Source: Aldersonia sp. NBC_00410 (lineage in GTDB: Bacteria > Actinomycetota > Actinomycetes > Mycobacteriales > Mycobacteriaceae). From it: a DNA stretch of 64,000 bases. Each line of letters starts with the position of its first letter. Within the stretch, counting starts at the first letter, position 1. The stretch covers positions 248,001 to 312,000 of the forward strand of contig NZ_JAPENM010000002.1 in the NCBI RefSeq assembly GCF_026342035.1, given 5' to 3'. Shown one piece after another: positions 1 through 64,000 of the stretch. Below the pieces are notes generated by a model. The model ran no database searches, was not told the DNA's origin, and was given only the letters and a program-made list of their open reading frames with translations. Position numbers and translations under genes: made by a program.

Positions 1-3000
1 CGCCAATTCCTGCACTCCGGAGGCGCGGATGAGGTTCTTGAACGCATGCGCCTCGTCGATGAACAAGTAGTCGCAGCCCGAAGATTCGAACGTCAGACCA
101 GTGTCCTTGCCGGCGCTGTCGAGTGCGTCTTCCAGTTTCTCCTGCAGCACTGCCTTGGCCTTCTCGATCGCTTTGACCGACTCGTCATGGCTTGCCTTGG
201 TCTCGTCGAGCGCGGCGATCTGGGTGCGGATGAACTCGATGCGGGTCGAGTTGGATACGTTGACCCGCACGAACACCGACAGTGGCACGATCACCATGTC
301 CCAGTCCTGGGAAGCCGACTGGGCGAGGAATACCCGCCGCATCTCCGCGTCGGTCGCGGCCGCCCCGGAGAGCACGTTCGCTCCGGGATACCACTGCTTG
401 GCTTCTCGGGACAACTGATCGACGATATGGTTCGGAACCACGATCCACGGTTTGCTCACCAGCCCGAGACGTTTGAGTTCCATTGCGCCCATGAACATGG
501 TGCCGCTCTTCCCTGCGCCGACTACGTGATCGAGCAGCACAGTCGGCTCGGACACGATGCGCGCCACCGCATTGCGTTGGTAGTCGTATGGCGCGTACTG
601 CGACCCCAGACCGGGGAAGGCGCGTACCGACCCGTCGTAGACGGGCGCGACGACGGAGTTGAACAGTTCGTTGTAGCGGTCGAGCAGGCGCTCGGTGCGT
701 TCGGGATCGATGCCCAGTGCCCACTCGTTGAACTCCTGGGCGATGCGGTGCGCGCGGGATTGCGCGGCGCGGGTAGCGGCGTCGTGCAGCGCGTCTCCGC
801 CGGTGATGTCGCGGTACTCCTTGGATTTGGTGATCTCGATCGGTTTGCTATTAAGAAGATCGGTGAACATCTCGCGCCAGTCGTAGTCGCCGCGCCGTAT
901 TCCGGCATTGGCGACCCCCTGCCGTTCCGCGTCGGACCATTCGAAGTTGAATCGCGTTGAGCCTCGGTATTTCTTCGGCACCAGTGCCCATTTCATGTCC
1001 TGCTCGTAGATACCTGGGTAGTACGGAACCTCGATCGACCACTTGCCCGCGGCCTTTTCGATGCTGACCCGGATGTCAGCAGGGATCGCGAACGTGTCGC
1101 GCATGAACTGCACATAGTCCGCGGCGGGGATCCAGCCGGTACCCGGTCGCACGCTCACTCCGCCGGTGATCCGCGGCGGCAGCGCCTCGGTCAATGCGTC
1201 GACGTTAGCCCGGAATCGGGTGTCGGTTTCGGCGACCGCGGTCGCGTCGGCGAGTTTCTTGTGCACGTTGCCCGACAGGTACCGTGACGCCGGGATCCAC
1301 ACGTGCGGATCCGAGAGACCGCGAAACGCTTTGCCCTCCATCAGGGTTTCCACGTTCTCGACGGTGGTGTCGAGCAGCTCCGCGATCCGGGGCAGGTCCA
1401 GGCGGGCGGTCTCGTCGAGGCTGATTGCCATTGCATCCTCGATGGTGTCGGCCGAGGAGCGCACCGCCCGCACCCCGAGCACGTCGGTGTGGAACAGCGT
1501 GGCCTTGGTGGCGCGCATCGTGGTCTCGTCGAACTCCTCCAATGCCAGCACGGTGGAGAAGCCAGGATCGGTGCGCAACGCACGCCCCAGGTGCGGATAG
1601 GTCTTGTGCGGTTTGCGCGGGTTCTCCCATGCCTGCTCGGACAACTCCGCCACCACATCGGACGGGATCGGCCCGTCGTAGGGCTCGGTCCGGCTGCCCT
1701 CGGCGCGTCGCCAGTCGGCGGTGAGCTTGTCCAACGCTTTGGCGTGCTGGACGTCGGTGAGCTCGGCCACCTTCGACCAGCCGAACCGGTTGATCGCGCC
1801 ATAGCGGGCGACATAGCTGTCATAGCGCCGGTTCAGCTCCGCGCGCAGAGCGTCGCGTTGCTCGGTGGGCAGGTCTTCGCGTTGGGCGGTGATCAATGCA
1901 CCCGCGACGTCGCGCAGCTCCAGCAGCGCGGCCCATTCCCGGACCTGGCCCGCACCGCGGGTTTTCACCTCAACCCAGCGCTGCCCCGACCAGGACATGA
2001 TCCGATCGCCCTGCGCCTCGTAGTTCAGGGTGCCCACCGCCGTGACCGGGTCCGTGCGGTCGGCGGCGGCCTGCAGGCCCCGCTCGAAATCTTCGCGGGT
2101 CGGTCCGGCCAGCGTCGACCAGCCCGCGTCCAGGCCAAGACCGTCCGCGCAGGCGCGGGTCACGATGGCGATCAGACTCTGCTGCACCTGCTCCGCTAGT
2201 TCCGGGCCGCTCGTGCCGGTCACCGTCAACGACTCCCCCGCGTACATTCCGCGACCGACCGTCATGGCGCCCAGCACATGCTCGGGATGATCGGCGTAGT
2301 AGGCGTTGGCACGCAGGCCTTGCTCGTCACCGTCGGCGTCGAGGACGGTCACGTTCGCCGAGGTGAGAAACGACTTGGTCTGTGCCGTCATCTCCCGCCC
2401 ATCCTCGCGGCGGCGAAGCAGCAGAATGTCGGTCACCACCTGGGTGCCAGCCACGCGTGCAAACGCGCCCGCCGGTAGGCGGACCGCACCCACCAGGTCC
2501 GCGCGGGCGGCGATCTCCCGGCGCGAGCGCGGGTCGACGGCGTCCATCGTGTAGCGCGAGGTCAGCACCGCCACGTACCCGCCGGGTGCGGTCAACGCGA
2601 GCGCCTTGTTGATGAAGTGGTTATGGATAGAGAGCCGCGACGGGTTGTGCGACGGGTCGTGTAACCGGAAGTCGCCGAAGGGGACGTTGCCGATCGTCGC
2701 AGTGAACGAGCCTTCCGGGACATGCGTGGTTTCGAAGCCCTCGTTGCGGATCTGGGAACTCGGTTGCAGGGCGGCCGCGATCGCGGCGGTCGTTGAATCC
2801 AGTTCCACTCCCACCATCTGTGCGCTCGGCGGTGCGTAGGCCAGGAACGTGCCCGACCCGCAGCCGGGTTCGAGTACCCGTCCGCCCCGAAAACCTGCCC
2901 GGTCCAACGCCACCCACATCGCCCGCGCAACGTCTGGGTCGGTGTAGTGCGCGTTGAGGGTGTTGCGCTGGGCTTGGGCCCATCGTGCCTCGTCGAGCAG

Positions 3001-3390
3001 GCCGCGCAGCTCGTCACGTTCGGCGGCCCATTCGCTTTTGCGCAGGTCGAAGATGCCCGCGGCGGCGCCCCATCCCGACCAGCGCGTCAGAATCTCCTGT
3101 TCGTCCTCGGTCGCGTAGCGGTCCTCGACCTCGAGCCGGTTCAGCATCCGCACCGCGGCGATGTTCGCCCGCGCCCGCGCCTTCTCCCCCGACGGGGGCA
3201 GCACCGAGTCCACCGGCCGGAAATCCACCGGCTCCGGCAACAGTGACCGCACATTCTGCGCCGCCACGACCGGTTCCACCGGGCCGGGTCCGGTCGGAAG
3301 TGCTTCTGTCAGTGTTGGTTCTGTGCGCGGCAGCGGCTCGGCTGCGGTAGCGGCGGGAGTGTCTCGGTTGCCATAGGTGGGCGCGGTCAC
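1..3390 (-). CDS. Large DNA methylase-helicase (N6-MTase plus DEAH/SNF2-type helicase), partial
   Basis: Reading the minus strand gives one uninterrupted frame that leaves the window at base 1, so the C-terminus is missing. In order it shows a Pro/Glu-rich N-terminus, a SAM-binding motif I (VLEPGCGSGTFLAY, about 2.85 kb), an NVPF motif typical of N6-adenine methylases (about 2.68 kb), a long middle region, a Walker A-like motif (VVGAGKSGT, about 0.51 kb) and a DEAH box (FIDEAHAFKN) about 50 bases from the edge. Such giant proteins are common on conjugative elements and are thought to act on or protect incoming DNA; the role here is inferred. The start is unclear. The frame is open far upstream of 3390 and overlaps the preceding gene, but the only canonical start after that gene's stop is GTG at 3390. 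Confidence 0.85.
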   Translation of the reverse strand, partial: MTAPTYGNRDTPAATAAEPLPRTEPTLTEALPTGPGPVEPVVAAQNVRSLLPEPVDFRPVDSVLPPSGEKARARANIAAVRMLNRLEVEDRYATEDEQEILTRWSGWGAAAGIFDLRKSEWAAERDELRGLLDEARWAQAQRNTLNAHYTDPDVARAMWVALDRAGFRGGRVLEPGCGSGTFLAYAPPSAQMVGVELDSTTAAIAAALQPSSQIRNEGFETTHVPEGSFTATIGNVPFGDFRLHDPSHNPSRLSIHNHFINKALALTAPGGYVAVLTSRYTMDAVDPRSRREIAARADLVGAVRLPAGAFARVAGTQVVTDILLLRRREDGREMTAQTKSFLTSANVTVLDADGDEQGLRANAYYADHPEHVLGAMTVGRGMYAGESLTVTGTSGPELAEQVQQSLIAIVTRACADGLGLDAGWSTLAGPTREDFERGLQAAADRTDPVTAVGTLNYEAQGDRIMSWSGQRWVEVKTRGAGQVREWAALLELRDVAGALITAQREDLPTEQRDALRAELNRRYDSYVARYGAINRFGWSKVAELTDVQHAKALDKLTADWRRAEGSRTEPYDGPIPSDVVAELSEQAWENPRKPHKTYPHLGRALRTDPGFSTVLALEEFDETTMRATKATLFHTDVLGVRAVRSSADTIEDAMAISLDETARLDLPRIAELLDTTVENVETLMEGKAFRGLSDPHVWIPASRYLSGNVHKKLADATAVAETDTRFRANVDALTEALPPRITGGVSVRPGTGWIPAADYVQFMRDTFAIPADIRVSIEKAAGKWSIEVPYYPGIYEQDMKWALVPKKYRGSTRFNFEWSDAERQGVANAGIRRGDYDWREMFTDLLNSKPIEITKSKEYRDITGGDALHDAATRAAQSRAHRIAQEFNEWALGIDPERTERLLDRYNELFNSVVAPVYDGSVRAFPGLGSQYAPYDYQRNAVARIVSEPTVLLDHVVGAGKSGTMFMGAMELKRLGLVSKPWIVVPNHIVDQLSREAKQWYPGANVLSGAAATDAEMRRVFLAQSASQDWDMVIVPLSVFVRVNVSNSTRIEFIRTQIAALDETKASHDESVKAIEKAKAVLQEKLEDALDSAGKDTGLTFESSGCDYLFIDEAHAFKNLIRASGVQELA

Positions 3391-3503
3391 CGGCGCAGCC
3401 GTGGGCGTCGGGTGCAGCGGTGTGCCCCCGGGGTCGGTGCTCGCCGGGTCGATCGGGTGCGTGCCGTCGGCATCGAGACCGAATAGGCCGAGCTGGCTGG
3501 TGT

Positions 3504-4151
3504 CTACCTGTCGGCGAGTTTTCCGGGGCCGTCGAGGGGCCGGCCCGTCTCGGTCAGCGCTTCGCTCACGAGGTTGGTAAACGACACTGCCAGGGGATCT
3601 TCCGGGCCGGTCGGGATCGGCTGGGCGTCCTCCTGGCGGGTCTGTAGCAGGAATGATCCGGTCACCCGGAACAGCGCTGATCGGTCCGGCCACAGCCGAC
3701 GCGCCAGCTCGTCGATCTCCGGTTGCGGGTCGCTGCGGCGCAGCGGATGTTTCCATCGCTGCGGGTCGCCCTTGGCCTCGCTCAAGCGTGTCCGCTGCTC
3801 GCGTTCCTGACTCTCGCGCCACTCCGGCACGCTCATCGCCGGCGGGAACGGGTCCTCCCGGTTGGGGATCTTCTCGTACAACTCGGAGGTGAGGACCTGT
3901 TCGGTGATCGAACGTCGCGCCGTCTCGATCAGCGACACCGTCGTCGGATAGTCCGGTGCGTGATCGTGCTTGCGGATCCATTCGTCCACCAGTGAGCCTT
4001 GGGCGCTGCCCATCTGCGTCTCGATCATCTCCGCCAGCCGGTCGGCTTCGCTGTCGAGGAAGGTGTCGACCTGGGTCGGAGTCCAGTCCGGAGGAAACCC
4101 GATCGCGTCGCGCCAGGTCTGCTCCACTATCTGCCGGATCGGTTCGGGCAT
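3504..4151 (-). CDS. Hypothetical soluble protein upstream of methylase-helicase
   Basis: A 215-residue acidic, helix-rich protein with no motif I recognise, no signal peptide and no membrane segment. The ATG at 4151 is preceded at good spacing by AGGAGG, which supports this start. The methylase-helicase frame is also open across this whole gene on the same strand, but there its translation is Arg/Pro/Gly-rich and looks like a shadow. I therefore take this gene as real and the overlap as chance. It lies between the DUF1173 gene (218 bases upstream with no gene seen) and the methylase-helicase, and is probably co-transcribed with both. Confidence 0.65.
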   Translation of the reverse strand: MPEPIRQIVEQTWRDAIGFPPDWTPTQVDTFLDSEADRLAEMIETQMGSAQGSLVDEWIRKHDHAPDYPTTVSLIETARRSITEQVLTSELYEKIPNREDPFPPAMSVPEWRESQEREQRTRLSEAKGDPQRWKHPLRRSDPQPEIDELARRLWPDRSALFRVTGSFLLQTRQEDAQPIPTGPEDPLAVSFTNLVSEALTETGRPLDGPGKLADR

Positions 4152-4369
4152 CGCTGCGGTCCTCCTGGGACGTTTCGAACAGGTTCGGGTCGCCGCCTGG
4201 ACGGCTGGGTGGGTTAGTCATCGGTGGTCGCGCTCCCCTGTCACGGTCGCACATCGAACTGACAGTGCACGACCTGGCGATTACAGTTCTGACCCGGTCA
4301 GAGGAGCGTTCTCTGGCCGACACCGGCCCTGGCGGGTCCACCAACCCGTCAGGGCCCCGTGTGGTTACC

Positions 4370-5599
4370 TCAGCTCGATCCAGACGCGGCCCCTCGGATC
4401 GAAGGAAGTGTCAGGTCCGGTAGCCGGGAGCGGGTGTCCCACTCGACCAGGCGGTGCCCGGCGCTGCGGTAGAAGCCTTGCTTGTGGCGCTTGCGGTGCT
4501 CGTAATCTTCGCGCCCGATGACGCCCCACACTTCGACGTAACTTGCCGGGTCGGTGTCGAGCAGCACGAAGTCGGGGAACACCGCGTCGGCGGCGTCGTA
4601 GCGCATCGGTTTCACAAACTCGCGGCCCGCGGACGCGAGTGCGTCGGCCATCACCAACTCGGGGTGCGAGTCGACGGGGACATAGCCTCGCGTGCAGCCC
4701 ATTACCGCCATGTCGACGACCGTTGGGTAGCCCTTCGCCGAACGGGTCAGCACCAGCAGCGTCATCCGCCGACCTTCGGTCAACGCCAGCGCCGCCCGAT
4801 ACGAGCGCCGGACCCGATCGAAAAGTGCCGACGAGACGTACAGCGGCGCCCGCAAATGTGCGATGGTCAGCCGTACCCCGTAGTCGGTATCCGTGACCTC
4901 CTTGATTTCGCCGAGCAGCACGCCGCGCCGCGCGCCTCCCAACCCTGCGAGAAAGCGGGTGAACTCCTCAGCGTTGACCTCGGCGGTGTCCGTGCCAAAC
5001 GGGGGCACGACGAATACAACTGCCTCAGCCGATTGGCCGTTGATGCTGGTGCCACGCAACCGGTCCCGCAGAGTGGCATGGCAGTCGCGCCACCGCCGGG
5101 GCGGGGCGCCCGGACGATGCCCCGCCAACGCGCGGCCCTCCCACAACCAGTGCAGCAGCCCGAGCAGGGTGGTAGCGGACCGGCGTTGCCCCGGCTGGAT
5201 TGAGATGTCCGACGGCGGGACCTGACCGGGTGTGCCGATGCGCAATGTCAACGGTGTCTGCATCCGGATCGCTGTCCCGGTGGCAGTGTCAACGAACGCG
5301 TCGGCGGTGTAGGCCGCGTCCAGACCCGACCACTGCGGATGCTGGCGCCAAAACGGGCAGTCACGGTCGTGGCGGTGCCCGTGGCCCGGCCACACCGCGA
5401 GGTGAAAGACACCGTGGTAGCAACGGATCACCAGCGGCAGGGGATCATTCGGCTGACATAGGCACCAGCCATGCCCGTCCTGCGCCTTCGCGCGGGCGAA
5501 CAACCACCGCAGATCCTCACGCCGCTCCGTGATTTGGTTGGCGGACACGACCCGGTCCGCCAACCGCACCCGCGTCAGCCCTTCCTGGTTCACCATCAT
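4370..5599 (-). CDS. DUF1173-like protein of the transfer region
   Basis: A 409-residue protein. Near residues 45-85 it has a Cys/His-rich block (GWCLC, CYHGVFHLAVWPG, H-x-H-x-x-D-C-PFW) that looks like a metal site. The C-terminal part reads PDFVLLD ... YVEVWGV ... YEHRKRHKQGFY ... LVEWD, a pattern like a PD-(D/E)xK nuclease core. DUF1173 proteins are typically carried on conjugative plasmids and elements; their function is not established. The assignment rests on the Cys/His block and context. The nuclease-like reading is my inference. It starts at an ATG-ATG pair 18 bases after the DUF4913 gene's stop. Confidence 0.65.
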   Translation of the reverse strand: MMVNQEGLTRVRLADRVVSANQITERREDLRWLFARAKAQDGHGWCLCQPNDPLPLVIRCYHGVFHLAVWPGHGHRHDRDCPFWRQHPQWSGLDAAYTADAFVDTATGTAIRMQTPLTLRIGTPGQVPPSDISIQPGQRRSATTLLGLLHWLWEGRALAGHRPGAPPRRWRDCHATLRDRLRGTSINGQSAEAVVFVVPPFGTDTAEVNAEEFTRFLAGLGGARRGVLLGEIKEVTDTDYGVRLTIAHLRAPLYVSSALFDRVRRSYRAALALTEGRRMTLLVLTRSAKGYPTVVDMAVMGCTRGYVPVDSHPELVMADALASAGREFVKPMRYDAADAVFPDFVLLDTDPASYVEVWGVIGREDYEHRKRHKQGFYRSAGHRLVEWDTRSRLPDLTLPSIRGAASGSS

Positions 5600-5617
5600 C
5601 AGCCCCTTGTTCGCTCC

Positions 5618-6193
5618 TCAGCCACGGCTGCCATTCGGCCCGGCGGGGATCAGTCGTGTATCGCGGTGCCGGCCATGTTCGAACCAGCCCTGCGGGGCGG
5701 GCTCGACCGGCAGGGAACCAGGTTCGTTGTGTTCGTCTGGTCCGCACATGTGCAGGGGCCCCGATTCGCCGTCGAGGATGACGCGGAGGTGCGCGTCGAT
5801 GTGGTGTACCCACAACGCACTCATCGCGAGTCGGTCCTTGCTGGCACGCGCCGCTTCCCAGCCACTCCACAGCGCGTCCATCCGCACCGCTACTTCATCG
5901 TGTTTCCACCACTGGGCACACCAGGTGCGGCCCTGACCTGGGCCAGTGAGGCGGCGCACGACGATCGGCGCGAGCCACTGCTCGACCCATTCCCCGGCAT
6001 GGCGGAAACGGGGCGGGATCGACCTCGGCGCTGGCTTGTCCGTCTCAGTGCCTTCGGGTACGCCGAGGTTGCGGGCTCTGCCGTTGGAAAAGCCCTTCGC
6101 AAGATAGGCGACGAGCGACTCCGGTTCCGATTCGGTGCTCCCGGGATACGGCTCGTGTGACGCCCGATCGTCATTGTAGTTGTCATCCCTCAT
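5618..6193 (-). CDS. DUF4913 family protein
   Basis: A 191-residue protein. The conserved core is WCAQWWKHDE..VRMDALWSGWEAAR ... WVHHIDAHLRVILDGESGPLHMC, which matches the tryptophan-rich signature of DUF4913, a family found in actinobacterial plasmids and integrative elements. An upstream GTG start (6337) is possible. The ATG at 6193 is preferred because it overlaps the coupling-protein stop as ATGA, like most junctions in this operon. The function is unknown. Its fixed place next to the coupling protein suggests a role in transfer or element biology. Confidence 0.75.
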   Translation of the reverse strand: MRDDNYNDDRASHEPYPGSTESEPESLVAYLAKGFSNGRARNLGVPEGTETDKPAPRSIPPRFRHAGEWVEQWLAPIVVRRLTGPGQGRTWCAQWWKHDEVAVRMDALWSGWEAARASKDRLAMSALWVHHIDAHLRVILDGESGPLHMCGPDEHNEPGSLPVEPAPQGWFEHGRHRDTRLIPAGPNGSRG

Positions 6194-8262
6194 AGTTCGA
6201 TCGCCTCCGATGCGGTTGTGGGTGTAGTGCCGGTCGCGGTGGCAGGAGCTGCTTCGGGCTCGTCGTCGTCGATGGCGCCGCCGTAGCGGGCGATCGAGGC
6301 TCGGATGAGGTCGGCGTGCTCGGTGTCCCACCACCACAGCTTGCGAATCAGTACCGGCCTATTTTCCGGGAAACGCACTAGCGCTCGGTCTTTCGGCAAC
6401 GCACCGAGGTTGTCGACGGTGAGCACCGGTTCGTCGTGCCAGCTGCGGGACTTGCTCGCGCCGCCCTTGCCGCTGCTGATCGATTCGGTGGACACCTGAT
6501 GGACCCCGGTCAGGTCGGACCACTCCTTGAGGTAACCGGTATCGGCGACATTTCCGCCGTACACATGAACCGACTGGTCGAGCATCTCGGCGAACTCGTC
6601 GGCACCCCAGACCCGGGCACCCTGCTTGCGCGACTGCAAGATCGACAGAAGGATCACCCCGTGCCCACCGAGATAGGAATACTGATCGGGCAACTCGGCG
6701 AGACGGCAGGTGTTCGCGGCCTCATCGAGCACCGCCAGCAGTGGAACCCGCAGGCGTGCATCGCGATTCCGTACCGCCACGGCGGCCGCGGCGTCGAGAA
6801 CCTGCCCGATCAGCGCCGTCGTCAACGGCGCGGTGCTATCGGGCCCTTTGCGGCTCAACGGATACAGCGTGTCGTAGCTGGTGACGAACGCGACCGGATC
6901 GAACTGCGGACGGTCGTGTGTCCGCGGCCCGAACTGCACGACGGCCTTCTGCCCGGTTACGCTCACCGACAACCGAGACGGGGGCAGGATCAGCGCCGCG
7001 TATTCGTCGTCCGACAGCACATCGAGAAACCGGCGGGCCATGTCGTAAAGCCCCTGCCGCTGTCGCGGGTGCAACAAGTGGGCCTCCTTGACGCGACCGG
7101 CTGCCCGCAACTTGTTGTGCTGGGTCAAAATGGTGACCGGCAGCGGGTTCTGGTCGTTGCCGAGCCACTCCACCACGTGCAGCAGGTCGCCGCCGACGCA
7201 TCCGGCGGCGAGCATGTACAGCGCCAGTAGCTCCTGGGCTCCGCCGTCGAAGTAGGAATCGACTCGCGCACCCTTGGCTGTGGAGGCGGAGACGAAGAAC
7301 GACGCCAGCCGGCGCGCTTCGGCGAGGCGGGTGACCCGCGCCAGCGCGTCCCAGTAGAAATCGGCACCGGGTTGTCCGGCGATGCCCTGCAGATCGCATA
7401 TCCATGCGCGGCCGACGAGTTCGCGCACCAGGCGGGTGTGTCCATACAGGTCGGGCTTGTTGCTGTTCGCGATCACCGGACCCGGTGCATCGCACACGGC
7501 GACGATCGCCAACCCGGCGGTCTTGCCCATCCGGGTGCCCGCTATCGCCGCGCCAGGCAGTTCCCAAGGCTGATACACCATCGTGTTGCCGGCAACCGTT
7601 CGGCCCAGCCGCACACCGCGATACGACGGACGGTGCCGTGCGCGTCCCAAATCCGGATTGTGCTCGACCCAGCGGGCCAGCTCCTTACCGCTGACCGGTT
7701 CCTTCCCTAGCGCGGCGGTGAACCGTTCTCGATCCGTGCCCGGCGCTGCCAACGCTTCTTGCTCGGTGGTCCAGACCAGCAGTTCCTTGTGGTCGACCGG
7801 GGGTCGGCCGTGGGTGTCGCTGAACCGTTTCCGGCTGGCTGCCGCCTCGATGTCGGTGCGCACCGAGTCGGGCAGAAGTCGGCCCGCGAGCTGGTCGGCG
7901 TCGTGGCCGACCGCACCACGCAGGTTCCGAGTCGGCGTCATCGTCCGTGCCGCCCTGTCGACGGCGTGACGACGACCGACTCGGCCCCGCACCGCCCACG
8001 CCAGCATGACCGCCCCCGCGACGGCCGCCACAACAAGCGCCACCAAGATCACGGTCGCAGTGGTTGGCCAGCGGCGCTTCCCCATTGCGACCTCGAGCAG
8101 TGCGGCAATCGGGTTTGCGTTCGGAGACTCGCCGGTGAGTATCTCGCCCAAGGACAACGCGGCCCACACCACAGACGCCACCGTCGCCACGGACGCGAGC
8201 AGGAGCAGTGGTGCCCACTCGCTGCGTTCGCCACCGCGTTTGCGTCGTGCCTGAGTCGTCAT
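6190..8262 (-). CDS. VirD4/TraG-type conjugal coupling protein
   Basis: A 690-residue membrane ATPase expected to bring the relaxase-DNA complex to the secretion channel. Two N-terminal membrane segments (about residues 16-40 and 66-92) are followed by a cytoplasmic motor with Walker A GTRMGKT (242-248) and Walker B LLAVLDEAA (about 500). The membrane-anchored P-loop layout and the QSRKQGARVWG segment after Walker B fit the TraG/VirD4 family. It follows the coiled-coil protein gene by 25 bases and overlaps the DUF4913 gene by ATGA. The C-terminal tail is Ala/Thr-rich and low in complexity. Confidence 0.9.
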   Translation of the reverse strand: MTTQARRKRGGERSEWAPLLLLASVATVASVVWAALSLGEILTGESPNANPIAALLEVAMGKRRWPTTATVILVALVVAAVAGAVMLAWAVRGRVGRRHAVDRAARTMTPTRNLRGAVGHDADQLAGRLLPDSVRTDIEAAASRKRFSDTHGRPPVDHKELLVWTTEQEALAAPGTDRERFTAALGKEPVSGKELARWVEHNPDLGRARHRPSYRGVRLGRTVAGNTMVYQPWELPGAAIAGTRMGKTAGLAIVAVCDAPGPVIANSNKPDLYGHTRLVRELVGRAWICDLQGIAGQPGADFYWDALARVTRLAEARRLASFFVSASTAKGARVDSYFDGGAQELLALYMLAAGCVGGDLLHVVEWLGNDQNPLPVTILTQHNKLRAAGRVKEAHLLHPRQRQGLYDMARRFLDVLSDDEYAALILPPSRLSVSVTGQKAVVQFGPRTHDRPQFDPVAFVTSYDTLYPLSRKGPDSTAPLTTALIGQVLDAAAAVAVRNRDARLRVPLLAVLDEAANTCRLAELPDQYSYLGGHGVILLSILQSRKQGARVWGADEFAEMLDQSVHVYGGNVADTGYLKEWSDLTGVHQVSTESISSGKGGASKSRSWHDEPVLTVDNLGALPKDRALVRFPENRPVLIRKLWWWDTEHADLIRASIARYGGAIDDDEPEAAPATATGTTPTTASEAIEL

Positions 8263-8287
8263 CCTCCACCTCCCTCACTTGATGGCG

Positions 8288-9046
8288 TCACAGCCCAACT
8301 CCCTGTTCGCGGTTGGTGTCTGCGAGCAGCGCGGGTTCCGGTGTCGGTTCGGAGAAATCAGTGGGCCACATCGTCATATCGGTGACCTCGCTGCGCCACG
8401 GGTCGGCGTCGTCGAGAAGGTCGCGGACATAGGCTGCATCCAGTTCAGGCTCAACCTGCTCGGTACCGGCCTGGGCGGATTCGGCTTGTTGGGCCGGGTC
8501 GGTCTGCGCGTGCTGTTGTTCCTCGATCTGAGCGGTGACGTATTCGGCGGCTTTCGCGGCGGCGACCGCCTCGGTGTCGGTCATCGGCGCCGACGTACCG
8601 TCACGCTCGGCCTGTTCGCGTTCACGCTCGGCTTGGACGCGGGCCTCGTCGATGTCGACGCCGCGTTCGCGCAGCCGGTCCGCCGCTGTGGCTGCGGCCG
8701 CAGGGTCGGTATCGCGTTGCAGGTCCGCGGCTGCCCACTGGGCGGCCAGATCGGCGTCGGCCATGCGCAGCTCCCGCTCGGCCATCCGCTGTGAGGACTC
8801 CGCCATCTGTAGCTCGCGTGCCTGCATCCGCTGCCTTCGTTCCACCTCACGCGCCGCGGTTTCACGTTCGCGCTCGGCGTTGCGGTGCTGCTCCTCGGCG
8901 AGCCGGTGGGCGCGGTCGGTCTGCTGGACGCGGCGTTCGGCGAGGCGCGCGTACGAATCCAGCGCCGATTGGGCGGCGTTGAGCGCTTTCACCGCCATCT
9001 GCGCCAGTTCCCGGCCGCCGTGGTCGACGTCGTGATGCTCGGTCAT
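8288..9046 (-). CDS. Coiled-coil protein of the transfer operon
   Basis: A 252-residue soluble protein dominated by Arg/Glu/Ala-rich heptads (about residues 25-150, with repeated RMAERELRMAD and EREREQAERDG patterns), so a long coiled coil is expected. The tail is acidic. The open frame extends upstream to 9538, but that part is Arg/Pro-rich and overlaps the lipoprotein gene. ATG at 9046, preceded by GAGAGGAAA, gives the sensible start (MTEHHDVDHGG). It sits directly before the coupling protein and could be an adaptor or structural partner of it; this is inference only. Confidence 0.75.
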   Translation of the reverse strand: MTEHHDVDHGGRELAQMAVKALNAAQSALDSYARLAERRVQQTDRAHRLAEEQHRNAERERETAAREVERRQRMQARELQMAESSQRMAERELRMADADLAAQWAAADLQRDTDPAAAATAADRLRERGVDIDEARVQAEREREQAERDGTSAPMTDTEAVAAAKAAEYVTAQIEEQQHAQTDPAQQAESAQAGTEQVEPELDAAYVRDLLDDADPWRSEVTDMTMWPTDFSEPTPEPALLADTNREQGVGL

Positions 9047-9074
9047 GGAGCGTTTCCTCTCGATCGAAGGGTGG

Positions 9075-9686
9075 TCACTGTCCGGTGAGCCGGTAGTCGA
9101 CGAGCCGCCACCCATCGGCGGTGTGGTCGAGTTCGGCGATCGCGACCATCGCCGGTAGCGGGGTGGCTTGGCCGTTGGCGTGCAACACGATCTGCCGAAC
9201 ATCGACCACCTGCGTGGCCTCGGTGGCGGTCTCGGTTGATCGGGGGTCGGTGTCTCGGGTGGTGGCTGCCGCGGTGATGGTGTCGTGGCTGCGTGACCAG
9301 GCCGCCCACTGCGCGGGGAGCAGCGGCGCGTCGAGGGTGACGGTCGCCGCGGCGGCGAGTTGCCCACCGAGATAGGGCAACGCACGCGCGACCGCAGCGG
9401 CCGGGCCGGGATCGGTGGCCGGTTGCCAGGAGAACATCGCCGCAAGGGCCTGCTCGGCGGTGCGGCCGGGGGCGCTGGTGACGTCGGCGAGCGGGTCGGG
9501 CAGCGGAGTGTGCGCGTCGTTTCCCTGCTCGCCGGCAACCATGCTCGCCGCCGGCGGTGCTGGCGTCGGGTTGTCGTTCCCGCACCCCGAGGTGGCCCCG
9601 AGGACGAGCACCGCCAGCGTGGCGGCTGCCAGGGTGGCGAGTCCTCGCGCGCGCGGGCGCGGGCGGGCGCGAATGGTTGTGGTCAT
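9075..9686 (-). CDS. Lipoprotein with NTF2-like extracytoplasmic region, transfer operon
   Basis: A 203-residue lipoprotein. A basic n-region (TIRARPRPRARG), a hydrophobic stretch and a lipobox ending GATSGC place it on the outer face of the membrane. The mature part ends with ...AIAELDHTADGWRLVDYRLTGQ, the alternating-strand ending typical of small NTF2-like domains such as VirB8/TcpC-type transfer proteins (inference). The ATG at 9686 overlaps the stop of the wall-hydrolase gene (ATGA), indicating translational coupling. A longer upstream start is open but would encode Arg-rich shadow sequence. Confidence 0.75.
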   Translation of the reverse strand: MTTTIRARPRPRARGLATLAAATLAVLVLGATSGCGNDNPTPAPPAASMVAGEQGNDAHTPLPDPLADVTSAPGRTAEQALAAMFSWQPATDPGPAAAVARALPYLGGQLAAAATVTLDAPLLPAQWAAWSRSHDTITAAATTRDTDPRSTETATEATQVVDVRQIVLHANGQATPLPAMVAIAELDHTADGWRLVDYRLTGQ

Positions 9687-11326
9687 TGGTTCACCGCCGC
9701 GTATTTCGGTTCGTTGGCAAGGATGGTGTCGACGTAGGGCCGGGTCTGGTTCACGTAATCGGCTGATCCGCTGGGGAATCCGCCGGCCGACAGGACCGCG
9801 CCCTCGCCGGCGTTGTAGCCGGCCAGATACAGCTCGGCGGCGCCGTTGGGGGCTTTGACCTTCCCGGAGGTGATGGCGGGGTCGATCGCGGCGGCGATTG
9901 CGCACATGTAGCGGCCCTGTGCCATCACTGCGTCGCCGATGTCGAACGGGGAGACCTGTCCGTTGCCGTCGTCGTCGCGGCCGTAGGACGGCCAGGTTTC
10001 GGGCATGAACTGTCCCGGGCCCTGTGCCCCGCTGCCGCTGACCGCTGTGGCGTTGAAGCCGGACTCCTGATGGATCTGCGCGGCGAGCAGTGAGGGTTTG
10101 ATGTGCGGGCAGATCGCGCCGGCTTTGCGCAGCCAGGGCGCGAACTGCGGTGGCACGCTGCCCGGTGCGAGGTCGTCGCCGACCGGGGCGCCGGGGTCGA
10201 GGGTGCAGTCGCTGGTGGCCTGGCCGGGGCTGTAGGTACCCGAACCGCCTTCGGGGGCGTACAGGTGTAGGTCCCCGCCGGGGAAGCCGTGCCCGTTGGT
10301 GGTCACGTGGACGTGGTCGTAGTGGTTGGCGGTGGCCCCGCCGCGGTCCTCCATCTGGTTGCGCTCTCCGTGTGCGGGGATGTATTCCTGGCGCCAGATC
10401 AGGTAGTCGATGCCGAAGGCATCCGCGTTGGACAGCAGGTAGTCCACGACCGCGTTGCCGAGCGCGATTCCTTCACCCGAGGAATAGTCGGGGATCATGA
10501 TGTCGGCGGCGCGCCCGGACGGGTGATCGGGATACGGGTCGGAGGCTCGCCAGCCGCCGATGGTCTGGATCTGCGGGTACTTTGCGTGCACCGCGCGTGC
10601 GATGCGGATCGTGTCGATCTGCCAATGGGTTTCACTGCCGACCGACGCGGGCAATGCCGCGAGCTCCGCCCCCGACGGTGACGGGGCGGGGGTGGCCGGT
10701 GCGGGTGATCCGGGCGCGGGTGGCGGGGGTCCGGTGCCGGGCGCTGGCGCGGTGTCGTAGATCGGTTTCGGGTCCACCGCGTGCCCGCCGCCCAGGCGGG
10801 TGCCGCCCTGCCAGAGTTCGAAATGCAGGTGCGCCCCGGGTGGACCGGGCGGGTCGACGGCCCCGTTGTAGCCGATCCTGGCGATCTGCTGACCGGCGCG
10901 GACCTGGTCACCGGTGTGGACAAGTAGGTCGTTGGCGAATATGTGCCGGTACACGGTGGAGGCGGGTAGTCCACTGAGGTTGTGGTCGAGCACGATCCAG
11001 TCACCGAACCCGGACGCGGGCCCGGACTCGGCGACGACGCCGTCGGTGTAGGCGTAGATCGCGGTGCCCGGGTCACCGGCGAGATCGATGCCCTGATGTG
11101 GTGCGCCGCCGCGCATCCCGAAACCGGAAGTGAACCTCACCAGGGCCGGGTCGACCGGTTTCACCGTCGATCCCGGCGGCAGCAACGGATTTCCCGTGGA
11201 ACTGGGGGCGCCGCTTCCGGGTGTGCAGCCGCTGTCGAGGGCGGCGGGGACCAGGACCAGAAGCACGATCAGCGTCAACCCGACCACCGGGGCGAGGATG
11301 GCCGCGATCAGCTTCGTGGCATTCAC
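9683..11326 (-). CDS. Three-domain cell-wall hydrolase (M23 + M15-like + lytic transglycosylase)
   Basis: A 547-residue exported protein with an N-terminal membrane anchor (residues 5-30). Domain 1 (about 55-190) is an M23/LytM endopeptidase, with zinc ligands H77 and D81 in HQGIDLAGD and HLHFE at 166-170. Domain 2 (about 230-345) has the M15-like metal pattern HPSGRAAD (H268, D275) and HYDHVHV. Domain 3 (about 395-547) is a soluble lytic transglycosylase, with catalytic E421 in QESGFN, GPGQFMP and YNAGEG. Together they could cut both the peptide and glycan parts of peptidoglycan to open a path for the transfer apparatus. All active-site residues appear present. It is encoded between VirB4-side genes and the lipoprotein. 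Confidence 0.9.
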   Translation of the reverse strand: MNATKLIAAILAPVVGLTLIVLLVLVPAALDSGCTPGSGAPSSTGNPLLPPGSTVKPVDPALVRFTSGFGMRGGAPHQGIDLAGDPGTAIYAYTDGVVAESGPASGFGDWIVLDHNLSGLPASTVYRHIFANDLLVHTGDQVRAGQQIARIGYNGAVDPPGPPGAHLHFELWQGGTRLGGGHAVDPKPIYDTAPAPGTGPPPPAPGSPAPATPAPSPSGAELAALPASVGSETHWQIDTIRIARAVHAKYPQIQTIGGWRASDPYPDHPSGRAADIMIPDYSSGEGIALGNAVVDYLLSNADAFGIDYLIWRQEYIPAHGERNQMEDRGGATANHYDHVHVTTNGHGFPGGDLHLYAPEGGSGTYSPGQATSDCTLDPGAPVGDDLAPGSVPPQFAPWLRKAGAICPHIKPSLLAAQIHQESGFNATAVSGSGAQGPGQFMPETWPSYGRDDDGNGQVSPFDIGDAVMAQGRYMCAIAAAIDPAITSGKVKAPNGAAELYLAGYNAGEGAVLSAGGFPSGSADYVNQTRPYVDTILANEPKYAAVNQ

Positions 11327-11330
11327 GACT

Positions 11331-11654
11331 TCACCACGCGCCGTGCGGGATCGGTGGCTTGTCGGTCCGGGTCTGCGGGCCGGCGGTCAGGTCGCGGATC
11401 AGCTCGGCCTGGGTGGCGAGCTGCAGGGTCCGTTCCCGTTCGGCGCGCCCGTCGTCCGCGGCGCGGGTCGGAACCGGTTCGGGGGCCGCGCTCACCCAGG
11501 ATCGCAACGTGTTCGGGCTGACTCCGATCGCTTCGGCGACAAGTTGGATTGCGCGCCACCGGCTCGACACCTGCGGGGACAGCATGCGGACCTTCTCCAC
11601 CGCGGTGACCCGGAGTTCGGGTGACAGGTCGCGGTAACGCCGTGCGGGGATCAC
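11331..11654 (-). CDS. Small HTH protein resembling a transposase OrfA N-terminus
   Basis: A 107-residue protein. Residues 10-52 (LSPELRVTAVEKVR ... SSRWRAIQLVAEAIGVSPNTLRSWV) closely resemble the helix-turn-helix of IS3-type OrfA transposase subunits. There is no OrfB, no inverted repeat and no catalytic domain. The gene is locked into the operon by a GTGA overlap with the VirB4-like gene and a 4-base gap to the hydrolase gene. It therefore looks like a recruited DNA-binding protein rather than an insertion sequence; this is inference. The C-terminal part is a short polar helix. Confidence 0.7.
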   Translation of the reverse strand: MIPARRYRDLSPELRVTAVEKVRMLSPQVSSRWRAIQLVAEAIGVSPNTLRSWVSAAPEPVPTRAADDGRAERERTLQLATQAELIRDLTAGPQTRTDKPPIPHGAW

Positions 11655-13375
11655 AGCGTCACCTGGGCACCGTTGTGGTGGTGCGCCTCATCGACTTCCG
11701 TACCGACCTTGGCGGCACCGCCGCCGGCGATGCCGAAGTCGTCGAAGCGCTTGTTGGTGGCGTGCACCTCCGCGTCGCGTTCTGCGGGGGTGAGCAGCAC
11801 TTGCACCGGAATGCCCGGGCGTCCGCCTTCGCCGTATTTGATGAGGAACTTCCCGACTCCGGCGGCGACCCGCTCGGGATCGCCGGCGCGTTTCGGGTCG
11901 TCGATCAGTGGCGGCGGGTCCGACCAGCGGGTGACCATCGCGCGTTCGGTCGCGGTGAACGGGCACAGTTTGTCGAGCCGGTCGATCTCTTTTTCCGGGA
12001 CCGGGCCGATCACCTTGACCCGGGCGCGTTCGAAGAACCCCATTGCCTTGTTCACATCGGCACGGGACTCGACCGCTTCCAGGTCGGCCAGTGAATGCAG
12101 GATCATCCACAGCGCGGTCGCGTCGCGCCGGTTCAGGCGGGTCACGGCGTTGACCCGGTCGGTCATGAACGGCCCCAGGCCCAGGACGTCCCACATTTCG
12201 TCCATGACGGCCTGGAACAGGCGTTGTGGGGCGAGGCCGGCGTCGGTGAGGGCGTGCGCGGCCTCGATCGCGGCGAACCCGTCGGCCCAGCACACCAGCA
12301 TGACCGCGGCCTTGAGTTTCTTGTCACCCTGGGGAATGTGGGAGACGTCGATGCACACCGCGATCGCGTCGATGTCGATCTCGGTGGTGGTGTGGCCGTT
12401 GAAGATTTCGCCGAACCGGCCCCGGATCAGAGCCCGTAGGCTGCGGCGCAGGTTCTTCGTCGCCGTCCGGTAGCCGATCGTGTCGTCTTCGCCCGCGTCG
12501 GCGATCAGTTCGGGGTGGCCCTCGTCGACCAGTGCGAGCATGTCGGACAGCAGTGGCGGCCGCTCGGGGGTGAATCCCTTCTCGGTGTAGAGCAGATGGA
12601 GTCCGGTCGCGATGATGGTCTCCTCGTAGTCCTCGATCCGGCGGCCGCGGATGAGTTCGAGCAGGGCGGAGACGGTTTCGACCTGGCGACCGCGCAGCTC
12701 CTGGCGCATCCGGCGCTGCAGGTCACCCGACAGCAGCGGGATGATCGAGCCGAGGACTCCGCCGGCGAGGGGGTTGACCCGTCCGTAGCCGTAGCCGAGG
12801 TCCACGACCTGCCCGCCGAGCGCTTCGACGAGGGCCCGGTAGTCGGGGCGCACGTCGGCCAGGATCAGGTTGGTCACTCCTTGCGCGACGGTGCCGAGGA
12901 CCTGGCGGCGCACGAAGGTGGATTTGCCGAACCCGTTGAGCGCGAGCACGAATCCGACGGGAGCGGTGATGAATCCGTTCGTGAGCCAGTTCAGCAGGTC
13001 CATGCACACCGTGCGCGCATTCGGTGTGCCCAGCCGCGGCCCGATCGGGGTGCCGACCAACGGTGATCCGGCACCCACCGCCCACGGCCACAAGCCGGGA
13101 GCCTGCACCGTGGTGGCGCGGTATTCGGGCACCCGGCCCACGGTGCGGGTCGCGCCGCCACCGCGGCCGCGGTAACCATGTGAGGTGAGCCGCAGCAACT
13201 TCCGCCCCGCCGGTGCCTCGGTGGTGTCGATCGCGGCGCGCTCGGCGGCAGCGGCGTTGCGGCGCCGGTTGTCGTCGATGTGCAGCTTCCACCGCGCCCA
13301 CGCCCCGCGCGGCCCGGGCTGATGTGTCCGGGCGCGGTAGGCCGCGCGTTTCGGATCGTCGAGGACCTTCACCAT
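11651..13375 (-). CDS. VirB4-like conjugation ATPase (motor half)
   Basis: A 574-residue ATPase powering the secretion channel. Walker A is ALNGFGKSTF (about 145-154) and Walker B is AVMDEMWDVLG (about 398); the C-terminal TRWSDPPPLIDD and VHATNKRFDD segments are typical of actinobacterial VirB4-like proteins. The VirB4 N-terminal half appears to be supplied by the preceding SCO6880-type gene, so VirB4 is split in two here. The start is taken at ATG 13375, just after AAGGAG. The frame continues upstream to 13507, but there it overlaps the SCO6880-type gene as Arg/Pro-rich sequence. Confidence 0.85.
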   Translation of the reverse strand: MVKVLDDPKRAAYRARTHQPGPRGAWARWKLHIDDNRRRNAAAAERAAIDTTEAPAGRKLLRLTSHGYRGRGGGATRTVGRVPEYRATTVQAPGLWPWAVGAGSPLVGTPIGPRLGTPNARTVCMDLLNWLTNGFITAPVGFVLALNGFGKSTFVRRQVLGTVAQGVTNLILADVRPDYRALVEALGGQVVDLGYGYGRVNPLAGGVLGSIIPLLSGDLQRRMRQELRGRQVETVSALLELIRGRRIEDYEETIIATGLHLLYTEKGFTPERPPLLSDMLALVDEGHPELIADAGEDDTIGYRTATKNLRRSLRALIRGRFGEIFNGHTTTEIDIDAIAVCIDVSHIPQGDKKLKAAVMLVCWADGFAAIEAAHALTDAGLAPQRLFQAVMDEMWDVLGLGPFMTDRVNAVTRLNRRDATALWMILHSLADLEAVESRADVNKAMGFFERARVKVIGPVPEKEIDRLDKLCPFTATERAMVTRWSDPPPLIDDPKRAGDPERVAAGVGKFLIKYGEGGRPGIPVQVLLTPAERDAEVHATNKRFDDFGIAGGGAAKVGTEVDEAHHHNGAQVTL

Positions 13376-13389
13376 CGGGGATCGGCTCC

Positions 13390-14889
13390 TTATCCGGCCA
13401 GCGAGTTGGGCACCGTGGCGTGGTCGGGCAGGATCACGCCCACGCCGAGGGACGCCGCGAACGCCGCGGCCTGATACCGGTAGGTCCGGCGGATCTTCAA
13501 CCGGCACTGCACCGCGAGGTCGCGGGTGATCGCCTCGACCGCGGGCAGATCCCCGTCGAGGGGTTCGGTGACGGTGATCAGCAGCCCGAACCGGACCAGG
13601 CCGTGCCCGCGGGCCTGCTCCTCGCGGGCGCGGCCCGTGTGCTCCACCTTGATCGACGCCGACGCCGCGGCCAGACCTTTCCCGGACTGCTCGGCCGCCA
13701 GTGCGTCCCTGAAGTCCATGTCGACGATCTTCACCGCGTCACCGGCGGTGTGCGGGCGGTAGAAGAGGGCCACCCGCTTGCGGGGGATCTCGGCGTTGGG
13801 GGCGAGCAGACGCCGCAGCACGCCCTCGTCGACAGCACCGATCGGGGCGGTGTCCATTTCCCACGTCACCGACTGCGCGCCGTCGTGCAGGTAGTGATCG
13901 AAGCGTTCCTCGGCCGCGACCGGACCAGCATCGGACCAGTCCAGCCCATGCGAGTTCCCGGCCAAATCCGCGTGTTCGAGGGCCAACTGCGCTGCCGGGT
14001 CGAAGGATCGGCGCACGAACGCAATCACTTCGGCGGCCGGCATCGGGCGCAACGCCACCCCGGCCGTCTGCATCGCCGCGCACAACCCGGGCAGTCGCCG
14101 CCCGATCTCCACGGCCTGCTCGGCGGGGTCCTTCCGCCGGGCATCGGTGGTCGCGGTGAACGTCACCGCCAGACGGCATTCCAGCCCCACAGTTTCACTG
14201 ACGTGCATTTCCGCGGACTGATACAGCGTTTCACTGGCCAGCTCGGGGGCGTCGGGATGAATCAACCGCCGCACCGCCCCGAGGAGCTTGTTACCCGTCT
14301 CGGGGATCGTGTCGATCACGACGGCGACCTGGGGCACGTCGCTGGTCTGGCCCATCGAGGCCAGCGCGATGCCCCATTCGGCGACCCAGCCGTTGATCAC
14401 CGACTGATCGACCGGTTCGTCACCCGAGGGCCAGGCGCGCAGCACCACGGTGTAGCAATGGGTGGCGGGCATGTGGATCATCCCGAACGTCCAGCCCGCG
14501 ATGTCGGTGCCTTCGTACAGCTTCGTCGGGGCCAGCAGACCCGGCAGACGTGTTTTGCCGCCGGGGATTTCGGAGAACACCCCGGACCGGTAGATGTGTG
14601 ACCCGGATCCGCGGCCGCGGTGCCACTGCACCCGCAGCGAGCTCACCTCGTAGCCGCTGCGGCCCTCACGTGTCCACACCAGCGGTGTCACGATCAACCC
14701 GGAGACGACCAGTACGCCCAGCCCGATCTTCGGGCCCGCGAACATCATCGTCAGCATCGACACCACCACCAGGACACCGCAGGTCAAGGTGGTGGCCCAG
14801 GTCATGCCGAACAGGCCGGCGGAGCGGGGTTTCGTCCACCCCGTGTACAGCAGGCCCTCGTTCTGTGGCGGTGTCGATGTGGCTGTCAT
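13390..14889 (-). CDS. SCO6880-type transfer protein (PrgI/VirB4 N-terminal-like)
   Basis: A 499-residue protein. Two membrane segments lie near residues 26-70 (FGMTWATTLTCGVLVVVSML and IGLGVLVVSGLIVTPLVW); a long cytoplasmic part follows, with no P-loop. This matches the SCO6880 family of actinobacterial conjugative elements, which corresponds to VirB3/PrgI plus the N-terminal domain of VirB4 and always precedes a separate VirB4-like ATPase gene, as it does here (14-base gap). Its ATG overlaps the stop of the VirB6-like gene (ATGA). It probably anchors the ATPase to the membrane channel. Confidence 0.8.
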   Translation of the reverse strand: MTATSTPPQNEGLLYTGWTKPRSAGLFGMTWATTLTCGVLVVVSMLTMMFAGPKIGLGVLVVSGLIVTPLVWTREGRSGYEVSSLRVQWHRGRGSGSHIYRSGVFSEIPGGKTRLPGLLAPTKLYEGTDIAGWTFGMIHMPATHCYTVVLRAWPSGDEPVDQSVINGWVAEWGIALASMGQTSDVPQVAVVIDTIPETGNKLLGAVRRLIHPDAPELASETLYQSAEMHVSETVGLECRLAVTFTATTDARRKDPAEQAVEIGRRLPGLCAAMQTAGVALRPMPAAEVIAFVRRSFDPAAQLALEHADLAGNSHGLDWSDAGPVAAEERFDHYLHDGAQSVTWEMDTAPIGAVDEGVLRRLLAPNAEIPRKRVALFYRPHTAGDAVKIVDMDFRDALAAEQSGKGLAAASASIKVEHTGRAREEQARGHGLVRFGLLITVTEPLDGDLPAVEAITRDLAVQCRLKIRRTYRYQAAAFAASLGVGVILPDHATVPNSLAG

Positions 14890-16394
14890 TGCCGGATCGT
14901 GTGCCTTCCCATGTCGGTGCCGCCCTGGTTGCGCTCGTCGTTTTCACGGCTGGCTCGATCCGCGTTGACCAGTCCCGAACCTGCGGTCCGTGCGGCCGCC
15001 GAGCCGCGGCCCTTGCGGGGTCCGGCTTCCGCGCCGGTCCCGGCGCCGCCGGGGCGGCGGGAGCCGCCCGCCGAGGGTGGTGGCGGGTTCTGCGGTCGCG
15101 GTGCGCTACTCGGGCGTGGCGCTCCCCCGCCGCCTCCGCCGCCTGCGCTCGCGATCGCGGCGGTCGGGCCGCCGCCGGAAAACGCGCCACTCGCCCCGCC
15201 CGCACCCGCGGCTTTGCCTGCGGCGAGCGCTTTTCCGCCGGTCGCGAGTGCGGCACCGGCCATCAGCGCGCCGCCGGTCGCGGCCGCACCGGAACCGCCG
15301 CTACCGGCGGCGGAGACGGCGGGTGAGATGAGGCGCATGAGCGCGGGAAGGATCAAAGCGGTGCAGATCAGCAGCACCATGCCCAGCAGCGCCTGCTGAA
15401 ACGCGGGGCCGGTCGGGTTGCCGTCCGCACCGCCCGGGGTGGCGTCGCCGCTGGTGGCGGACAGGAACGCCACCGCATAGGCGAGTGCCGCAACAGGTTT
15501 GAACAGCAGGAAGGCGATGATCCAGGCGATCAGCTTTTGGTAGGACTGTTTGCCGACCTCCATACCGCCGGCCGAAGCGGCGATCGGTAGTGCGGCGACC
15601 ACCACGATCAGCATCGCCTGGCGCACCACCAGCAGCACCGCCTGCATGAGTGCACCGAGGATGCCGATCACCGCGATCACGAGCATCAACCCCGGGGCGG
15701 CGGTGTTGTAGGAAGTCAGCGACAGCATCGTCGCGACGAGTTTCATCGGGTTCTGACCCGAGGTTTCCATCACGACCCAGGTCGCGAACCCGTCCCCGAC
15801 CTTGGTCAGGGTCGCGATCAGGACCGCGGCCAATGTCGAGGACAGCACCGTGCGGACCAGGCCGCGGTAGGCCTCCTCGGACTCGTCGAGCAGCGCGTGC
15901 CGGCGTGCGTTCGCCAGCCGGAAGGCCACGAAGATGATCGACACCGTCAGCAGGATCAGCTGGATCTGGAACGTGTACTCCGAAATGGCTTGTAGTGCGG
16001 TCATGTTCTGCAGGTCCGGGCTGGGCAGCATGATCCACCACGACATCGACAGCATGATCATCTGTCCCAAGCCCGACATCAGCGACTGCACGATCTTGCC
16101 GAACGAGGAGTCCCACACCTCCCCCGCCACCCCGGTCACCGCGTCCCCCACCGCACCCACCGGATTCCCCGGGTTCTCACACACCGCCGTGACACCGCCG
16201 CCGAGCACCTCACCAATGCCGGGAAAGCCAAAGAAGTTCTCGACTGCGTTGCCGACGGTCTGGCAGACTCCGCCTCCATCGTCGGCGGGCGCGGAAGGTG
16301 CTGGCGGGGGTTCCGGTTCGGCGACCGCGGTCGGGGTCGCACCACACAGGATCGCCAGTGAAAGGAGCAGGGCGAGAATTATTTTCCGGGCCAT
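14886..16394 (-). CDS. VirB6/TrbL-like polytopic channel protein
   Basis: About 502 residues. A signal peptide (MARKIILALLLSLAILCGATPTA cleavage region) is followed by a short extracytoplasmic segment, about six hydrophobic helices between residues 90 and 330, and a long Gly/Ala/Pro-rich tail. This architecture is that of TrbL/VirB6 inner-channel proteins. ATG at 16394 (MARKII) was chosen; ATG 16403 (MDGMARK) is an alternative. The gene overlaps the upstream gene's stop by about 16 bases. The open frame runs on to 17051, but that part is Arg-rich shadow of the neighbouring gene. Confidence 0.8.
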   Translation of the reverse strand: MARKIILALLLSLAILCGATPTAVAEPEPPPAPSAPADDGGGVCQTVGNAVENFFGFPGIGEVLGGGVTAVCENPGNPVGAVGDAVTGVAGEVWDSSFGKIVQSLMSGLGQMIMLSMSWWIMLPSPDLQNMTALQAISEYTFQIQLILLTVSIIFVAFRLANARRHALLDESEEAYRGLVRTVLSSTLAAVLIATLTKVGDGFATWVVMETSGQNPMKLVATMLSLTSYNTAAPGLMLVIAVIGILGALMQAVLLVVRQAMLIVVVAALPIAASAGGMEVGKQSYQKLIAWIIAFLLFKPVAALAYAVAFLSATSGDATPGGADGNPTGPAFQQALLGMVLLICTALILPALMRLISPAVSAAGSGGSGAAATGGALMAGAALATGGKALAAGKAAGAGGASGAFSGGGPTAAIASAGGGGGGGAPRPSSAPRPQNPPPPSAGGSRRPGGAGTGAEAGPRKGRGSAAARTAGSGLVNADRASRENDERNQGGTDMGRHTIRQ

Positions 16395-17257
16395 TCCGTC
16401 CATCCCGTCAGGTTCATCGTGGTGCCGCCGGAGGGAACTCCCGGGATCTGACCTGCTTTGAGTTGCCAGTCCCCGTCGCGCCAGAGCAGGTCGAGCCGGC
16501 CCGTCGTCCATTCGCCGGCTGTGTCGTTGTTGTAGGGGCGGCTGGCGATTTCGATTGCGGCGTAGTCCGGTGCCCAGTACGCGACGCGGTATGCCTCGAT
16601 GCGGTCCAGTGGAATCGGTGGCCAGTCGGTCGTCTTCGCGTACCGATCGAGGCGGGCTTGCCGTTCCGTTGGGTCGTCGAACACAACACGCTGCTCGGTG
16701 ATCGCGATCGCAGCGTCCTTGGTGGCAACCAACCTGGCGATGAGTTGCTGTGCGGCCAGGGCTGCGCCTTGGGGTGTCTGTGCGAATCCGGTGGGGATTT
16801 CGCCGTCGATGGCGGTGGGTCCGTCGCTGGTGGAGAACGGCATCGGGACGGTGTCGACCTGCTGCCACATGACCCCGGCGGGCGGGCTGGTGCAGAACGC
16901 CGTCCCGGCCGTGTCCTGCGCGGTGGCGGGGCAGTGATCCAGTCCTCCGCGCGGCGGGCGCTGCGGCTCGTCTTGTGGCAGGGCAACACCGTTGGGGTTC
17001 GGTGGTGTCTCGACCCGGCGCCCGATCGGGTCGAGATATGGCGTGCCCCAATCGGCCCGGTCGGTCTGCGTGGGCGCCGCGGCCGGTGGCGCGGCGGCGG
17101 CGGGCTCGGTGTTGTCGTGGCGGGTTATCAGGATCGCGATGGTGCCGCCCACGACGACCAGCACGACGATGGCCGCGGAGATGATCAGCGACAGCATCCG
17201 CCGCGTGGCGTGTGCGTCGGGGTCGGTCGTGGTGTCGGTTTCGGGTGGTGTGCTCAC
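16379..17257 (-). CDS. Type II membrane protein with GFxxTPQGAALAA domain (paralogue 1)
   Basis: About 292 residues, starting at GTG 17257, which overlaps the previous stop as GTGA. One membrane segment near residues 22-45 is followed by a Pro/Ala linker and a large extracytoplasmic domain containing PFSTSDGPTAIDGEIPTGFAQTPQGAALAA and ending in alternating strands with WRDGDWQLK. The next-upstream gene encodes a shorter protein with the same block (PFSNTDGP ... GFGHTPQGAALAA) and a matching WSDGDWRL ending, so the two are paralogues. They probably occupy the periplasm-like space as VirB8/TcpC-type components; this is inference from fold pattern and context. Confidence 0.75.
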   Translation of the reverse strand: MSTPPETDTTTDPDAHATRRMLSLIISAAIVVLVVVGGTIAILITRHDNTEPAAAAPPAAAPTQTDRADWGTPYLDPIGRRVETPPNPNGVALPQDEPQRPPRGGLDHCPATAQDTAGTAFCTSPPAGVMWQQVDTVPMPFSTSDGPTAIDGEIPTGFAQTPQGAALAAQQLIARLVATKDAAIAITEQRVVFDDPTERQARLDRYAKTTDWPPIPLDRIEAYRVAYWAPDYAAIEIASRPYNNDTAGEWTTGRLDLLWRDGDWQLKAGQIPGVPSGGTTMNLTGWTEWPGK

Positions 17258-17910
17258 GGTGCCTCCAGTGCGACGAATCGGTCGGACGGGATCGTGTCGA
17301 CCGATCGCACCGCCGCAGCGCTGTCCCCCGCGGGCAGCATCAGCCGCCAGTCCCCGTCCGACCACACCACAGCGACATCAGTTGCGGCCCTCGATGTGTC
17401 GGGGAAGCTTGTGAACACCGTCACCATGGCTCGCTCCGGGGTGTAGTCACCGATCCGGTAGCCGCGGATCGTCGGTGCCTCGGCGGCGACGACCGGGGCG
17501 GTGATGGAGACCTGCATCCGGTTGACCGCGAAGCTGTCTCGCTCCGCTCCGGGTGCGGCGCCGGCGGCGAGGACCGCTGCCCACTGCGCGTCCGGGGCGA
17601 CCCCGATGCGGGTGGACTGCTGGATCGCCGCCAGTGCCGCGCCTTGCGGGGTGTGCCCGAACCCGCCGACCGCGCCACCCGTCGTGCTGGCCGGGCCGTC
17701 GGTGTTCGAGAACGGCAGCGCGATGCCCTGATACGGCTCCCACCGCAACCCGGCCGGTGCCGCGGTGATGTCCGGCGCCGCCGCTTCCACCTGTGTTGCC
17801 GCATCGGTGTTTTGCGTATCACCGGCGTCGCCGCACCCGGCCGCGATCACGGCTGTGGCCGTGATCGCCAGGGCTAGCGCGAGGCGAGGGCGGGTCGATC
17901 GGGCAGCCAT
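17254..17910 (-). CDS. Lipoprotein with GFxxTPQGAALAA domain (paralogue 2)
   Basis: A 218-residue lipoprotein. The signal sequence ends with the lipobox VIAAGC (Cys about 26). The domain that follows shares PFSNTDGP, GFGHTPQGAALAAIQ and VVWSDGDWRLMLP with the protein encoded just downstream. The pair therefore presents one domain type as a membrane-anchored and a lipid-anchored version, possibly forming a hetero-oligomer in the transfer complex (inference). The start at ATG 17910 follows GGAAAGAG. The family name is not certain to me. Confidence 0.75.
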   Translation of the reverse strand: MAARSTRPRLALALAITATAVIAAGCGDAGDTQNTDAATQVEAAAPDITAAPAGLRWEPYQGIALPFSNTDGPASTTGGAVGGFGHTPQGAALAAIQQSTRIGVAPDAQWAAVLAAGAAPGAERDSFAVNRMQVSITAPVVAAEAPTIRGYRIGDYTPERAMVTVFTSFPDTSRAATDVAVVWSDGDWRLMLPAGDSAAAVRSVDTIPSDRFVALEAP

Positions 17911-17932
17911 GTTGGGTGTCTCTTTCCGGGGG

Positions 17933-18208
17933 TCAGAAGGTGAGCAGGGCGGCAGCGATACCGGCAGCGGAGGAGGCGATCACACTCGCGATCAGGATCA
18001 TCACGATCGAGGTGGCGGCCGCGGATTCGTGTGGCGCGTGCTGGCGCTGGTAGGCCAGCCGCCCACCGGCCCAGATCAGGCCGGCCAGCATCCCCGCACA
18101 CACCAGCCACAGCAGCCAGCCCACCACCTGCTTGAGCGGGTCGAGAACCTCCGGGGGGAGCTGCTTGACCGCGACGAGCTGGGTTGCGGTGTCGGCCAGG
18201 ACGATCAC
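17933..18208 (-). CDS. Small two-TM protein, pilin/VirB2-like candidate A
   Basis: A 91-residue protein starting at GTG 18208. It has two membrane segments (about 28-49, VVGWLLWLVCAGMLAGLIWAGG, and about 65-88) joined by a short polar loop with QRQHAPHESAA. Size and topology fit VirB2/TrbC-type subunits. A second, related small protein (DPLKQVVGWLLW here, GFLRLIRWLMWAVLLAGVAALIFAGG there) is encoded immediately upstream. The pilin role is inferred from topology and position; no pilin processing site is evident. Confidence 0.65.
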   Translation of the reverse strand: MIVLADTATQLVAVKQLPPEVLDPLKQVVGWLLWLVCAGMLAGLIWAGGRLAYQRQHAPHESAAATSIVMILIASVIASSAAGIAAALLTF

Positions 18209-18256
18209 GACCCGCTCACCCCACCCGGGGTGAGAGCGCGCGTCGAGTCGGCGGGG

Positions 18257-18592
18257 TCATGGAAGGATGACCGCGTTCATGATCGTGCCGGCCGCGGTGG
18301 CGATCACGCCACCGACCAGGGCGCCGAGCACGATCTTCGGGGACTCGAGTGTGCCGCCGTTGTATTTCTCCCACCCGAACTTCCCTCCGGCGAAGATCAG
18401 TGCCGCGACACCCGCGAGCAGCACGGCCCACATGAGCCAACGGATCAGCCGGAGGAACCCGTTCGATCCCGGTGGGGCCTCGGGGCTCAGGTCCCCGATC
18501 ACGCCCTGCACCGGGGCAGGATCCTGTTGGGCGAAGTAACTGTGCATCGCGAGCACGGTGTCGGTGCTGGCGTGCAGGGTGTGCAGGATCAT
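18257..18592 (-). CDS. Small two-TM protein, pilin/VirB2-like candidate B
   Basis: A 111-residue protein from ATG 18592 (MILHTLHAS), which overlaps the preceding gene's stop as ATGA. Two membrane segments lie at about 49-70 (LIRWLMWAVLLAGVAALIFAGG) and about 88-108. The N-terminal 45 residues are extracytoplasmic or amphipathic. It resembles its downstream neighbour in topology and in the W-L-x-W-x-x-x-A-G-x-x-x-L-I-x-A-G-G pattern. The open frame extends upstream to 19036, but that portion is Arg/Pro-rich and opposes the reading of the next gene. Confidence 0.65.
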   Translation of the reverse strand: MILHTLHASTDTVLAMHSYFAQQDPAPVQGVIGDLSPEAPPGSNGFLRLIRWLMWAVLLAGVAALIFAGGKFGWEKYNGGTLESPKIVLGALVGGVIATAAGTIMNAVILP

Positions 18593-19344
18593 GACGAGCG
18601 CCTTTCTCGGGTGGAACGCGGTGGGGTGTCGGGGAAATCGAGCGCGGTGCGGAGCGCGTCGTGGATCGCGGCCCCGAGGGCGGTCACCTCGCGCGGCACG
18701 ACGGGTGTGTGCTTCGGTGCCGGTTTCACAGGCGGTGGGTCCAGCGGGGACCAGACCGGCAACGTGGTCACGTCGTGGGTGAGCGGGTACTGCTCGATCC
18801 ACGCGACGCGCCAGGCGTGCTCGACCAGCCCGGCGGCCAGGTCGCGGGTCTGGCGGACCGCGGCCGGGATCCGCCCGGGCCGGTCCGCGACGGTGACCAG
18901 TCCCAGTACCCGCGCGGGGCCGGCCAGGCCTGCGGCGTGCTGACGCAGCAGCCCGTGGGCGCGTAACAGGCCGGGTACCGTTTCGCGGGCCACCAGGATC
19001 ACGAACGGTGACTCCTCCGGGTAGTGCGCGGGCCACCGTCCCCCGGCCTCACCGGCGGGGGCGAGCACGTGCGCGAGCGTGGACACCCCGGCACCGCCGT
19101 GCGCGCCGAGTAGCCACACCGCCGGGGAACGGTGCTGCCCGTGCGGGACCGGGCGGTCCCACACCGGCAACCGGAACTGCGGCGCCCGCACCGCAAACCC
19201 CGCCCCCGCTGCGTCCGGATCGGGCAACCGGGTCATGCGGGCGTCGTCGCGCCCGGCGGGGCCGACAACGACATCGGCACTGGCGAACTCGTCGTTGCCG
19301 AGCTGGTCGCCGTCGATGGGTGCGTGGGGCATGGGATGCGGCAT
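18589..19344 (-). CDS. P-loop-like protein (DUF6668-type) lacking the Walker lysine
   Basis: A 251-residue cytoplasmic protein. The core begins VWLLGAHGGAGVSTLAHVL (77-95), a ParA/SIMIBI-like loop in which the usual Lys is Val. Later segments (FVILVARETVPGLLRAHGLL, RVLGLVTVADRPGRIPAAVR) look like strands and switches of that fold. It resembles the family annotated as DUF6668 in actinobacterial elements (moderate confidence). A good ribosome site (AAAGGAG) precedes ATG 19344. It may bind rather than hydrolyse nucleotide. A second Lys-less P-loop protein is encoded two genes upstream. Confidence 0.65.
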   Translation of the reverse strand: MPHPMPHAPIDGDQLGNDEFASADVVVGPAGRDDARMTRLPDPDAAGAGFAVRAPQFRLPVWDRPVPHGQHRSPAVWLLGAHGGAGVSTLAHVLAPAGEAGGRWPAHYPEESPFVILVARETVPGLLRAHGLLRQHAAGLAGPARVLGLVTVADRPGRIPAAVRQTRDLAAGLVEHAWRVAWIEQYPLTHDVTTLPVWSPLDPPPVKPAPKHTPVVPREVTALGAAIHDALRTALDFPDTPPRSTRERRSS

Positions 19345-19369
19345 CGGATTCTCCTTTCCTGCGGTGTCG

Positions 19370-20839
19370 TTACCGGGCGGGACCGGTCGCGGTGGCGAGG
19401 TCTTTGGCGAGCGCGGTGAACCAGTCCGCGACGAACTGCACCGGCGAGGGCCCGCCCGCGGCGGCGGGGGCCGTGGCGTAGCTGTTGTGCCGCGCGATGG
19501 TGTCGGCGTAGCGGGCCAGGGTGGCGATGTTGAGCAGGTCGGCGTTGTCGGTGACGTTGCGCTGCACCGCGGTGAACGTTTGCTGCACCAGCCGCGACGT
19601 GGTCGCCGGCGGAACGAGTTTCACCAGCGCTCCGCCGAGTTTGGTGGCCAGCAGCGCCGCGGCGGCCACCGGATTGGCCAGCCCGACCGTGGCGAACTCG
19701 GTTAGGTTGGCCGGGGTCAGGATCTCCTTGGCCACGGTGAGTGCGGCGTTGAAGCCGATGGTGCCGACCTTCATCAACGCCCGCATCGCCTCCGACGGGG
19801 TCGGCAGCGGGGTACGCGGGTCCGAGGCTTCGGCCAGTCGCTGTGACAGCGACTTCTGCGGTGACAGCGACAGGTTCGCCAGCGTGGTGCCCTGCACGTC
19901 GTTGTTGATCACCGTGACGCCGGTCTTGATCGTGGTCAGGGCCAGCGCCTGCGCGATCGAGGACACCGCCGTGATCGGGTCACCCGCCGAAAGGTCGGAC
20001 TGCCCGGCGATATTCGCGATCACGCGGACGATCGGCGCGTCGGCCGGGGCATCACACGACAGATCGCCCGGAATGCAGAAACTCGCGACCCGCCCGGTGA
20101 GGGCCCCGTAGTCGGGGGCGGTGTCGGCGACCGGGCCGATGCCGCCGCCGGTACCGGTGGGCTGGCTGGGTGCGGTGAGTTTGGAGACCTCGGTGCCGGT
20201 GGTGCCGGGTGCCGGTTGTGGGCTGGTCAACCCCGGATCACCCGGGAACAGTGCTGCGCGCGGTGCGCGGGTCGGGTCACCGAAGGTGGCGACTCCGACG
20301 AGCTTGTCGGCCGGGATCACACCCTGCCCGGCACCGACCTTACGGGCGAACGCACTCACTGCGTGCGCGCCTTGGCTGTAGCCGGCGGCGGTGAACTTCG
20401 TGTCCGGGCAGGCCGCCGCGATCTGGGCGGCCATGTCGTCGAGGCGCTGCTCGGCCTCGGTCACCGACTGCGAATACGGCACGTTGCTGCCCGCGACCGC
20501 GCCACCGAACCCGGCCGAATACGGCACGTAGGCCCGCGCGACCGCGACACCGTCCTGGGTCGCCTTGGCCAACATCGGCATGAACACCGAGGACAACATT
20601 CCCGTATCGGTCGTCGGTGATGCGTCCGGTGAGGACTGCCCGGTGCCCTGCACCCCAAGCGCGAACAGCTGCGGGCAGGTGCTCCCGATCAACTTGGCCA
20701 CCGAAGGATCAACCGACACCGCGGCGGCGGAGGTGGTCTCGGCGACCGGGGCCGCGCCGGCGACGATGCCCCCACCGGCGCCGACGATCACCACGGTGGT
20801 GCCGGCGAGGACCGCCATGCGGATGCTGCGAACGGTCAT
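19370..20839 (-). CDS. Secreted cutinase-like serine esterase of the transfer operon
   Basis: A 489-residue exported protein with an N-terminal signal sequence. The cutinase nucleophile motif GYSQGAH has Ser at about 155, with a Cys-Pro at 55-56. The Asp lies in SFCIPGDLSCD (Asp about 259). The only later His resembling the cutinase HxSY signature is in ARHNSYA (about 451), so about 190 residues, mainly helical and Ala/Leu-rich, separate Asp from His, against only a short loop in ordinary cutinases. Mycobacterial cutinase-like proteins hydrolyse lipid esters. In a transfer operon it may loosen the mycolate envelope (inference). ATGA overlaps with the upstream gene couple its expression to the operon. 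Confidence 0.8.
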   Translation of the reverse strand: MTVRSIRMAVLAGTTVVIVGAGGGIVAGAAPVAETTSAAAVSVDPSVAKLIGSTCPQLFALGVQGTGQSSPDASPTTDTGMLSSVFMPMLAKATQDGVAVARAYVPYSAGFGGAVAGSNVPYSQSVTEAEQRLDDMAAQIAAACPDTKFTAAGYSQGAHAVSAFARKVGAGQGVIPADKLVGVATFGDPTRAPRAALFPGDPGLTSPQPAPGTTGTEVSKLTAPSQPTGTGGGIGPVADTAPDYGALTGRVASFCIPGDLSCDAPADAPIVRVIANIAGQSDLSAGDPITAVSSIAQALALTTIKTGVTVINNDVQGTTLANLSLSPQKSLSQRLAEASDPRTPLPTPSEAMRALMKVGTIGFNAALTVAKEILTPANLTEFATVGLANPVAAAALLATKLGGALVKLVPPATTSRLVQQTFTAVQRNVTDNADLLNIATLARYADTIARHNSYATAPAAAGGPSPVQFVADWFTALAKDLATATGPAR

Positions 20840-21726
20840 TTCTGCATCTCCTGCATCAGATTTCGGTACGCGGTCCGGGTGAGAGGGTTCAGCTGGGCCC
20901 AGGTGATCGGGCCGCCGAGCGCCAGGTGCGGGTCATAAGGGATGTCGAAGACACCGCGGACCCACTGCCCGAGGTGGGTGCGCAGGTGCTCGGACACCCC
21001 GCGGTGGGCGTGCACACTCTGATGAGTCACGACCACGGCGCAGTCGGCGACCACGAACTCGGTGCAATGCTCGTCGAGCCACTCCAGTGCGGGCATCAGC
21101 CGATTCGCGGCATCCGCGCGGGCGGCCACGGTCACCACGACCGGCACCCGCGGATCGGCCAGTAACGGGCGAATCCCGTTGGCCTGCAACGGGGCACCAC
21201 CGTCGTACACCGCGGCCACACCGGCATCACCGAGCAGGCGATGCACCGAGGCGAACGTTTCACGGCGCGGCAGGTGGTTCTCGGTCCGCCCGAGCACCCC
21301 GATCCCGAGGCTGCTGAACCCACACGCATCCTCGACCGGCGACGGCAGCGAGGGCTCGATGGACGCCAGCCAGGCCTGCACACTGGACAGGCATCGGTGC
21401 TCGTCGGCGCCGCGTCGCGCCAGATCCCCACCGGCCGGGGTCGCGTCGACCACGACCGGCCACCCGCTGCCCTCGACCTGCGTGAGTGCGGACGTGATCC
21501 CGATCGCGGTCGTGGTCGCACCGGAGCCGCCGTTGCCGCCGACCACCAGCATCGGGCAGCGCGGCCGCAGCGCCGGCCCATCCGGTAGGCCGACGCGCAC
21601 GTACTCGCTGCGGGCACTTGACGCGGGCGGCGTGGTCGGGGATCCGGGCGGGACCGGGGCGTGCAGTCGATCCGCGTCCCGGTCGGAAAGCGCTGTCCCG
21701 GAATAGATATCCAGTGTTGTCATCAT
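20836..21726 (-). CDS. ParA/MinD-like protein with altered P-loop
   Basis: About 296 residues, from the ATG-ATG pair at 21726/21723 (ATGA overlap with the preceding stop). Residues 60-75 read LVVGGNGGSGATTTAI, a MinD/ParA-type loop with Ala where the Walker Lys should be. The following VVVDATPAGGDLARR matches the ParA Walker A' region (Asp-x-x-x-x-G-D). VVVTVAARADAANRLMPALEWL and the final TRTAYRNLMQEM are also family-like. It may be a regulatory or assembly factor of the transfer machine. The upstream part of the frame (to 21891) is shadow. Confidence 0.7.
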   Translation of the reverse strand: MMTTLDIYSGTALSDRDADRLHAPVPPGSPTTPPASSARSEYVRVGLPDGPALRPRCPMLVVGGNGGSGATTTAIGITSALTQVEGSGWPVVVDATPAGGDLARRGADEHRCLSSVQAWLASIEPSLPSPVEDACGFSSLGIGVLGRTENHLPRRETFASVHRLLGDAGVAAVYDGGAPLQANGIRPLLADPRVPVVVTVAARADAANRLMPALEWLDEHCTEFVVADCAVVVTHQSVHAHRGVSEHLRTHLGQWVRGVFDIPYDPHLALGGPITWAQLNPLTRTAYRNLMQEMQK

Positions 21727-22541
21727 TGCCCGCCTACGTTCGCGGGGGCAACAGCGATGATCGCCGGGCGGCTGTCGGGGCCAGTGGCGGTGGTGACCGT
21801 GGTTTCCCAGCGCTGCGTGGTCCGATCGGGGTGCAGCTCGTCGACGGTGACCGCGAACCGGTCCGGGGCCAGGGCGATGATGTTCACGCAATGCTCAGTT
21901 CCGGCGGGGATCGTGGCGATCGCGGCCCGGGTGTCCTCCACCGGTGCCACCACGGCGCCCGGCGCGAACAGTGCCCGCACCCCGTCGGAATCGCGATCGA
22001 CATACATCCGGTGCTGCAACGCCAACACGATCCCCGGCCCGGACGTCAGGTCACCTGCGCCCGAACCGGACACGTGCGCGCCCTCCTGCACCGTCGGGCA
22101 CCACGCCGCCGGCACCGCCGACGGGCGCACGGATTCCGTCGGCGAGGTGACGGCCGGGACCAACCCGGTGGGTGCAGCGCTCGTCTCGTCCGTGCCGCGG
22201 GTGACGGTGAGGGCGAGCACCACGCCCCCGGCCACGAACACGCCCGCGACACCGACACTCACCAGCCGCGCCCGGCGCTTGCGCGCGAGGCGTTGTTCGC
22301 GCCGTTCGACGAGTGACGCTGACAGCTCGGCCATCCGGTCCTGCGCGTCGGGCTCGTCGTTGGTGAACGCGAGGTCATCACCGATGGCGTCGTGTGCACC
22401 GACGACATCGACCTCGCTGGCGAGCCAGCCCGTCCAGTCCGAATCCGGTGGCGGGGCATCCGGATCCAGCTGGGGCGGGTGGCCCGCGAACCGGCCGCCG
22501 GACCCCTCGATACCGGCGGCTGTGTCCTCACGGCTGTTCAT
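21723..22541 (-). CDS. Type II membrane protein with NTF2-like extracytoplasmic domain
   Basis: A 272-residue protein. The first 88 residues are cytoplasmic and acidic, followed by a basic stop (RREQRLARKRRAR), one membrane helix (about 91-111, LVSVGVAGVFVAGGVVLALTV), a Thr/Pro-rich linker and an extracytoplasmic domain with two Cys (WCPTV, EHCVN). The domain's ending (DRTTQRWETTVTTATGPDSRPAIIAVAPANVG) suggests an NTF2-like sheet as in TcpC/VirB8 proteins. It is the second gene of the transfer operon and overlaps the ParA-like gene. The family was not recognised with certainty. Confidence 0.65.
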   Translation of the reverse strand: MNSREDTAAGIEGSGGRFAGHPPQLDPDAPPPDSDWTGWLASEVDVVGAHDAIGDDLAFTNDEPDAQDRMAELSASLVERREQRLARKRRARLVSVGVAGVFVAGGVVLALTVTRGTDETSAAPTGLVPAVTSPTESVRPSAVPAAWCPTVQEGAHVSGSGAGDLTSGPGIVLALQHRMYVDRDSDGVRALFAPGAVVAPVEDTRAAIATIPAGTEHCVNIIALAPDRFAVTVDELHPDRTTQRWETTVTTATGPDSRPAIIAVAPANVGGQ

Positions 22542-22560
22542 GGCGATGACCCCGCGAGTC

Positions 22561-23829
22561 TCAGTGCCCGCTGGCGGCGGACTGGACGGCGGAGACCAGG
22601 TCGTTGACCGGCGCGGTGAGCGTGCCCAGCTGGCCCGGACTAAGGGTTGGCACCGTGTTCACCGCCTGCCGGAACGACTGTGCCACCGGCGCGACGTCGG
22701 GACGCTCCACCACCTGCGTGGCAACCTGCTGCACCGCCGCCACCTGCTGCGGTGCGGCGGTCTGGACCGCGGACTGCGCCGTGCTCGCCGCGTCGGCGAG
22801 TTGTCCGGTGACCTGCGCCGCCACCGGGGTGGCGCCCACGATCGCGTCCCGCGCAGCGGAAAGCAGCTGCGGGGGAGCCGAATCCACCACCCCAGCGACA
22901 TCCACAGTCGGCAACACCGGTGCAGCAGGGGCGGGCAGCGCGGGAATGCCCGCGGTGTCCAGCAGCGGCGGCGGTGGTGCCGGAGACGCGTTCTGGCCCG
23001 CCCCGATCGCGCCCGCGACCACACCGGCGCCCACGCCGCCAGCCACCGCACCGGCCACGACAGCCGGGACACCGGTGATCGCACCACCGATGATGCAGCC
23101 GCCGATCCCGCCGAAGATTGCACCCGCAGGCGCACCGAGACCAGCCGTGAACACCGTCGCGGCCACCGCACCTCCAGCGGCACCAATCGCCGCACCGACA
23201 CCGCACCCCAGCACCGAACCCGCGATGCCCGCGACCTCGGCGCCGGCCAGCGCACCGACCGCGCCTGCACCCGTCGCGGCCGCGGCCGCGCGATCACTCT
23301 GGATCCGCGAAAAGCCAACCGAATCGAAACCTTGCTGCCCCAGATACTCGACGTAGGCGCCCCAGCCATTCACCTTGTCGGCCACGTCTTTCGGCAACCA
23401 GTCCGGGCGCTGCTGCTGGAACGTTCCTGCACGGATCGTGTCCGGCGGGGCCTGGATCGGTGCGGGCGGACCCACCGCCTCTGGTGCGGCCGCAACCACC
23501 TCGGGCTCCCGAACGCTGTCGTCGCCAAACTCCGGCGTCGGCGACATCTCCTCGTCAGTCGAAACCTGCGGGTACGACGGCTTCAGGTACTGAGGAACAG
23601 GCCGGCTCGGTGCCACCGGCGCATCCGGAATCGAGGAAACCAACGGCGTGTCCGGCACAGGAGGCGGGGCCGGCGACGCGCTCATTCCCGGCTGACCCGC
23701 GCCTCGGGGCCCCGGCGTCAACCCCGGCTGGCCAGAGGTCGCCGAACCCACGCCACTGCACGTGAACACCACCGCCAACGGGAGCGATCCCGCTACCGCG
23801 ATCCGGCGACCAATCCGATTACGTCCCAT
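22561..23829 (-). CDS. Secreted Pro/Ala/Gly-rich protein, first gene of transfer operon
   Basis: A 422-residue protein with a signal peptide (about 1-30), then a Pro/Ser-rich segment (31-135), a short folded stretch (RPDWLPKDVADKVNGWGAYVEYLGQQGFDSVGFSRIQ, about 140-178 in pieces) and a very Gly/Ala-rich region (180-275) whose regular GxxxG spacing suggests a membrane-active glycine zipper. The rest is Ala/Val/Gln-rich helix. It resembles actinomycete secreted proteins that have such an insoluble domain. It is the first gene after the transfer promoter at 23.92 kb and could form part of the outer envelope channel (inference). Confidence 0.65.
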   Translation of the reverse strand: MGRNRIGRRIAVAGSLPLAVVFTCSGVGSATSGQPGLTPGPRGAGQPGMSASPAPPPVPDTPLVSSIPDAPVAPSRPVPQYLKPSYPQVSTDEEMSPTPEFGDDSVREPEVVAAAPEAVGPPAPIQAPPDTIRAGTFQQQRPDWLPKDVADKVNGWGAYVEYLGQQGFDSVGFSRIQSDRAAAAATGAGAVGALAGAEVAGIAGSVLGCGVGAAIGAAGGAVAATVFTAGLGAPAGAIFGGIGGCIIGGAITGVPAVVAGAVAGGVGAGVVAGAIGAGQNASPAPPPPLLDTAGIPALPAPAAPVLPTVDVAGVVDSAPPQLLSAARDAIVGATPVAAQVTGQLADAASTAQSAVQTAAPQQVAAVQQVATQVVERPDVAPVAQSFRQAVNTVPTLSPGQLGTLTAPVNDLVSAVQSAASGH

Positions 23830-23913
23830 CCCTGCACCGACCTTTCACGAGGAGAACACCTGGAAATGACCGGTTCGACGCCCCAGAAGTGGGGGCCAAC
23901 CCGCTCGGTAGCG

Positions 23914-23944
23914 ACTATATTAGCGCTTAAATTAGACGCGTCAA
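23914..23944 (-). promoter_or_regulatory. Presumed promoter/operator of the transfer operon
   Basis: On the minus strand a -35 box TTGACG (23944-23939) and a -10 box TATAGT (23919-23914) are 19 bases apart, about 80 bases before the first transfer gene. The spacer holds AGCGCTAATA. The 14-mer AGCGCTAATATAGT (23927-23914) recurs exactly at 32228-32241 before the excisionase-like gene. A shared element repressor is inferred. Confidence 0.65.
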
Positions 23945-24148
23945 CAGCAATGACATCGATCCGTCGCGACGATCGACCCCACGTTCCACCCCTGGACCCG
24001 CTGCTACTCGGCGTCATTGCCGTGGCGAGCACCCTTCGCCGAACGCTTGGCGCGCGCGGCATACCCCCGCTCATGCCCCCATGGAACGGCGCCCGACCCC
24101 ACCGAGCGCCCCCTGGACAGTTATGGCTCCCGCACAAAACTAAGAGAA

Positions 24149-24205
24149 ATTAACTCTAAATCCGAGAGTAATTTTTCCGCCAGACTTCGCGGGTATCGCG
24201 AGTCT
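24149..24205. repeat. Two adjacent inverted repeats upstream of XRE operon
   Basis: ATTAACTCT (24149-24157) faces AGAGTAAT (24165-24172) with a one-base bulge, and AGACTTCGCG (24182-24191) faces CGCGAGTCT (24197-24205), also with one bulge. They lie 60-115 bases before the XRE start and could be regulator sites or form hairpins. Confidence 0.45.
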
Positions 24206-24253
24206 GCTTCTGGAACACTTCATGCATTTCGCACGAATACTTGTCTACCGCTG

Positions 24254-24266
24254 TAGCATGGGGTAG
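24254..24266 (+). promoter_or_regulatory. Possible leaderless promoter of XRE operon
   Basis: A -10-like TAGCAT (24254-24259) ends 6 bases before the GTG at 24266 and there is no ribosome-binding site, an arrangement typical of leaderless actinobacterial transcripts. No good -35 box is visible, so activation or weak expression is likely. Confidence 0.4.
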
Positions 24267-24937
24267 TGGCGGACGACTTCTCGCAGCACTTCGCGGCCGA
24301 AGTTGCCGCGCGCCGCAAGCATCTGAATCTGACTCTCGAGGCACTTAACGCGGCGGGAGGTCCGACGCCACCAGTCATTGCACAAGCCGAGCGAGGCGAC
24401 CTGAAGAGTCCGCGCCCGAGCACACTGACCAAGTTCGACAACGGCCTGCAGTGGTTGCCCGGCAGCGCGGCCACGACATTCTGGGAGGGCGGTGATCCGC
24501 AAACCACCGACGTCCCGCCCACGCGAGACTTCGAGCCGGGGGCGGGCACAGTTCCTCTCGACCTCGAGTCGTTCCTCGGCCTAATGACTGCCCAGCGAGA
24601 GCTTCACGACATTGCCGCACGATCACTCTCCGGCGAACTCGAACGCGCCAACCGACTGATCGATGATTTCATAAGCCAGGTCGCCGGCGCCTTCGTCACC
24701 GATCTGCTCGAACGCAATCAAGACAGCGATGGCGGGCGGACGACCCATCCACTCATCGAGTACGCATTCGGCGAATTGCTCTCTACGTCAGTATCTTCCG
24801 ACGACCCGGATGCATCCGAAAAGCTCTACCGCAGGTGGCTTATCGGCCGTGAGCCAAACCTTGACCGCGGACAACTCGCGGACTTTGAAAGCAGACTGCG
24901 CCGCAAGCGGCAAGGTCCCCGAGCAGGGAGAGGGTGA
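24266..24937 (+). CDS. XRE-like transcriptional regulator, head of cargo operon
   Basis: A 223-residue protein. Residues 6-60 (HFAAEVAARRKHLNLTLEALNAAGGPTPPVIAQAERGDLKSPRPSTLTKF in pieces) form an XRE/Cro-like HTH. A Pro-rich linker follows, then a helical C-terminal region without a recognised domain. It is transcribed away from the transfer operon and is followed after 3 bases by the EspR-like gene. The five-gene run 24266-28541 is probably one operon. Position and type make it a candidate repressor of the transfer or excision promoters, perhaps inactivated by the ImmA-like protease encoded two genes on (inference by analogy with ICEBs1 ImmR/ImmA). Confidence 0.75.
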   Translation: MADDFSQHFAAEVAARRKHLNLTLEALNAAGGPTPPVIAQAERGDLKSPRPSTLTKFDNGLQWLPGSAATTFWEGGDPQTTDVPPTRDFEPGAGTVPLDLESFLGLMTAQRELHDIAARSLSGELERANRLIDDFISQVAGAFVTDLLERNQDSDGGRTTHPLIEYAFGELLSTSVSSDDPDASEKLYRRWLIGREPNLDRGQLADFESRLRRKRQGPRAGRG

Positions 24938-24940
24938 CCG

Positions 24941-25354
24941 GTGACGACAAACGACCATGGTTTGCCATCGGTCGCCGAGCGGATCAACCGATTGTTCGAC
25001 GCCGCCCATGTGCGGGACGCTCCTGAACAGAGCAATGAAGCTGTGGCACAGTCAATCAGCGCAATTCTCGGGTCGGACTTGCCCGTAGACGTGGTGACAG
25101 GGCTACGTCGCGACGACGGTGCCGAATCCGACCTCCGTATCCTTCATGCGATCGCCAAGCACTTCGACGTGCCAGCGCGGTACCTCACAGGTCCTGACGA
25201 CGAGGTACATGTACTCGACAGAGAACTCCGCTTGTTGATCGCCGCGCGGAACGCTGGCGTTCGCAAGATTGCGATGCGCGGCGGCGGGGGCGGGCTCGCC
25301 GATGACATCGCAAGAGTTCTCGAGGAGCTTCCTGCACAATACGACGACCACTAA
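24941..25354 (+). CDS. EspR-like HTH regulator
   Basis: A 137-residue protein from GTG 24941. The sequence SVAERINRLFDAAH ... EQSNEAVAQSISAILGSDLPVDVVTGLRRD ... LRILHAIAKHFDVPARYL matches the N-terminal HTH architecture of EspR/XRE regulators in mycobacteria and relatives, followed by a short C-terminal helical part with a Gly run (MRGGGGGLADD). EspR is a nucleoid-type DNA-binding regulator of secretion genes in M. tuberculosis; here only the family resemblance is claimed. The gene is sandwiched between the XRE and ImmA-like genes, consistent with joint regulation. Confidence 0.75.
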   Translation: MTTNDHGLPSVAERINRLFDAAHVRDAPEQSNEAVAQSISAILGSDLPVDVVTGLRRDDGAESDLRILHAIAKHFDVPARYLTGPDDEVHVLDRELRLLIAARNAGVRKIAMRGGGGGLADDIARVLEELPAQYDDH

Positions 25355-25380
25355 GGCGATTTCCGGGGGGAAGGACCGCC

Positions 25381-25893
25381 ATGTCGACCGATGCAGTAGC
25401 AATAGCGGCGCAAAGACTGATCGACCTGATGCCGACGGATGTTCCGTGGGAAAGACAACGGTTCGTCGATACCGTCGCGTCAGTGCGCGGAAGGCCCATT
25501 CGGCTTGTCTCGGTCACCTCGGAGCGGCTCGGCGGCGTCACCTGCGCGGGTACGACCTGCGGGCTATGGCTGGCCCGCGATACCGACGACCTTCTCGTAT
25601 ACGGCTGCGATACCTCCGCCTACAACGCCGATCAAGTCATCTGTCACGAGATCGGGCACATGATGCTTGCCCATGAAACCTCACCGCACGCCGACTTCCG
25701 ATTCGAACAGCTTGGCTCGCTGATGCCTTCACTCGCAAACTCGTCCATCCTGCGCGCACTCGGCCGCAGCGACTACGACGAACAGGCCGAGCGCGATGCC
25801 GAGGCGTTCGCCGACCTGGTGATGATCGAAGCGATGACCGTCCGACAACGAAGGGTTTCCGCTATGCGCTCGACATTCTTCCGCGGCCGATGA
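25381..25893 (+). CDS. ImmA/IrrE-type metalloprotease
   Basis: A 170-residue protein with the zinc motif HEIGH (89-93) in a typical ICHEIGHMMLAHE setting and a downstream acidic helix EQAERDAEAFADL that supplies the third ligand. ImmA of ICEBs1 cleaves the element repressor after DNA damage or cell-cell signalling; IrrE acts similarly on a repressor. ATG 25381 follows GGGGGGAAGGA. The stop overlaps the next gene's start (ATGA). The natural substrate would be one of the two HTH proteins encoded just upstream (inference). Confidence 0.85.
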   Translation: MSTDAVAIAAQRLIDLMPTDVPWERQRFVDTVASVRGRPIRLVSVTSERLGGVTCAGTTCGLWLARDTDDLLVYGCDTSAYNADQVICHEIGHMMLAHETSPHADFRFEQLGSLMPSLANSSILRALGRSDYDEQAERDAEAFADLVMIEAMTVRQRRVSAMRSTFFRGR

Positions 25894-27047
25894 CCTCCCC
25901 AGTTCCCGGCGTCATCGCATGGCCGGTGATCACCCTGCTGGTATTGCTGACGATAGTGCGGTTCGCGCTGATCAACTCCAGCATCACGGATCGGCTGATA
26001 AACCAGGCACTCGCTTTCGCGGCTGTTGGCATGCTTCTTCGGGAACAAGCCACCGAAGACCTGCTCGGGCGTTTCCCTGGTCCAATCGGGGATATCGACT
26101 TGCTCCGGCAACTGTCCTTCTGCGCGATCATCGGGATCGTCCAGGCACTGTACGGAATCGGCAAGCTGTGGGATGGCGCCGATCCCGCCACTGCGCAGAA
26201 GCGGCAGCGCCGTTACTACGTCGTCGGCCTCATCCTCAGTGCGGTTGTCCTCTTCGCTGGTACACCGGCGCGCATGCAAAACGTCCTCATCGACCAGGAA
26301 CTTACGTGGTCATCCGCGGTGCTTTGGTGCGCCTTCTACGCACCGATCCTGGTGTGCGCCACCCTTTACCTGCGCCTCGCGGTGCGTGAGTTGCGCGCGG
26401 GCGACAACACCAGCCGTGAAAAGGCGATCTACGCAGCGAACATCGGCATCAGTGGAGTCCTCGTGTTCGACGCGGTCGTCACCCCGCTGAACACGATATA
26501 CGAGGTGATCAGCAACACCCGGTCCAAAGATCCCGAGATGCACATCAAGGCACTGACGTTCTTCCTCGCGACCACGGCGGCAAGCCTGATCACGATCGTG
26601 CCCACAGTATCTGCATTGCGGGTCCGGTTCGGTCGTGACCGAACCGGGCGCAACCGTCGACTGCTCGAACCGCTGTGGCAGGACCTCACCGCGCTATTTC
26701 CCGAGGTGGTCGCCCGCGACCGCCTCGCCACCGACACTGAAGCCGCGCGTTTGCATCGAATGACAATAGAGATTCACGATGCTCTCCTACGGCTGCGGCC
26801 CTACGCGACTCCGGTCGCCAAGCACGACGATGTCGCCTCGCCGACCGCCGCGGCCGCGGTTCAGGTGGCGCGCGCCTACACGGCCAAGCTCCACGGAACG
26901 ATCCCTTCGAACTCTGGTGTGCAGCTGGACATTCTGACAATGCCGACGAAATCGACGCACCTGACCGCAGCGAGTGACAACCTCGTCGACCTGGCCCGGC
27001 AGTGGCAGACAGCGCTCGCGCAGTGCGCTCCCGCCGCATCAAGGTGA
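25890..27047 (+). CDS. MAB_1171c-like (DUF6545) integral membrane protein
   Basis: A 385-residue protein. About seven hydrophobic segments occupy residues 8-255. The cytoplasmic C-terminal part has RLLEPLWQDLTALFPEV ... LHRMTIEIHDALLRLRPY, the signature of the MAB_1171c/DUF6545 family, often labelled putative transporter. Family members are commonly found next to XRE and ImmA-like genes in actinobacteria. It could sense or export a signal feeding the protease/repressor switch (inference). Its start overlaps the protease gene, and the P450 gene follows after 27 bases. Confidence 0.75.
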   Translation: MTSPVPGVIAWPVITLLVLLTIVRFALINSSITDRLINQALAFAAVGMLLREQATEDLLGRFPGPIGDIDLLRQLSFCAIIGIVQALYGIGKLWDGADPATAQKRQRRYYVVGLILSAVVLFAGTPARMQNVLIDQELTWSSAVLWCAFYAPILVCATLYLRLAVRELRAGDNTSREKAIYAANIGISGVLVFDAVVTPLNTIYEVISNTRSKDPEMHIKALTFFLATTAASLITIVPTVSALRVRFGRDRTGRNRRLLEPLWQDLTALFPEVVARDRLATDTEAARLHRMTIEIHDALLRLRPYATPVAKHDDVASPTAAAAVQVARAYTAKLHGTIPSNSGVQLDILTMPTKSTHLTAASDNLVDLARQWQTALAQCAPAASR

Positions 27048-27074
27048 GCGACTTCTTGAAAGGTTAACCAGCCC

Positions 27075-28541
27075 ATGACATCAACGCCGTCTGCGCCTCC
27101 GCGCACGTCACGTCCGTCATTGCCGCGTCCTCGGTTCCGACTCCCGCTCCTCGGCGACCTGCTGACGATCAACCCTGCCAAGCCGACGCAAACAAGTCTC
27201 AAAGACGCGCAGCGCCTCGGCCCTATCTTCGAGCGCATGATCGTGAACTATCCGATGATTGTCGTTTCGGGACCACAACTGATTGCCGAAGTGAACGATG
27301 ATGCGACGTGGACCAAACACGTCGGGGTGTTGTTCAAGAAGCTGCGCCCGATCGCGCGAGACGGGCTCTTCACGGCCTACAACTACGAGCCCAACTGGCA
27401 GAAGGCGCACAATGTCCTTGCGCCCGGCTTCACGCAGGAGGCAATGCGTAGCTACCACGGCACGATGCTTGCGACTCTTCGTGAACTAGTCGACTACTGG
27501 GACTACCGCATTGACGGTTGGGTCGACGTACCGGAGGACATGAACAAGTTCACCCTCGAAGTCATGGCCCGCACCGGATTCGGATACACCTTCGACTCGT
27601 TTCAGCGCTCCGGCGACCACCCGTTCGTCGAGGCGATGATGCGCGGCCTGACCTACATCAACCGAAACGCGAACCTTCCGCCAATTCTGCAGAAATCGAT
27701 CGGGTATCGGCAGCGCGCGCAGCATGAGCGCGACAAACGCTATGTCAAGGATGTCGTCGACGACGTCGTCGCACGCCGGAAGGCTGGTGTCCGTGTCGAG
27801 GCCAACGCAACTGCGGGCAGCGATCTGCTCGAGCGAATGCTCAGTCAACCTGATCCCGACAGCGGCGAACCCCTAGACGAGATCAACATCCGCAACCAGA
27901 TTCTCACGTTTCTTGTGGCTGGACATGAAACCTCCGCCGGGGTCCTCGCTTTCGCGTTGCATTTTCTGGCCACCAGGCCGGAAATCGCCGATCGCGCTCG
28001 CCACGAGATTGACGCGAAATGGCCCGCCACCGCCGAGCGGCCTGAGTTCGCGTACGAGGACGTCGCAAGACTCCGATACCTGCGACGTGTCGTCGACGAG
28101 ACACTGCGGCTGTGGCCAATCGCGCCGGGATACTTTCGGGAAGCGAAGGAAGACACCGTCATCGGTGACGGCGCCTACCCCTTCAAGAAGGGTGAGTGGG
28201 TGTTCGTCCTCACATTGGCTGCACACCGCGATAGCGTGTGGGGATCCGACGCCGATGACTTCGACCCCGATAGGTTTCTCCCCGAACGACTCCGTGCGCT
28301 CGATCGATCGTACGTCTACAAGCCGTTCGGGACCGGGATGCGCGCGTGCATCGGCCGGCAGTTCGCGTACCACGAGGTTCTCCTCGCTCTCGCGACACTA
28401 CTGCGGCGTTACGAGTTCGAACCGGATCCTTCGTTCCGACTTGATCAGAACATCAGCGAGCAGATCACTCTCAAGCCGACGGGCCTAAGGCTGCGCATCC
28501 GGCGAAGGGACCTTGGGGAGCAATCGTCTCAAAGCGGCTAA
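27075..28541 (+). CDS. Cytochrome P450 (BM3/CYP102-like heme domain)
   Basis: A 488-residue stand-alone P450. Oxygen-binding helix AGHETSA (282-288), ExxR in DETLRLWP (E342, R345) and the heme-thiolate loop PFGTGMRACIGR with Cys425 are all intact. The N-terminus (LPLLGDLLTINPAKPTQTSLKDAQRLGPIFE) and general pattern are closest to CYP102-type fatty-acid hydroxylase heme domains, but there is no reductase domain, so separate redox partners are needed. GAAAGG precedes ATG 27075. It is the last gene of the operon containing the XRE, EspR-like, ImmA and MAB_1171c-like genes. Its substrate is unknown; a lipid or small signal molecule is possible. Confidence 0.9.
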   Translation: MTSTPSAPPRTSRPSLPRPRFRLPLLGDLLTINPAKPTQTSLKDAQRLGPIFERMIVNYPMIVVSGPQLIAEVNDDATWTKHVGVLFKKLRPIARDGLFTAYNYEPNWQKAHNVLAPGFTQEAMRSYHGTMLATLRELVDYWDYRIDGWVDVPEDMNKFTLEVMARTGFGYTFDSFQRSGDHPFVEAMMRGLTYINRNANLPPILQKSIGYRQRAQHERDKRYVKDVVDDVVARRKAGVRVEANATAGSDLLERMLSQPDPDSGEPLDEINIRNQILTFLVAGHETSAGVLAFALHFLATRPEIADRARHEIDAKWPATAERPEFAYEDVARLRYLRRVVDETLRLWPIAPGYFREAKEDTVIGDGAYPFKKGEWVFVLTLAAHRDSVWGSDADDFDPDRFLPERLRALDRSYVYKPFGTGMRACIGRQFAYHEVLLALATLLRRYEFEPDPSFRLDQNISEQITLKPTGLRLRIRRRDLGEQSSQSG

Positions 28542-28553
28542 GCTAGTGGGTTT

Positions 28554-29252
28554 CTAGGTCGAGGCCGCTCGCGAAGTAAGGCGCCTGCCCGATGCAGCGA
28601 ACAACGCAACATTGCCCACGATGCGGGAATCGACCTGTGTAAACGAAGCTTCAAGTGCCGACACGAGCCCATCGTGATCGTCCGTACGGTTGTGGAATGC
28701 TCCGATCCGGTTGTAGAGCTCTGTCAACGCGAAGCCTGCCGGGTTGCGGTTCACTCCGGGACCGAGCACCGTCGAGCCGAAGAGGACGCCGTCGTCGGAC
28801 AGTTTGTTCGCGAGGTTCTTCAACGCGGCCGACTTCGCCACCCATCCACCGGGCAGACAGTGCAGGACGTAGTTGATCCCGATCGATTCAAATGGCCCAC
28901 CAACATCGCCGAGAGGGTCGAGCACGTTCTGCTCGATCGTCCTCACCTGATGGCGGTCGGACAACCGACGGACGGTGTGTTCGAGGCTGTTCGGGTTGAG
29001 ATCCAGCAAGACGATGTCCGCAGACGGTCCTGGGAAGTCGGCGTGGGCCAGAAGCCACCCGGACCCTGGGCCAACTTCGAGGTGTCGAAGGCGCACATTT
29101 GCGTTGAAATGTTCTAGTAGCGTACCGGCCGGGCACCGCCACGCCACCGTGTTCGATAGACAGACAACCCACAAGTCGTAGACGTTGAGGAACAGCTTCG
29201 TATACGGCGCGCTGGCAGCCAAGACGTCAGCATTGTCCTGTTCATTCGTCAC
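28554..29252 (-). CDS. Class I SAM-dependent methyltransferase
   Basis: About 232 residues from GTG 29252, preceded by GAGGGGGAAAC. Motif I is LRHLEVGPGSGWLLAHADFPG, followed by IVLLDLNPNSLEHT (acidic motif II) and SIGINYVLHCLPGG (motif IV). It is convergent with the P450 gene (12-base gap) and divergent from the XRE gene at 29445. The substrate cannot be read from sequence. Together with the P450 it could modify one small molecule (inference). An upstream extension to 29288 is possible but lacks a better ribosome site. Confidence 0.8.
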   Translation of the reverse strand: MTNEQDNADVLAASAPYTKLFLNVYDLWVVCLSNTVAWRCPAGTLLEHFNANVRLRHLEVGPGSGWLLAHADFPGPSADIVLLDLNPNSLEHTVRRLSDRHQVRTIEQNVLDPLGDVGGPFESIGINYVLHCLPGGWVAKSAALKNLANKLSDDGVLFGSTVLGPGVNRNPAGFALTELYNRIGAFHNRTDDHDGLVSALEASFTQVDSRIVGNVALFAASGRRLTSRAAST

Positions 29253-29338
29253 GTTTCCCCCTCTGCGATGCCTTCTCGATCGTGCCATGCCTCCCAGAGG
29301 GTCGTGCTGTCCGAGGACGAAGGTGGGTGAAAACGCTA

Positions 29339-29380
29339 GTCAGACGTTCTACCGCGTTCTCGATGAGCTGGGCGTCTGAC
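29339..29380. promoter_or_regulatory. Inverted repeat between methyltransferase and XRE gene
   Basis: GTCAGACG (29339-29346) and CGTCTGAC (29373-29380) are perfect 8-base inverted copies separated by 26 bases (about 34 bases centre to centre) in the divergent region. They look like two half-sites for a dimeric or looping regulator, perhaps the XRE protein encoded at 29445. Confidence 0.4.
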
Positions 29381-29444
29381 GCTTGGTTGATTTCCGCGCG
29401 CAAATCGGCGCTAGCCTTGGCTGCACTCGCGGAGGGAGCGGATC

Positions 29445-29840
29445 GTGGCCAAGGATTGGCAGGGCGTCAGTGCAGCGATGCGGCAGCGGATGGGTGAACT
29501 CGACATGACCCAGGCCGAGCTGGTGCAGAAGTCAGGCCTTGCGCCGATGACCATCCGTGAGATGGTCAACGACACTCAGCGTCGACGCCGCAGCCAAGTC
29601 ACGCTCGCAGCCGTATCGGAGGCCCTCGGCTGGCCGCGCAATCACCTCAAGCTAGTCCTCGAAGGAGAGTCTCCGAAGGATCCCGACCGCGATGACCCCG
29701 TCCTTCAAGAGCTTGCCGAGCTCAGGGCTCAACTGCGCAGACTGAGCGGAAGCGAAAAGAACGCCGAGGAACTCAGGGCCATCAACGATCGCCTCGACCG
29801 GATCGAGCAGCAGCTAACCGGCGGCGACGAAGCACCATGA
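29445..29840 (+). CDS. Small XRE-family regulator with C-terminal coiled coil
   Basis: A 131-residue protein. HTH residues 6-66 (VSAAMRQRMGELDMTQAELVQKSGLAPMTIREM ... LAAVSEALGWPRNHL in pieces) are followed by a Glu/Leu-rich segment (VLQELAELRAQLRRL ... LRAINDRLDRIEQQL) predicted to dimerise as a coiled coil. GTG 29445 is preceded by GGAGGGAG. It is divergent from the methyltransferase gene and probably controls it. It may be followed by a tiny coupled frame at 29837. Confidence 0.8.
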   Translation: MAKDWQGVSAAMRQRMGELDMTQAELVQKSGLAPMTIREMVNDTQRRRRSQVTLAAVSEALGWPRNHLKLVLEGESPKDPDRDDPVLQELAELRAQLRRLSGSEKNAEELRAINDRLDRIEQQLTGGDEAP

Positions 29841-29923
29841 GTCGTTCGACTCGGTCGTCCAGCAAACCCGCCGACCACCGCTCCGACTCTCCACGATCGC
29901 CGTCTGCGTTATCTGATGTTTGA
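29837..29923 (+). CDS. Possible 28-residue coupled small ORF
   Basis: An ATG overlaps the XRE stop as ATGA and opens a Ser/Arg/Pro-rich 28-codon frame ending in TGA at 29921-29923. No motif is present. The overlap is the only support, so it may be chance. The rest of the interval to 30140 shows no gene. Confidence 0.2.
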   Translation: MSRSTRSSSKPADHRSDSPRSPSALSDV

Positions 29924-30140
29924 TGGGCTCCGCCATCCGAGCCGGCGTTGCTCATGACCGCTCACCCTCGATGCAGGTATCAACGGTGACTGTCGTGGCT
30001 CCGTCAGTCTGCAACGATGTCGTTGGACCCGGAAAGTTCTTGGTCGCCATAATGATCAGTGCCCCCGTCTGATCTTCGATCCTTGCGTAACCCCCAGCTC
30101 AGAATGCGCTCGAAGAGCGGGACGTTTTAACCGCCCAGGA

Positions 30141-30176
30141 GGGACATTTTGGGACACTTTCGGATAGACTCAGGCA
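30141..30176 (+). promoter_or_regulatory. Promoter with GGGACA-YTTT direct repeats, leaderless start
   Basis: Two tandem decamers GGGACATTTT (30141-30150) and GGGACACTTT (30151-30160) are followed by a -10-like TAGACT (30165-30170) that ends six bases before the ATG at 30177. There is no ribosome site, so a leaderless mRNA is expected. The first repeat sits where a -35 box should be; the repeats are candidate regulator sites, perhaps autoregulatory. The remaining sequence from 29924 shows nothing. Confidence 0.55.
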
Positions 30177-30911
30177 ATGGCGAACCATCGTCTGCGCGGC
30201 GCGATGACCGCCGCTGGATTCACCAATTCGCGGCTAGCAGAGTGTCTTTCGGTTGACGGCAAGACCGTGGAGCGGTGGATCACACAAGGTCGGCAGCCGC
30301 ACCCATCTACCCGTGCGCACATTTCGAAGTTGCTGGGGCACGAAGAGACCTACCTTTGGCCAGGCTTGCTGATTGGCGGAAGGTCAGCAGAGACGTCGCG
30401 TTCCGAGGTTGTGCAGATGTGGGCGGCCAGAGCTGATGTACCCCATGAGATTTGGCGCGCATTGATGCGGCAGGCAAACGAGACGATCGAGATTCTCGTC
30501 TACTCGGGCGGCTTCCTCGTCGAATCCTTGGGATTCGTGGACATCGTCACGGAGAAGGCTCGCGCCGGAGCCCAGATCCGGGTACTACTCGGCGATCCTG
30601 ACTCGGAGGCCGTGCGTGAACGTGGCCACGCTGAGGGCCTACCGACACTCCCCCAACGGTGCAAATCGACAGCCGAGTACTTGGCCGACTGCCTGAAACT
30701 GCCCGAGGTGTCGTTGCGGATTCACGACACCCCGCTGTATACCAGCATCTACCGCTTCGACGACAACATGCTCGTCAACACTCACGTGTATGGCGCCTAC
30801 GCAGCTCGGGCGCCCGTACAGCACCTCCAACGAATTCCCGGCGGGCGCCTCTTCACGCTGTATGCCGACTCGTTCGAGCAGGTGTGGGCGACTGGGCGCC
30901 CGGTAGTCTGA
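30177..30911 (+). CDS. HTH regulator with PLD-like C-terminal domain (DUF5919-type)
   Basis: A 244-residue protein. The N-terminal HTH (residues 3-55, RLRGAMTAAGFTNSRLAECLSVDGKTVERWITQGRQPHP...) is followed by a domain with IEILVYSGGFLVESLGF, AGAQIRVLLGDPDSEAV and TSIYRFDDNMLVNTHVYG, which resembles the phospholipase-D-like domain (DUF5919) of actinobacterial XRE proteins. A complete HxKxxxxD motif is absent, so the domain probably senses a ligand rather than cutting phosphodiesters. The NUDIX gene follows after 5 bases. The regulator-NUDIX-HD grouping suggests nucleotide-linked signalling (inference). Confidence 0.75.
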   Translation: MANHRLRGAMTAAGFTNSRLAECLSVDGKTVERWITQGRQPHPSTRAHISKLLGHEETYLWPGLLIGGRSAETSRSEVVQMWAARADVPHEIWRALMRQANETIEILVYSGGFLVESLGFVDIVTEKARAGAQIRVLLGDPDSEAVRERGHAEGLPTLPQRCKSTAEYLADCLKLPEVSLRIHDTPLYTSIYRFDDNMLVNTHVYGAYAARAPVQHLQRIPGGRLFTLYADSFEQVWATGRPVV

Positions 30912-30916
30912 GCGTT

Positions 30917-31399
30917 GTGGGACAACGCATCGACTACAACAACGACCCATCAGCTCCGCCGGCGAACAGCGTGCGGCCCAGTGCCGGCGCCTTCGTATCG
31001 AGGGATGGCGCGGTCCTGTTGATATGTCGTTCGGACAACGGCAACTGGTCGATGCCTGGTGGCGCTCACGACCCCGGAGAATCATTAAGCCACACAGCGG
31101 TTCGTGAAACCGAGGAGGAGACCGGGATCACCGTTCAGCTAAACGGCATCGTGGGAATCTTCACAGACCCGCGGCACGTCATCCACTACACCAGCAACGA
31201 CGAGGTCCGCCAAGAGTTCACCGTCGTCTACCGCGCAAGCTACGTCTCGGGCGAACCGACACCGAGCTCCGAGAGCACACGTGTCGAGTGGGTAGCCAGC
31301 GCGAGAATCCCTGAACTCAAAATGGATACGAGCCAACGTAAACGCATTGAGTGGGCGCTGACTCAGACAGAACCATTCATCGACCCAGCCACGGAGTGA
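30917..31399 (+). CDS. NUDIX hydrolase
   Basis: About 160 residues from GTG 30917, 5 bases after the regulator stop. The NUDIX box is complete: GGAHDPGESLSHTAVRETEEETGI fits GX5EX7REUXEEXGU apart from Thr at one hydrophobic position. Such enzymes hydrolyse nucleoside diphosphates linked to another group; the substrate is unknown. A longer frame reaches to 30659 but overlaps the regulator as shadow. The last 37 bases overlap the convergent HD gene. Confidence 0.85.
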   Translation: MGQRIDYNNDPSAPPANSVRPSAGAFVSRDGAVLLICRSDNGNWSMPGGAHDPGESLSHTAVRETEEETGITVQLNGIVGIFTDPRHVIHYTSNDEVRQEFTVVYRASYVSGEPTPSSESTRVEWVASARIPELKMDTSQRKRIEWALTQTEPFIDPATE

Positions 31400-31905
31400 C
31401 AGACCTCGATCAACAAAGGCGAAGCCTCCTGAATCGACTGAGCGACGACATCGTCCGCTCCGTACCGCTCCAAGATCTCGGCCAGACGCTCCTCAACCGT
31501 CACCGTCTCCCCGTTCGGCCCTGTGGTCATGTCTGCCCACCACAGCACGCGGTTGGCGTTGTCCATCTCTGGACCGTCATAGGCAAACTGGTCGAACTCG
31601 CTAAGGTCGATGCCACGACGGCGAGCCTCGATCAGGCTCGCAGTGTGGTGGGCGACCAGGTGACACACGGCCGACGAGTAGCCTTGCGATTCGAGCAAGC
31701 GCGCGCCGTCCAGTGGGTGGAACCCTCCGTCGGGATGTCCGTATCCGACGTCATGCAGGTACGCCGCGATCACGAAGTCCTCGCGCAGATGGTCCGCAAC
31801 AAGTTCCGCCGCCCGTTCGGCTTTCCGACCCACCTCGATCGAGTGCTCACGTCGGGCAGGCGTCAGCAGAGCCAGCAGCTCTGAGATCGCTGGAGAAACC
31901 GACAT
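31363..31905 (-). CDS. HD-domain phosphohydrolase
   Basis: A 180-residue protein. The metal-site series is REHSIEVG, AAYLHDVGYG (HD doublet about 51-52), HPLDGARLL and AHHTA, as in small HD phosphohydrolases that act on nucleotides. It is convergent with the NUDIX gene and their 3' ends overlap by 37 bases, implying mutual antisense transcription. Start codon at 31905. The role is inferred to be linked with the NUDIX and HTH/PLD-like proteins. Confidence 0.8.
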   Translation of the reverse strand: MSVSPAISELLALLTPARREHSIEVGRKAERAAELVADHLREDFVIAAYLHDVGYGHPDGGFHPLDGARLLESQGYSSAVCHLVAHHTASLIEARRRGIDLSEFDQFAYDGPEMDNANRVLWWADMTTGPNGETVTVEERLAEILERYGADDVVAQSIQEASPLLIEVCHSVAGSMNGSV

Positions 31906-32291
31906 ACCCCGACGATATCGTTCGATCGCAGGTGACGAACACTAACGTGTGACGTCTGACTTCGAACGATGCACTGCAGTTTGGCCACTAACCTTGTTCG
32001 CCACAGCTTGGCGTTCGCCCGCCACCATTTGGCGGCACGTGTGAACGGGCCACTGGTTCGACCGTCGCGCGACACTCCCGACAGTAGGCGTGACTCCTCA
32101 GCATTGGTCGGCGAGTCAGGCTCGGATGACCCACAACCCCCGAGGATCCACTGGCATGCGTGGGCGAGCACTCGTCTGTGGATTGCGCCAATCGGCCGAC
32201 CCAGACCTGTCGCCAGATTCCAATATTAGCGCTAATATAGTTTCCGTCTCAGACCCAAGACGCTACGGCCGATGACTGGACGGGGAAGTAC
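31906..32291. other. Intergenic region upstream of excisionase-like genes
   Basis: A 386-base region with no gene seen. It carries the perfect 16-base palindrome ATATTAGCGCTAATAT (32223-32238) overlapping a -10 box before the excisionase-like gene. Elsewhere only short AT-richer tracts and weak dyads are visible. An origin of transfer or replication could lie here, but nothing diagnostic was seen. Confidence 0.5.
32223..32241 (+). promoter_or_regulatory. Palindromic operator overlapping -10 of excisionase/integrase operon
   Basis: ATATTAGCGCTAATAT is a perfect palindrome. Its right end is part of the -10 box TATAGT (32236-32241). No good -35 box lies at the correct distance. AGCGCTAATATAGT is identical to the transfer-promoter copy at 23927-23914 on the minus strand. 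A repressor bound here would block RNA polymerase. Confidence 0.65.
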
Positions 32292-32492
32292 ATGCAGACA
32301 CCCAGTTCGCGAACCGAGGAATCGGAGGACCTTCCGCTCCTCCTTGCAGTGCCACGAGCAGCAGCGCTTCTAGGTATCAGCCGCGCGTCGGCGTACCGCC
32401 TTGCATCGCGCAAGGAGCTTCCCATACGGCGCCTGGGCGGGCGGATCTACGTTGTGACGGCCGCGCTTCGCGAAGAGTTCGGACTCCGCTGA
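32292..32492 (+). CDS. Excisionase-like HTH protein 1
   Basis: A 66-residue protein. After a polar N-terminus comes LLAVPRAAALLGISRASAYRLASRKELPIRRLGGRIYVVTAAL, the MerR/excisionase-type winged HTH. GGGGAAG precedes ATG 32292. Small proteins of this type bend DNA at att sites or regulate integrase. The gene lies directly after the palindromic operator and two genes before the integrase. Confidence 0.75.
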   Translation: MQTPSSRTEESEDLPLLLAVPRAAALLGISRASAYRLASRKELPIRRLGGRIYVVTAALREEFGLR

Positions 32493-32573
32493 CGATGCGC
32501 CGCCGACGATTTGGGAACGAGTCTTGCGTGAATGCGTCATGTCCGCGTGCGGCCTTGAAGGAGCGTGATTGCA

Positions 32574-32783
32574 GTGGTCGACAACGGCTCTGATCGCGAC
32601 CTGCTCACAGCTGGCGATGTGCAGGGATTGACGGGTGTCCCCGTCTCCACGCTGCACGACTGGGCAGCCAAGCGCGAGCGCGGCATGGTCGCGCCCGGTC
32701 CTCGTCATTTGCGGCTGAGCGATCGTCATCGGAGATGGAATCGGCGTGACGTCCTCGATTGGCTCGAGTCGGTACGGGTGTAG
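32574..32783 (+). CDS. Excisionase-like HTH protein 2
   Basis: About 69 residues: LLTAGDVQGLTGVPVSTLHDWAAKR ... RHLRLSDRHRRWNRRDVLDWLESV, a MerR/excisionase-like HTH plus wing. GTG 32574 was chosen because AAGGAG (32558-32563) is 10 bases upstream; the in-frame GTG at 32565 is only one base from it. It lies about 110 bases before the integrase. Having two HTH proteins in front of the integrase suggests one acts as Xis and the other as a regulator. Confidence 0.7.
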   Translation: MVDNGSDRDLLTAGDVQGLTGVPVSTLHDWAAKRERGMVAPGPRHLRLSDRHRRWNRRDVLDWLESVRV

Positions 32784-32895
32784 CCGCTCACCCACCCGAA
32801 TCGAGGCAGCGGTACCGACTACGACCGAACGGCCTTTGCAAAAACAGCGCTTCCATTGCTGTGCAACATAATTCAAAGGATCGGACGAACCGATC

Positions 32896-33978
32896 ATGTC
32901 GATCAATCGCCGCAAGACCACTGAAGGCGCGCGCTGGGACGTCGAATGGCGACTGCCCGACCGCACCAGACGGACGCGCACTTTCAAGACCGAACGTGCA
33001 GCGAGACTCTTCGAAGCCGAGGTCGCCGTTGCCCAAGCGCGCGGCGACCGAGTCGATCCACGCGGCGGCAAACATACACTGGCAGAAGTCTATTCGGTCT
33101 GGCTCGCATCTCGTCCAGATCTGAGTGCGAAGGTGCGCCGAGGTTACACCGACAACTGGCGGTTGCGTGTCGAGCCCAGGTTCGGTACGTGGCCCATAGC
33201 CAGGATCGACCAGGAATCAGTTCAAGGCTGGGTCAACGAAATGACCGCATCTGGCCTCAGCCCACGAACGGTCCGCTGGACTCACTCGGTGCTCAAGATG
33301 TGCCTCGACCATGCCGTCGAGAGCGGTCTGTTGATCGGCAAGAATCCCGCGACGCGAACGAAATTTCCGCCGATGCGACACCGCCAGCACACATATCTGA
33401 CCGCGTCCGAGGTCGCCGCACTCGCACAGGTCTGCGGCGAGTACGGCGATGTCGTGCTGATTCTGGCCTACACCGGCTTACGCTTCGGCGAACTCACCGG
33501 CCTCAACGTCGAAGATGTCGACCTCGCAGCACGTCGGATCCGCGTGCGCCGCTCGATCACCCAGGTGGGCGGCAAACTCACCGAGGGAAACACCAAGTCC
33601 CGTGCCGGCCAGCGCACGATCCCAATCCCCCAGCGTTTGATGCCAATACTCCTCGACAGAGTTTCAGGACGCGGTCCGGCGGAGCCGGCAATCACCTCAC
33701 CCAAAGGATCCAGGCTCGGGCTGGAGAACTGGAAACGAGCGGTTGCCTGGAAGGCCTCGATTGCGGCTCTCGCGCGACCGAGCCTGCGCGTCCACGACCT
33801 GCGCCACACCTATGCGTCGCTTGCACGTAAGGCTGGCGCCGACCTGCGGCTGCTTCAAAAGGTCATGGGCCACGCCTCGATCACTGTCACCGCGCACACC
33901 TATGCCGATCTGTACGACGAGGAGCTCGACAGCATCGCCACTGCACTCGACGGCTTGGCCGGCATCGATTCCGTGTAG
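32896..33978 (+). CDS. int: Tyrosine recombinase / integrase
   Basis: A 360-residue phage-type integrase. An N-terminal arm-binding domain (1-60) and SAM-like core-binding domain (62-150) precede the catalytic domain. The active-site set is complete: R196 (TGLRFGEL), K234 (NTKSRAGQR), H300 and R303 (HDLRHTY), H326 (GHASI) and nucleophile Y336 (HTYADLY). It would recombine attP with attB in the adjacent tRNA-Val gene, whose 3' end starts 308 bases downstream. The start follows AAAGGATCGG. Confidence 0.95.
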   Translation: MSINRRKTTEGARWDVEWRLPDRTRRTRTFKTERAARLFEAEVAVAQARGDRVDPRGGKHTLAEVYSVWLASRPDLSAKVRRGYTDNWRLRVEPRFGTWPIARIDQESVQGWVNEMTASGLSPRTVRWTHSVLKMCLDHAVESGLLIGKNPATRTKFPPMRHRQHTYLTASEVAALAQVCGEYGDVVLILAYTGLRFGELTGLNVEDVDLAARRIRVRRSITQVGGKLTEGNTKSRAGQRTIPIPQRLMPILLDRVSGRGPAEPAITSPKGSRLGLENWKRAVAWKASIAALARPSLRVHDLRHTYASLARKAGADLRLLQKVMGHASITVTAHTYADLYDEELDSIATALDGLAGIDSV

Positions 33979-34285
33979 GAGCGCAACCTCCACGGCGGGC
34001 CACCGTGCGCTCGCGGGCCCTCCACACATCACTGCAGGCACCCGGGGATTGCTGACCCGAGAGCCTGGCGCCGGACCCTCGGCAGCCGCCCAGGGAGCGG
34101 ACCGACGGACGTGGCACTCGATGCCATTCCGTTCGGAATCTCGACCCAGTGGCACCCAGTGCCAGGCCTCTTATTCCGACCCTCGATAGTTTGGCCGGAT
34201 TTTAGCCGGATGGAGACGCGGAATGCCGTTATCTAAAACGGAGAATGGCATTTCGAAACATGCCTTGACCTGCGGTTTCAGTGTG
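33979..34285. other. Region between integrase and tRNA-Val, probable att arm DNA
   Basis: A 307-base region with no convincing gene. Near the tRNA it has a nested dyad, AATGCC (34222-34227) with GGCATT (34247-34252) and CCGTT (34226-34230) with AACGG (34237-34241), and a direct repeat of GCCGGAT (34194-34200, 34205-34211). Such short repeats next to the core site are typical of integrase or Xis arm sites (inference). Confidence 0.5.
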
Positions 34286-34330
34286 TGGTCCCGGCTGGGA
34301 TCGAACCAGCGACCTTCCGCGTGTGAAGCG
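34286..34330. other. Inferred attachment site (element-chromosome junction)
   Basis: The T-arm and acceptor 3' half of tRNA-Val(CAC) is the classical target of this type of integrase and is the point where element genes stop. A second copy, expected at the left end, was not found in the window, so the exact core cannot be set. Confidence 0.55.
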
Positions 34331-34357
34331 GACGCTCTCCCACTGAGCCACGGGACC
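34286..34357 (-). tRNA. tRNA-Val(CAC)
   Basis: A 72-nucleotide cloverleaf on the minus strand with acceptor GGTCCCG/CGGGACC, anticodon loop TTCACAC (anticodon CAC) and T-arm GGTTCGATCCC; no complete CCA is encoded. The 3' end faces the integrase, and the last 30-45 bases are the expected attachment core that the element has restored on insertion. Confidence 0.95.
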
Positions 34358-34586
34358 GTCTGCGCGCCCCTGCGGGGCTTGCCGAACGAGGTGGAACATT
34401 AACACGACCGCACGGGCGAGTCACAATCCGCCCCTCGGGCCACAGACCTGAGCTGCCACCGGCGGCCGTCGAGCAGATACCCAGAGGCGCTCACAGGACG
34501 TCTACCAGCAGATTTGTGAGTTCACTCCGCTGTCGGCTAATGTTCCTTTTCGCACCGCGGGGCCGGAAACAGCGCCGCGGACGAAT

Positions 34587-34659
34587 GCGGATGTAGCGCA
34601 GCTGGTAGCGCATCACCTTGCCAAGGTGAGGGTCGCGGGTTCGAATCCCGTCATCCGCT
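34587..34659 (+). tRNA. tRNA-Gly(GCC)
   Basis: A 73-nucleotide cloverleaf with acceptor GCGGATG/CATCCGC, anticodon loop TTGCCAA (GCC) and T-arm GGGTTCGAATCCC. First of three consecutive plus-strand tRNA genes; CCA is not encoded. Confidence 0.95.
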
Positions 34660-34685
34660 CGAGGTATGGGTCTCGACATTAGCCC

Positions 34686-34756
34686 GGTGGAGTGGCCGAG
34701 TGGTGAGGCAACGGCCTGCAAAGCCGTGCACACGGGTTCGATTCCCGTCTCCACCT
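34686..34756 (+). tRNA. tRNA-Cys(GCA)
   Basis: A 71-nucleotide cloverleaf with acceptor GGTGGAG/CTCCACC, anticodon loop CTGCAAA (GCA) and T-arm GGGTTCGATTCCC. Only one base separates it from the next tRNA, so the cluster is co-transcribed. Confidence 0.95.
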
Positions 34757-34757
34757 C

Positions 34758-34829
34758 GCGCGATTAGCTCAGCGGGAGAGCGCTTCCCTGACACGGAAGA
34801 GGTCACTGGTTCAATCCCAGTATCGCGCA
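34758..34829 (+). tRNA. tRNA-Val(GAC)
   Basis: A 72-nucleotide cloverleaf with acceptor GCGCGAT/ATCGCGC, anticodon loop CTGACAC (GAC) and T-arm TGGTTCAATCCCA; CCA is encoded at 34830-34832. It is a second valine isoacceptor, so loss of the CAC gene function would not be buffered by an identical tRNA. Confidence 0.95.
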
Positions 34830-34847
34830 CCACCGTTTTACCTGATC

Positions 34848-34880
34848 AGCCCCGGTATTCACCGGGGCTTTTCTGTTTCT
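34848..34880 (+). terminator. Intrinsic terminator of tRNA cluster
   Basis: AGCCCCGGT (34848-34856) and ACCGGGGCT (34861-34869) form a perfect 9-base stem with a 4-base loop, followed by TTTTCTGTTTCT. This is a textbook rho-independent terminator, directly after tRNA-Val(GAC). Confidence 0.9.
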
Positions 34881-35419
34881 ATGCCGCATGCGTGCCATGT
34901 GTTCGACCCGTCACCCCGTCCATACGACCGCCGTGCAACGTCGTCTCACACAGCTCCCGGAATAGGTCCGCAACGCGGCACGCTCCGCTCGGATTCGGGC
35001 TGGACACGGCCTAGGTCGGTCGCGTCAACGGCTGCTGTTCGCCACCGCTGCACCGGCATCATCGCCGTCGCGCAGGACGCTACCGCGACGTGAGTGCTCA
35101 GTCAGCGCCCAATTGCACCTGAACGGCGCCCTCGTCCTGCAGGTCCGGCGCATTGGATTCGGCGAACCCCCGCGGTGGCGGTCTCATTGTCGATCGGGCT
35201 GGTGCTGGCCGTGCTGCTCGGCGTGTTCACCCACGACCTGGGCTTCCGCCCGGCGAATGCGCGAACATTCGACGAGTTTCGCACCCTGGACGTTGTCGCT
35301 CGGCGATACACTCGGCCCAATCTCTGCACCCATTATGGGCCGCCGCACGGGCGACCGTAACCACCACGATTCCGCAGCTCAGCCCGCACATCGACCCATT
35401 CAACGACGAGAGGTTCGCG
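34881..35419. other. Low-information interval between tRNA cluster and DUF6325 gene
   Basis: A 539-base region with no gene I can support firmly. One possible frame at 35094-35360 is listed separately. No repeat or RNA was seen. Confidence 0.5.
35094..35360 (+). CDS. Possible small membrane protein (doubtful)
   Basis: An 88-codon frame from GTG with a plausible membrane helix in the middle (VAVSLSIGLVLAVLLGVFTH) but Arg/Pro-rich ends, no ribosome site and no recognised family. It may be a decayed gene or a chance frame. Confidence 0.25.
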   Translation: MLSQRPIAPERRPRPAGPAHWIRRTPAVAVSLSIGLVLAVLLGVFTHDLGFRPANARTFDEFRTLDVVARRYTRPNLCTHYGPPHGRP

Positions 35420-35869
35420 GTGAACGACATCAACCTGGACGAGATCGGGCCAATCGACTATCTCGTGGTGGAATTCCCCGCCGACCGGCCCCCGAACGGT
35501 AGCGCCTTGCCGCAGCTGCTCGACCTCGTCGACCGCGGCATCATCCGGGTGCTCGACCTGGCATTCGTCCGGCGGGAACCCGACGGTTCACTGGTCGGAA
35601 TCGACATCAGCGAGTCCGGGATGGAAGGCGACCTGGACGTGACCTTGTTCGCCGAGGCGTCCTCGGGACTACTCGACAGCACCGATGTCCACGAAGCCGG
35701 CGCTGTCCTCGAACCCGGCTGTACCGGCGCGGTCCTCATCTACGAAAACCGTTGGGCAGCGCCGTTCGCGTCCGCGCTCCGACACAACGGCGCCCAGCTC
35801 GTCGCCTCGGGCCGCGTCCCCACCCAGGGCATCCTGGCAGCGCTCGAATCCCTCGACACCGACGACTGA
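35420..35869 (+). CDS. DUF6325 family protein
   Basis: A 149-residue acidic protein from GTG 35420, with GAGAGG six bases upstream. The opening IGPIDYLVVEFPADRPPNG and PQLLDLVDRGIIRVLDLAFVRREPDGSL fit the DUF6325 family of small actinobacterial proteins, related to DUF1269-type presumed membrane-associated proteins. A hydrophobic stretch near the C-terminus (GAVLIYENRWAAPFASAL) is conserved. It is followed 13 bases later by a class II amidotransferase gene, probably in one transcript. The function is unknown. Confidence 0.7.
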   Translation: MNDINLDEIGPIDYLVVEFPADRPPNGSALPQLLDLVDRGIIRVLDLAFVRREPDGSLVGIDISESGMEGDLDVTLFAEASSGLLDSTDVHEAGAVLEPGCTGAVLIYENRWAAPFASALRHNGAQLVASGRVPTQGILAALESLDTDD

Positions 35870-35882
35870 CAAGGCCCCGATC

Positions 35883-36716
35883 GTGTGTCGCTGGCTCGGC
35901 TACTTTGGAAATGCAACGACCCCAAAGGAACTCATCTACGACCCCGTCCATTCGCTGATCGAGCAGAGTCGACGGTCCACGCCGGACATGGCAATGGCCA
36001 ACGGTGATGGGTTCGGGCTCGGCTGGTACCCCAGGCCGGGCGAGCCGGCGCTGTTCCGCAACGCCGCGCCGGCCTGGGGTGACGAGAATCTGCGTGAACT
36101 CACCGGCGCAATCGAATCGCCCATCTTCCTGGCGCACGTTCGCGCCGCGACCAACACGCCCGTCCAGCAGACAAATTGTCACCCCTTCCGCTACGGGCCC
36201 TGGATCTTCGTGCACAACGGGTTCCTGGCCGGGTTCGAGCTACTACGTCGCGACCTACTCCTCGCCGTCCGACCGGATCTCTTCGACAACATCAAGGGCT
36301 CCACCGACTCCGAACTCATGTTTCACCTCGCCCTGACCTTCGGGTTGGCCGACGATCCGCTCGGTGGGCTCGAACGCATGGCCGGATACATCGAGGCACT
36401 CGCTCAATCCAAGGACATCGCCGAACCGGTGCAGATGACCATCGGACTAACCGACGGCGAGCGCCTCTATGCCGCCCGGTACGCCAGCGGCCCCGTCGTC
36501 AACACGCTGTACGCGAGCGTCGATATCGACTCCGTCCGTCAGCTGTACCCCGAAGACCACCGCCTCAGCCACTTTTCGGAGGAAGCTCGCGTCGTCGTTT
36601 CCGAACCGCTGAGCGACCTGCCGGGGATATGGCACGAAGTTCCGCCATCGAGCGCGTTGATTGTCCAGGACGGACCGGACGAACAACGGCCATTTCGACC
36701 GCAGCCGCCCTCCTGA
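35883..36716 (+). CDS. Class II glutamine amidotransferase-like protein
   Basis: A 277-residue protein. Translation from GTG 35883 puts Cys at position 2 (M-CRWLGYFG), the Ntn nucleophile after Met removal. GDGFGLGWYP, FLAHVRAATN, NCHPFRYGPWIFVHNGFLAGF and KGSTDSELMFHLAL follow the GATase II fold seen in YafJ/EgtC-like proteins. No synthetase domain is attached, so it either delivers ammonia to a partner or hydrolyses gamma-glutamyl amides. The longer upstream frame would bury the Cys and was rejected. Confidence 0.85.
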   Translation: MCRWLGYFGNATTPKELIYDPVHSLIEQSRRSTPDMAMANGDGFGLGWYPRPGEPALFRNAAPAWGDENLRELTGAIESPIFLAHVRAATNTPVQQTNCHPFRYGPWIFVHNGFLAGFELLRRDLLLAVRPDLFDNIKGSTDSELMFHLALTFGLADDPLGGLERMAGYIEALAQSKDIAEPVQMTIGLTDGERLYAARYASGPVVNTLYASVDIDSVRQLYPEDHRLSHFSEEARVVVSEPLSDLPGIWHEVPPSSALIVQDGPDEQRPFRPQPPS

Positions 36717-36803
36717 ACCATCTCCGTCAACGACCAAACGACGGGGCGCAGACACGGCCATATGTCGAGGTGTAGACAGGTTTCTCCTGCCAGGATTGAG
36801 CCT

Positions 36804-38108
36804 ATGAGCGAGACCAACTCGGCCGACGCCTCGGGGTCTGGCAAGCAGTCCATGACGGTGCGCGGCGCCGCGTTCCTCGGTGTCGGGTCGATGGTCGGCG
36901 CCGGCATCTTCGCCCTGCTCGGCGAGGCCGGGACGGTCGCCGGTTCGGCGGTATGGGTGTCGTTCGTCATCGCTGGTGTCGTGGCAACCCTGCAGGGGTA
37001 TGCCATCGCAAAGCTCGGCGCCCGCTACCCGTCGTCGGGCGGCATCGTCACCTTCCTCCTGCTCGGCTACGGCCCCGGGCGCATCACCGCGGTGACATCG
37101 TGGCTGCTCTACTTCGCGGCGCTCATCGTCACGGCGATGGTGTCGGTTTCGTTCGGCAGCTACGGTTCTGCGCTGTTCTTCGACGAATCGACGGCGTGGG
37201 CCAAGGTGCTGACGAGCGTGGTGATCTTGGGCGTTGCCGTCGTCAATATCGCCGGCGCGAAGTTCATCGACCGGGTGCAGACGGCGATTGTGGTCGTACT
37301 ACTCGCTGTCTTCGCGGTTTTCATCGTGGTCACGCTTGCCGAGTTGAACCCAGACCTGCTCGCCCCGTCCACCTACCCGCCGACGGTGGACATCGTCTCC
37401 AGCGTCGCGTTGACCTTCTTCGCCTACATCGGATTCACCGTCATCAGCTTCACCGGCGGTGACATTCCCAACCCGAGTCGCAACCTCCCCAGAGCCATGT
37501 ACCTGGCCCTGGGCATCACGACGGCGTTGTACGTGTTGATCGCGCTGGGCGTTTTCGGAACCCTCACGGTGCAGGAGGTGATCGACAACGGCGAAACGGC
37601 GCTCGCACTCGCCGCCAAGCCCGCACTCGGGGATGCGGGTTTCGCGATGATGGCCGTCGCGGCCCTGCTGGCAACCTCGTCGTCGGTCAACGCCAATATC
37701 TATGCAGCTGCCGGGTCGACGGCGAAACTGGCCGAGTCGGGCACGTTCCCACCGATTTTCGGTCGACTCGCGAGGTTCGGCGGAACCTGGGGCCTGGCGA
37801 TCTCGGTGCTGCTGATCCTGCTCATTGCGAACACTGTGGACCTCACCGCAATCGCGTCACTCGGCAGCGCCGTCGCGCTGGCAATCTTTCTGGTGACCTC
37901 GATTGCCGCCTACCGGCTGAAGTCCGAGACCGAATCCTCCACCGCCCTGCTCGTCGCGGGAATTGCGCTCACGGTCGTTGTGCTCGTCGTATTCGGCGTG
38001 CAGACGTTGCGGACCGCGCCCGAGACGTTCACCGCCATGATCGGGATACTCCTGCTCGCAGTGATTCTCGACCTGGTCTGGACTCGCCTGCAACGCAGAA
38101 GAACCTGA
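36804..38108 (+). CDS. APC family amino acid permease
   Basis: A 434-residue membrane protein with about 12 hydrophobic segments. The first helix carries VGSMVGAGIFALLGEAG, the substrate-binding unwound motif of the APC superfamily. SVALTFFAYIGFTVISFTGGDIPNPSRNLPRAM is the conserved helix 6 / loop region. It is expected to import or exchange an amino acid or amine. The start at ATG 36804 gives a polar Ser/Asp-rich N-terminus. There is no linked enzyme to reveal the substrate. Confidence 0.85.
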   Translation: MSETNSADASGSGKQSMTVRGAAFLGVGSMVGAGIFALLGEAGTVAGSAVWVSFVIAGVVATLQGYAIAKLGARYPSSGGIVTFLLLGYGPGRITAVTSWLLYFAALIVTAMVSVSFGSYGSALFFDESTAWAKVLTSVVILGVAVVNIAGAKFIDRVQTAIVVVLLAVFAVFIVVTLAELNPDLLAPSTYPPTVDIVSSVALTFFAYIGFTVISFTGGDIPNPSRNLPRAMYLALGITTALYVLIALGVFGTLTVQEVIDNGETALALAAKPALGDAGFAMMAVAALLATSSSVNANIYAAAGSTAKLAESGTFPPIFGRLARFGGTWGLAISVLLILLIANTVDLTAIASLGSAVALAIFLVTSIAAYRLKSETESSTALLVAGIALTVVVLVVFGVQTLRTAPETFTAMIGILLLAVILDLVWTRLQRRRT

Positions 38109-38184
38109 GCGCGGCCCCGATTGTTCGTAGGATGACTGCGCGAGTGTGATCGAACCGAACATCCCGACGCGGAGGAGTTCGCGC

Positions 38185-40956
38185 ATGGTTTCCGGCAACA
38201 CCCCGACAGCCTCTGTAGCCGACCGGTCCCCCGACCAACCAGAGCCCTGGTTCACCCGCTCCACCACCGACATCGAAACCGCGTTCGGCGTCGACGCCGC
38301 CACCGGGCTGACAGCGACCGCAGCCGCGGACCGGCTGCGCGAGCATGGGCCGAACCTGCTCGTCGAAGCGGCGAAGGATCCGCGCTGGAAGAAGGTCGCG
38401 CGCCTGCTCACCGACCAGATGACGATCGTGCTGCTGGTCGCCGCTGCGGTCAGCGCCCTCGTATCCCACGAGTGGGAGACGCCGGTCGTAATCCTCGCAG
38501 TGATCACGCTGAACACTGTGTTGAACTACCTGCAGGAAGCGCGCGCCGAAAACAGCCTGCAGGCCCTGCGCGACATGGCGGTCGCCAACTCGCGGGTACG
38601 CCGCGACGGTCGACTCCAGGAAGTCGCCCGCTCCGAACTCGTCCCCGGTGACGTGGTGCTGCTCGAGGCCGGTGACTCGGTCCCTGCGGACGGCCGGGTC
38701 GTCGAGGCCGCGAACGTGCAGGTGGCCGAATCGGCGTTGACCGGTGAGTCGCAGCCAGTAGAGAAGTTCCTGGAGAAACTCGACGACGCGGACCTCCCGC
38801 TGGCCGACCGCACCAACATGCTCTACATGAACACCGCGCTCACCCGGGGGCGGGCGGCGATGGTGGTGACCGGCACCGGTATGGACACCGAGATCGGTGC
38901 CATCGCAACGATGCTCGGGCAGGCCGGCGGCGACAAGACCCCGCTGCAACGCCGGATCGACAAGCTGGCGCAGACGTTGACCATCATCGCCCTGGTGGTC
39001 GTGACCCTCGTGTTTGTGATGGGCCTGGCCCGAGGTGACTCCTGGACGGACCTGCTGCTGACCGCCGTGTCGCTCGCGGTGGCCACCATCCCCGAGGGTC
39101 TGCCGGCGGTTGTCGCGTTCACGCTGGCCATGGGCGCGTCGCGGCTGGCGCAACGCGGCGCGATCGTCAAACAGCTCTCTGCGGTGGAAACCCTGGGCAG
39201 CACCGCCGACATCGCGACCGACAAGACGGGAACCCTGACGCTCAACCAGATGACGGTGCGTCGATTGCACATCGTCGGGCGTGGCTTCCGGGTCAGCGGC
39301 GAGGGCTACGCGACCACCGGCCAGATCCTCACCGGCGACGGCATCCCGTTGCCCGACTTGACCGATGCGCTGACCGCGATGGCGTTGTGCAATGACGCCT
39401 CCGTGCACGACGGCACACTGGTCGGTGATCCCACCGAGGGTGCGCTGGTGGTGCTCGCCGAAAAGGGTGGAATCGACGTCGACGGCGCACGCGAAGCACT
39501 TCCCCGGGTCGCGGAGGTCCCTTTCGACTCCGACTACAAGTTCATGGCGACCTTCCATGGCCACACTTCAGACGCCGCCACGATTTACCGCTGTTGCGTA
39601 AAGGGTGCGCCGGACGTGCTGCTCGAGCGGGCCGGGTCGGTGCTCGCCGAGAACGGGGTGCGGCCGCTCGAAGCCGCCGATCACGAACGTATTCGGGCGC
39701 GAGTCGACGAGTTGGCGGCCGAGGGTCTGCGGACACTGATGATCGCCGGACGCGAGATCGGCGACACTCTGCCCGGCGACTCGGCGGCGCTGTTCGACCA
39801 GGTCGACCGCCTCACCCTCTACGCGCTGGTCGGAATCGTCGACCCACCCCGCCCAGAAGCCGCCGCGGCGATCGAGGTCGCACACGAAGCGGGAATCCAT
39901 GTACACATGCTCACCGGCGACCATCTGACCACCGCGACCGCGATTGCCCGAAACCTGGGCATCACCGGCGACGCCGCCTCCGGCGCCGCGCTCGACGCCC
40001 TCGACGACGACCAACTCGTGGCACGCGCGCGCGAATTCGGGGTGCTCGCCCGGGTCGCGCCGGAGCACAAGATCAGAATGGTCAAGGCGTTGCAGGCCGA
40101 CGGCGGCGTGGTGGCCATGACCGGCGACGGTGTCAACGATGCGCCCGCGCTGAAGCAGGCCGACATCGGAATCGCCATGGGCATCACCGGAACCGACGTG
40201 TCCAAGGGCGCGGCCAACATTATTCTCACCGACGACAACTTCAGCACCATCGTCGCCGCCGTCCGCGAAGGACGCGGGATCTACGCCAACATCATCAAGT
40301 TCGTGAAGTTCCAACTCACCACCGCGTGGGGCTTCGTGCTCATTTTCCTCAGCGCGGGGGTGCTCGACCTCGCCGGCGGGGCGCCGTTCACCGCCCTGCA
40401 GATCCTGTGGGTGAACATCATCATGGACGGCCCACCGGCCCTGGCCCTGGGCGTCGATCCGACCGAACCGTCCGTGATGACCGACAAGCCACGCCCGGCA
40501 AACGAACAGTTGCTCACCCGCGCAAGGATTCGCCGGATTCTCACCTTCGGCGTCGTGATGGCCATCGGCACCATCTGCGTTCTCGCGTTCGCCGACGATA
40601 TGTTTCCCGACAGCGCCGACGACCCACTCTTCGTGACCACTCTCGCGTTCACGACGTTCGTGTTCTTCCAGGTCTTCAACCTGCTCAACGTCCGGTCCGA
40701 CACCCGCTCGGTGTTCTCACCGCAATCGTTCACCAACCCGGCCATCTGGGTGTCGCTCGTCGCGGTGATCGTCCTGCAGGTAGCGGTCGTGCACGTCGGC
40801 TTCCTGCAGGACCTGTTCGACACCACCGGGCTCACCTCCGACCAATGGCTGGTCGCCATCGCGATCGGATCAACCGTGTTGTGGATCGAGGAGGTGGTCA
40901 AGGTGGTCCTGCGCGCCCGCGATCGACGCCGCAGGGCCACGGCGGCGCCACGATGA
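38185..40956 (+). CDS. P2A-type cation-transporting ATPase (Ca2+-ATPase/CtpF-like)
   Basis: A 923-residue P-type ATPase. The actuator TGES (SALTGESQPVEKF), the membrane motif PEGLPA typical of P2A pumps, the phosphorylation site DKTGTLTLNQMT, the nucleotide-binding KGAPD, and the hinge TGDGVNDAPALKQADIGIAMG are all present. About ten membrane helices include a C-terminal set (NIIMDGPPALALGVDPTEP). P2A pumps export Ca2+ or Mn2+; mycobacterial CtpF is of this class. GGAGGAG seven bases before ATG 38185 fixes the start. A SnoaL-like gene overlaps its stop. Confidence 0.9.
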   Translation: MVSGNTPTASVADRSPDQPEPWFTRSTTDIETAFGVDAATGLTATAAADRLREHGPNLLVEAAKDPRWKKVARLLTDQMTIVLLVAAAVSALVSHEWETPVVILAVITLNTVLNYLQEARAENSLQALRDMAVANSRVRRDGRLQEVARSELVPGDVVLLEAGDSVPADGRVVEAANVQVAESALTGESQPVEKFLEKLDDADLPLADRTNMLYMNTALTRGRAAMVVTGTGMDTEIGAIATMLGQAGGDKTPLQRRIDKLAQTLTIIALVVVTLVFVMGLARGDSWTDLLLTAVSLAVATIPEGLPAVVAFTLAMGASRLAQRGAIVKQLSAVETLGSTADIATDKTGTLTLNQMTVRRLHIVGRGFRVSGEGYATTGQILTGDGIPLPDLTDALTAMALCNDASVHDGTLVGDPTEGALVVLAEKGGIDVDGAREALPRVAEVPFDSDYKFMATFHGHTSDAATIYRCCVKGAPDVLLERAGSVLAENGVRPLEAADHERIRARVDELAAEGLRTLMIAGREIGDTLPGDSAALFDQVDRLTLYALVGIVDPPRPEAAAAIEVAHEAGIHVHMLTGDHLTTATAIARNLGITGDAASGAALDALDDDQLVARAREFGVLARVAPEHKIRMVKALQADGGVVAMTGDGVNDAPALKQADIGIAMGITGTDVSKGAANIILTDDNFSTIVAAVREGRGIYANIIKFVKFQLTTAWGFVLIFLSAGVLDLAGGAPFTALQILWVNIIMDGPPALALGVDPTEPSVMTDKPRPANEQLLTRARIRRILTFGVVMAIGTICVLAFADDMFPDSADDPLFVTTLAFTTFVFFQVFNLLNVRSDTRSVFSPQSFTNPAIWVSLVAVIVLQVAVVHVGFLQDLFDTTGLTSDQWLVAIAIGSTVLWIEEVVKVVLRARDRRRRATAAPR

Positions 40957-41387
40957 CCGGCCGCGACGAGTACACCATCTGCGCCTTGCTCTACCGGTAC
41001 GCAGAGTTGCTCGACTCGGGTGACTTCGGTTCGGTGGCAGCGCTTTTCGCCGATGCCGACATCACGATCGGAGAGACCGTGATCGGCCGCGGCGCCGCCT
41101 ATGTCGAACAGATGTTTCGCGAGATGGTGATACTGCATGCCGACGGCACGCCCAGGACCCGGCACCTGATCACCAACCCGATGATCGAATTCGACGGTCC
41201 CGACCGAGCGCGAGTGCGATCCTGCTACACGGTGCTGCAACCCCGCGACGGCCGGATCGACATCATCGCCTCGGGCCGCCACCACGACACCGTCGTCCGC
41301 GCCCAGGACGGATGGGCGTTCGCCGCACGCGACTATTCGCTGCTCGATTTCACCGGCGATACCTCGGATCACTTGCGGCCGGGCTAG
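40953..41387 (+). CDS. SnoaL/NTF2-like protein
   Basis: A 144-residue protein: DEYTICALLYRYAELLDSGDFGSVAALFADADITIG ... RTRHLITNPMIEFDGPDRARVRSCYTVLQ ... GWAFAARDYSLLDFTGDTSDHL. This is the alpha+beta barrel pattern of SnoaL-like polyketide cyclase / ring-hydroxylating dioxygenase beta-type proteins. The ATG overlaps the ATPase stop (ATGA), so it is coupled to it despite having no obvious functional link. The catalytic role is unknown. Confidence 0.75.
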   Translation: MTGRDEYTICALLYRYAELLDSGDFGSVAALFADADITIGETVIGRGAAYVEQMFREMVILHADGTPRTRHLITNPMIEFDGPDRARVRSCYTVLQPRDGRIDIIASGRHHDTVVRAQDGWAFAARDYSLLDFTGDTSDHLRPG

Positions 41388-41402
41388 ATCCAGTGGCCAC
41401 CG

Positions 41403-42413
41403 TCAGGGAGTGAGCACAATCTTGCCGCGGGCGGTGCCGGACTGCAGGTGCCGCAGTGCCGCGGCGACCTCGTCGAGCGGGTAGCTTTCGTCCACGACCG
41501 GTCGGAGCTGTCCCGCAGCCGCGAGGTCGGCAAGCGCAGCCATCGATGTACCCTTGTCCGGCATCGAAACACTCGGGCCGGGAAGGTGTTTGGTGAATGG
41601 CGAGCGTGCAACCAAGCCCAGCACACGTGGCATGCTGCCGAGCCATCGGCCCGCCGACGCGCCGAACTGGTCGTGCCCGATCAGGATGTAGACCCCCGTC
41701 GACGTGAGTGCACGACGGCAGGCCGAGAACCCGTGGTTCCCCGGCACATCGAAGATGACGTCGAACCGCTCCCCGGTGCGGGTGAAATCGGTGTGCTCGT
41801 AGTCGACAACCCGATCGGCGCCCAGAGCGCGCACAAAGTCGAGTTTGGCCCCTGCGTCCACGCCGGTGACCGTCGCGCCCCTGGCCCGGGCGATCTGCAC
41901 CGCGCACGCGCCGACCCCGCCCGCCGCGCCGTTCACCAACACGCTCCGCCCCGCGAGTGCATCTGCGTCTGGAAGGTTGTGCAGCGCAATCAGACCCGAG
42001 GTCGGGACCGCCGCAGCTTGGGCTGGGGTGAGGTTCGCCGGCCGGGGCGCAAGCACTTGCGCCGGGACAGCCACGTACTCGGCGAACGCACCGCCATTGC
42101 GCCACTGGTACCCCCGGACGGTCTCACCGAACACCGCGTCGCCGGGCGCGAAACCGGCCACGCCGTCGCCGGTCTCGACCACCAGGCCGGCCATGTCGGT
42201 GCCGGGGATCCGGCGCGTCGGGCGGCGGAGCCCCGATCCCATCAGTCGAAGCGCGTAGGGCCGACCGGTGACCACATGCCACACGTCCGGATGCACGGAC
42301 GCCGCTTGGACCTGCACGAGCACCTCGTCGGGCCCGGGCCTCGGACGCTCGACGTCGCGCACCGCGAGCACCTCGGATGGTGGTCCGTACCGATCCTGAA
42401 CGACCGCGCGCAC
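41403..42413 (-). CDS. Zinc-free MDR alcohol dehydrogenase / quinone oxidoreductase
   Basis: A 336-residue MDR-superfamily protein. The GroES-like N-terminal domain has PGPDEVLVQVQAASVHPDVWHV. The Rossmann fold carries GAAGGVGACAVQIARARGATVTGV for NAD(P)H binding. The catalytic-zinc ligands are absent, as in quinone oxidoreductases and the related NAD(P)-dependent alcohol dehydrogenases. GTG 42413 starts the conventional MRAVVQDRYGPPSEVL. It is convergent with the SnoaL-like gene (15-base gap). Confidence 0.85.
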   Translation of the reverse strand: MRAVVQDRYGPPSEVLAVRDVERPRPGPDEVLVQVQAASVHPDVWHVVTGRPYALRLMGSGLRRPTRRIPGTDMAGLVVETGDGVAGFAPGDAVFGETVRGYQWRNGGAFAEYVAVPAQVLAPRPANLTPAQAAAVPTSGLIALHNLPDADALAGRSVLVNGAAGGVGACAVQIARARGATVTGVDAGAKLDFVRALGADRVVDYEHTDFTRTGERFDVIFDVPGNHGFSACRRALTSTGVYILIGHDQFGASAGRWLGSMPRVLGLVARSPFTKHLPGPSVSMPDKGTSMAALADLAAAGQLRPVVDESYPLDEVAAALRHLQSGTARGKIVLTP

Positions 42414-42470
42414 CGATCCACCGTAGCGAGGTTTTTCGCCCGATCAGCCATCCCCGCCGATCTCGCCGAG

Positions 42471-42660
42471 CTAGGCCCGAAGCTTCTGGGTGTCTTCGGC
42501 CATCCAGCCGTCGGGTGGCACAATCGCGCCCCACGCGTTGGCGATGACCACCAGCGACGGAAACCCGCCGGGCGGACAGGCTCGGTGGACCTGCGGCGCG
42601 GGTCGTCGATCACCTCGGTAGGCCCGCGCGGCCCGTAGCCCGGTCCCGGCCGATCCAAGT
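42471..42660 (-). pseudogene. Possible frameshifted gene remnant
   Basis: On the minus strand two adjacent frames look protein-like in succession: LDRPGPGYGPRGPTEVIDDP (upstream) and FPSLVVIANAWGAIVPPDGW followed by MAEDTQKLRA and a stop (downstream). They are joined by a shift near 42575. Neither has its own start site. The family is not recognised. It may be the tail of a lost gene; otherwise the 42414-42756 interval is empty. Confidence 0.3.
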
Positions 42661-42756
42661 AGCGACGCAGCTTCGAAACGCCTTCGGGTCGCCTGCCCGA
42701 ATTCCCCGGCCATGAGGAACGATAGGACTCGACTACTCAGGAACGGGTGAACCGCC

Positions 42757-43530
42757 ATGCCGAAGATCGCACTCACGCTGGCCGTCGCGTTGGTCGCGCT
42801 GGCGGCGTGCTCTGCCGCCGACCCGGACGATCCGACACCGATGGGGCACGAGTTCGTGTCCACCGAGGTACAAGGCGCGCCGATCCCCGGCGGCGGCCCG
42901 CTCGAACTCGGCTTCGCCGACGAGCAGATTTCCGCCTTCGCCGGCTGCAATCGGGCAAGCGCGTCGGTGGACCTGTCCGACGGCAAGGTGACGACCGGTG
43001 ACCTCGCCACGACGATGATGGCGTGCCCGGGCGACCGCGGCGATGCCGACGCGTGGGTAGCCACGTTGCTGGGTGCGCAACCGGCCTGGGCGCTCGACGG
43101 CGACACACTGACGCTCCGCACCGGCGACCAAGTTGTCACTCTGCTCGATCGCACGGTTGCCGACCCCAATCGCCCGCTGATCGGCACGAACTGGTTGGTG
43201 CAGAGCACGATCGCATCGGGCGCGATCACCACGTCGGTGGCCTTGGAGCGCGCGGCGGCGCATCTGGTGCTCGACCCGAGCGGCGCCGTCACAGGCAACA
43301 CTGGCTGTAACAACTTCAACGGTCCCGCAACGGTTTCCGAGCCTGCGAGCGGCACCACCATCGAGTTCGGACCCCTCGCCACCACCCGGATGGCCTGCGA
43401 GCCCGACCTTGCCGAGGTGGAACAGTCGGTACTCGCCGTGCTGTCCGGCACCGTCGAGGCCACGGTGGACGCCGACAAATTGACGCTGCGCAAGCCCGAT
43501 GGCACCGGACTGGTACTGCGCGCACAGTGA
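42757..43530 (+). CDS. Lipoprotein with two META domains (HslJ-like)
   Basis: A 257-residue lipoprotein with lipobox LAAC (Cys about 18). Two repeats follow: repeat 1 (about 28-125) has ISAFAGCNRASASVDL and ATTMMACPGD; repeat 2 (about 140-257) has TGNTGCNNFNGPATV and LATTRMACEPDLAEVE. The GCNxxxG and TxMAC pairs are the META signature found in HslJ and heat-inducible outer-envelope proteins. Function is uncertain, probably envelope stress related. The final KLTLRKPDGTGLVLRAQ is typical of the domain end. Confidence 0.85.
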   Translation: MPKIALTLAVALVALAACSAADPDDPTPMGHEFVSTEVQGAPIPGGGPLELGFADEQISAFAGCNRASASVDLSDGKVTTGDLATTMMACPGDRGDADAWVATLLGAQPAWALDGDTLTLRTGDQVVTLLDRTVADPNRPLIGTNWLVQSTIASGAITTSVALERAAAHLVLDPSGAVTGNTGCNNFNGPATVSEPASGTTIEFGPLATTRMACEPDLAEVEQSVLAVLSGTVEATVDADKLTLRKPDGTGLVLRAQ

Positions 43531-43551
43531 TCGCACCGCTACCTTGCTGTG

Positions 43552-43869
43552 GTGCCCGACGAAATGCCGACGGATCATTACCTCAGGCTGATGAACGATT
43601 ACTGCTGCATCTGGCCGCTCTGGGACAGCCTCGGCGGTACCGACGGCAAGCATCTCGGCCTGACCGAAGAGTTGGAACACGACATTCGCAAGTGGCAGGA
43701 GCATTTCGAAGCGCACTTCCATTACGAGACCGGCTGGTCGTCCGCGCAGACGGCTGCCGAATACGAGCGCCGCGGTCGCGACCTGCTGCCCCGGCTCAGT
43801 GCTGAACTGCCCGACCATTTCGTCGAGCTCGATCTGTGGCCAGTGAACGGCGGCAAGGTGCGCGGTTGA
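43552..43869 (+). CDS. Hypothetical small acidic protein
   Basis: About 105 residues (GTG 43552; GTG 43549 or ATG 43564 possible). It is rich in Trp, His and acidic residues (YCCIWPLWDS, HDIRKWQEHFEAHFHYETGW, LDLWPVNGGKVRG) with no signal or membrane segment. Codon choice and composition look genuine. The family is not recognised. It follows the META lipoprotein by 21 bases. Confidence 0.6.
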   Translation: MPDEMPTDHYLRLMNDYCCIWPLWDSLGGTDGKHLGLTEELEHDIRKWQEHFEAHFHYETGWSSAQTAAEYERRGRDLLPRLSAELPDHFVELDLWPVNGGKVRG

Positions 43870-43874
43870 AATAT

Positions 43875-46052
43875 GTGCGCGCATCTGGCGGGCGCACTGG
43901 ATTCGACGGCTGTCGTCACTTCCCCCCTCGGGCACTTCCGGGCCTGAGCCGGCCGAACGGTCCCGCTCCGCCGGCCGTTCGGACTAGCCTGGGGCTGCTG
44001 TGTTACAGATCACACAGAAAGGCCGGAGTCATCGCCCCGAACAACCGCACCGAACCTTCGATACGCAACGTTGCGCTCATCGGGCATCAGGGCAACGGCA
44101 AGACCACGCTCGCCGAGGCGATGCTGTTCCGGGCCGGCGTGGTCCCGCGGGCAGGCCGCGTCGATGCCGGCAACACGATCCTGGGAAACCAGCCCGAGGA
44201 ACGCGAGCGCCAACAGTCGCTCACTCTCGGCATCGCCTCCTTCGAGTGGAACGACCACCGCATCAACCTTATCGACACCCCGGGGTACGCGGATTTCATC
44301 GGCGACGCGTCGGCGGCCCTACGAGTCGCCGACGCTGCCGTGTTCGTCGTCGATGCCGTCGCCGGCCTGCAGGTCAACGACGAGCTGATGTGGGAGGCCG
44401 CCGCGGACCGAAACATCCCACGGCTGATCTTCCTCAACAAGATGGACAAGGAGAACGCTTCCTTCGACGCGGCGCTCGCCGGGCTGCGGGAGCATTTCGG
44501 ATCCGGCGTCGAACCCGTCGAGTTGCCCGTCGGTGCTGCTTCGGCGTTCAACGGCGTCGCCGACCTACTGACCGAGCATGTCTTCCTTTACGACTCGGGC
44601 ACCGCAATCGAATCGGCCGACCTCCCACCGGGGATCGCGGACCGCGAGCACGCCGAACACGAGCATCTCCTCGAGGACGTCGTCGAACTCGAGGACGACC
44701 TCATGTCGCGTTATCTCGACGGCGAGGCGATAAGCCCGGACGAACTCGGCCATGCGCTGCACCACGGTTTCGCGACCGGGATCATGTGGCCGGTGCTGTG
44801 CGGGTCGGCTACCGAGGCGATCGCCGTCGACCGCCTCCTCGAATTCATCACCCGAATCGCCCCCGCGCCGAGCGAGATGCCGTCGCTGGCAGTGGGTTCC
44901 GGCAACGAAGTCAAATGCAATCCCGAAGGCGATCCGCTCGCCTACGTCTTCAAGACCCAGACCGACGACTATGTCGGCCAGGTGGCGCTGCTGAAGATCC
45001 TCTCCGGCACCATCCACGCGGACGACGTCGTGGTGAACCAGCGCACCGGTACCCGGGAACGGATGCACAACCTGCTGCGTGTCTTCGGTGGCAAGACTTC
45101 GCCGATCGACACCGCGGTCGCGGGTGACATCATCGGCGCGATCAAGCTCACCGACGTCGCCACCGGCGACACTCTCGCGCCTGCCGGTTCGACCCTCGAA
45201 GTGCCACCGATCGAGAACCAGCAGCCGGTCTACGGCGTCGCGGTCGCGGCACAGAGCACCAGCGAGGAGGACAAGCTCAGCACGGCCCTTACCGAGCTCG
45301 TACGCGACGATCCATCGCTGCGGGTCACGCGGGACAGCGATACACACCAGCGCGTGCTCTCCGGTGCCGGCGATGTGCACGTGCAGTCCGCGCTCGCCCG
45401 CGTGAAGCGCCGCTTCGGCATCGAAGTCGGCACCGAGCCGGTCAAAGTCGCCTACCGCGAAACGCTGGCCGGATCAACGCAAACCGAAGGCCGGCACAAG
45501 AAGCAGAGCGGTGGGCACGGACAGTTCGGCGTCGCGCTCGTGCGCTTCGAACCGCTCGCCCGCGACAGTGGATTCGAGTACGCGGACGAGACTCGCGGCG
45601 GCGTGATCCCGAAATCGCTGGTGCCCGCCGTCGGCAAGGGCATCCACGAAGCGATGGCCCGCGGCGGGACGCACGGCTTCCCACTCGTCGACGTCAAGGC
45701 CACCGTCGTCGACGGCAAGCACCACTCGGTCGATTCCGACGACCACAGTTTCCGCATGGCCGGCGCGCTGGCGCTGCGCGAAGCGATCGAGAAGGTCGGC
45801 ACCGTCGTGCTCGAGCCGATGATGCACGTCGAGGTGAAGGTGCCGAGCGCTCTGCAGGGCGACGTGCTCGCCGACCTCGGCCGCAGGCGCGGCCAGATCG
45901 AGGGCACCGAGATTTCCGGGGCCGACAACGCCGTCGTCGTGGCCACCGTCCCGCACGCCGACATGCTCGACTACGCCGTCACGCTCCGCTCGATGACACA
46001 TGGGCGGGGCCGATTTACCATGTCGTTCAAGGCATATCAGGAACGTCCCTAA
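43875..46052 (+). CDS. Elongation factor G-like GTPase (FusA2-type)
   Basis: An EF-G paralogue of the kind seen in mycobacteria as FusA2. G1 GHQGNGKTT, G3 DTPGYADF and G4 NKMD are intact, followed by domains II-V (KVAYRETLAGSTQTEGRHKKQSGGHGQF is domain IV start; the end is RGRFTMSFKAYQERP). It probably acts on the ribosome, though FusA2-type proteins do not replace EF-G. The start is odd. Conserved sequence begins near 44040 and AAAGG lies at 44018-44022, but no ATG, GTG or TTG follows at normal spacing; the nearest canonical in-frame start is GTG 43875. A near-cognate ATC (44031) or GTC (44028) start is possible. Confidence 0.85.
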   Translation: MRASGGRTGFDGCRHFPPRALPGLSRPNGPAPPAVRTSLGLLCYRSHRKAGVIAPNNRTEPSIRNVALIGHQGNGKTTLAEAMLFRAGVVPRAGRVDAGNTILGNQPEERERQQSLTLGIASFEWNDHRINLIDTPGYADFIGDASAALRVADAAVFVVDAVAGLQVNDELMWEAAADRNIPRLIFLNKMDKENASFDAALAGLREHFGSGVEPVELPVGAASAFNGVADLLTEHVFLYDSGTAIESADLPPGIADREHAEHEHLLEDVVELEDDLMSRYLDGEAISPDELGHALHHGFATGIMWPVLCGSATEAIAVDRLLEFITRIAPAPSEMPSLAVGSGNEVKCNPEGDPLAYVFKTQTDDYVGQVALLKILSGTIHADDVVVNQRTGTRERMHNLLRVFGGKTSPIDTAVAGDIIGAIKLTDVATGDTLAPAGSTLEVPPIENQQPVYGVAVAAQSTSEEDKLSTALTELVRDDPSLRVTRDSDTHQRVLSGAGDVHVQSALARVKRRFGIEVGTEPVKVAYRETLAGSTQTEGRHKKQSGGHGQFGVALVRFEPLARDSGFEYADETRGGVIPKSLVPAVGKGIHEAMARGGTHGFPLVDVKATVVDGKHHSVDSDDHSFRMAGALALREAIEKVGTVVLEPMMHVEVKVPSALQGDVLADLGRRRGQIEGTEISGADNAVVVATVPHADMLDYAVTLRSMTHGRGRFTMSFKAYQERP
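43953..43982. terminator. GC-rich hairpin before EF-G-like gene
   Basis: CCGAACGG (43953-43960) and CCGTTCGG (43975-43982) form a perfect 8-base stem with a 14-base loop and no T-tract. It lies between the small hypothetical gene and the EF-G-like gene and may end upstream transcription or act in the leader. Confidence 0.4.
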
Positions 46053-46673
46053 CAGGCTGGACCACGAGGGCGCCGGTCAGCGCGGAGATCGGTGGGGCGA
46101 AGAAGTAACCACCGCCGGTCGGGGTGACCCACTCCCCCGGCACCGGCACCTCGACGACGCTTCCGTCCGCGCGCGGCAGCGTCAATGTCCGGGTTCGGTC
46201 GCAGTGCGCGTTGCGCTGACCGATGAGCGGATCGCGACCACGATCAGAGCGTGAGCTTCGTTGCCGGGCCCACCGACCGACCAGTTCACTTGCGAGCCAA
46301 GACGCTCCGACGCAGTCGGGTCGCCGAGATAGGCCGACCTGGCGGACAGGCCTTGGCGGAAACTGTGCTCTCCGAACGCATCCGCCGACTCGCTACCCGC
46401 CAACGTCGCAATCCCCTTGTACGAGAACGCAACCGCCGTCCACACTGCCGACTGGCCGGCGACATGTTCGGTCCGCCGGCGCGCGCGAAAGTCCAGTGCC
46501 TCCGCCATACTCGTGACCCGCGGCGCGAGCCAGGTGGTGAACCGGCGTGCGCCGGCGCGATCATCGAACCGGAGAAACAGGAAGTACTGATGGTCCTTCG
46601 TGAAGCCGGGAATGATGTTGCCCTGGATATTCGCGGCGGCAACAGCGTCGTACACCGGCTCGGGTGCGGTCAC
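46027..46673 (-). pseudogene. DyP-type peroxidase remnant (internal deletion and frameshift)
   Basis: From GTG 46673 the frame reads AANIQGNIIPGFTKDHQYFLFLRFDD ... SYKGIATLAGSESADAFGEHSFRQGLSARSAYLGDPTA ... NWSVGGPGNEAHALIVVA (in pieces), the N-terminal part of a DyP-type peroxidase. It then stops at about 46182. Sequence in another frame immediately downstream, TLTLPRADGSVVEV and PGEWVTPTGGGYFFAPPISAL, looks like the protein's C-terminal end. The middle part with the heme-ligand His and catalytic Asp is missing. The gene is therefore inactive. Confidence 0.75.
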
Positions 46674-47613
46674 TGCTCGATCCCGCACACGATGTGGGCG
46701 GACATCACGATGTGCTCGGCGAGGTGACCGCCGGCGGTGATCGGCCGTCCACCGATGTGGATGTCGCTCACCGTGAATCCATCGGCGGCGGGCACCTCGT
46801 AGCGCAGTCGCAATGCCGCGCCGGGCAAACCGCGCAGCACGGTCCAGTAGTCGCCCACCGGGGTGCCGTCGGGACACGCGAAACCGCTGTCGTCCCACTC
46901 GATCATGTAGATCCCCGGTGGGTTCGCCGTCCCGATCGACAACCCGGTCCGGGCAATTGCCCAGTGGTCGAATCCGATCCGGGCGTCGGCCCCGGTGGCG
47001 CGGCGGTAGGGCAGCGCGTCGTACCCGTCCCGGGCGGTGGCCGGGACGGGCGCCTCCTGCGAGACACCGAGCAGATCCTTCATCGAGTTGACCCGCATGA
47101 TGTAGTGCACGATGCCGTCGGTGGTGTTCCAGCGGTTCATCGGGTCGTAGACGCCACCGGGAAAGATCTCCTCGGACCGCACCCCGGGATCGACGAGTTG
47201 CCGGTACAGGGCGAGTACGGCATCGGGGTCACTCGCCGCGAGCGTGCGGTAGTACTCGGGCGTTTCGGTGCTGAACTCGACCCGCTGGATCCGTCCGTCG
47301 ACGCGCGTGACATGCCACTCCAGGTACTCGATCTGCGTGGCACGGTCCTCGCCCGCGGCGAACGCGGCGGCGCGATCATCGCGATGCTCGACCAACAACG
47401 GCCGCGAGAAGCCGGTACAGGTCCAGGTCAACGTGCGCCGGTTGCGGACGTCGAGCGAAACCTGCGCGGATCCACCGAATGGCCTGCTCCGCTCAGCACG
47501 ACCCGATCCGCAGTCAGGTCGCCAACGACCCGGTGCCAGGCTTCGTAGAACGGCGAGCCCTCCGGGGCATCGCGCAACCGCCCGGGAGTCTCGTATCGCC
47601 CAACGACCGTCAC
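46670..47613 (-). pseudogene. Frameshifted DyP-operon partner gene
   Basis: From GTG 47613 the frame reads MTVVGRYETPGRLRDAP ... FYEAWHRVVGDLTADRVVLSGAGHS; the similarity of composition then passes to a different frame, RPFGGSAQVSLDVRNRRTLTW ... VDPGVRSEEIFPGGVYDPMN and on to CGIEQ-stop at 46670. One single-base change near 47480 would restore a continuous protein of about 310 residues. The 3' end overlaps the DyP remnant as GTGA, so the two were an operon. The family is not recognised. Decay of both genes argues against a simple sequencing error. Confidence 0.65.
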
Positions 47614-47705
47614 GGCGATGACGGTATCGGTGAATCTGCCTCCGCGCCTGACGATTTGCCTGCATCGCCGGCCGGGTGTTGCCAGGTTGCCTGGCGCGGA
47701 CTAGA

Positions 47706-47727
47706 TTACTGATTGCTGACTCAGTAA
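47706..47727. promoter_or_regulatory. Inverted repeat operator, TetR-like
   Basis: TTACTGA (47706-47712) and TCAGTAA (47721-47727) are perfect 7-base inverted copies with an 8-base spacer. They lie about 40 bases before the first nitroreductase gene, with AT-rich sequence following. The form is that of a TetR-family operator; no linked TetR gene is in the window. Confidence 0.6.
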
Positions 47728-47767
47728 ATATTGCGATCGCGCCCCGCCCACCAGCGTGAGGACCGCC

Positions 47768-48268
47768 ATGCCCACCGACAACACCGTCACGAAATACGGC
47801 CAACCCACCACCACCGGCCCCAAACCGATTTCGCGCTACCAGGGCGCGCTGAATCGAGTGATCCGCGTACTGCTGCGCACGCCGCTGCTCGCCCGTGGCA
47901 TCGGCACGAAACTGCTCACCATCGAGATCGTCGGCCGCAAGAGCGGTAAGACCTACCGGATTCCCGTCGCGTACACGCCGCACGAGAACGCCCTTATTGT
48001 CGGTACTCGGGTCCGTCCCTGGCAGCGCAACCTGCGTCCCGACGAGCCGGTGACCATCCGGCTGCGCGGCGCGAAACGGCTCGCGGACGTCACAGTGCAC
48101 ACCGGCGAGCAGGACGTGATGCGGCTCTATGACATCGTCGCGCGCGACAACCACGTCAACGCAGCGAACAACGGCATCGGATTCGGCCCCGACGGCACCC
48201 CCAACCGCGCCGACCTCTACCAGACCTGGCGCAGCGGCGGCGTCGTACTCGAGCTTCGGCTGCATTGA
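47768..48268 (+). CDS. Deazaflavin (F420)-type nitroreductase family protein A
   Basis: A 166-residue protein. LLARGIGTKLLTIEIVGRKSGKTYRIPVAY is the conserved front of the nitroreductase/quinone reductase (DUF385, Ddn-like) family. RVRPWQRNLRPDEPVTIRLRG and the N-terminal basic helix also fit. Ddn-type enzymes use F420H2 to reduce quinones or nitro compounds at the membrane. GAGGA precedes ATG 47768. It is followed by a second family member, so the pair forms one unit under the operator at 47706. Confidence 0.8.
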   Translation: MPTDNTVTKYGQPTTTGPKPISRYQGALNRVIRVLLRTPLLARGIGTKLLTIEIVGRKSGKTYRIPVAYTPHENALIVGTRVRPWQRNLRPDEPVTIRLRGAKRLADVTVHTGEQDVMRLYDIVARDNHVNAANNGIGFGPDGTPNRADLYQTWRSGGVVLELRLH

Positions 48269-48308
48269 AACCGCGCGCAACAACGCGCGATCGGCAAAGA
48301 TCGGCAAG

Positions 48309-48746
48309 GTGCATCCCATCGGAACGAAGTTGTGGGCGACCATGAACCGGCTGATGTCGGCGCTCTACCGCCGCACCAACGGCAAGCTCGGCAGTTGGGC
48401 GAATGGTCCCCTGCCGGTCATGCTGCTCACCGTGCCGGGCCGGAAATCCGGTGTCGAACGGACAGCGCCGGTCTGCTACATCGAGCGCGACGGTGGCTAT
48501 CTCGTCATCGGCTCGGCCGGCGGCTACAGCGAGGATCCGCAGTGGTTCAAGAATCTCGCCGCGACCGATCGGGCGCGTATCCGGATCAAGTCGTCGGAGT
48601 CCGAGGTCGGCGTACACATCGCCGTGGGCGAGGAGCGCGATGCGCTGTGGCGCGACGTCGTCATCGTCGAGTCGCCCGGGTTCCTCGACTACGAACGCAA
48701 GTCCGGCCGCACAATTCCGATCGCGGTGCTGACTCCGCAGAAGTAG
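48309..48746 (+). CDS. Deazaflavin (F420)-type nitroreductase family protein B
   Basis: A 145-residue protein from GTG 48309. LGSWANGPLPVMLLTVPGRKSGVERTAPVCYIERDGGYLVIGSAGGYSEDPQWFKNL (in pieces) is the complete cofactor-binding core of Ddn-like reductases (PGRKSGxxRxxP, GSxGGxxxxPxWxxNL). The C-terminus FLDYERKSGRTIPIAVLTP is also typical. It sits 40 bases after the first family member and probably shares its transcript. Confidence 0.8.
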   Translation: MHPIGTKLWATMNRLMSALYRRTNGKLGSWANGPLPVMLLTVPGRKSGVERTAPVCYIERDGGYLVIGSAGGYSEDPQWFKNLAATDRARIRIKSSESEVGVHIAVGEERDALWRDVVIVESPGFLDYERKSGRTIPIAVLTPQK

Positions 48747-48811
48747 CCGATCTGGACAACCGCCCAGCCGCACGGGACAAACGTGAGCTGCGCCACGTAA
48801 AATCGCCAGCC

Positions 48812-49999
48812 ATGGTGCATGGGCAGTTGCGATCGGCGCGGATCAGCGCCGCCGTCGCGTTCGCCGTGCAGGGCTTCTTCCTCGCCGTGGTGCTCACCCA
48901 GTTGCCGCAGATCCGCGACCGGTACGGGTTCGGCGAGGGTCTGGTGGTCGGTGTCGTGGTGTTGATCTCGCTGCTCGCCGGCGTCGGCAGCGTCGTCGCC
49001 GAACGGATCGCGCTCAAGCGATCGAGTCGGGTGACACTTCGCGCCGGACTCGCGCTGATCGCCGTCACCGGCCTCGGCATCGCGCTTGCCCCCGGACCGA
49101 TCGCACTTTTTATCGCGCTCGCCGGGTACGGCATCGCGCTCGGGATTGTCGACGCGAGCACGAACATGCAGGCCGTCGCCATCCAACACGGCTACGGCAC
49201 GATCATCCTGTCGTCGTTCTATGCGGCCTGGAGCGCCGGCGCCATCGTCGGCGCGCTGTACGTCTCGGTCTGCTCGGCCATCAATGTCTCGCTGCAGGTG
49301 TCGGTCGTGATCGCCGCGATTCTCGTCGCCATCGTCGGTGCAGGCGCCGGCCGGTACCTCCTCGAGGCGCGCACCGGAGCACCGACCCCACTCGGCCACA
49401 CCGTCGTGGCCATCCCTACCCGCATCTTCGTCGCACTCGGAGTCGCGATGGCGCTGTTCTTCGCCATCGACCTCGCCATCGGCAACTGGTCCGCGCTCTA
49501 CCTCGACGACGTGCTGTCCGCCGACGCGGCCACCGCGGCGCTCGGGCTTGCCGCGTACCAGGGCGCTGCCCTGCTCAGCCGCCTCACCGGCGACCTCTGG
49601 GTGCGCCGGTTCGGCGAGGTCGCGGTGATCCGCGGCGGCGGCGCACTCGGGGTGCTCGGCATGCTGATCGTGGTACTCGCCCCGAACCCCGCCGTCGCCA
49701 TCGCCGGCTTCCTCGTCGTCGGCCTCGGCGTGCCACTGGTGGCCCCGCTGTGCTTCAGCACGCTCGGACATCTCACCAGCGGGCCCGGTCTCGACGCCGC
49801 CGTCGCCCGGCTCAACATCTTCAATTACGCGGGCACCCTGATCGGCGGCGGCGTCGTCGGGGCGATCGCGGTCGGCACATCGCTGCGCGTCGGATTCGTT
49901 GTACCGCTGATCTTCGCCGGCCTGCTGATCATGCTCGCCCCGGTGTTCGCCGCCCAGCAACGAACGCGCGTCGATTCTGCGTCGATAAACCATGGATGA
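48812..49999 (+). CDS. MFS transporter
   Basis: A 395-residue protein with about 12 hydrophobic segments. The region after helix 2 (SVVAERIALKRSSRVTLRAG) matches the MFS cytoplasmic loop position. ALGIVDASTNMQAVAIQHGYGTIILSSFYAAWSAGAIVGAL resembles the FucP/YbjJ-like branch of the superfamily. The substrate is unknown. ATG 48812 gives a short polar N-terminus. A GNAT gene follows 37 bases after its stop. Confidence 0.8.
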   Translation: MVHGQLRSARISAAVAFAVQGFFLAVVLTQLPQIRDRYGFGEGLVVGVVVLISLLAGVGSVVAERIALKRSSRVTLRAGLALIAVTGLGIALAPGPIALFIALAGYGIALGIVDASTNMQAVAIQHGYGTIILSSFYAAWSAGAIVGALYVSVCSAINVSLQVSVVIAAILVAIVGAGAGRYLLEARTGAPTPLGHTVVAIPTRIFVALGVAMALFFAIDLAIGNWSALYLDDVLSADAATAALGLAAYQGAALLSRLTGDLWVRRFGEVAVIRGGGALGVLGMLIVVLAPNPAVAIAGFLVVGLGVPLVAPLCFSTLGHLTSGPGLDAAVARLNIFNYAGTLIGGGVVGAIAVGTSLRVGFVVPLIFAGLLIMLAPVFAAQQRTRVDSASINHG

Positions 50000-50036
50000 T
50001 CGACCTGCGCGGTACGCCGCTGTCTACACTGAGCCA

Positions 50037-50582
50037 ATGCCCGACGTCATCGTGGACGTCAGCCGAGCCGGCCTCTGGGACGCAGAGGCGCTCAGCGACG
50101 TTGCCGCCGTCACCTTTCCGCTCGCCTGCCCTCCGCAAGCCACCGACGAAGACATCGAGATCTTCATCAACGACGTGCTGTCGATCGATCGGTTCGGCGA
50201 GTACCTCTCCGAGCCGACGCACACGGTACTCAAGGCCGTCGAGCGCGGCACCATCGTCGGATACATCATGCTCATCGCCGACGAACCCGCCGACTCCGAC
50301 GTCGCGGCCGTGCTTTCTGCTCGTCCCCTGCTCGAGATCAGCAAGATGTACGTCCTTCCCGGCCACCAGGGCACCGGCGTCGCCGGCGCGTTGATGGAGG
50401 CCGCGGTCGAGCACGCGCGCGACATTGGCTGCGCGGCGGTGTGGCTCGGAGTCAACCAACTCAACTCCCGCGCCCAGCGCTTCTACGCCAAGCACGGTTT
50501 CAGGCAGGTCGGCACCAAGACGTTCCAGGTCGGCGCACAGACCCACCACGACTACGTCATGTGCCGGCCACTGAGCGGCTAG
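50037..50582 (+). CDS. GNAT family N-acetyltransferase
   Basis: A 181-residue protein. The acetyl-CoA site is LLEISKMYVLPGHQGTGVAGALMEAAVEHA (motif A with Q/GxxGxG/A), followed by WLGVNQLNSRAQRFYAKHGFRQVG (motif B). It is convergent with zapE (10-base gap), and this is the gene order of Rv2669/Rv2670c in M. tuberculosis. The substrate is unknown. Confidence 0.85.
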   Translation: MPDVIVDVSRAGLWDAEALSDVAAVTFPLACPPQATDEDIEIFINDVLSIDRFGEYLSEPTHTVLKAVERGTIVGYIMLIADEPADSDVAAVLSARPLLEISKMYVLPGHQGTGVAGALMEAAVEHARDIGCAAVWLGVNQLNSRAQRFYAKHGFRQVGTKTFQVGAQTHHDYVMCRPLSG

Positions 50583-50592
50583 TTCAGCGCGG

Positions 50593-51606
50593 TTAGGCGG
50601 TCGGCACCTCGAACCGGGACAGCGCGAGCAGACGCGACGTCGCGCGCAGGTACTTCTTGCGGTACCCGCCGTGCAGCATCTCCTCGGTGAAGATCTCGTC
50701 GAGCTTGGCGCCGGACACCGTGACCGGGATGCTCGCGTCGTAGAGCCGGTCCGCGAGCACAACGACGCGCAGGGCCACCGCCTGATCCTGGACCGGATGC
50801 ACTCCGGAGATGAATATGGCGCTCAGACCCTCGACGAGCTTCTTGTACCGGGATGGATGGAGCGTGCTCAAATGCGCGAGCAACGCGTCGAAGTCGTCGA
50901 GGGTTGCCCCCGGCGTCACGGCCGCGCGCTCGGCCAGCACCGCCGAATCGGTCGGCTCCGGCGCCGGGGGAAGGTCGCGATGCCGGTAGTCGGGACCGTC
51001 GACGCGCAGCGTTTCGAAAATCGAGCCGAGCTTCTTGATCTCGCGCAGGAAGTCCTGCGCGGCGAACCGTCCCTCGCCCAGCTGACCGGGCAGCGTATTC
51101 GAGGTCGCCACGATCGAGACTCCGCGGGCCGAGAGTTCGGTCAGCAGCCGGGAAACCAGCATGGTGTCGCCGGGATCGTCGAGTTCGAACTCGTCGATGC
51201 ACAGCACACTGTTGCTCGACAGCTGCTCGACCGCGTTGTTGAAGCCGAGCGCGCCGACGAGGTGCGTGAGCTCCACGAACGTTCCGAACGTCTTCGGTTC
51301 GGGGCTGCTGTGATAGATCGACGCGAGCAAGTGCGTCTTGCCGACGCCGAAGCCGCCGTCGAGGTAAAGACCCACCCCGGAGACCGGCGTCTTCTTGCCG
51401 AACAGCTTGCGCTTGCCGCCGCGCAGACCGCGCACCTTGTCCGCGAACTGCTCCGCCTTCGCCACTGCCGCGGCCTGGCTCGGCTCGTTCGGATCCGGGA
51501 TGTAGGAGGCAAAACTCACGTGGTCGAACATGGGCGGCGGGACCATTTGGGTGACGAGTTGGTCCGCCGGAACGACCGGACTTCGGTCGACTAGGCGTTC
51601 GGGCAT
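50593..51606 (-). CDS. zapE: ZapE/AFG1-like ATPase
   Basis: A 337-residue AFG1-like P-loop ATPase. Walker A is DGGFGVGKTHLLAS and Walker B LCIDEFELDDPGDTML; sensor-like SIVATSNTLP and SAIFISGVHPVQDQAVALRVVVLADRLYD follow the family. In Escherichia coli ZapE is a division-associated protein, while AFG1 acts in mitochondrial protein quality control; the actinobacterial role is not settled. It is divergent from the ribD-like gene with 35 bases between starts, matching mycobacterial order (Rv2670c/Rv2671). Confidence 0.85.
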   Translation of the reverse strand: MPERLVDRSPVVPADQLVTQMVPPPMFDHVSFASYIPDPNEPSQAAAVAKAEQFADKVRGLRGGKRKLFGKKTPVSGVGLYLDGGFGVGKTHLLASIYHSSPEPKTFGTFVELTHLVGALGFNNAVEQLSSNSVLCIDEFELDDPGDTMLVSRLLTELSARGVSIVATSNTLPGQLGEGRFAAQDFLREIKKLGSIFETLRVDGPDYRHRDLPPAPEPTDSAVLAERAAVTPGATLDDFDALLAHLSTLHPSRYKKLVEGLSAIFISGVHPVQDQAVALRVVVLADRLYDASIPVTVSGAKLDEIFTEEMLHGGYRKKYLRATSRLLALSRFEVPTA

Positions 51607-51641
51607 GCCAAATACCCTAACGACGTGCTCTTATCGGACTT

Positions 51642-52421
51642 GTGCAGCATATCGACATTGGGACTCATGTCACAGGCCGTCGAGACGGCAATCGAGAGCT
51701 CGACGATGCCGCGTTGGCCGACCTCTACGCCTATCCGCCGGACCTGCTCGCGCCCTGGTTGCGAATCAATTTCGTCGCCAGCATCGACGGTGCAATCGCG
51801 GTCGACGGGGTGTCGGGTGCGCTCGGCACCCCCTCCGACCATGCGGTTTTCCACCTGCTGCGTGAACTCGCCGACATCATCCTGGTCGGCGCGGGCACTG
51901 TGCGGGCCGAGGACTACGGCGGCGCACGAACCGACGAACAACTGCGCGAACGCCGCCTCGCACAAGGACTGACACCTGTCCCGCCGATCGCTGTGGTCAC
52001 CTTGGGGGCCGCGCTCGACCCGCAGGCACGGCTGTTCACCGACACCACCGAGGCTCCTGTCGTCCTCACCTGCACCGCCGCGCCCGAGGAGAACAAGCGG
52101 CGGCTCAGCGACGCGGGCGCGCGCGTAATCGAGATCGGCGACGACCGGATCACCTCCGTCGAGATCATCGACGCGCTCGCCGAACTCGGCATGCCGCGCG
52201 TGCTGTGCGAGGGCGGGCCATCCCTGTTCGGTCAGCTGATCACCGACGACGCCGTCGACGAGCTGTGCCTGACCACATCGCCGCTGCTCGTCGGCGGACT
52301 CGAAAGCCGGGTCTCGGTATCGCCCACCTCAACTCCGCGGCCGATGGTCCGGGGGCATGTGCTCGCCGACGAAGACGGCACACTGCTCACCCGCTGGGTC
52401 CGTCCTCGGCGGGGCGGCTGA
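51642..52421 (+). CDS. RibD C-terminal-like pyrimidine reductase family protein
   Basis: A 259-residue protein. LRINFVASIDGAIAVDGVSGALGTPSDHAVFHLLRELADIILVGAGTVRAEDYG (in pieces) and PRVLCEGGPSLFGQLITDDAVDELCLTTSPLLVGG are the reductase (dihydrofolate-reductase-like) domain of RibD; there is no deaminase domain. The M. tuberculosis counterpart Rv2671 can act as a dihydrofolate reductase when overproduced. It uses NADPH. It starts at GTG 51642 and precedes the Rv2672-like gene, as in mycobacteria. Confidence 0.85.
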   Translation: MQHIDIGTHVTGRRDGNRELDDAALADLYAYPPDLLAPWLRINFVASIDGAIAVDGVSGALGTPSDHAVFHLLRELADIILVGAGTVRAEDYGGARTDEQLRERRLAQGLTPVPPIAVVTLGAALDPQARLFTDTTEAPVVLTCTAAPEENKRRLSDAGARVIEIGDDRITSVEIIDALAELGMPRVLCEGGPSLFGQLITDDAVDELCLTTSPLLVGGLESRVSVSPTSTPRPMVRGHVLADEDGTLLTRWVRPRRGG

Positions 52422-52441
52422 TACCTGGCAAGCTGTGCGGA

Positions 52442-54079
52442 ATGTCGCTACGCAGGCTCCGCTCCTACGGATTCGGGTCGCTCCGCAGGCTCCGCTCCTA
52501 CGGATTCGGGTCGCTCCGCAGGCTCCGCTCCTACGCGGCCGTGCCGGTCGTGCTCGTCGCGGTGGCCGCCTCGGCCGGCTGCGGAGCCGGGCCCTCGAAC
52601 CGTCCCGCGGTCGCCGTGGAACAACTCGAGCCCGGCTCTCCCGCGGAGACCGAATCGAGCGCCGCCGGCCCACCGCCCGCACCGGATCTGCAGACTCCGA
52701 AATCGGATCTGGCCTGGCGCGACTGCACAGACGCGCAGCTCGATCAAACCGGATTCGGCCCTGGACCGGAGGGGCTGATCATCGAATGCGCGGACCTGTC
52801 GGCACCGATCGACAGTTCCCGAGCGGTGCTCGGCACGTTCACGATCGGCGTCGCCCGCGCCCGGCTGCCGCAGACCCCGGTCGACGCGCCCCCGCTCGTG
52901 CTCACCTCCGGATCGGACCGGTCGTCGACGAGCACTCTCGCCGGGCTCGCCTCCGGACCGGTCGGCAGCCTGCTGAGCGCCCGGCCGATCGTCGCGCTCG
53001 ACCGCCGCGGCATCGGCACCTCCACGCCGATCGACTGCATGCCGCCAGACGTCCGCGAGCAACTGCTGAACAACGCCCAGGGCGCCCCCGACCAACCCGC
53101 GGCGATCTCCCAGGCGAGTCAGGAAGCGACCGTCGCGTGCAAGGACTTCCTGCAACCGCACGAACTCGCGTTCGACACCCCGCACGCGGCCGACGACATC
53201 GAGCAGCTGCGCCTTGCCTGGCAAGTCGACACACTCGGCATCATCGGCTCGGGCAACGGCGCGAAGGTCGCGCTGAGTTACGCCCAGCGGTATCCGCAGC
53301 ACGTCGGCCGGCTCGTCCTCGACGCGCCGGAGGGGGTCGGGCTGGACGCCACCACGACCACCGAACAGCAGGTGCAGGGCGCCGAAGCAGCGCTCACCGC
53401 GTTCGCGACCCGGTGCACCGGGCTCGGTTGCTCGCTCGGCGCCGACCCGCGCGCCGCGATCACGGATCTGGTTCGCCGCGCGGATGCCGGCGAGTTGGGC
53501 ACGATCTCGGCCAACGCGCTGCTCACGGTGGTGACCGGTTTCCTCGGCAGCCCCCGCAGCGATCAGGCCAACCATGTCGCCGAACTCTCCGACGCCCTGT
53601 CCGCCGCCGCCAACGGCGACACGGCCGCCCTGGAGGCGATGATTCCGCGCGAGCAAGGTGCCATTTCCAGTGACGGCGAGTTCGTGAGCCGGTGCACCGA
53701 CGGCCAGCAGTGGCCGCCGGTCGAGAAGGTCCGCGGCCTCACAGAGACTTGGGGGCAGCAGTACCCGGTCTTCGGTAAGCAGGCGGCGCTCGGGATGCTC
53801 GCGTGCACGGCCTGGCCCGCCGCCAAAGCTCCCGACCTACCCGCCGCGCTCGACATCCCCGTGCTCGTCACGCGGACCCTCGCCGACCCGGTGGTCGGCG
53901 GCGGCGGAGCGAGCTCGGTGACCGGTGCGGTCACCAATGCGGGTGGTCGGCCGTCGGTGATCGAATGGCGTGGCTACGGACATCCGGTCAGCGCACACTC
54001 CGGCTGCGCACAGCAGGCGATCGCCGAATACGCAGCGACCGCAAAGTTGCCGACAAACGGAACCGCCTGCCCGGCGTGA
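52442..54079 (+). CDS. Exported alpha/beta-hydrolase-like lipoprotein (Rv2672-like), nucleophile Ser replaced
   Basis: A 545-residue protein of the Hip1/Tap-like hydrolase family. Lipobox ASAGC (Cys47) is preceded by an n-region built from three copies of SLRRLRSYGFG. In the hydrolase domain the nucleophile elbow reads GSGNG (269-273), so Gly271 occupies the Ser position; the Asp in TLADPVVGG and His in GYGHPVSAHSGC remain. The C-terminal CAQQAIAEYAATAKLPTNGTACPA is the family ending. It may be non-catalytic or use another residue. It lies between the ribD-like gene and aftC as in M. tuberculosis. Confidence 0.8.
   Translation: MSLRRLRSYGFGSLRRLRSYGFGSLRRLRSYAAVPVVLVAVAASAGCGAGPSNRPAVAVEQLEPGSPAETESSAAGPPPAPDLQTPKSDLAWRDCTDAQLDQTGFGPGPEGLIIECADLSAPIDSSRAVLGTFTIGVARARLPQTPVDAPPLVLTSGSDRSSTSTLAGLASGPVGSLLSARPIVALDRRGIGTSTPIDCMPPDVREQLLNNAQGAPDQPAAISQASQEATVACKDFLQPHELAFDTPHAADDIEQLRLAWQVDTLGIIGSGNGAKVALSYAQRYPQHVGRLVLDAPEGVGLDATTTTEQQVQGAEAALTAFATRCTGLGCSLGADPRAAITDLVRRADAGELGTISANALLTVVTGFLGSPRSDQANHVAELSDALSAAANGDTAALEAMIPREQGAISSDGEFVSRCTDGQQWPPVEKVRGLTETWGQQYPVFGKQAALGMLACTAWPAAKAPDLPAALDIPVLVTRTLADPVVGGGGASSVTGAVTNAGGRPSVIEWRGYGHPVSAHSGCAQQAIAEYAATAKLPTNGTACPA
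52445..52535 (+). repeat. 33-bp in-frame tandem repeat in signal sequence
   Basis: Units start at 52445, 52478 and 52511 (the last is about 25 bases long), each beginning TCGCTMCGCAGGCTCCGCTC. Units 1 and 2 differ by one base. Each full unit encodes 11 residues (SLRRLRSYGFG), so slippage changes the length of the basic n-region without breaking the frame. Confidence 0.9.
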
Positions 54080-54082
54080 GCG

Positions 54083-54107
54083 GGGTGTCCGCGCTCCGCG
54101 GACACCC
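54083..54107. terminator. Strong hairpin between hydrolase gene and aftC
   Basis: GGGTGTCCGCG (54083-54093) and CGCGGACACCC (54097-54107) form a perfect 11-base stem with a 3-base loop and no T-tract, four bases after the hydrolase stop. It may be an actinobacterial terminator or RNA-stabilising hairpin. Confidence 0.55.
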
Positions 54108-54127
54108 GTTCGGTGTAGGTTGCCCGA

Positions 54128-55381
54128 GTGTTGTTCAGTCAGCTCGAGCCTCGTACCGCGCGCACCACGGGCGAGGTAGTTCGGTTCGCGCTGTGGCCGA
54201 TCGCGGTGATGACCGTGCTGCACCGCGTGTTCATCAAGGCGATCAACGGTTACATCACCGACGATTTCGCGCCCGTCTACAAGGCATCGCTGGCGTTCCT
54301 CAACCACCGCGAGGTCTACACCACCAACTTCGACTACGTCGATCCGCACTATCTGTATCCGCCCAGCGGCACCTTGCTGATCGCCCCACTGGCCCTCATC
54401 GATCCGGAAAAGTCGCGCTGGCTGTTCATCCTGATCAACGCGGTCGCGATCCTCATCGCCTGGTATCTGCTGTTGCGCCTGTTCAAGCTGGGCATGTCGT
54501 CGATCGCGGCGCCGATCCTGCTGCTGGCGATGTTCAGCTCGGAAACGGTCACCAATACGTTGGTGTTCACCAACATCAACGGCTGCGTGCTGCTCGCCGA
54601 AGTCGCGTTCATCATGCTGCTGCTGCAACGGCGCGATCTGTGGGCCGGTGTCGCGTTGGGCCTGACCCTCGCGGTGAAACCCATCCTGGCGCCGTTGCTG
54701 CTCATTGCGCTCGCACGCGGGCAATGGAAGGTGTTCATCACCGCGATCGGCGTGCCCGTCGCGCTGACCGCGATCGCGTGGCCGCTGTCCAAGGACCCGA
54801 TGGACTTCGTGAAGTACACGCTGCCGTACCTGGCCGAGTCCCGGGACTACTTCAATAGCGCGATCGTCGGCAACGGTGAGTACTACGGGCTGCCGACCGG
54901 GCTGACCTGGCTGATCCGGGTACTGCTCGGGATCGCGGTGCTGGCGTCGCTGTGGCTGCTGTACCGCTACTACCGCGAGGACGAGCTGTTCTTCGTCGCG
55001 ACCGCCTCCGGCGTGTTGCTCACCGCGCAGTTCCTCATCGGCTCGCTCGGCCAGATGTACTACTCGATGATGCTGTTCCCGTTGCTGTTGACCGTGGTGC
55101 TGCGCAACTCGGTACTGCGCAACTGGCCCGCCTGGCTCGCGATCTACGGGTTCATGTCCTACGACAGCTGGCTGTCCACGCGATTCCTGACCGAGGGCCG
55201 AGCTGCCGAGTACCTGAAGACGACATTCGGCTGGAGCCTGCTGCTCATCGTCATCGCCTGCGTGCTGGTGGACCGCTATCTAAGTGCCCGCCGTGAGGGG
55301 CGTCTCGACCAGGGCATCGACCCCGCATTCCTGCTTCCGGCACAACACGATCGGAAAGAACGTATTAGCGTGGAACCATGA
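54128..55381 (+). CDS. aftC: Alpha-(1->3)-arabinofuranosyltransferase AftC
   Basis: A 417-residue GT-C membrane glycosyltransferase that makes alpha-1,3 branches in arabinan of arabinogalactan/lipoarabinomannan using decaprenyl-phospho-arabinose. Segments ALWPIAVMTVLHR, NGYITDDFAPVYKA, FDYVDPHYLYPPSGTLL (acidic GT-C loop), FSSETVTNTLVFTNINGC, DYFNSAIVGNGEYYGLPT and YSMMLFPLLLTVVLRNSVLRNWPAWL closely follow the M. tuberculosis protein Rv2673 from memory. About ten membrane helices. The msrB start overlaps its stop (ATGA). Its presence marks a mycolata cell wall. Confidence 0.9.
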   Translation: MLFSQLEPRTARTTGEVVRFALWPIAVMTVLHRVFIKAINGYITDDFAPVYKASLAFLNHREVYTTNFDYVDPHYLYPPSGTLLIAPLALIDPEKSRWLFILINAVAILIAWYLLLRLFKLGMSSIAAPILLLAMFSSETVTNTLVFTNINGCVLLAEVAFIMLLLQRRDLWAGVALGLTLAVKPILAPLLLIALARGQWKVFITAIGVPVALTAIAWPLSKDPMDFVKYTLPYLAESRDYFNSAIVGNGEYYGLPTGLTWLIRVLLGIAVLASLWLLYRYYREDELFFVATASGVLLTAQFLIGSLGQMYYSMMLFPLLLTVVLRNSVLRNWPAWLAIYGFMSYDSWLSTRFLTEGRAAEYLKTTFGWSLLLIVIACVLVDRYLSARREGRLDQGIDPAFLLPAQHDRKERISVEP

Positions 55382-55803
55382 GTTCCACCGACGAAAAACC
55401 CGCCGTCGATCTCACCGACGACGAATGGCGCGTCAAGCTGTCCCCCGCCGAGTTCCAGGTCTTGCGGCTGGCCGGGACCGAACGGCCGTTCACCGGCGAA
55501 TACACCGACACCAAGACGTCGGGCATCTACGAATGCCGGGCCTGCGGCGCCGAGGTGTTCCGCAGCAAGGAGAAGTTCGAGTCGCACTGTGGGTGGCCGT
55601 CGTTCTTCGACCCGAAGGACTCCGACGCGGTCATCCTGCGCCCCGACGAGTCGCTCGGCATGCGCCGTGTGGAAGTGCTGTGCGCCAACTGCCATAGCCA
55701 TCTCGGCCACGTCTTCGAGGGCGAGGGGTACAACACCCCCACCGACCAGCGCTACTGCATCAACTCGATCTCGCTGCGGCTGAAGCCCACCGCCCCGGCC
55801 TGA
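55378..55803 (+). CDS. msrB: Peptide-methionine (R)-S-oxide reductase MsrB
   Basis: A 141-residue enzyme that repairs R-methionine sulfoxide. The structural zinc site is CRACG and CANCH, the core is FESHCGWPSFF, and the catalytic Cys is in RYCINSISLRL. Length is normal for MsrB. Start ATG overlaps the aftC stop. The same neighbours occur in M. tuberculosis (Rv2674). Confidence 0.95.
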   Translation: MSSTDEKPAVDLTDDEWRVKLSPAEFQVLRLAGTERPFTGEYTDTKTSGIYECRACGAEVFRSKEKFESHCGWPSFFDPKDSDAVILRPDESLGMRRVEVLCANCHSHLGHVFEGEGYNTPTDQRYCINSISLRLKPTAPA

Positions 55804-55811
55804 CAACACCA

Positions 55812-55879
55812 ACGCGCACCTCTCGTTGCCATCGTGCAGGCCCTGGGCCCGCGCGGTGGCAACAGGGCGAGGTGTGCGT
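55812..55879. terminator. Bidirectional terminator-like hairpin between msrB and chdC
   Basis: ACGCGCACCTC (55812-55822) plus GTTGCCA (55825-55831) pair with TGGCAAC (55857-55863) plus GAGGTGTGCGT (55869-55879; one mismatch in the outer arm), giving a long interrupted stem between two convergent genes. There is no T-tract on either side. Confidence 0.6.
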
Positions 55880-55886
55880 GGGCCGG

Positions 55887-56582
55887 TTAGGGCAGCGCCG
55901 CAACCAGCTGCTCGACCTCGACCCGCGGGCCGGTGAAGAACGGGATCTCCTCGCGCACGTGCCTACGCGCCTCGGTGGCGCGCAGATCACGCATCAGGTC
56001 CACGATGCGGTGCAGCTCGGGAGCCTCGAACGCGAGGATCCACTCGTAGTCGCCGAGGGCGAACGAGCTCACCGTGTTCGCCCGTACGTCCGGGTAGCCG
56101 CGGGCGGCCTTGCCGTGGTCCGCCAGCATCTTGCGCCGCTCCTCGTCGGGGAGCAGGTACCAGTCCAGCGAACGTACGAACGGGTACACGCAGATGTAAT
56201 TTCCCGCATCCTCACCAGCGAGGAACGCGGGGACATGGCTCTTGTTGAACTCGGCCGGACGGTGCAGCGCGACATTGCTCCACACCGGAGTGCTGGCGCG
56301 ACCGAGTTCGGTGGTGCGCCGGAAATCCGCGTACACCGCCTGCAGGTCTTCGACCCGCTCGGCGTGGGTCCACAACATGAAATCGGCGTCGGCACGCATC
56401 CCAGCCACGTCGTAGATTCCCCGCAGCACGACACCGCGGTCGGCGAGACCGTCGAAGAAGACACGCGCCTCCTTGAGCGCAGCCTCGCGGTCCTCGCCGA
56501 GCACGCCCGGCTGCACCCGGAACACGGAGAACATCAGGTAACGGATCGTCGAATTGAGTGCTTGATAGTCGAGCTTCGCCAT
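55887..56582 (-). CDS. chdC: Coproheme decarboxylase ChdC (HemQ)
   Basis: A 231-residue protein converting Fe-coproporphyrin III to heme b, the last step of the coproporphyrin-dependent pathway. [16 protein letters not shown], the catalytic Tyr region [32 protein letters not shown] (in pieces; the His of DHGK is the proximal heme ligand) and [22 protein letters not shown] match the family. It follows the oxidase gene by 4 bases, forming a hemE-oxidase-chdC operon. Confidence 0.9.
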
Positions 56583-56586
56583 GTGC

Positions 56587-57990
56587 CTATCCTTCCACTG
56601 CGGTCGGCCACGCGGCCGCGGGGCCGACCAGCCGCGCCGCCGCGGGGCCGATCAGCCGCGCCGCGGCGGCGGTACCCGATGCGACGCACGCCGGTACACC
56701 GACTCCGTCGAGGTATGCGCCGGCCACCGCCAGACCATCGAGTCCGGCGACACCGGCCCTGATTGCGGCCACCCGGTCGAGATGTCCGGGCGCGTACTGC
56801 GGCAGCCCGCCGCGCCAGCGCTGCACATGCGTTTGCACCGGTTCGGCCGCCACACCGCACACCGTCTCCAGATCGGCGCGGGCCGATGCAATGAGCTCGG
56901 TGTCCGGACGATCCACGATCCCGCTGTCGCCGAACCGGCCGAACGACGCGCGCACCAGCACTGCATCGCGCTGCGCGAGGTGCGGCCATTTGCGACTCGA
57001 CAGCGTGAACGCCTTCGCCGCCAGGCGCTCACCGGTTGCCACCAGAATGCCCGAGTTCGACGGCAATTCGGTGCCCGCCGGGAACGCGAGCACCACGAGC
57101 GCGGACGAGGCGAGATCGATTTCGGCCGCGGCGCTCGCAGCGGCCGGAGCGACGTCGGCGAGCAGCGCGGCGGCACGCGGGGCCGGCACCGCAAGCACCA
57201 CCGCGTCCACCACACCGAGCGGATCGACCACCCAGCCGGCGGGCTCGCGGCGCACACCGGTCACCGCGGTGCCGGTGTGCAGGACGGCGTCGGTGCGTTC
57301 ACGCAGTGCGTCGAGCAGCGCGCCGTAGCCGTCGCGAATCCCGCCGAACACCGGGCCCGGCGCAGGTTTCGGCATCGCCGACGCGACCGCGGCGGACAGG
57401 CTCGGCGCACCGGCGTCGAGCGCCGCGGCGAGCGTCGGCAGCGCCGCGCGCACCCCGATGGTCGCGGCGGTTCCGGCGTACACACCGCCGAGCAGCGGAT
57501 CCACCGAACGCGCCACCACCTGTTCGCCGAACCGGTTCGCGACCAGCGCGCCCACGCTGATGTCCGCGCCGGCATCCCAGTGCAGCGGCGTCGCCGGCTC
57601 GCGTTCGATACGTTCCCGAGTGGCCGCATCGACGACACCGGCGACCGCGTCCGGACCGGACGGCACGCCCATCAGGGTGGGCGCAGGCAGCGGATGCGGT
57701 GACCCGTTCGCCCACACGAGCGGACGCAGACCGGCCGGGTGGACGAGTTGATCGGACAGGCCGAGCTCGGTGAGCAGGTCGACCACTTCCGGGCGACGCC
57801 CGACGAACGCCTCCGCGCCGACGTCGACTCCGCCGTCGGCGAACGGCACGGTCCGCAACGAACCGCCGAACCGCCTCGCGGCGTCGATGATGGTGATCGT
57901 GGCGGCGGGACCGAGTGCGCAGCGCAGTCGATATGCCGCGACGAGCCCGGAGATTCCGCCGCCGATGACGGCGACCGACCGGAGCGTCAC
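56587..57990 (-). CDS. hemY: Coproporphyrinogen III oxidase / protoporphyrinogen oxidase (HemY/CgoX)
   Basis: A 467-residue FAD enzyme. The dinucleotide fold is [19 protein letters not shown] at the N-terminus, with [22 protein letters not shown] and the C-terminal [24 protein letters not shown] typical of HemY-type oxidases. Because a chdC gene follows directly, the enzyme most likely oxidises coproporphyrinogen III (CgoX activity). It starts at GTG 57990, 28 bases after hemE stops. Confidence 0.9.
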
Positions 57991-58018
57991 GCCGACGCTC
58001 GCCGGCCTGCACCGCCAG

Positions 58019-59101
58019 TCACAGCGAATGCACCAACTCGACCACCGAGGTCAGTACGTCCGGGTCGGTATCCGGCAGCACGCCGTGCCCGAGGTTGAAG
58101 ATGTGTCCGGTCGCGCCGAGCGTCAGCGCGCGGTCCGCGTCGGCGACCACGCGGCGCACCTCGGCCGCGACCGGTTCGGTGCCGGCGAACAACACCGCGG
58201 GATCCAAGTTGCCCTGCAACGCCTTTCCCGGCCCGACGCGGCGAGCGGCCTCGGCGAGCGGCACGCGCCAGTCGACGCCGACCACGTCGGCGCCCGCTTC
58301 GCTCATCGCGCCGAGCAACTCGCCGGTGCCGACGCCGAAGTGGATGCGCGGCACCCCCGCCGCCTCGACCTCGGCGAACAGGCGCTGACTGTGCGGCAGC
58401 ACGAATTGCCGGTACTGCTCGAGCGACAACGTGCCGGCCCAGGAGTCGAACAACTGCACCGCGTCCACACCGGCGCGCAACTGCACCTGCAGGAAGGTGA
58501 TGGTGATGTCGGTGAGCACCCCGAGCAGGGTGTGCCAGGTCGCCGGATCGGCATGCATCAGCGCCTTGGTCTTCTCGTGGTTGCGGCTCGGCCCGCCCTC
58601 CACGAGATAGGACGCCAAGGTGAACGGGGCACCGGCGAAACCGATCAGCGCCACGTCGCCGAGTTCGTCGACGAGCAGTCGGACCGCCTCGGCGACCGCC
58701 CCGACCTCCTCGGGCCGCAGCCTGGGCAACGCAGCGACGTCCGCGGCGGTGCGCACCGGATTGTCGATCACCGGGCCGACACCGGCCACGATGTCGAGCC
58801 CGATACCGGCGGCCTTGAGCGGCACCACGATGTCGGAGAACAGAATGGCCGCGTCGACATCGTGTCGTCGCACCGGCTGCAGGGTGATCTCGCAGACCAG
58901 TTCGGGGTCGAAGCAGGACTCGAGCATGCCCCGCCCGACGCGGATCTCTCGATACTCCGGCAACGAGCGGCCGGCCTGCCGCATGAACCACACGGGACGG
59001 CGCGCGGGACGGCGTCCGGCGGCGGCGGCGAGGAACGGAGACTGGCTCAACTGGCGGCGCGTCGGGTAGCTCAGCGCGGCCGGACCTGGCTTTGTGCTCA
59101 T
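58019..59101 (-). CDS. hemE: Uroporphyrinogen decarboxylase HemE
   Basis: A 360-residue enzyme making coproporphyrinogen [22 protein letters not shown], the product-site Asp in [40 protein letters not shown] and the C-terminal [13 protein letters not shown] are all present. ATG 59101 (MSTKPGP) is taken as start; ATG 59110 is an alternative. The tandem repeat at 59136 lies just upstream. It is first of the hemE-hemY-chdC operon. Confidence 0.95.
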
Positions 59102-59135
59102 CACCGCCATGTTCTCACGACCCGCCGGCGCGACA

Positions 59136-59221
59136 CGGCGCGCCTCCGTGCCTGCGGGGGTCGGCGCGCCTCCGTGCCTGCTGGTCGGCGCGCCTCCGTG
59201 CCCGCTGGTCGGCGCGCCTCC
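59136..59221. repeat. 24-bp tandem repeat upstream of hemE
   Basis: Units begin at 59136 (26 bases), 59162 (24), 59186 (24) and 59210 (12, partial), each starting CGGCGCGCCTCCGTGCC or nearly so. They occupy the divergent region between hemE and the DUF3000 gene, within 35 bases of hemE's start, so copy-number change could alter either promoter. Confidence 0.85.
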
Positions 59222-59258
59222 ACCGCATCCAGCGCCATCGGGTCTAGCGTGCCGGGTT

Positions 59259-59852
59259 GTGACCAAGCCCGGATCTCCGGCCGAGCCAGCACAGTTTCGC
59301 GCCGCCATCGACGCCATGCACTCGGCCACCATCCACCCGGGCATCGAGCTCGGGCCGATTCGCCCGCCGCAGCGGCTGGCGCCCTACTCCTATGCCGTCG
59401 GGGCGGAGGTCACCCACCCGGAGTCCGACCCCATTCCCGAGCAGTCCGAGGGCGACGCCTTCGGACGGCTGATCCTGCTGTACGACCCCGACGGCGACGA
59501 GGCATGGAACGGCACGATGCGGCTGGTCGCCTACATCCAGGCCGACCTCGACGCCGACGTGGCTGTCGATCCGTTGCTGCCCGAGGTGGCCTGGAGTTGG
59601 CTCACCGAGGCGCTGGAGTCGCGGTCGGAGCCGCTCAATGCACTCGGCGGAACGGTGACCGCGACGAGCTCCGTGCGCTACGGCGATATCGCCGGTCCAC
59701 CGCGCGCGCATCAACTGGAACTGCGCGCCTCGTGGACTGCGACGTCGGTCGAGCTGGCCCCGCACGTCGAGGCGTTCTGCGAAGTGCTGGCCTATGCGGC
59801 GGGGCTGCCCCCGGTGGGCGTGACCGAACTCGGCAACCGCACCGGGGCCTAA
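59259..59852 (+). CDS. DUF3000 family protein (Rv2680-like)
   Basis: A 197-residue acidic protein from GTG 59259: [39 protein letters not shown] ... [49 protein letters not shown] (in pieces). This matches the DUF3000 family, which in mycobacteria lies between hemE and the RNase D-like gene. The function is unknown. A -10-like TAGCGT sits at 59244-59249. An upstream open frame through the tandem repeat is not considered coding. Confidence 0.8.
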
Positions 59853-59947
59853 CGACCGGCAAACACGTACGGCGCGATGTTCACCGCCAGGTTCATCGCG
59901 AAACATCAACCTTCACCTGCAGGTTCGGCGACTATCCATCGGAATAT

Positions 59948-59961
59948 TAGAACGTGTTCTA
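59948..59961. promoter_or_regulatory. KstR-type operator before WS/DGAT gene
   Basis: TAGAACGTGTTCTA has perfect 6-base arms around GT and fits the KstR consensus TNNAACNNGTTNNA known from mycobacteria and rhodococci. It ends 10 bases before the presumed ATG at 59972, where bound repressor would block transcription or initiation. Confidence 0.75.
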
Positions 59962-59971
59962 CTATCATGCG

Positions 59972-61375
59972 ATGGAACGTCTCAGCGGACTCGACGCCAG
60001 CTTCCTCTACCTGGAGACCTCGACGCAGCTGCTGCACATCTGCGGTTTGATCGAACTCGATCCAAGCACGATGCCCGACGGCTATACGTTCGAGAAGTTG
60101 CAGAGCGAACTCGCCGCCCGAATCCCCCGCCTGCCCAAGTTCCGGCGCAAGGTCAAGGACAGCCTGTTCAACGTCGGTCACCCGGTGTGGGTCGACGACG
60201 ACGATTTCGACATCGAACGGCACTGCCACCGCATCGCCGTGCCGGAACCCGGTGACGCGACCGAACTCGCGCGGCTGTGCTCGCACATCGCCGGACAACA
60301 ACTCGACCGCAACAAACCGCTGTGGGACATGTGGGTCATCGAAGGACTCGCCGATGGCCGCATCGCGGTGCTGATCAAGATGCACCACGCCAGCGTGGAC
60401 GGCGTGTCCGGCGCGGACATGATCACCCAGCTGTGCAGTCTGGAACCGCAGGCCCCGCCCACCGATTCGGAGGAGACCATCGAGTCCACCGGCGATGGTA
60501 GCGTCGTCGACATCGCCATCGGCGGGCTCGCCGAGATGGCGACGCGACCGGTCAAGCTGGTGCGCGCGCTCGGCAACTCGATACCGTTGTTGCCTGCCTG
60601 GGTGACTCGCGCGCAGCGTGGCGCGGCCATGCCCGCCCCGTTCACCGCACCGCGGACGCCGTTCAACGGCACCATCACCGGACATCGCAGCATGGCCTGG
60701 GCGCAGCTCGACCTCGACCGGGTGAAGGCGGTGAAGGGCGCCTTCGGCGTGAAGGTCAACGACGTGGTGCTCGCCATGGTCGCCAGTGCCCTGCGCATGT
60801 ATCTCGAGGACAAGGGCGAGCTCCCCGAGGCATCTCTGGTGGCGATGGTGCCGGTCTCGGTGCACGACAAATCGGATCGGCCCGGCACCAACAAGGTCAC
60901 CGGAATGTTCAACGAACTGCGCACCGACATCGAGGATCCCGCCCAGCGGCTCAAGGCGATCGCCGACTCGAACGCGGTGTCCAAGGAGCACAACGAGGCG
61001 CTCGGCGCGAACCTGTTGCAGGACTGGGCACAGTTCGCCGGGCCGGCGACCTTCGGTGCGGCGATGCGGCTCTACGCCACATTCGGCCTCGCCGATCGGC
61101 ATCCGACTATCCACAACCTCGTGGTGTCGAACGTGCCGGGCCCGCCGGTTCCGCTGTACTTCCTGGGTTCGCGGATCACCGGTATGTATCCGCTCGGGCC
61201 GGTGTTTCACGGCGCGGGCCTCAACGTCACCGTCATCTCGCGGGAGAACAAGCTCGACGTCGGTCTCATCGCGTGCACCGAGTTGGTTCCCGACCTGTGG
61301 TCGCTGGCGGAGACGTTCCCCGACGCACTCGACGAGCTGGTCGCGGCGGCGGGCTCGATCCGCGACGAGGACTGA
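59972..61375 (+). CDS. WS/DGAT family wax ester synthase / diacylglycerol acyltransferase
   Basis: A 467-residue bifunctional-type acyltransferase making triacylglycerol or wax esters from acyl-CoA. The start MERLSGLDASFLYLETSTQLLHI is canonical. The catalytic motif HHASVDG lies at about 138-144. NDVVLAMVASALRMYLEDKGELPEASLVAMVPVSV and NLVVSNVPGPPVPLYFLGSRI are the second conserved block (in pieces). ATG 59972 was preferred over GTG 59954, which lies inside the operator. Regulation by a KstR-like repressor would tie storage lipid synthesis to sterol catabolism (inference). Confidence 0.9.
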   Translation: MERLSGLDASFLYLETSTQLLHICGLIELDPSTMPDGYTFEKLQSELAARIPRLPKFRRKVKDSLFNVGHPVWVDDDDFDIERHCHRIAVPEPGDATELARLCSHIAGQQLDRNKPLWDMWVIEGLADGRIAVLIKMHHASVDGVSGADMITQLCSLEPQAPPTDSEETIESTGDGSVVDIAIGGLAEMATRPVKLVRALGNSIPLLPAWVTRAQRGAAMPAPFTAPRTPFNGTITGHRSMAWAQLDLDRVKAVKGAFGVKVNDVVLAMVASALRMYLEDKGELPEASLVAMVPVSVHDKSDRPGTNKVTGMFNELRTDIEDPAQRLKAIADSNAVSKEHNEALGANLLQDWAQFAGPATFGAAMRLYATFGLADRHPTIHNLVVSNVPGPPVPLYFLGSRITGMYPLGPVFHGAGLNVTVISRENKLDVGLIACTELVPDLWSLAETFPDALDELVAAAGSIRDED

Positions 61376-61402
61376 GCGCGGCTGCCCGTAGAGTCGACAA
61401 CC

Positions 61403-62686
61403 ATGCCGGATTCGAGCGAGACGACGGCCGAACAGGCCGCCCCGGAAGTGCCGACACCGCTACTCACCCCTGCCGAGGGCGTTCCGCCGGTGGTCGAATC
61501 CTCCGCCGGGCTGCGGGACGCAGTCGCGCGGCTGGCAGCCGGACACGGCCCGCTCGCCGTCGATGCCGAGCGCGCGTCCGGATTCCGCTACTCCAACCGT
61601 GCATACCTGGTGCAGTTGCGGCGCGCGGGCTCCGGGACCGTGCTGCTCGACCCGATTCCGCTGACCGGCGACCTCACCCCGCTCGCCGAGGTGATCAATC
61701 CACTCGAATGGGTGTTGCACGCCGCGGATCAGGACCTGCCCGGGTTGGCCGAAATCGGGCTGCGCCCCGCCGCGCTGTACGACACCGAACTCGGCGGCCG
61801 CCTCGCCGGACTCGACCGCGTCGGGCTGGCGGCCATGGTCGAGCACCTGCTCGGTCTCGAACTGCGCAAGGGCCACGGTGCCGCGGACTGGTCGCGCCGG
61901 CCACTGCCGCACGACTGGCTCAACTACGCCGCCCTCGATGTCGAGGTGCTGCTCGAACTGCGCGGAGAGGTCGCGCGAATACTCGACGAACAGGGCAAGA
62001 CCGCCTGGGCGGCCGAGGAATTCGAATACGTCCGCACGCGGCCCGCCGCGGCACCGAAACCGGATCGCTGGCGGCGGACCTCGCAGATCCACACTCTCAA
62101 GTCACCACGCCAACTCGCCGTCGTGCGTGAGCTGTGGACCGCGCGGGACGAGCTCGCCGCCGAACGCGACATCGCGCCCGGACGGGTGCTGCCCGACGCC
62201 GCGATCGTGTCGGCCGCGACGACGGACCCGAAGTCCGTCGCGGACCTGCGCCGCTTGCCCATCTTCGGCGGACCGCGTCAGCGTCGCAGCTCGCGGCATT
62301 GGATGGATGCCATCGAGGCGGCGCAGATGCTGCCGACGAGCGAGCTGCCCAGGGTGTCGCAGCCCCCGGACGGCCCGCCGCAGGCGAATCGCTGGGCGAA
62401 ACGCGATCCCGAGGCCGCGGCCCGGCTGACCGCAGCGCGCGCGGTGATGACCGAAATCGGTGAACGACTGTCGATCCCGGTGGAAAACCTGCTCTCCCCC
62501 GAGTTGCTGCGCCGGTTGTGCTGGGACGGCGTCGACACGACGAGTCCGACGCTCGCGGCCGACATCGACGCCTTCCTCGCGGCGGGCGCGGCGCGAGCGT
62601 GGCAGCGCGAGCTCACGGTCGCCGGGCTCAGCGCCGCGCTGACCGCATCGACTGAACGGAACCGTTCAGTCGATCAGGTCGACTGA
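61403..62686 (+). CDS. RNase D-like 3'-5' exonuclease with HRDC domains
   Basis: A 427-residue protein. The DEDD exonuclease residues are in PLAVDAERASGFRYSNRAYLVQL, HAADQDLPGL and LPHDWLNYAALDVEVLLELR. HRDC-type helical repeats follow (SPRQLAVVRELWTARDELAAERDIAPGRVLPDAAIV). It is likely to act in tRNA or structured RNA 3' processing. The last residues (TERNRSVDQVD) are encoded by the left arm of the palindromic repeat at 62649, so the C-terminus has been remodelled by that repeat. It corresponds to M. tuberculosis Rv2681. Confidence 0.85.
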   Translation: MPDSSETTAEQAAPEVPTPLLTPAEGVPPVVESSAGLRDAVARLAAGHGPLAVDAERASGFRYSNRAYLVQLRRAGSGTVLLDPIPLTGDLTPLAEVINPLEWVLHAADQDLPGLAEIGLRPAALYDTELGGRLAGLDRVGLAAMVEHLLGLELRKGHGAADWSRRPLPHDWLNYAALDVEVLLELRGEVARILDEQGKTAWAAEEFEYVRTRPAAAPKPDRWRRTSQIHTLKSPRQLAVVRELWTARDELAAERDIAPGRVLPDAAIVSAATTDPKSVADLRRLPIFGGPRQRRSSRHWMDAIEAAQMLPTSELPRVSQPPDGPPQANRWAKRDPEAAARLTAARAVMTEIGERLSIPVENLLSPELLRRLCWDGVDTTSPTLAADIDAFLAAGAARAWQRELTVAGLSAALTASTERNRSVDQVD

Positions 62687-62703
62687 ACGGTTCCGTTCAG
62701 TCG
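62649..62703. repeat. Long palindromic repeat, copy 1
   Basis: Two perfect 25-base arms (62649-62673 and 62679-62703) flank TCAGG. Each arm itself contains TGAACGG-NN-CCGTTCA. The stops of two convergent genes (62684-62686 and 62697-62699) lie inside it. A 37-base stretch is identical and in the same orientation in copy 2 at 63762. It may be a terminator-like or MITE-like element, or a double repressor site. Confidence 0.85.
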
Positions 62704-63654
62704 GTCGATCTGGGGCTGATTCTGACAGCGGGGCGCGGGCGAGAAGACGCAAGCCGATAGTGCGCGACGAGGTGCCGCAACACGTCATCGGGTCGCTCTC
62801 GAATCGCTTTCGGCACGGTCGGAAGAACGATGATTCCGTGCGATTGCCCGCCGTTCCGTTGTCGCGATGTACCGCTCCGGCGAGAGGTGCCAGTCGAGCG
62901 AATCTATGTCCCACGCGAAGGCCACCGAGTCGATCCAGCCGTCGGGGCGCGCGATGAACTCCCCGGTGCTCGTCACGATGTCGACGTTGAAGACCATCTC
63001 TGGAAGCCGGCTGCGAAGCCACAATTTGCGAGCTTCGGCCTCGGTCACGGAATGCACATTCGCGTTGGCCTCCTCGAGAACCGTTCGGGGAAGCGCGGAC
63101 CCACGGACGCTCCCATCTTCGAGTTCGGCCGATAATTCTTCGACTGTGACATCGCCGCGTTGCACAACCTCGGCGATCAGCGCTCGCACGCGATCCAACG
63201 TGCTGAGTCGGCGGGCGGCGTCCAAGACAGCGCGGGGTAGGGGCGCACACGGCAGGCTGTTCCGGATCACCGGCTCTGGCAGGCGGACCGTCCGTTCGAC
63301 GAGAACGAACGAAACAGATTGAGCGCGGCGCCGGTCTGGCAGCAGAATGTGCACGTCACCGTCGTAGCGCCCGTACCCATATTCGCGCAGTGCGGCGCGG
63401 CCCGTGAGCACTGCGCCTTTGCCGCAATAGGCGAGCGCCGCGATCGCTCGCTGGCGCGCGGTGGGAACCCCGCTGTGTGTAAGCACAACGCCTGGCAGGA
63501 GTCGTTGCCATGGACCGCCGGATCGGCACCGATTCGCGATCGTCGAATTCGACAACCCGAATCGCGTCAGGTCGGCAACCCGAATGACGAAGTCCGTGGA
63601 CGCCTCGGCGAGTACATCCGGATTCTCGGCCCAAACTCCTCTACGCACGAACAC
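62697..63654 (-). pseudogene. AbiEi/DUF559-like protein gene with frameshift
   Basis: From the start at 63654 the frame reads an N-terminal winged-helix part (FVIRVADLTRFGLSNSTIANRCRSGGPWQRLLPGVVLTH in pieces), as in AbiEi-type antitoxin-like proteins, then a nuclease-like C-terminal region (GEFIARPDGWIDSVAFAWDIDSLDWHLSPERY). Near 62840 the sensible sequence changes frame to GIIVLPTVPKAIRERPDD, VLRHLVAHYRLASSRP and a stop at 62697-62699. One extra base explains the break. Asp replaces the usual Glu in the EIDS-type position. It is either a decayed gene or a one-base error. Confidence 0.65.
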
Positions 63655-63761
63655 ATCATGCGGAGTCCGAGAATCCGCACTGCCTCAACAGCAGGGCATT
63701 CGGTGCGGGCTGTGGATAGCTACGAGGGTGTGGACAAGTACCACTACGACCTCACATCGAA

Positions 63762-63807
63762 TGAACGGACCGTTCAGTCGATCAGGTCGACTGAACGGTT
63801 CCGTTCA
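63762..63807. repeat. Long palindromic repeat, copy 2
   Basis: Arms 63762-63781 and 63787-63807 around TCAGG; one base is missing from the left arm compared with copy 1, and the ends are shorter. The segment 63771-63807 is identical to 62663-62699. It lies about 57 bases beyond the dxs stop and upstream of the AbiEi-like gene. Confidence 0.85.
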
Positions 63808-63863
63808 TCCCGACAAGGGGGGTGCACACCGCGCTCGATCCTCCGCGGCAGCGCCCGTCGGGC

Positions 63864-64000
63864 CTACGACTGGGTGAAGTCGGCGTCGGTCCGTGCGTGC
63901 TCGCCGGCCACATCGTCAGCGAGTCCGGCAACCCAGCCGGTGATCCGCAGGGCCACATCCTGGGCGGTGAGGCCGAGCTCGCGCAGCACCTGGTCGCGTG
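63864..64000 (-). CDS. dxs: 1-deoxy-D-xylulose-5-phosphate synthase C-terminus, partial
   Basis: Only the last 45 codons are in the window: RDQVLRELGLTAQDVALRITGWVAGLADDVAGEHARTDADFTQS (in pieces), ending at TAG 63864-63866. This matches the end of DXS, which makes DXP for the MEP isoprenoid pathway. The position after RNase D agrees with mycobacterial order (Rv2682c). The start lies beyond base 64000. Confidence 0.8.
   Translation of the reverse strand, partial: RDQVLRELGLTAQDVALRITGWVAGLADDVAGEHARTDADFTQS

Follow-up and report, generated by a model that had tools for sequence, protein, structure and literature searches.

Comparative analysis of a cutinase-family serine esterase gene in an SCO6880-type conjugation operon of Aldersonia and its possible part in crossing the mycolate outer layer

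Lysin B (LysB), used by phages in lysis, is an esterase that acts on mycolyl-arabinogalactan. In D29 LysB, a linker domain lies between Asp166 and His240 (PMC7022511). Cutinases have also been connected with plasmid transfer. A 2019 paper on the plasmid pRErm46 (PMC6794481) proposes that a cutinase opens the outer layer for conjugation, and cites 2012 work (Francis et al.) in which a cutinase promotes conjugation of pFiD188. The central idea of the first-pass annotation of the DNA studied here, that an esterase serves as a mycomembrane-specific part of the transfer apparatus, is already in print in that paper; our comparisons support and limit it. In a literature search conducted mostly at listing level, this paper was the only one found to link a cutinase with conjugation, and no comparative test of cutinase, SCO6880 lineage and mycolate host was noticed. 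A word search of the main text of a 2025 review on T4SS (PMC12857230) returns "mycolic" once and "Rhodococcus" never. Little has been written on how DNA passes the mycolate outer layer, and a conserved transfer-operon esterase with a likely triad makes the question testable by a single mutation. The same comparisons set a limit to the idea, in that several transfer systems of Pks13 hosts manage without a nearby cutinase.

Here, we analyse a window of 64,000 nucleotides, the whole stretch of Aldersonia sp. NBC_00410 DNA under study, whose relevant features are collected in Table 1. The first-pass annotation had placed an open reading frame at 19370-20839, and the cutinase gene occupies exactly that span; its strand, left unstated there, is minus. 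A chance or mis-called reading frame is ruled out by a GC3 of 0.88 and by matches in 314 plasmid records. The Pfam family Cutinase (PF01083, CE5) matches residues 80-267 (E 1.8e-10; 41.5 bits, curated cut-off 25.9), a match that stops short of H451. The motifs described earlier are in place: GYSQG begins at residue 153 (S155), GDLSC begins at residue 258 (D259), and H451 lies in HNSY. The protein has just two His residues, H451 and H159, the latter beside the Ser motif. Seven of the eight most hydrophobic 19-residue windows begin at residues 8-16, making up an N-terminal hydrophobic stretch of signal type, and the eighth begins at residue 391. The esterase is probably secreted. Elsewhere in the same genome, six other places match cutinases, which we read as five genes.

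Table 1. Coordinates of the cutinase gene, its operon and a nearby integrase gene in the window
Feature	Coordinates	Strand	Description
TraG/TraD-type coupling protein	6190..8262	minus	
Peptidoglycan hydrolase	9683..11326	minus	M23 (76-177) and SLT (407-514) domains
VirB4-like conjugation ATPase	11651..13507	minus	Match under the models' cut-offs
SCO6880-family protein	13390..14889	minus	E 1e-160
721-aa ORF	14886..17051	minus	Conserved beside SCO6880 in 62/80 related loci
218-aa lipoprotein-like protein	17254..17910	minus	Weak match; 73/80 related loci
91-aa small protein	17933..18208	minus	Kept beside the cutinase in 65/80 related loci
Downstream gene, DUF6668/CpaE-like	18589..19344	minus	Homologue in 76/80 related loci
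Cutinase-family serine esterase gene	19370..20839	minus	489 aa; signal-type N-terminus, alpha/beta core, helical Asp-His insert
Upstream gene, MinD/CpaE-like	20836..21722	minus	Weak NCBIfam match; P-loop-like motif by eye
Operon gene with one membrane segment (by eye)	21723..22541	minus	Homologue in 77/80 related loci
First gene of the operon as read	22561..23829	minus	Ala/Gly-rich, signal-like start (by eye)
Tyrosine integrase	32896..33978	plus	Adjoins a tRNA cluster; ~12 kb from the cutinase

The cutinase gene lies within a conjugation operon, as had been proposed. An ATGA sequence joins its start codon to the stop codon of the preceding gene, and the SCO6880, VirB4-like, TraG/D-type and M23+SLT genes are co-directional with it. 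The presence of SCO6880, VirB4-like and TraG/D-type genes in one operon makes this a conjugation module of the actinobacterial SCO6880 type. The claim that the gene sits next to a three-domain peptidoglycan hydrolase does not hold: some 8 kb separate the cutinase gene from the M23+SLT gene downstream of it, whose product has two domains by Pfam. The genes flanking the cutinase gene on its two sides both encode weakly CpaE/MinD-like proteins. By position, the first gene of the operon is like that of the "insoluble domain protein" adjoining the cutinase of plasmid NZ_CP147922. An 830-aa ORF with no Pfam match (21661-24153, plus strand) runs antisense to conserved minus-strand genes, and past the operon head there is a cytochrome P450 gene (27075-28541, plus strand). 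A P450 gene with a GAF-domain gene is likewise found in two Rhodococcus plasmids (L008:10610-12049; L022:10718-12109). The window cutinase is a chromosomal member of the conjugation-linked cutinases, on an element that may be integrative; an att search starting from the tRNA-Val end finds no repeat within ~74 kb to its left.

Alignments suggest that S155, D259 and H451 are likely the catalytic triad. The close set has 81 rows: the query plus 80 relatives, the best of 252 and almost all from Nocardia. Its 80 genome-contig loci were fetched by the patterns GDL..CD and GYSQGA.., so that the conservation of Ser and Asp in 81/81 rows is partly a matter of choice; H451 lies outside these patterns and is His in 81/81 rows as well. 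Also kept in all 81 rows of this best-80 alignment are C55, C144, C255 and C262, which may form two disulfides with the pairing of cutinases. The loci of the wider set, 33 besides the query, were picked first on SCO6880 and afterwards on GYSQG, a motif filter that removed 7 of 40 family loci: L122, which has AYSQG; L151 and L165, in which the Ser is altered; and L140, L142, L143 and L123, in which the motif is absent in the frame used and which we read as stretch-end fragments or frame breaks. In this set, the Asp is found in 34/34 rows and the His in 32/34, and the remaining two rows end before their His, which exists. Across 47 rows, with identities as low as 31%, the triad residues do not vary; the Ser motif was the basis of choice for most of these rows and the His for none. 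In profile alignment, three paralogues on the chromosome of this genome (L002, L003 and L006) have their Ser, Asp and His paired with S155, D259 and H451, and their Tyr and Trp with Y454 and W473. With the pFiD188 cutinase, Ser and Asp pair, and His pairs in global mode only; with the Culp6-like paralogue L004 and with L005, only Ser and Asp are paired; with D29 LysB, Ser is paired, Asp in global mode only, and His is unpaired.

Two AlphaFold models of the protein (mean pLDDT 70.0 and 79.8) bear on the same question. Rv3802c (5w95) aligns with them over VIA-align residues 54..485 (Z 26.4, rmsd 3.0, 236 aligned; Z 27.6, rmsd 2.7, 233 aligned), and D29 LysB (3hc7) aligns over residues 56 to 476 (Z 18.3 and Z 19.5, the latter with rmsd 4.2 and 220/252 aligned). 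The first-pass annotation had called for a structural check on the convergence of S155, D259 and H451. Both models align with Rv3802c over a range spanning all three residues; a range denotes the first and last aligned residue and gives no triad distances. From the models, we infer that the segment bearing H451 and the last helix dock on the core as in cutinases. Fold searches give 12 viral matches at E up to 0.001, seven of which bear the name Lysin B. That the gene descends from a phage finds no support. The LysB-matched family phrog_102 (D29 LysB, 1.2e-76) matches the window cutinase and also the chromosomal cutinases of the genome, phage records gave no tblastn match at E 1e-5, and viral contigs gave no sequence match.

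It is also conceivable that the protein is a Culp-type envelope lipid hydrolase, a phospholipase or thioesterase that either remodels membrane lipids around the conjugation channel or trims a transfer protein carrying a lipid modification, with no cutting of mycolate esters. Among solved structures, Rv3802c comes closest in both sequence and fold, the NCBIfam Culp6 equivalog NF050160 matches the protein, albeit well below its cut-off (65.1 bits versus a curated 570), and PMC2947987 cites a mycobacterial cutinase that acts as a phospholipase A. We nevertheless regard this possibility as fairly unlikely, given that the Culp6-like paralogue in the same genome has 31 residues between Asp and His, as against 192 in the window cutinase, and that the distribution presented below fits mycolate hosts, although these hosts share other lipids too.

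The 192 residues from D259 to H451 bear out the length of the "190-residue insertion" noted in the first-pass annotation, and in the second model this insert has helices between 269 and 451 (pLDDT block means 57-86). The insertion is no oddity, in that long stretches are found in relatives, in chromosomal paralogues and in the pFiD188 cutinase. The Asp-His stretch is 189-192 residues in 81/81 rows of the close set and 189-197 in 32 rows of the wider set; it is 191 by alignment in L109 and ~250 in L158 and L163. In L002, L003 and L006, which lie on other contigs outside the transfer operon and are 33-34% (L002, L003) and 23-24% (L006) identical to the window cutinase, it is 143 residues. The insert is thereby ruled out as a conjugation-specific trait. 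Long-insert cutinases are also chromosomal, outside such operons; the insert is a wider cutinase feature in these bacteria and is therefore uninformative by itself on conjugation.

The 314 plasmid records were found by tblastn, 141 of them matching over at least 80% of the query; 293 come from Rhodococcus, Prescottella, Gordonia and Nocardia, and one from Cryobacterium. In five inspected plasmids (from Rhodococcus, Prescottella, Gordonia, Nocardia and Corynebacterium), the operon is the same, and the gene lies at its head or close to it. Among the genome-contig loci, the best 80 of 252 relatives, 79 have at least one further gene of the window operon, on the opposite side of the cutinase in part of them; the exception is L102, where the contig ends 284 bases past the match. 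SCO6880 or VirB4 is present in 40 of the 80, many flanks being cut short. In the pVAPN stretch examined, the cutinase stands apart from any SCO6880 operon, with a MobF relaxase at a distance of ~7-8 kb, and the stretch from R. fascians PBTS 2, a record cut at its start, has no SCO6880.

Some related loci have lost the gene or its serine. Compared with its near twin L109, L110 has a deletion of ~0.96 kb comprising the core of the cutinase gene (about 16900-17200 in L110, against 17194-18151 in L109), with remnants on both sides. L151 (16636-18171) has GYGQG in place of GYSQG, a change of Ser to Gly, and L165 (2465-4324) has neither Ser nor His at the aligned places. These three may be decaying elements. 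The L151 stretch contains a second family piece at its edge. Such losses, and the abundance of cutinases in these genomes (five further genes in that of Aldersonia), are what speaks for the view that the gene is an accessory hydrolase hitch-hiking on the operon, serving nutrition, surface modification or exclusion and standing outside DNA transfer. We consider this highly improbable: the same operon recurs in the inspected plasmids of five genera, an operon neighbour is present in nearly all of the genome-contig loci, the cutinase start overlaps the upstream gene, and a genetic effect is reported for pFiD188 in PMC6794481.

To what extent does the cutinase follow mycolate-producing hosts? The NCBIfam SCO6880 family is found in 109/301 genomes of the GTDB family Mycobacteriaceae and in 107/296 genomes of a class sample, which includes some genomes of the same family. 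We surveyed 60 family loci and as many from other families, including flanks of ~9 kb if the contig was long enough; loci were hand-picked for spread, a non-random choice, and some family genomes gave more than one. A cutinase-like frame above the family threshold is near SCO6880 in 40/60 family loci (41/60 after extension) and in 0/60 outside the family. Fisher's test gives p 2e-17 for 41/60 versus 0/60, to be read with the loci being non-independent and hand-picked. The extension stretches were taken for family negatives only, the outside loci being kept at their first stretches; 7/19 family negatives are cut by contig ends, and 11/60 outside stretches are under 16 kb. A survey of cutinases beside transfer genes in mycolata had been suggested in the first-pass annotation. 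Its view of the esterase as a mycomembrane-specific transfer part is partly supported: S155, D259 and H451 are conserved in a cutinase fold, the gene sits in the transfer operon at most related loci, and its occurrence is bound to the family that makes mycolates. The view is narrowed by the restriction to one machine lineage.

This restriction emerges from a tree of SCO6880 (quick, no bootstrap), in which all positive loci fall into one clade of 54 rows with support 100. The clade has 42 rows with a cutinase (window counted), 7 cut by contig ends and 5 without. The host contrast is confounded by ancestry, and the cutinase goes with one machine lineage. Seven family loci outside the clade (L149, L150, L152, L153, L155, L160 and L162) have no cutinase, and five of these, L152, L153, L155, L160 and L162, are from hosts bearing Pks13 over the cut-off (G320, G396, G316, G523 and G314). 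A nearby cutinase is therefore dispensable for some transfer systems in likely mycolate producers. G320, G396, G316 and G523 have other cutinase genes elsewhere in the genome, which might serve transfer instead. In L152, L153, L155 and L160, the machines cluster with machines from other families in the class.

Ancestry might account for the whole pattern: the conjugation-linked cutinase would have been inherited with one machine lineage and would matter little today. In this case, one would point to the single SCO6880 clade that holds all positive loci, to the other machine lineages that lack a cutinase in Pks13-bearing hosts, and to the broken copies. We find this explanation improbable. The triad is invariant down to 31% identity in rows none of which was chosen by its His, and the pFiD188 cutinase goes with a different machine. 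In a 26-protein tree with long branches, the pFiD188 cutinase is joined by the Culp6-like paralogue and by that of pVAPN (90/89), apart from the proteins linked to SCO6880. A clade of the pFiD188 and SCO6880-linked proteins is rejected weakly (AU p 0.036); L002, L003 and L006 fall among the SCO6880-linked proteins in this tree, and the AU test is therefore not specific to pFiD188.

Hosts without mycolates offer a further comparison. Pks13 is found at E 1e-280 in 271 of 283 well-assembled family genomes and is absent in 12, which we interpret as absence of mycolates; NF038338, also tried as a mycolate marker, is FadD28 and uninformative. SCO6880 occurs in only one of the 12, G305, whose two loci (L149 and L150) have no cutinase in the stretches examined and whose genome has no Pfam cutinase match at E 0.001. 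This pattern agrees with the mycolate reading, as that of one genome with systems outside the 54-row clade. The other 11 family genomes without Pks13 (G311, G246, G329, G384, G416, G425, G434, G452, G484, G491 and G515) are also without SCO6880, versus 171/271 of those with Pks13.

On balance, we think it probable that the window gene encodes a LysB-like, secreted and catalytically intact envelope esterase of the transfer apparatus, which helps conjugation to cross the mycolate layer. In such a scheme, the cutinase would be exported and fold as an alpha/beta hydrolase with a helical Asp-His insert. Near the conjugation channel, it would then hydrolyse lipid esters in the outer layer, which is rich in mycolates, and the operon's own M23/SLT protein would open the peptidoglycan. 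The pair would act like LysB and LysA of phages, but locally and without killing. Our data show the sequence, the conserved triad residues, the predicted fold, the operon and the distribution; from them we infer export, activity, substrate, site and effect on transfer alike. A broader proposition is that the conjugation machines of mycolic-acid bacteria carry a dedicated esterase that opens the outer layer, a non-lethal counterpart of LysB paired with a peptidoglycan hydrolase. Systems of the SCO6880 and TcpC types would have acquired this esterase in at least two separate events, and hosts that make no mycolates would lack it. This we put forward tentatively, its chances seeming to us slightly short of even. 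If true, it would explain DNA transfer across the mycomembrane, and could help to set plasmid host range.

Finally, we compare the locus with the known systems. Like the window, pFiD188 of Rhodococcus fascians has a cutinase in or beside its conjugation region together with a murein hydrolase. A single place on pFiD188 matches its cutinase, beside genes of the TcpC, VirB4-like AAA_10, M23+SLT+NlpC and FtsK types. Its cutinase likewise has the Ser, the Asp and then a His in HNSY, with an Asp-His stretch of 229 residues. Unlike the window, pFiD188 has transfer genes of the TcpC and FtsK types, whereas the window copy is chromosomal. A second recruitment, by the TcpC-type system of pFiD188, is likely. 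In pRErm46 of Rhodococcus equi, a cutinase is similarly found with a murein hydrolase in the conjugation region, according to PMC6794481. Rv3802c (Culp6) is the best match of the window protein in both fold and sequence; the Culp6-like paralogue differs from the window cutinase in its short Asp-His stretch. D29 LysB shares with the window protein a cutinase-like fold, the GYSQG motif and a helical or linker domain between Asp and His. It differs in having 74 rather than 192 residues from Asp to His, and sequence similarity between the two is weak. The genetic settings differ as well: Lysin B belongs to the lysis genes of phages, whereas the window cutinase is found in a conjugation operon instead.
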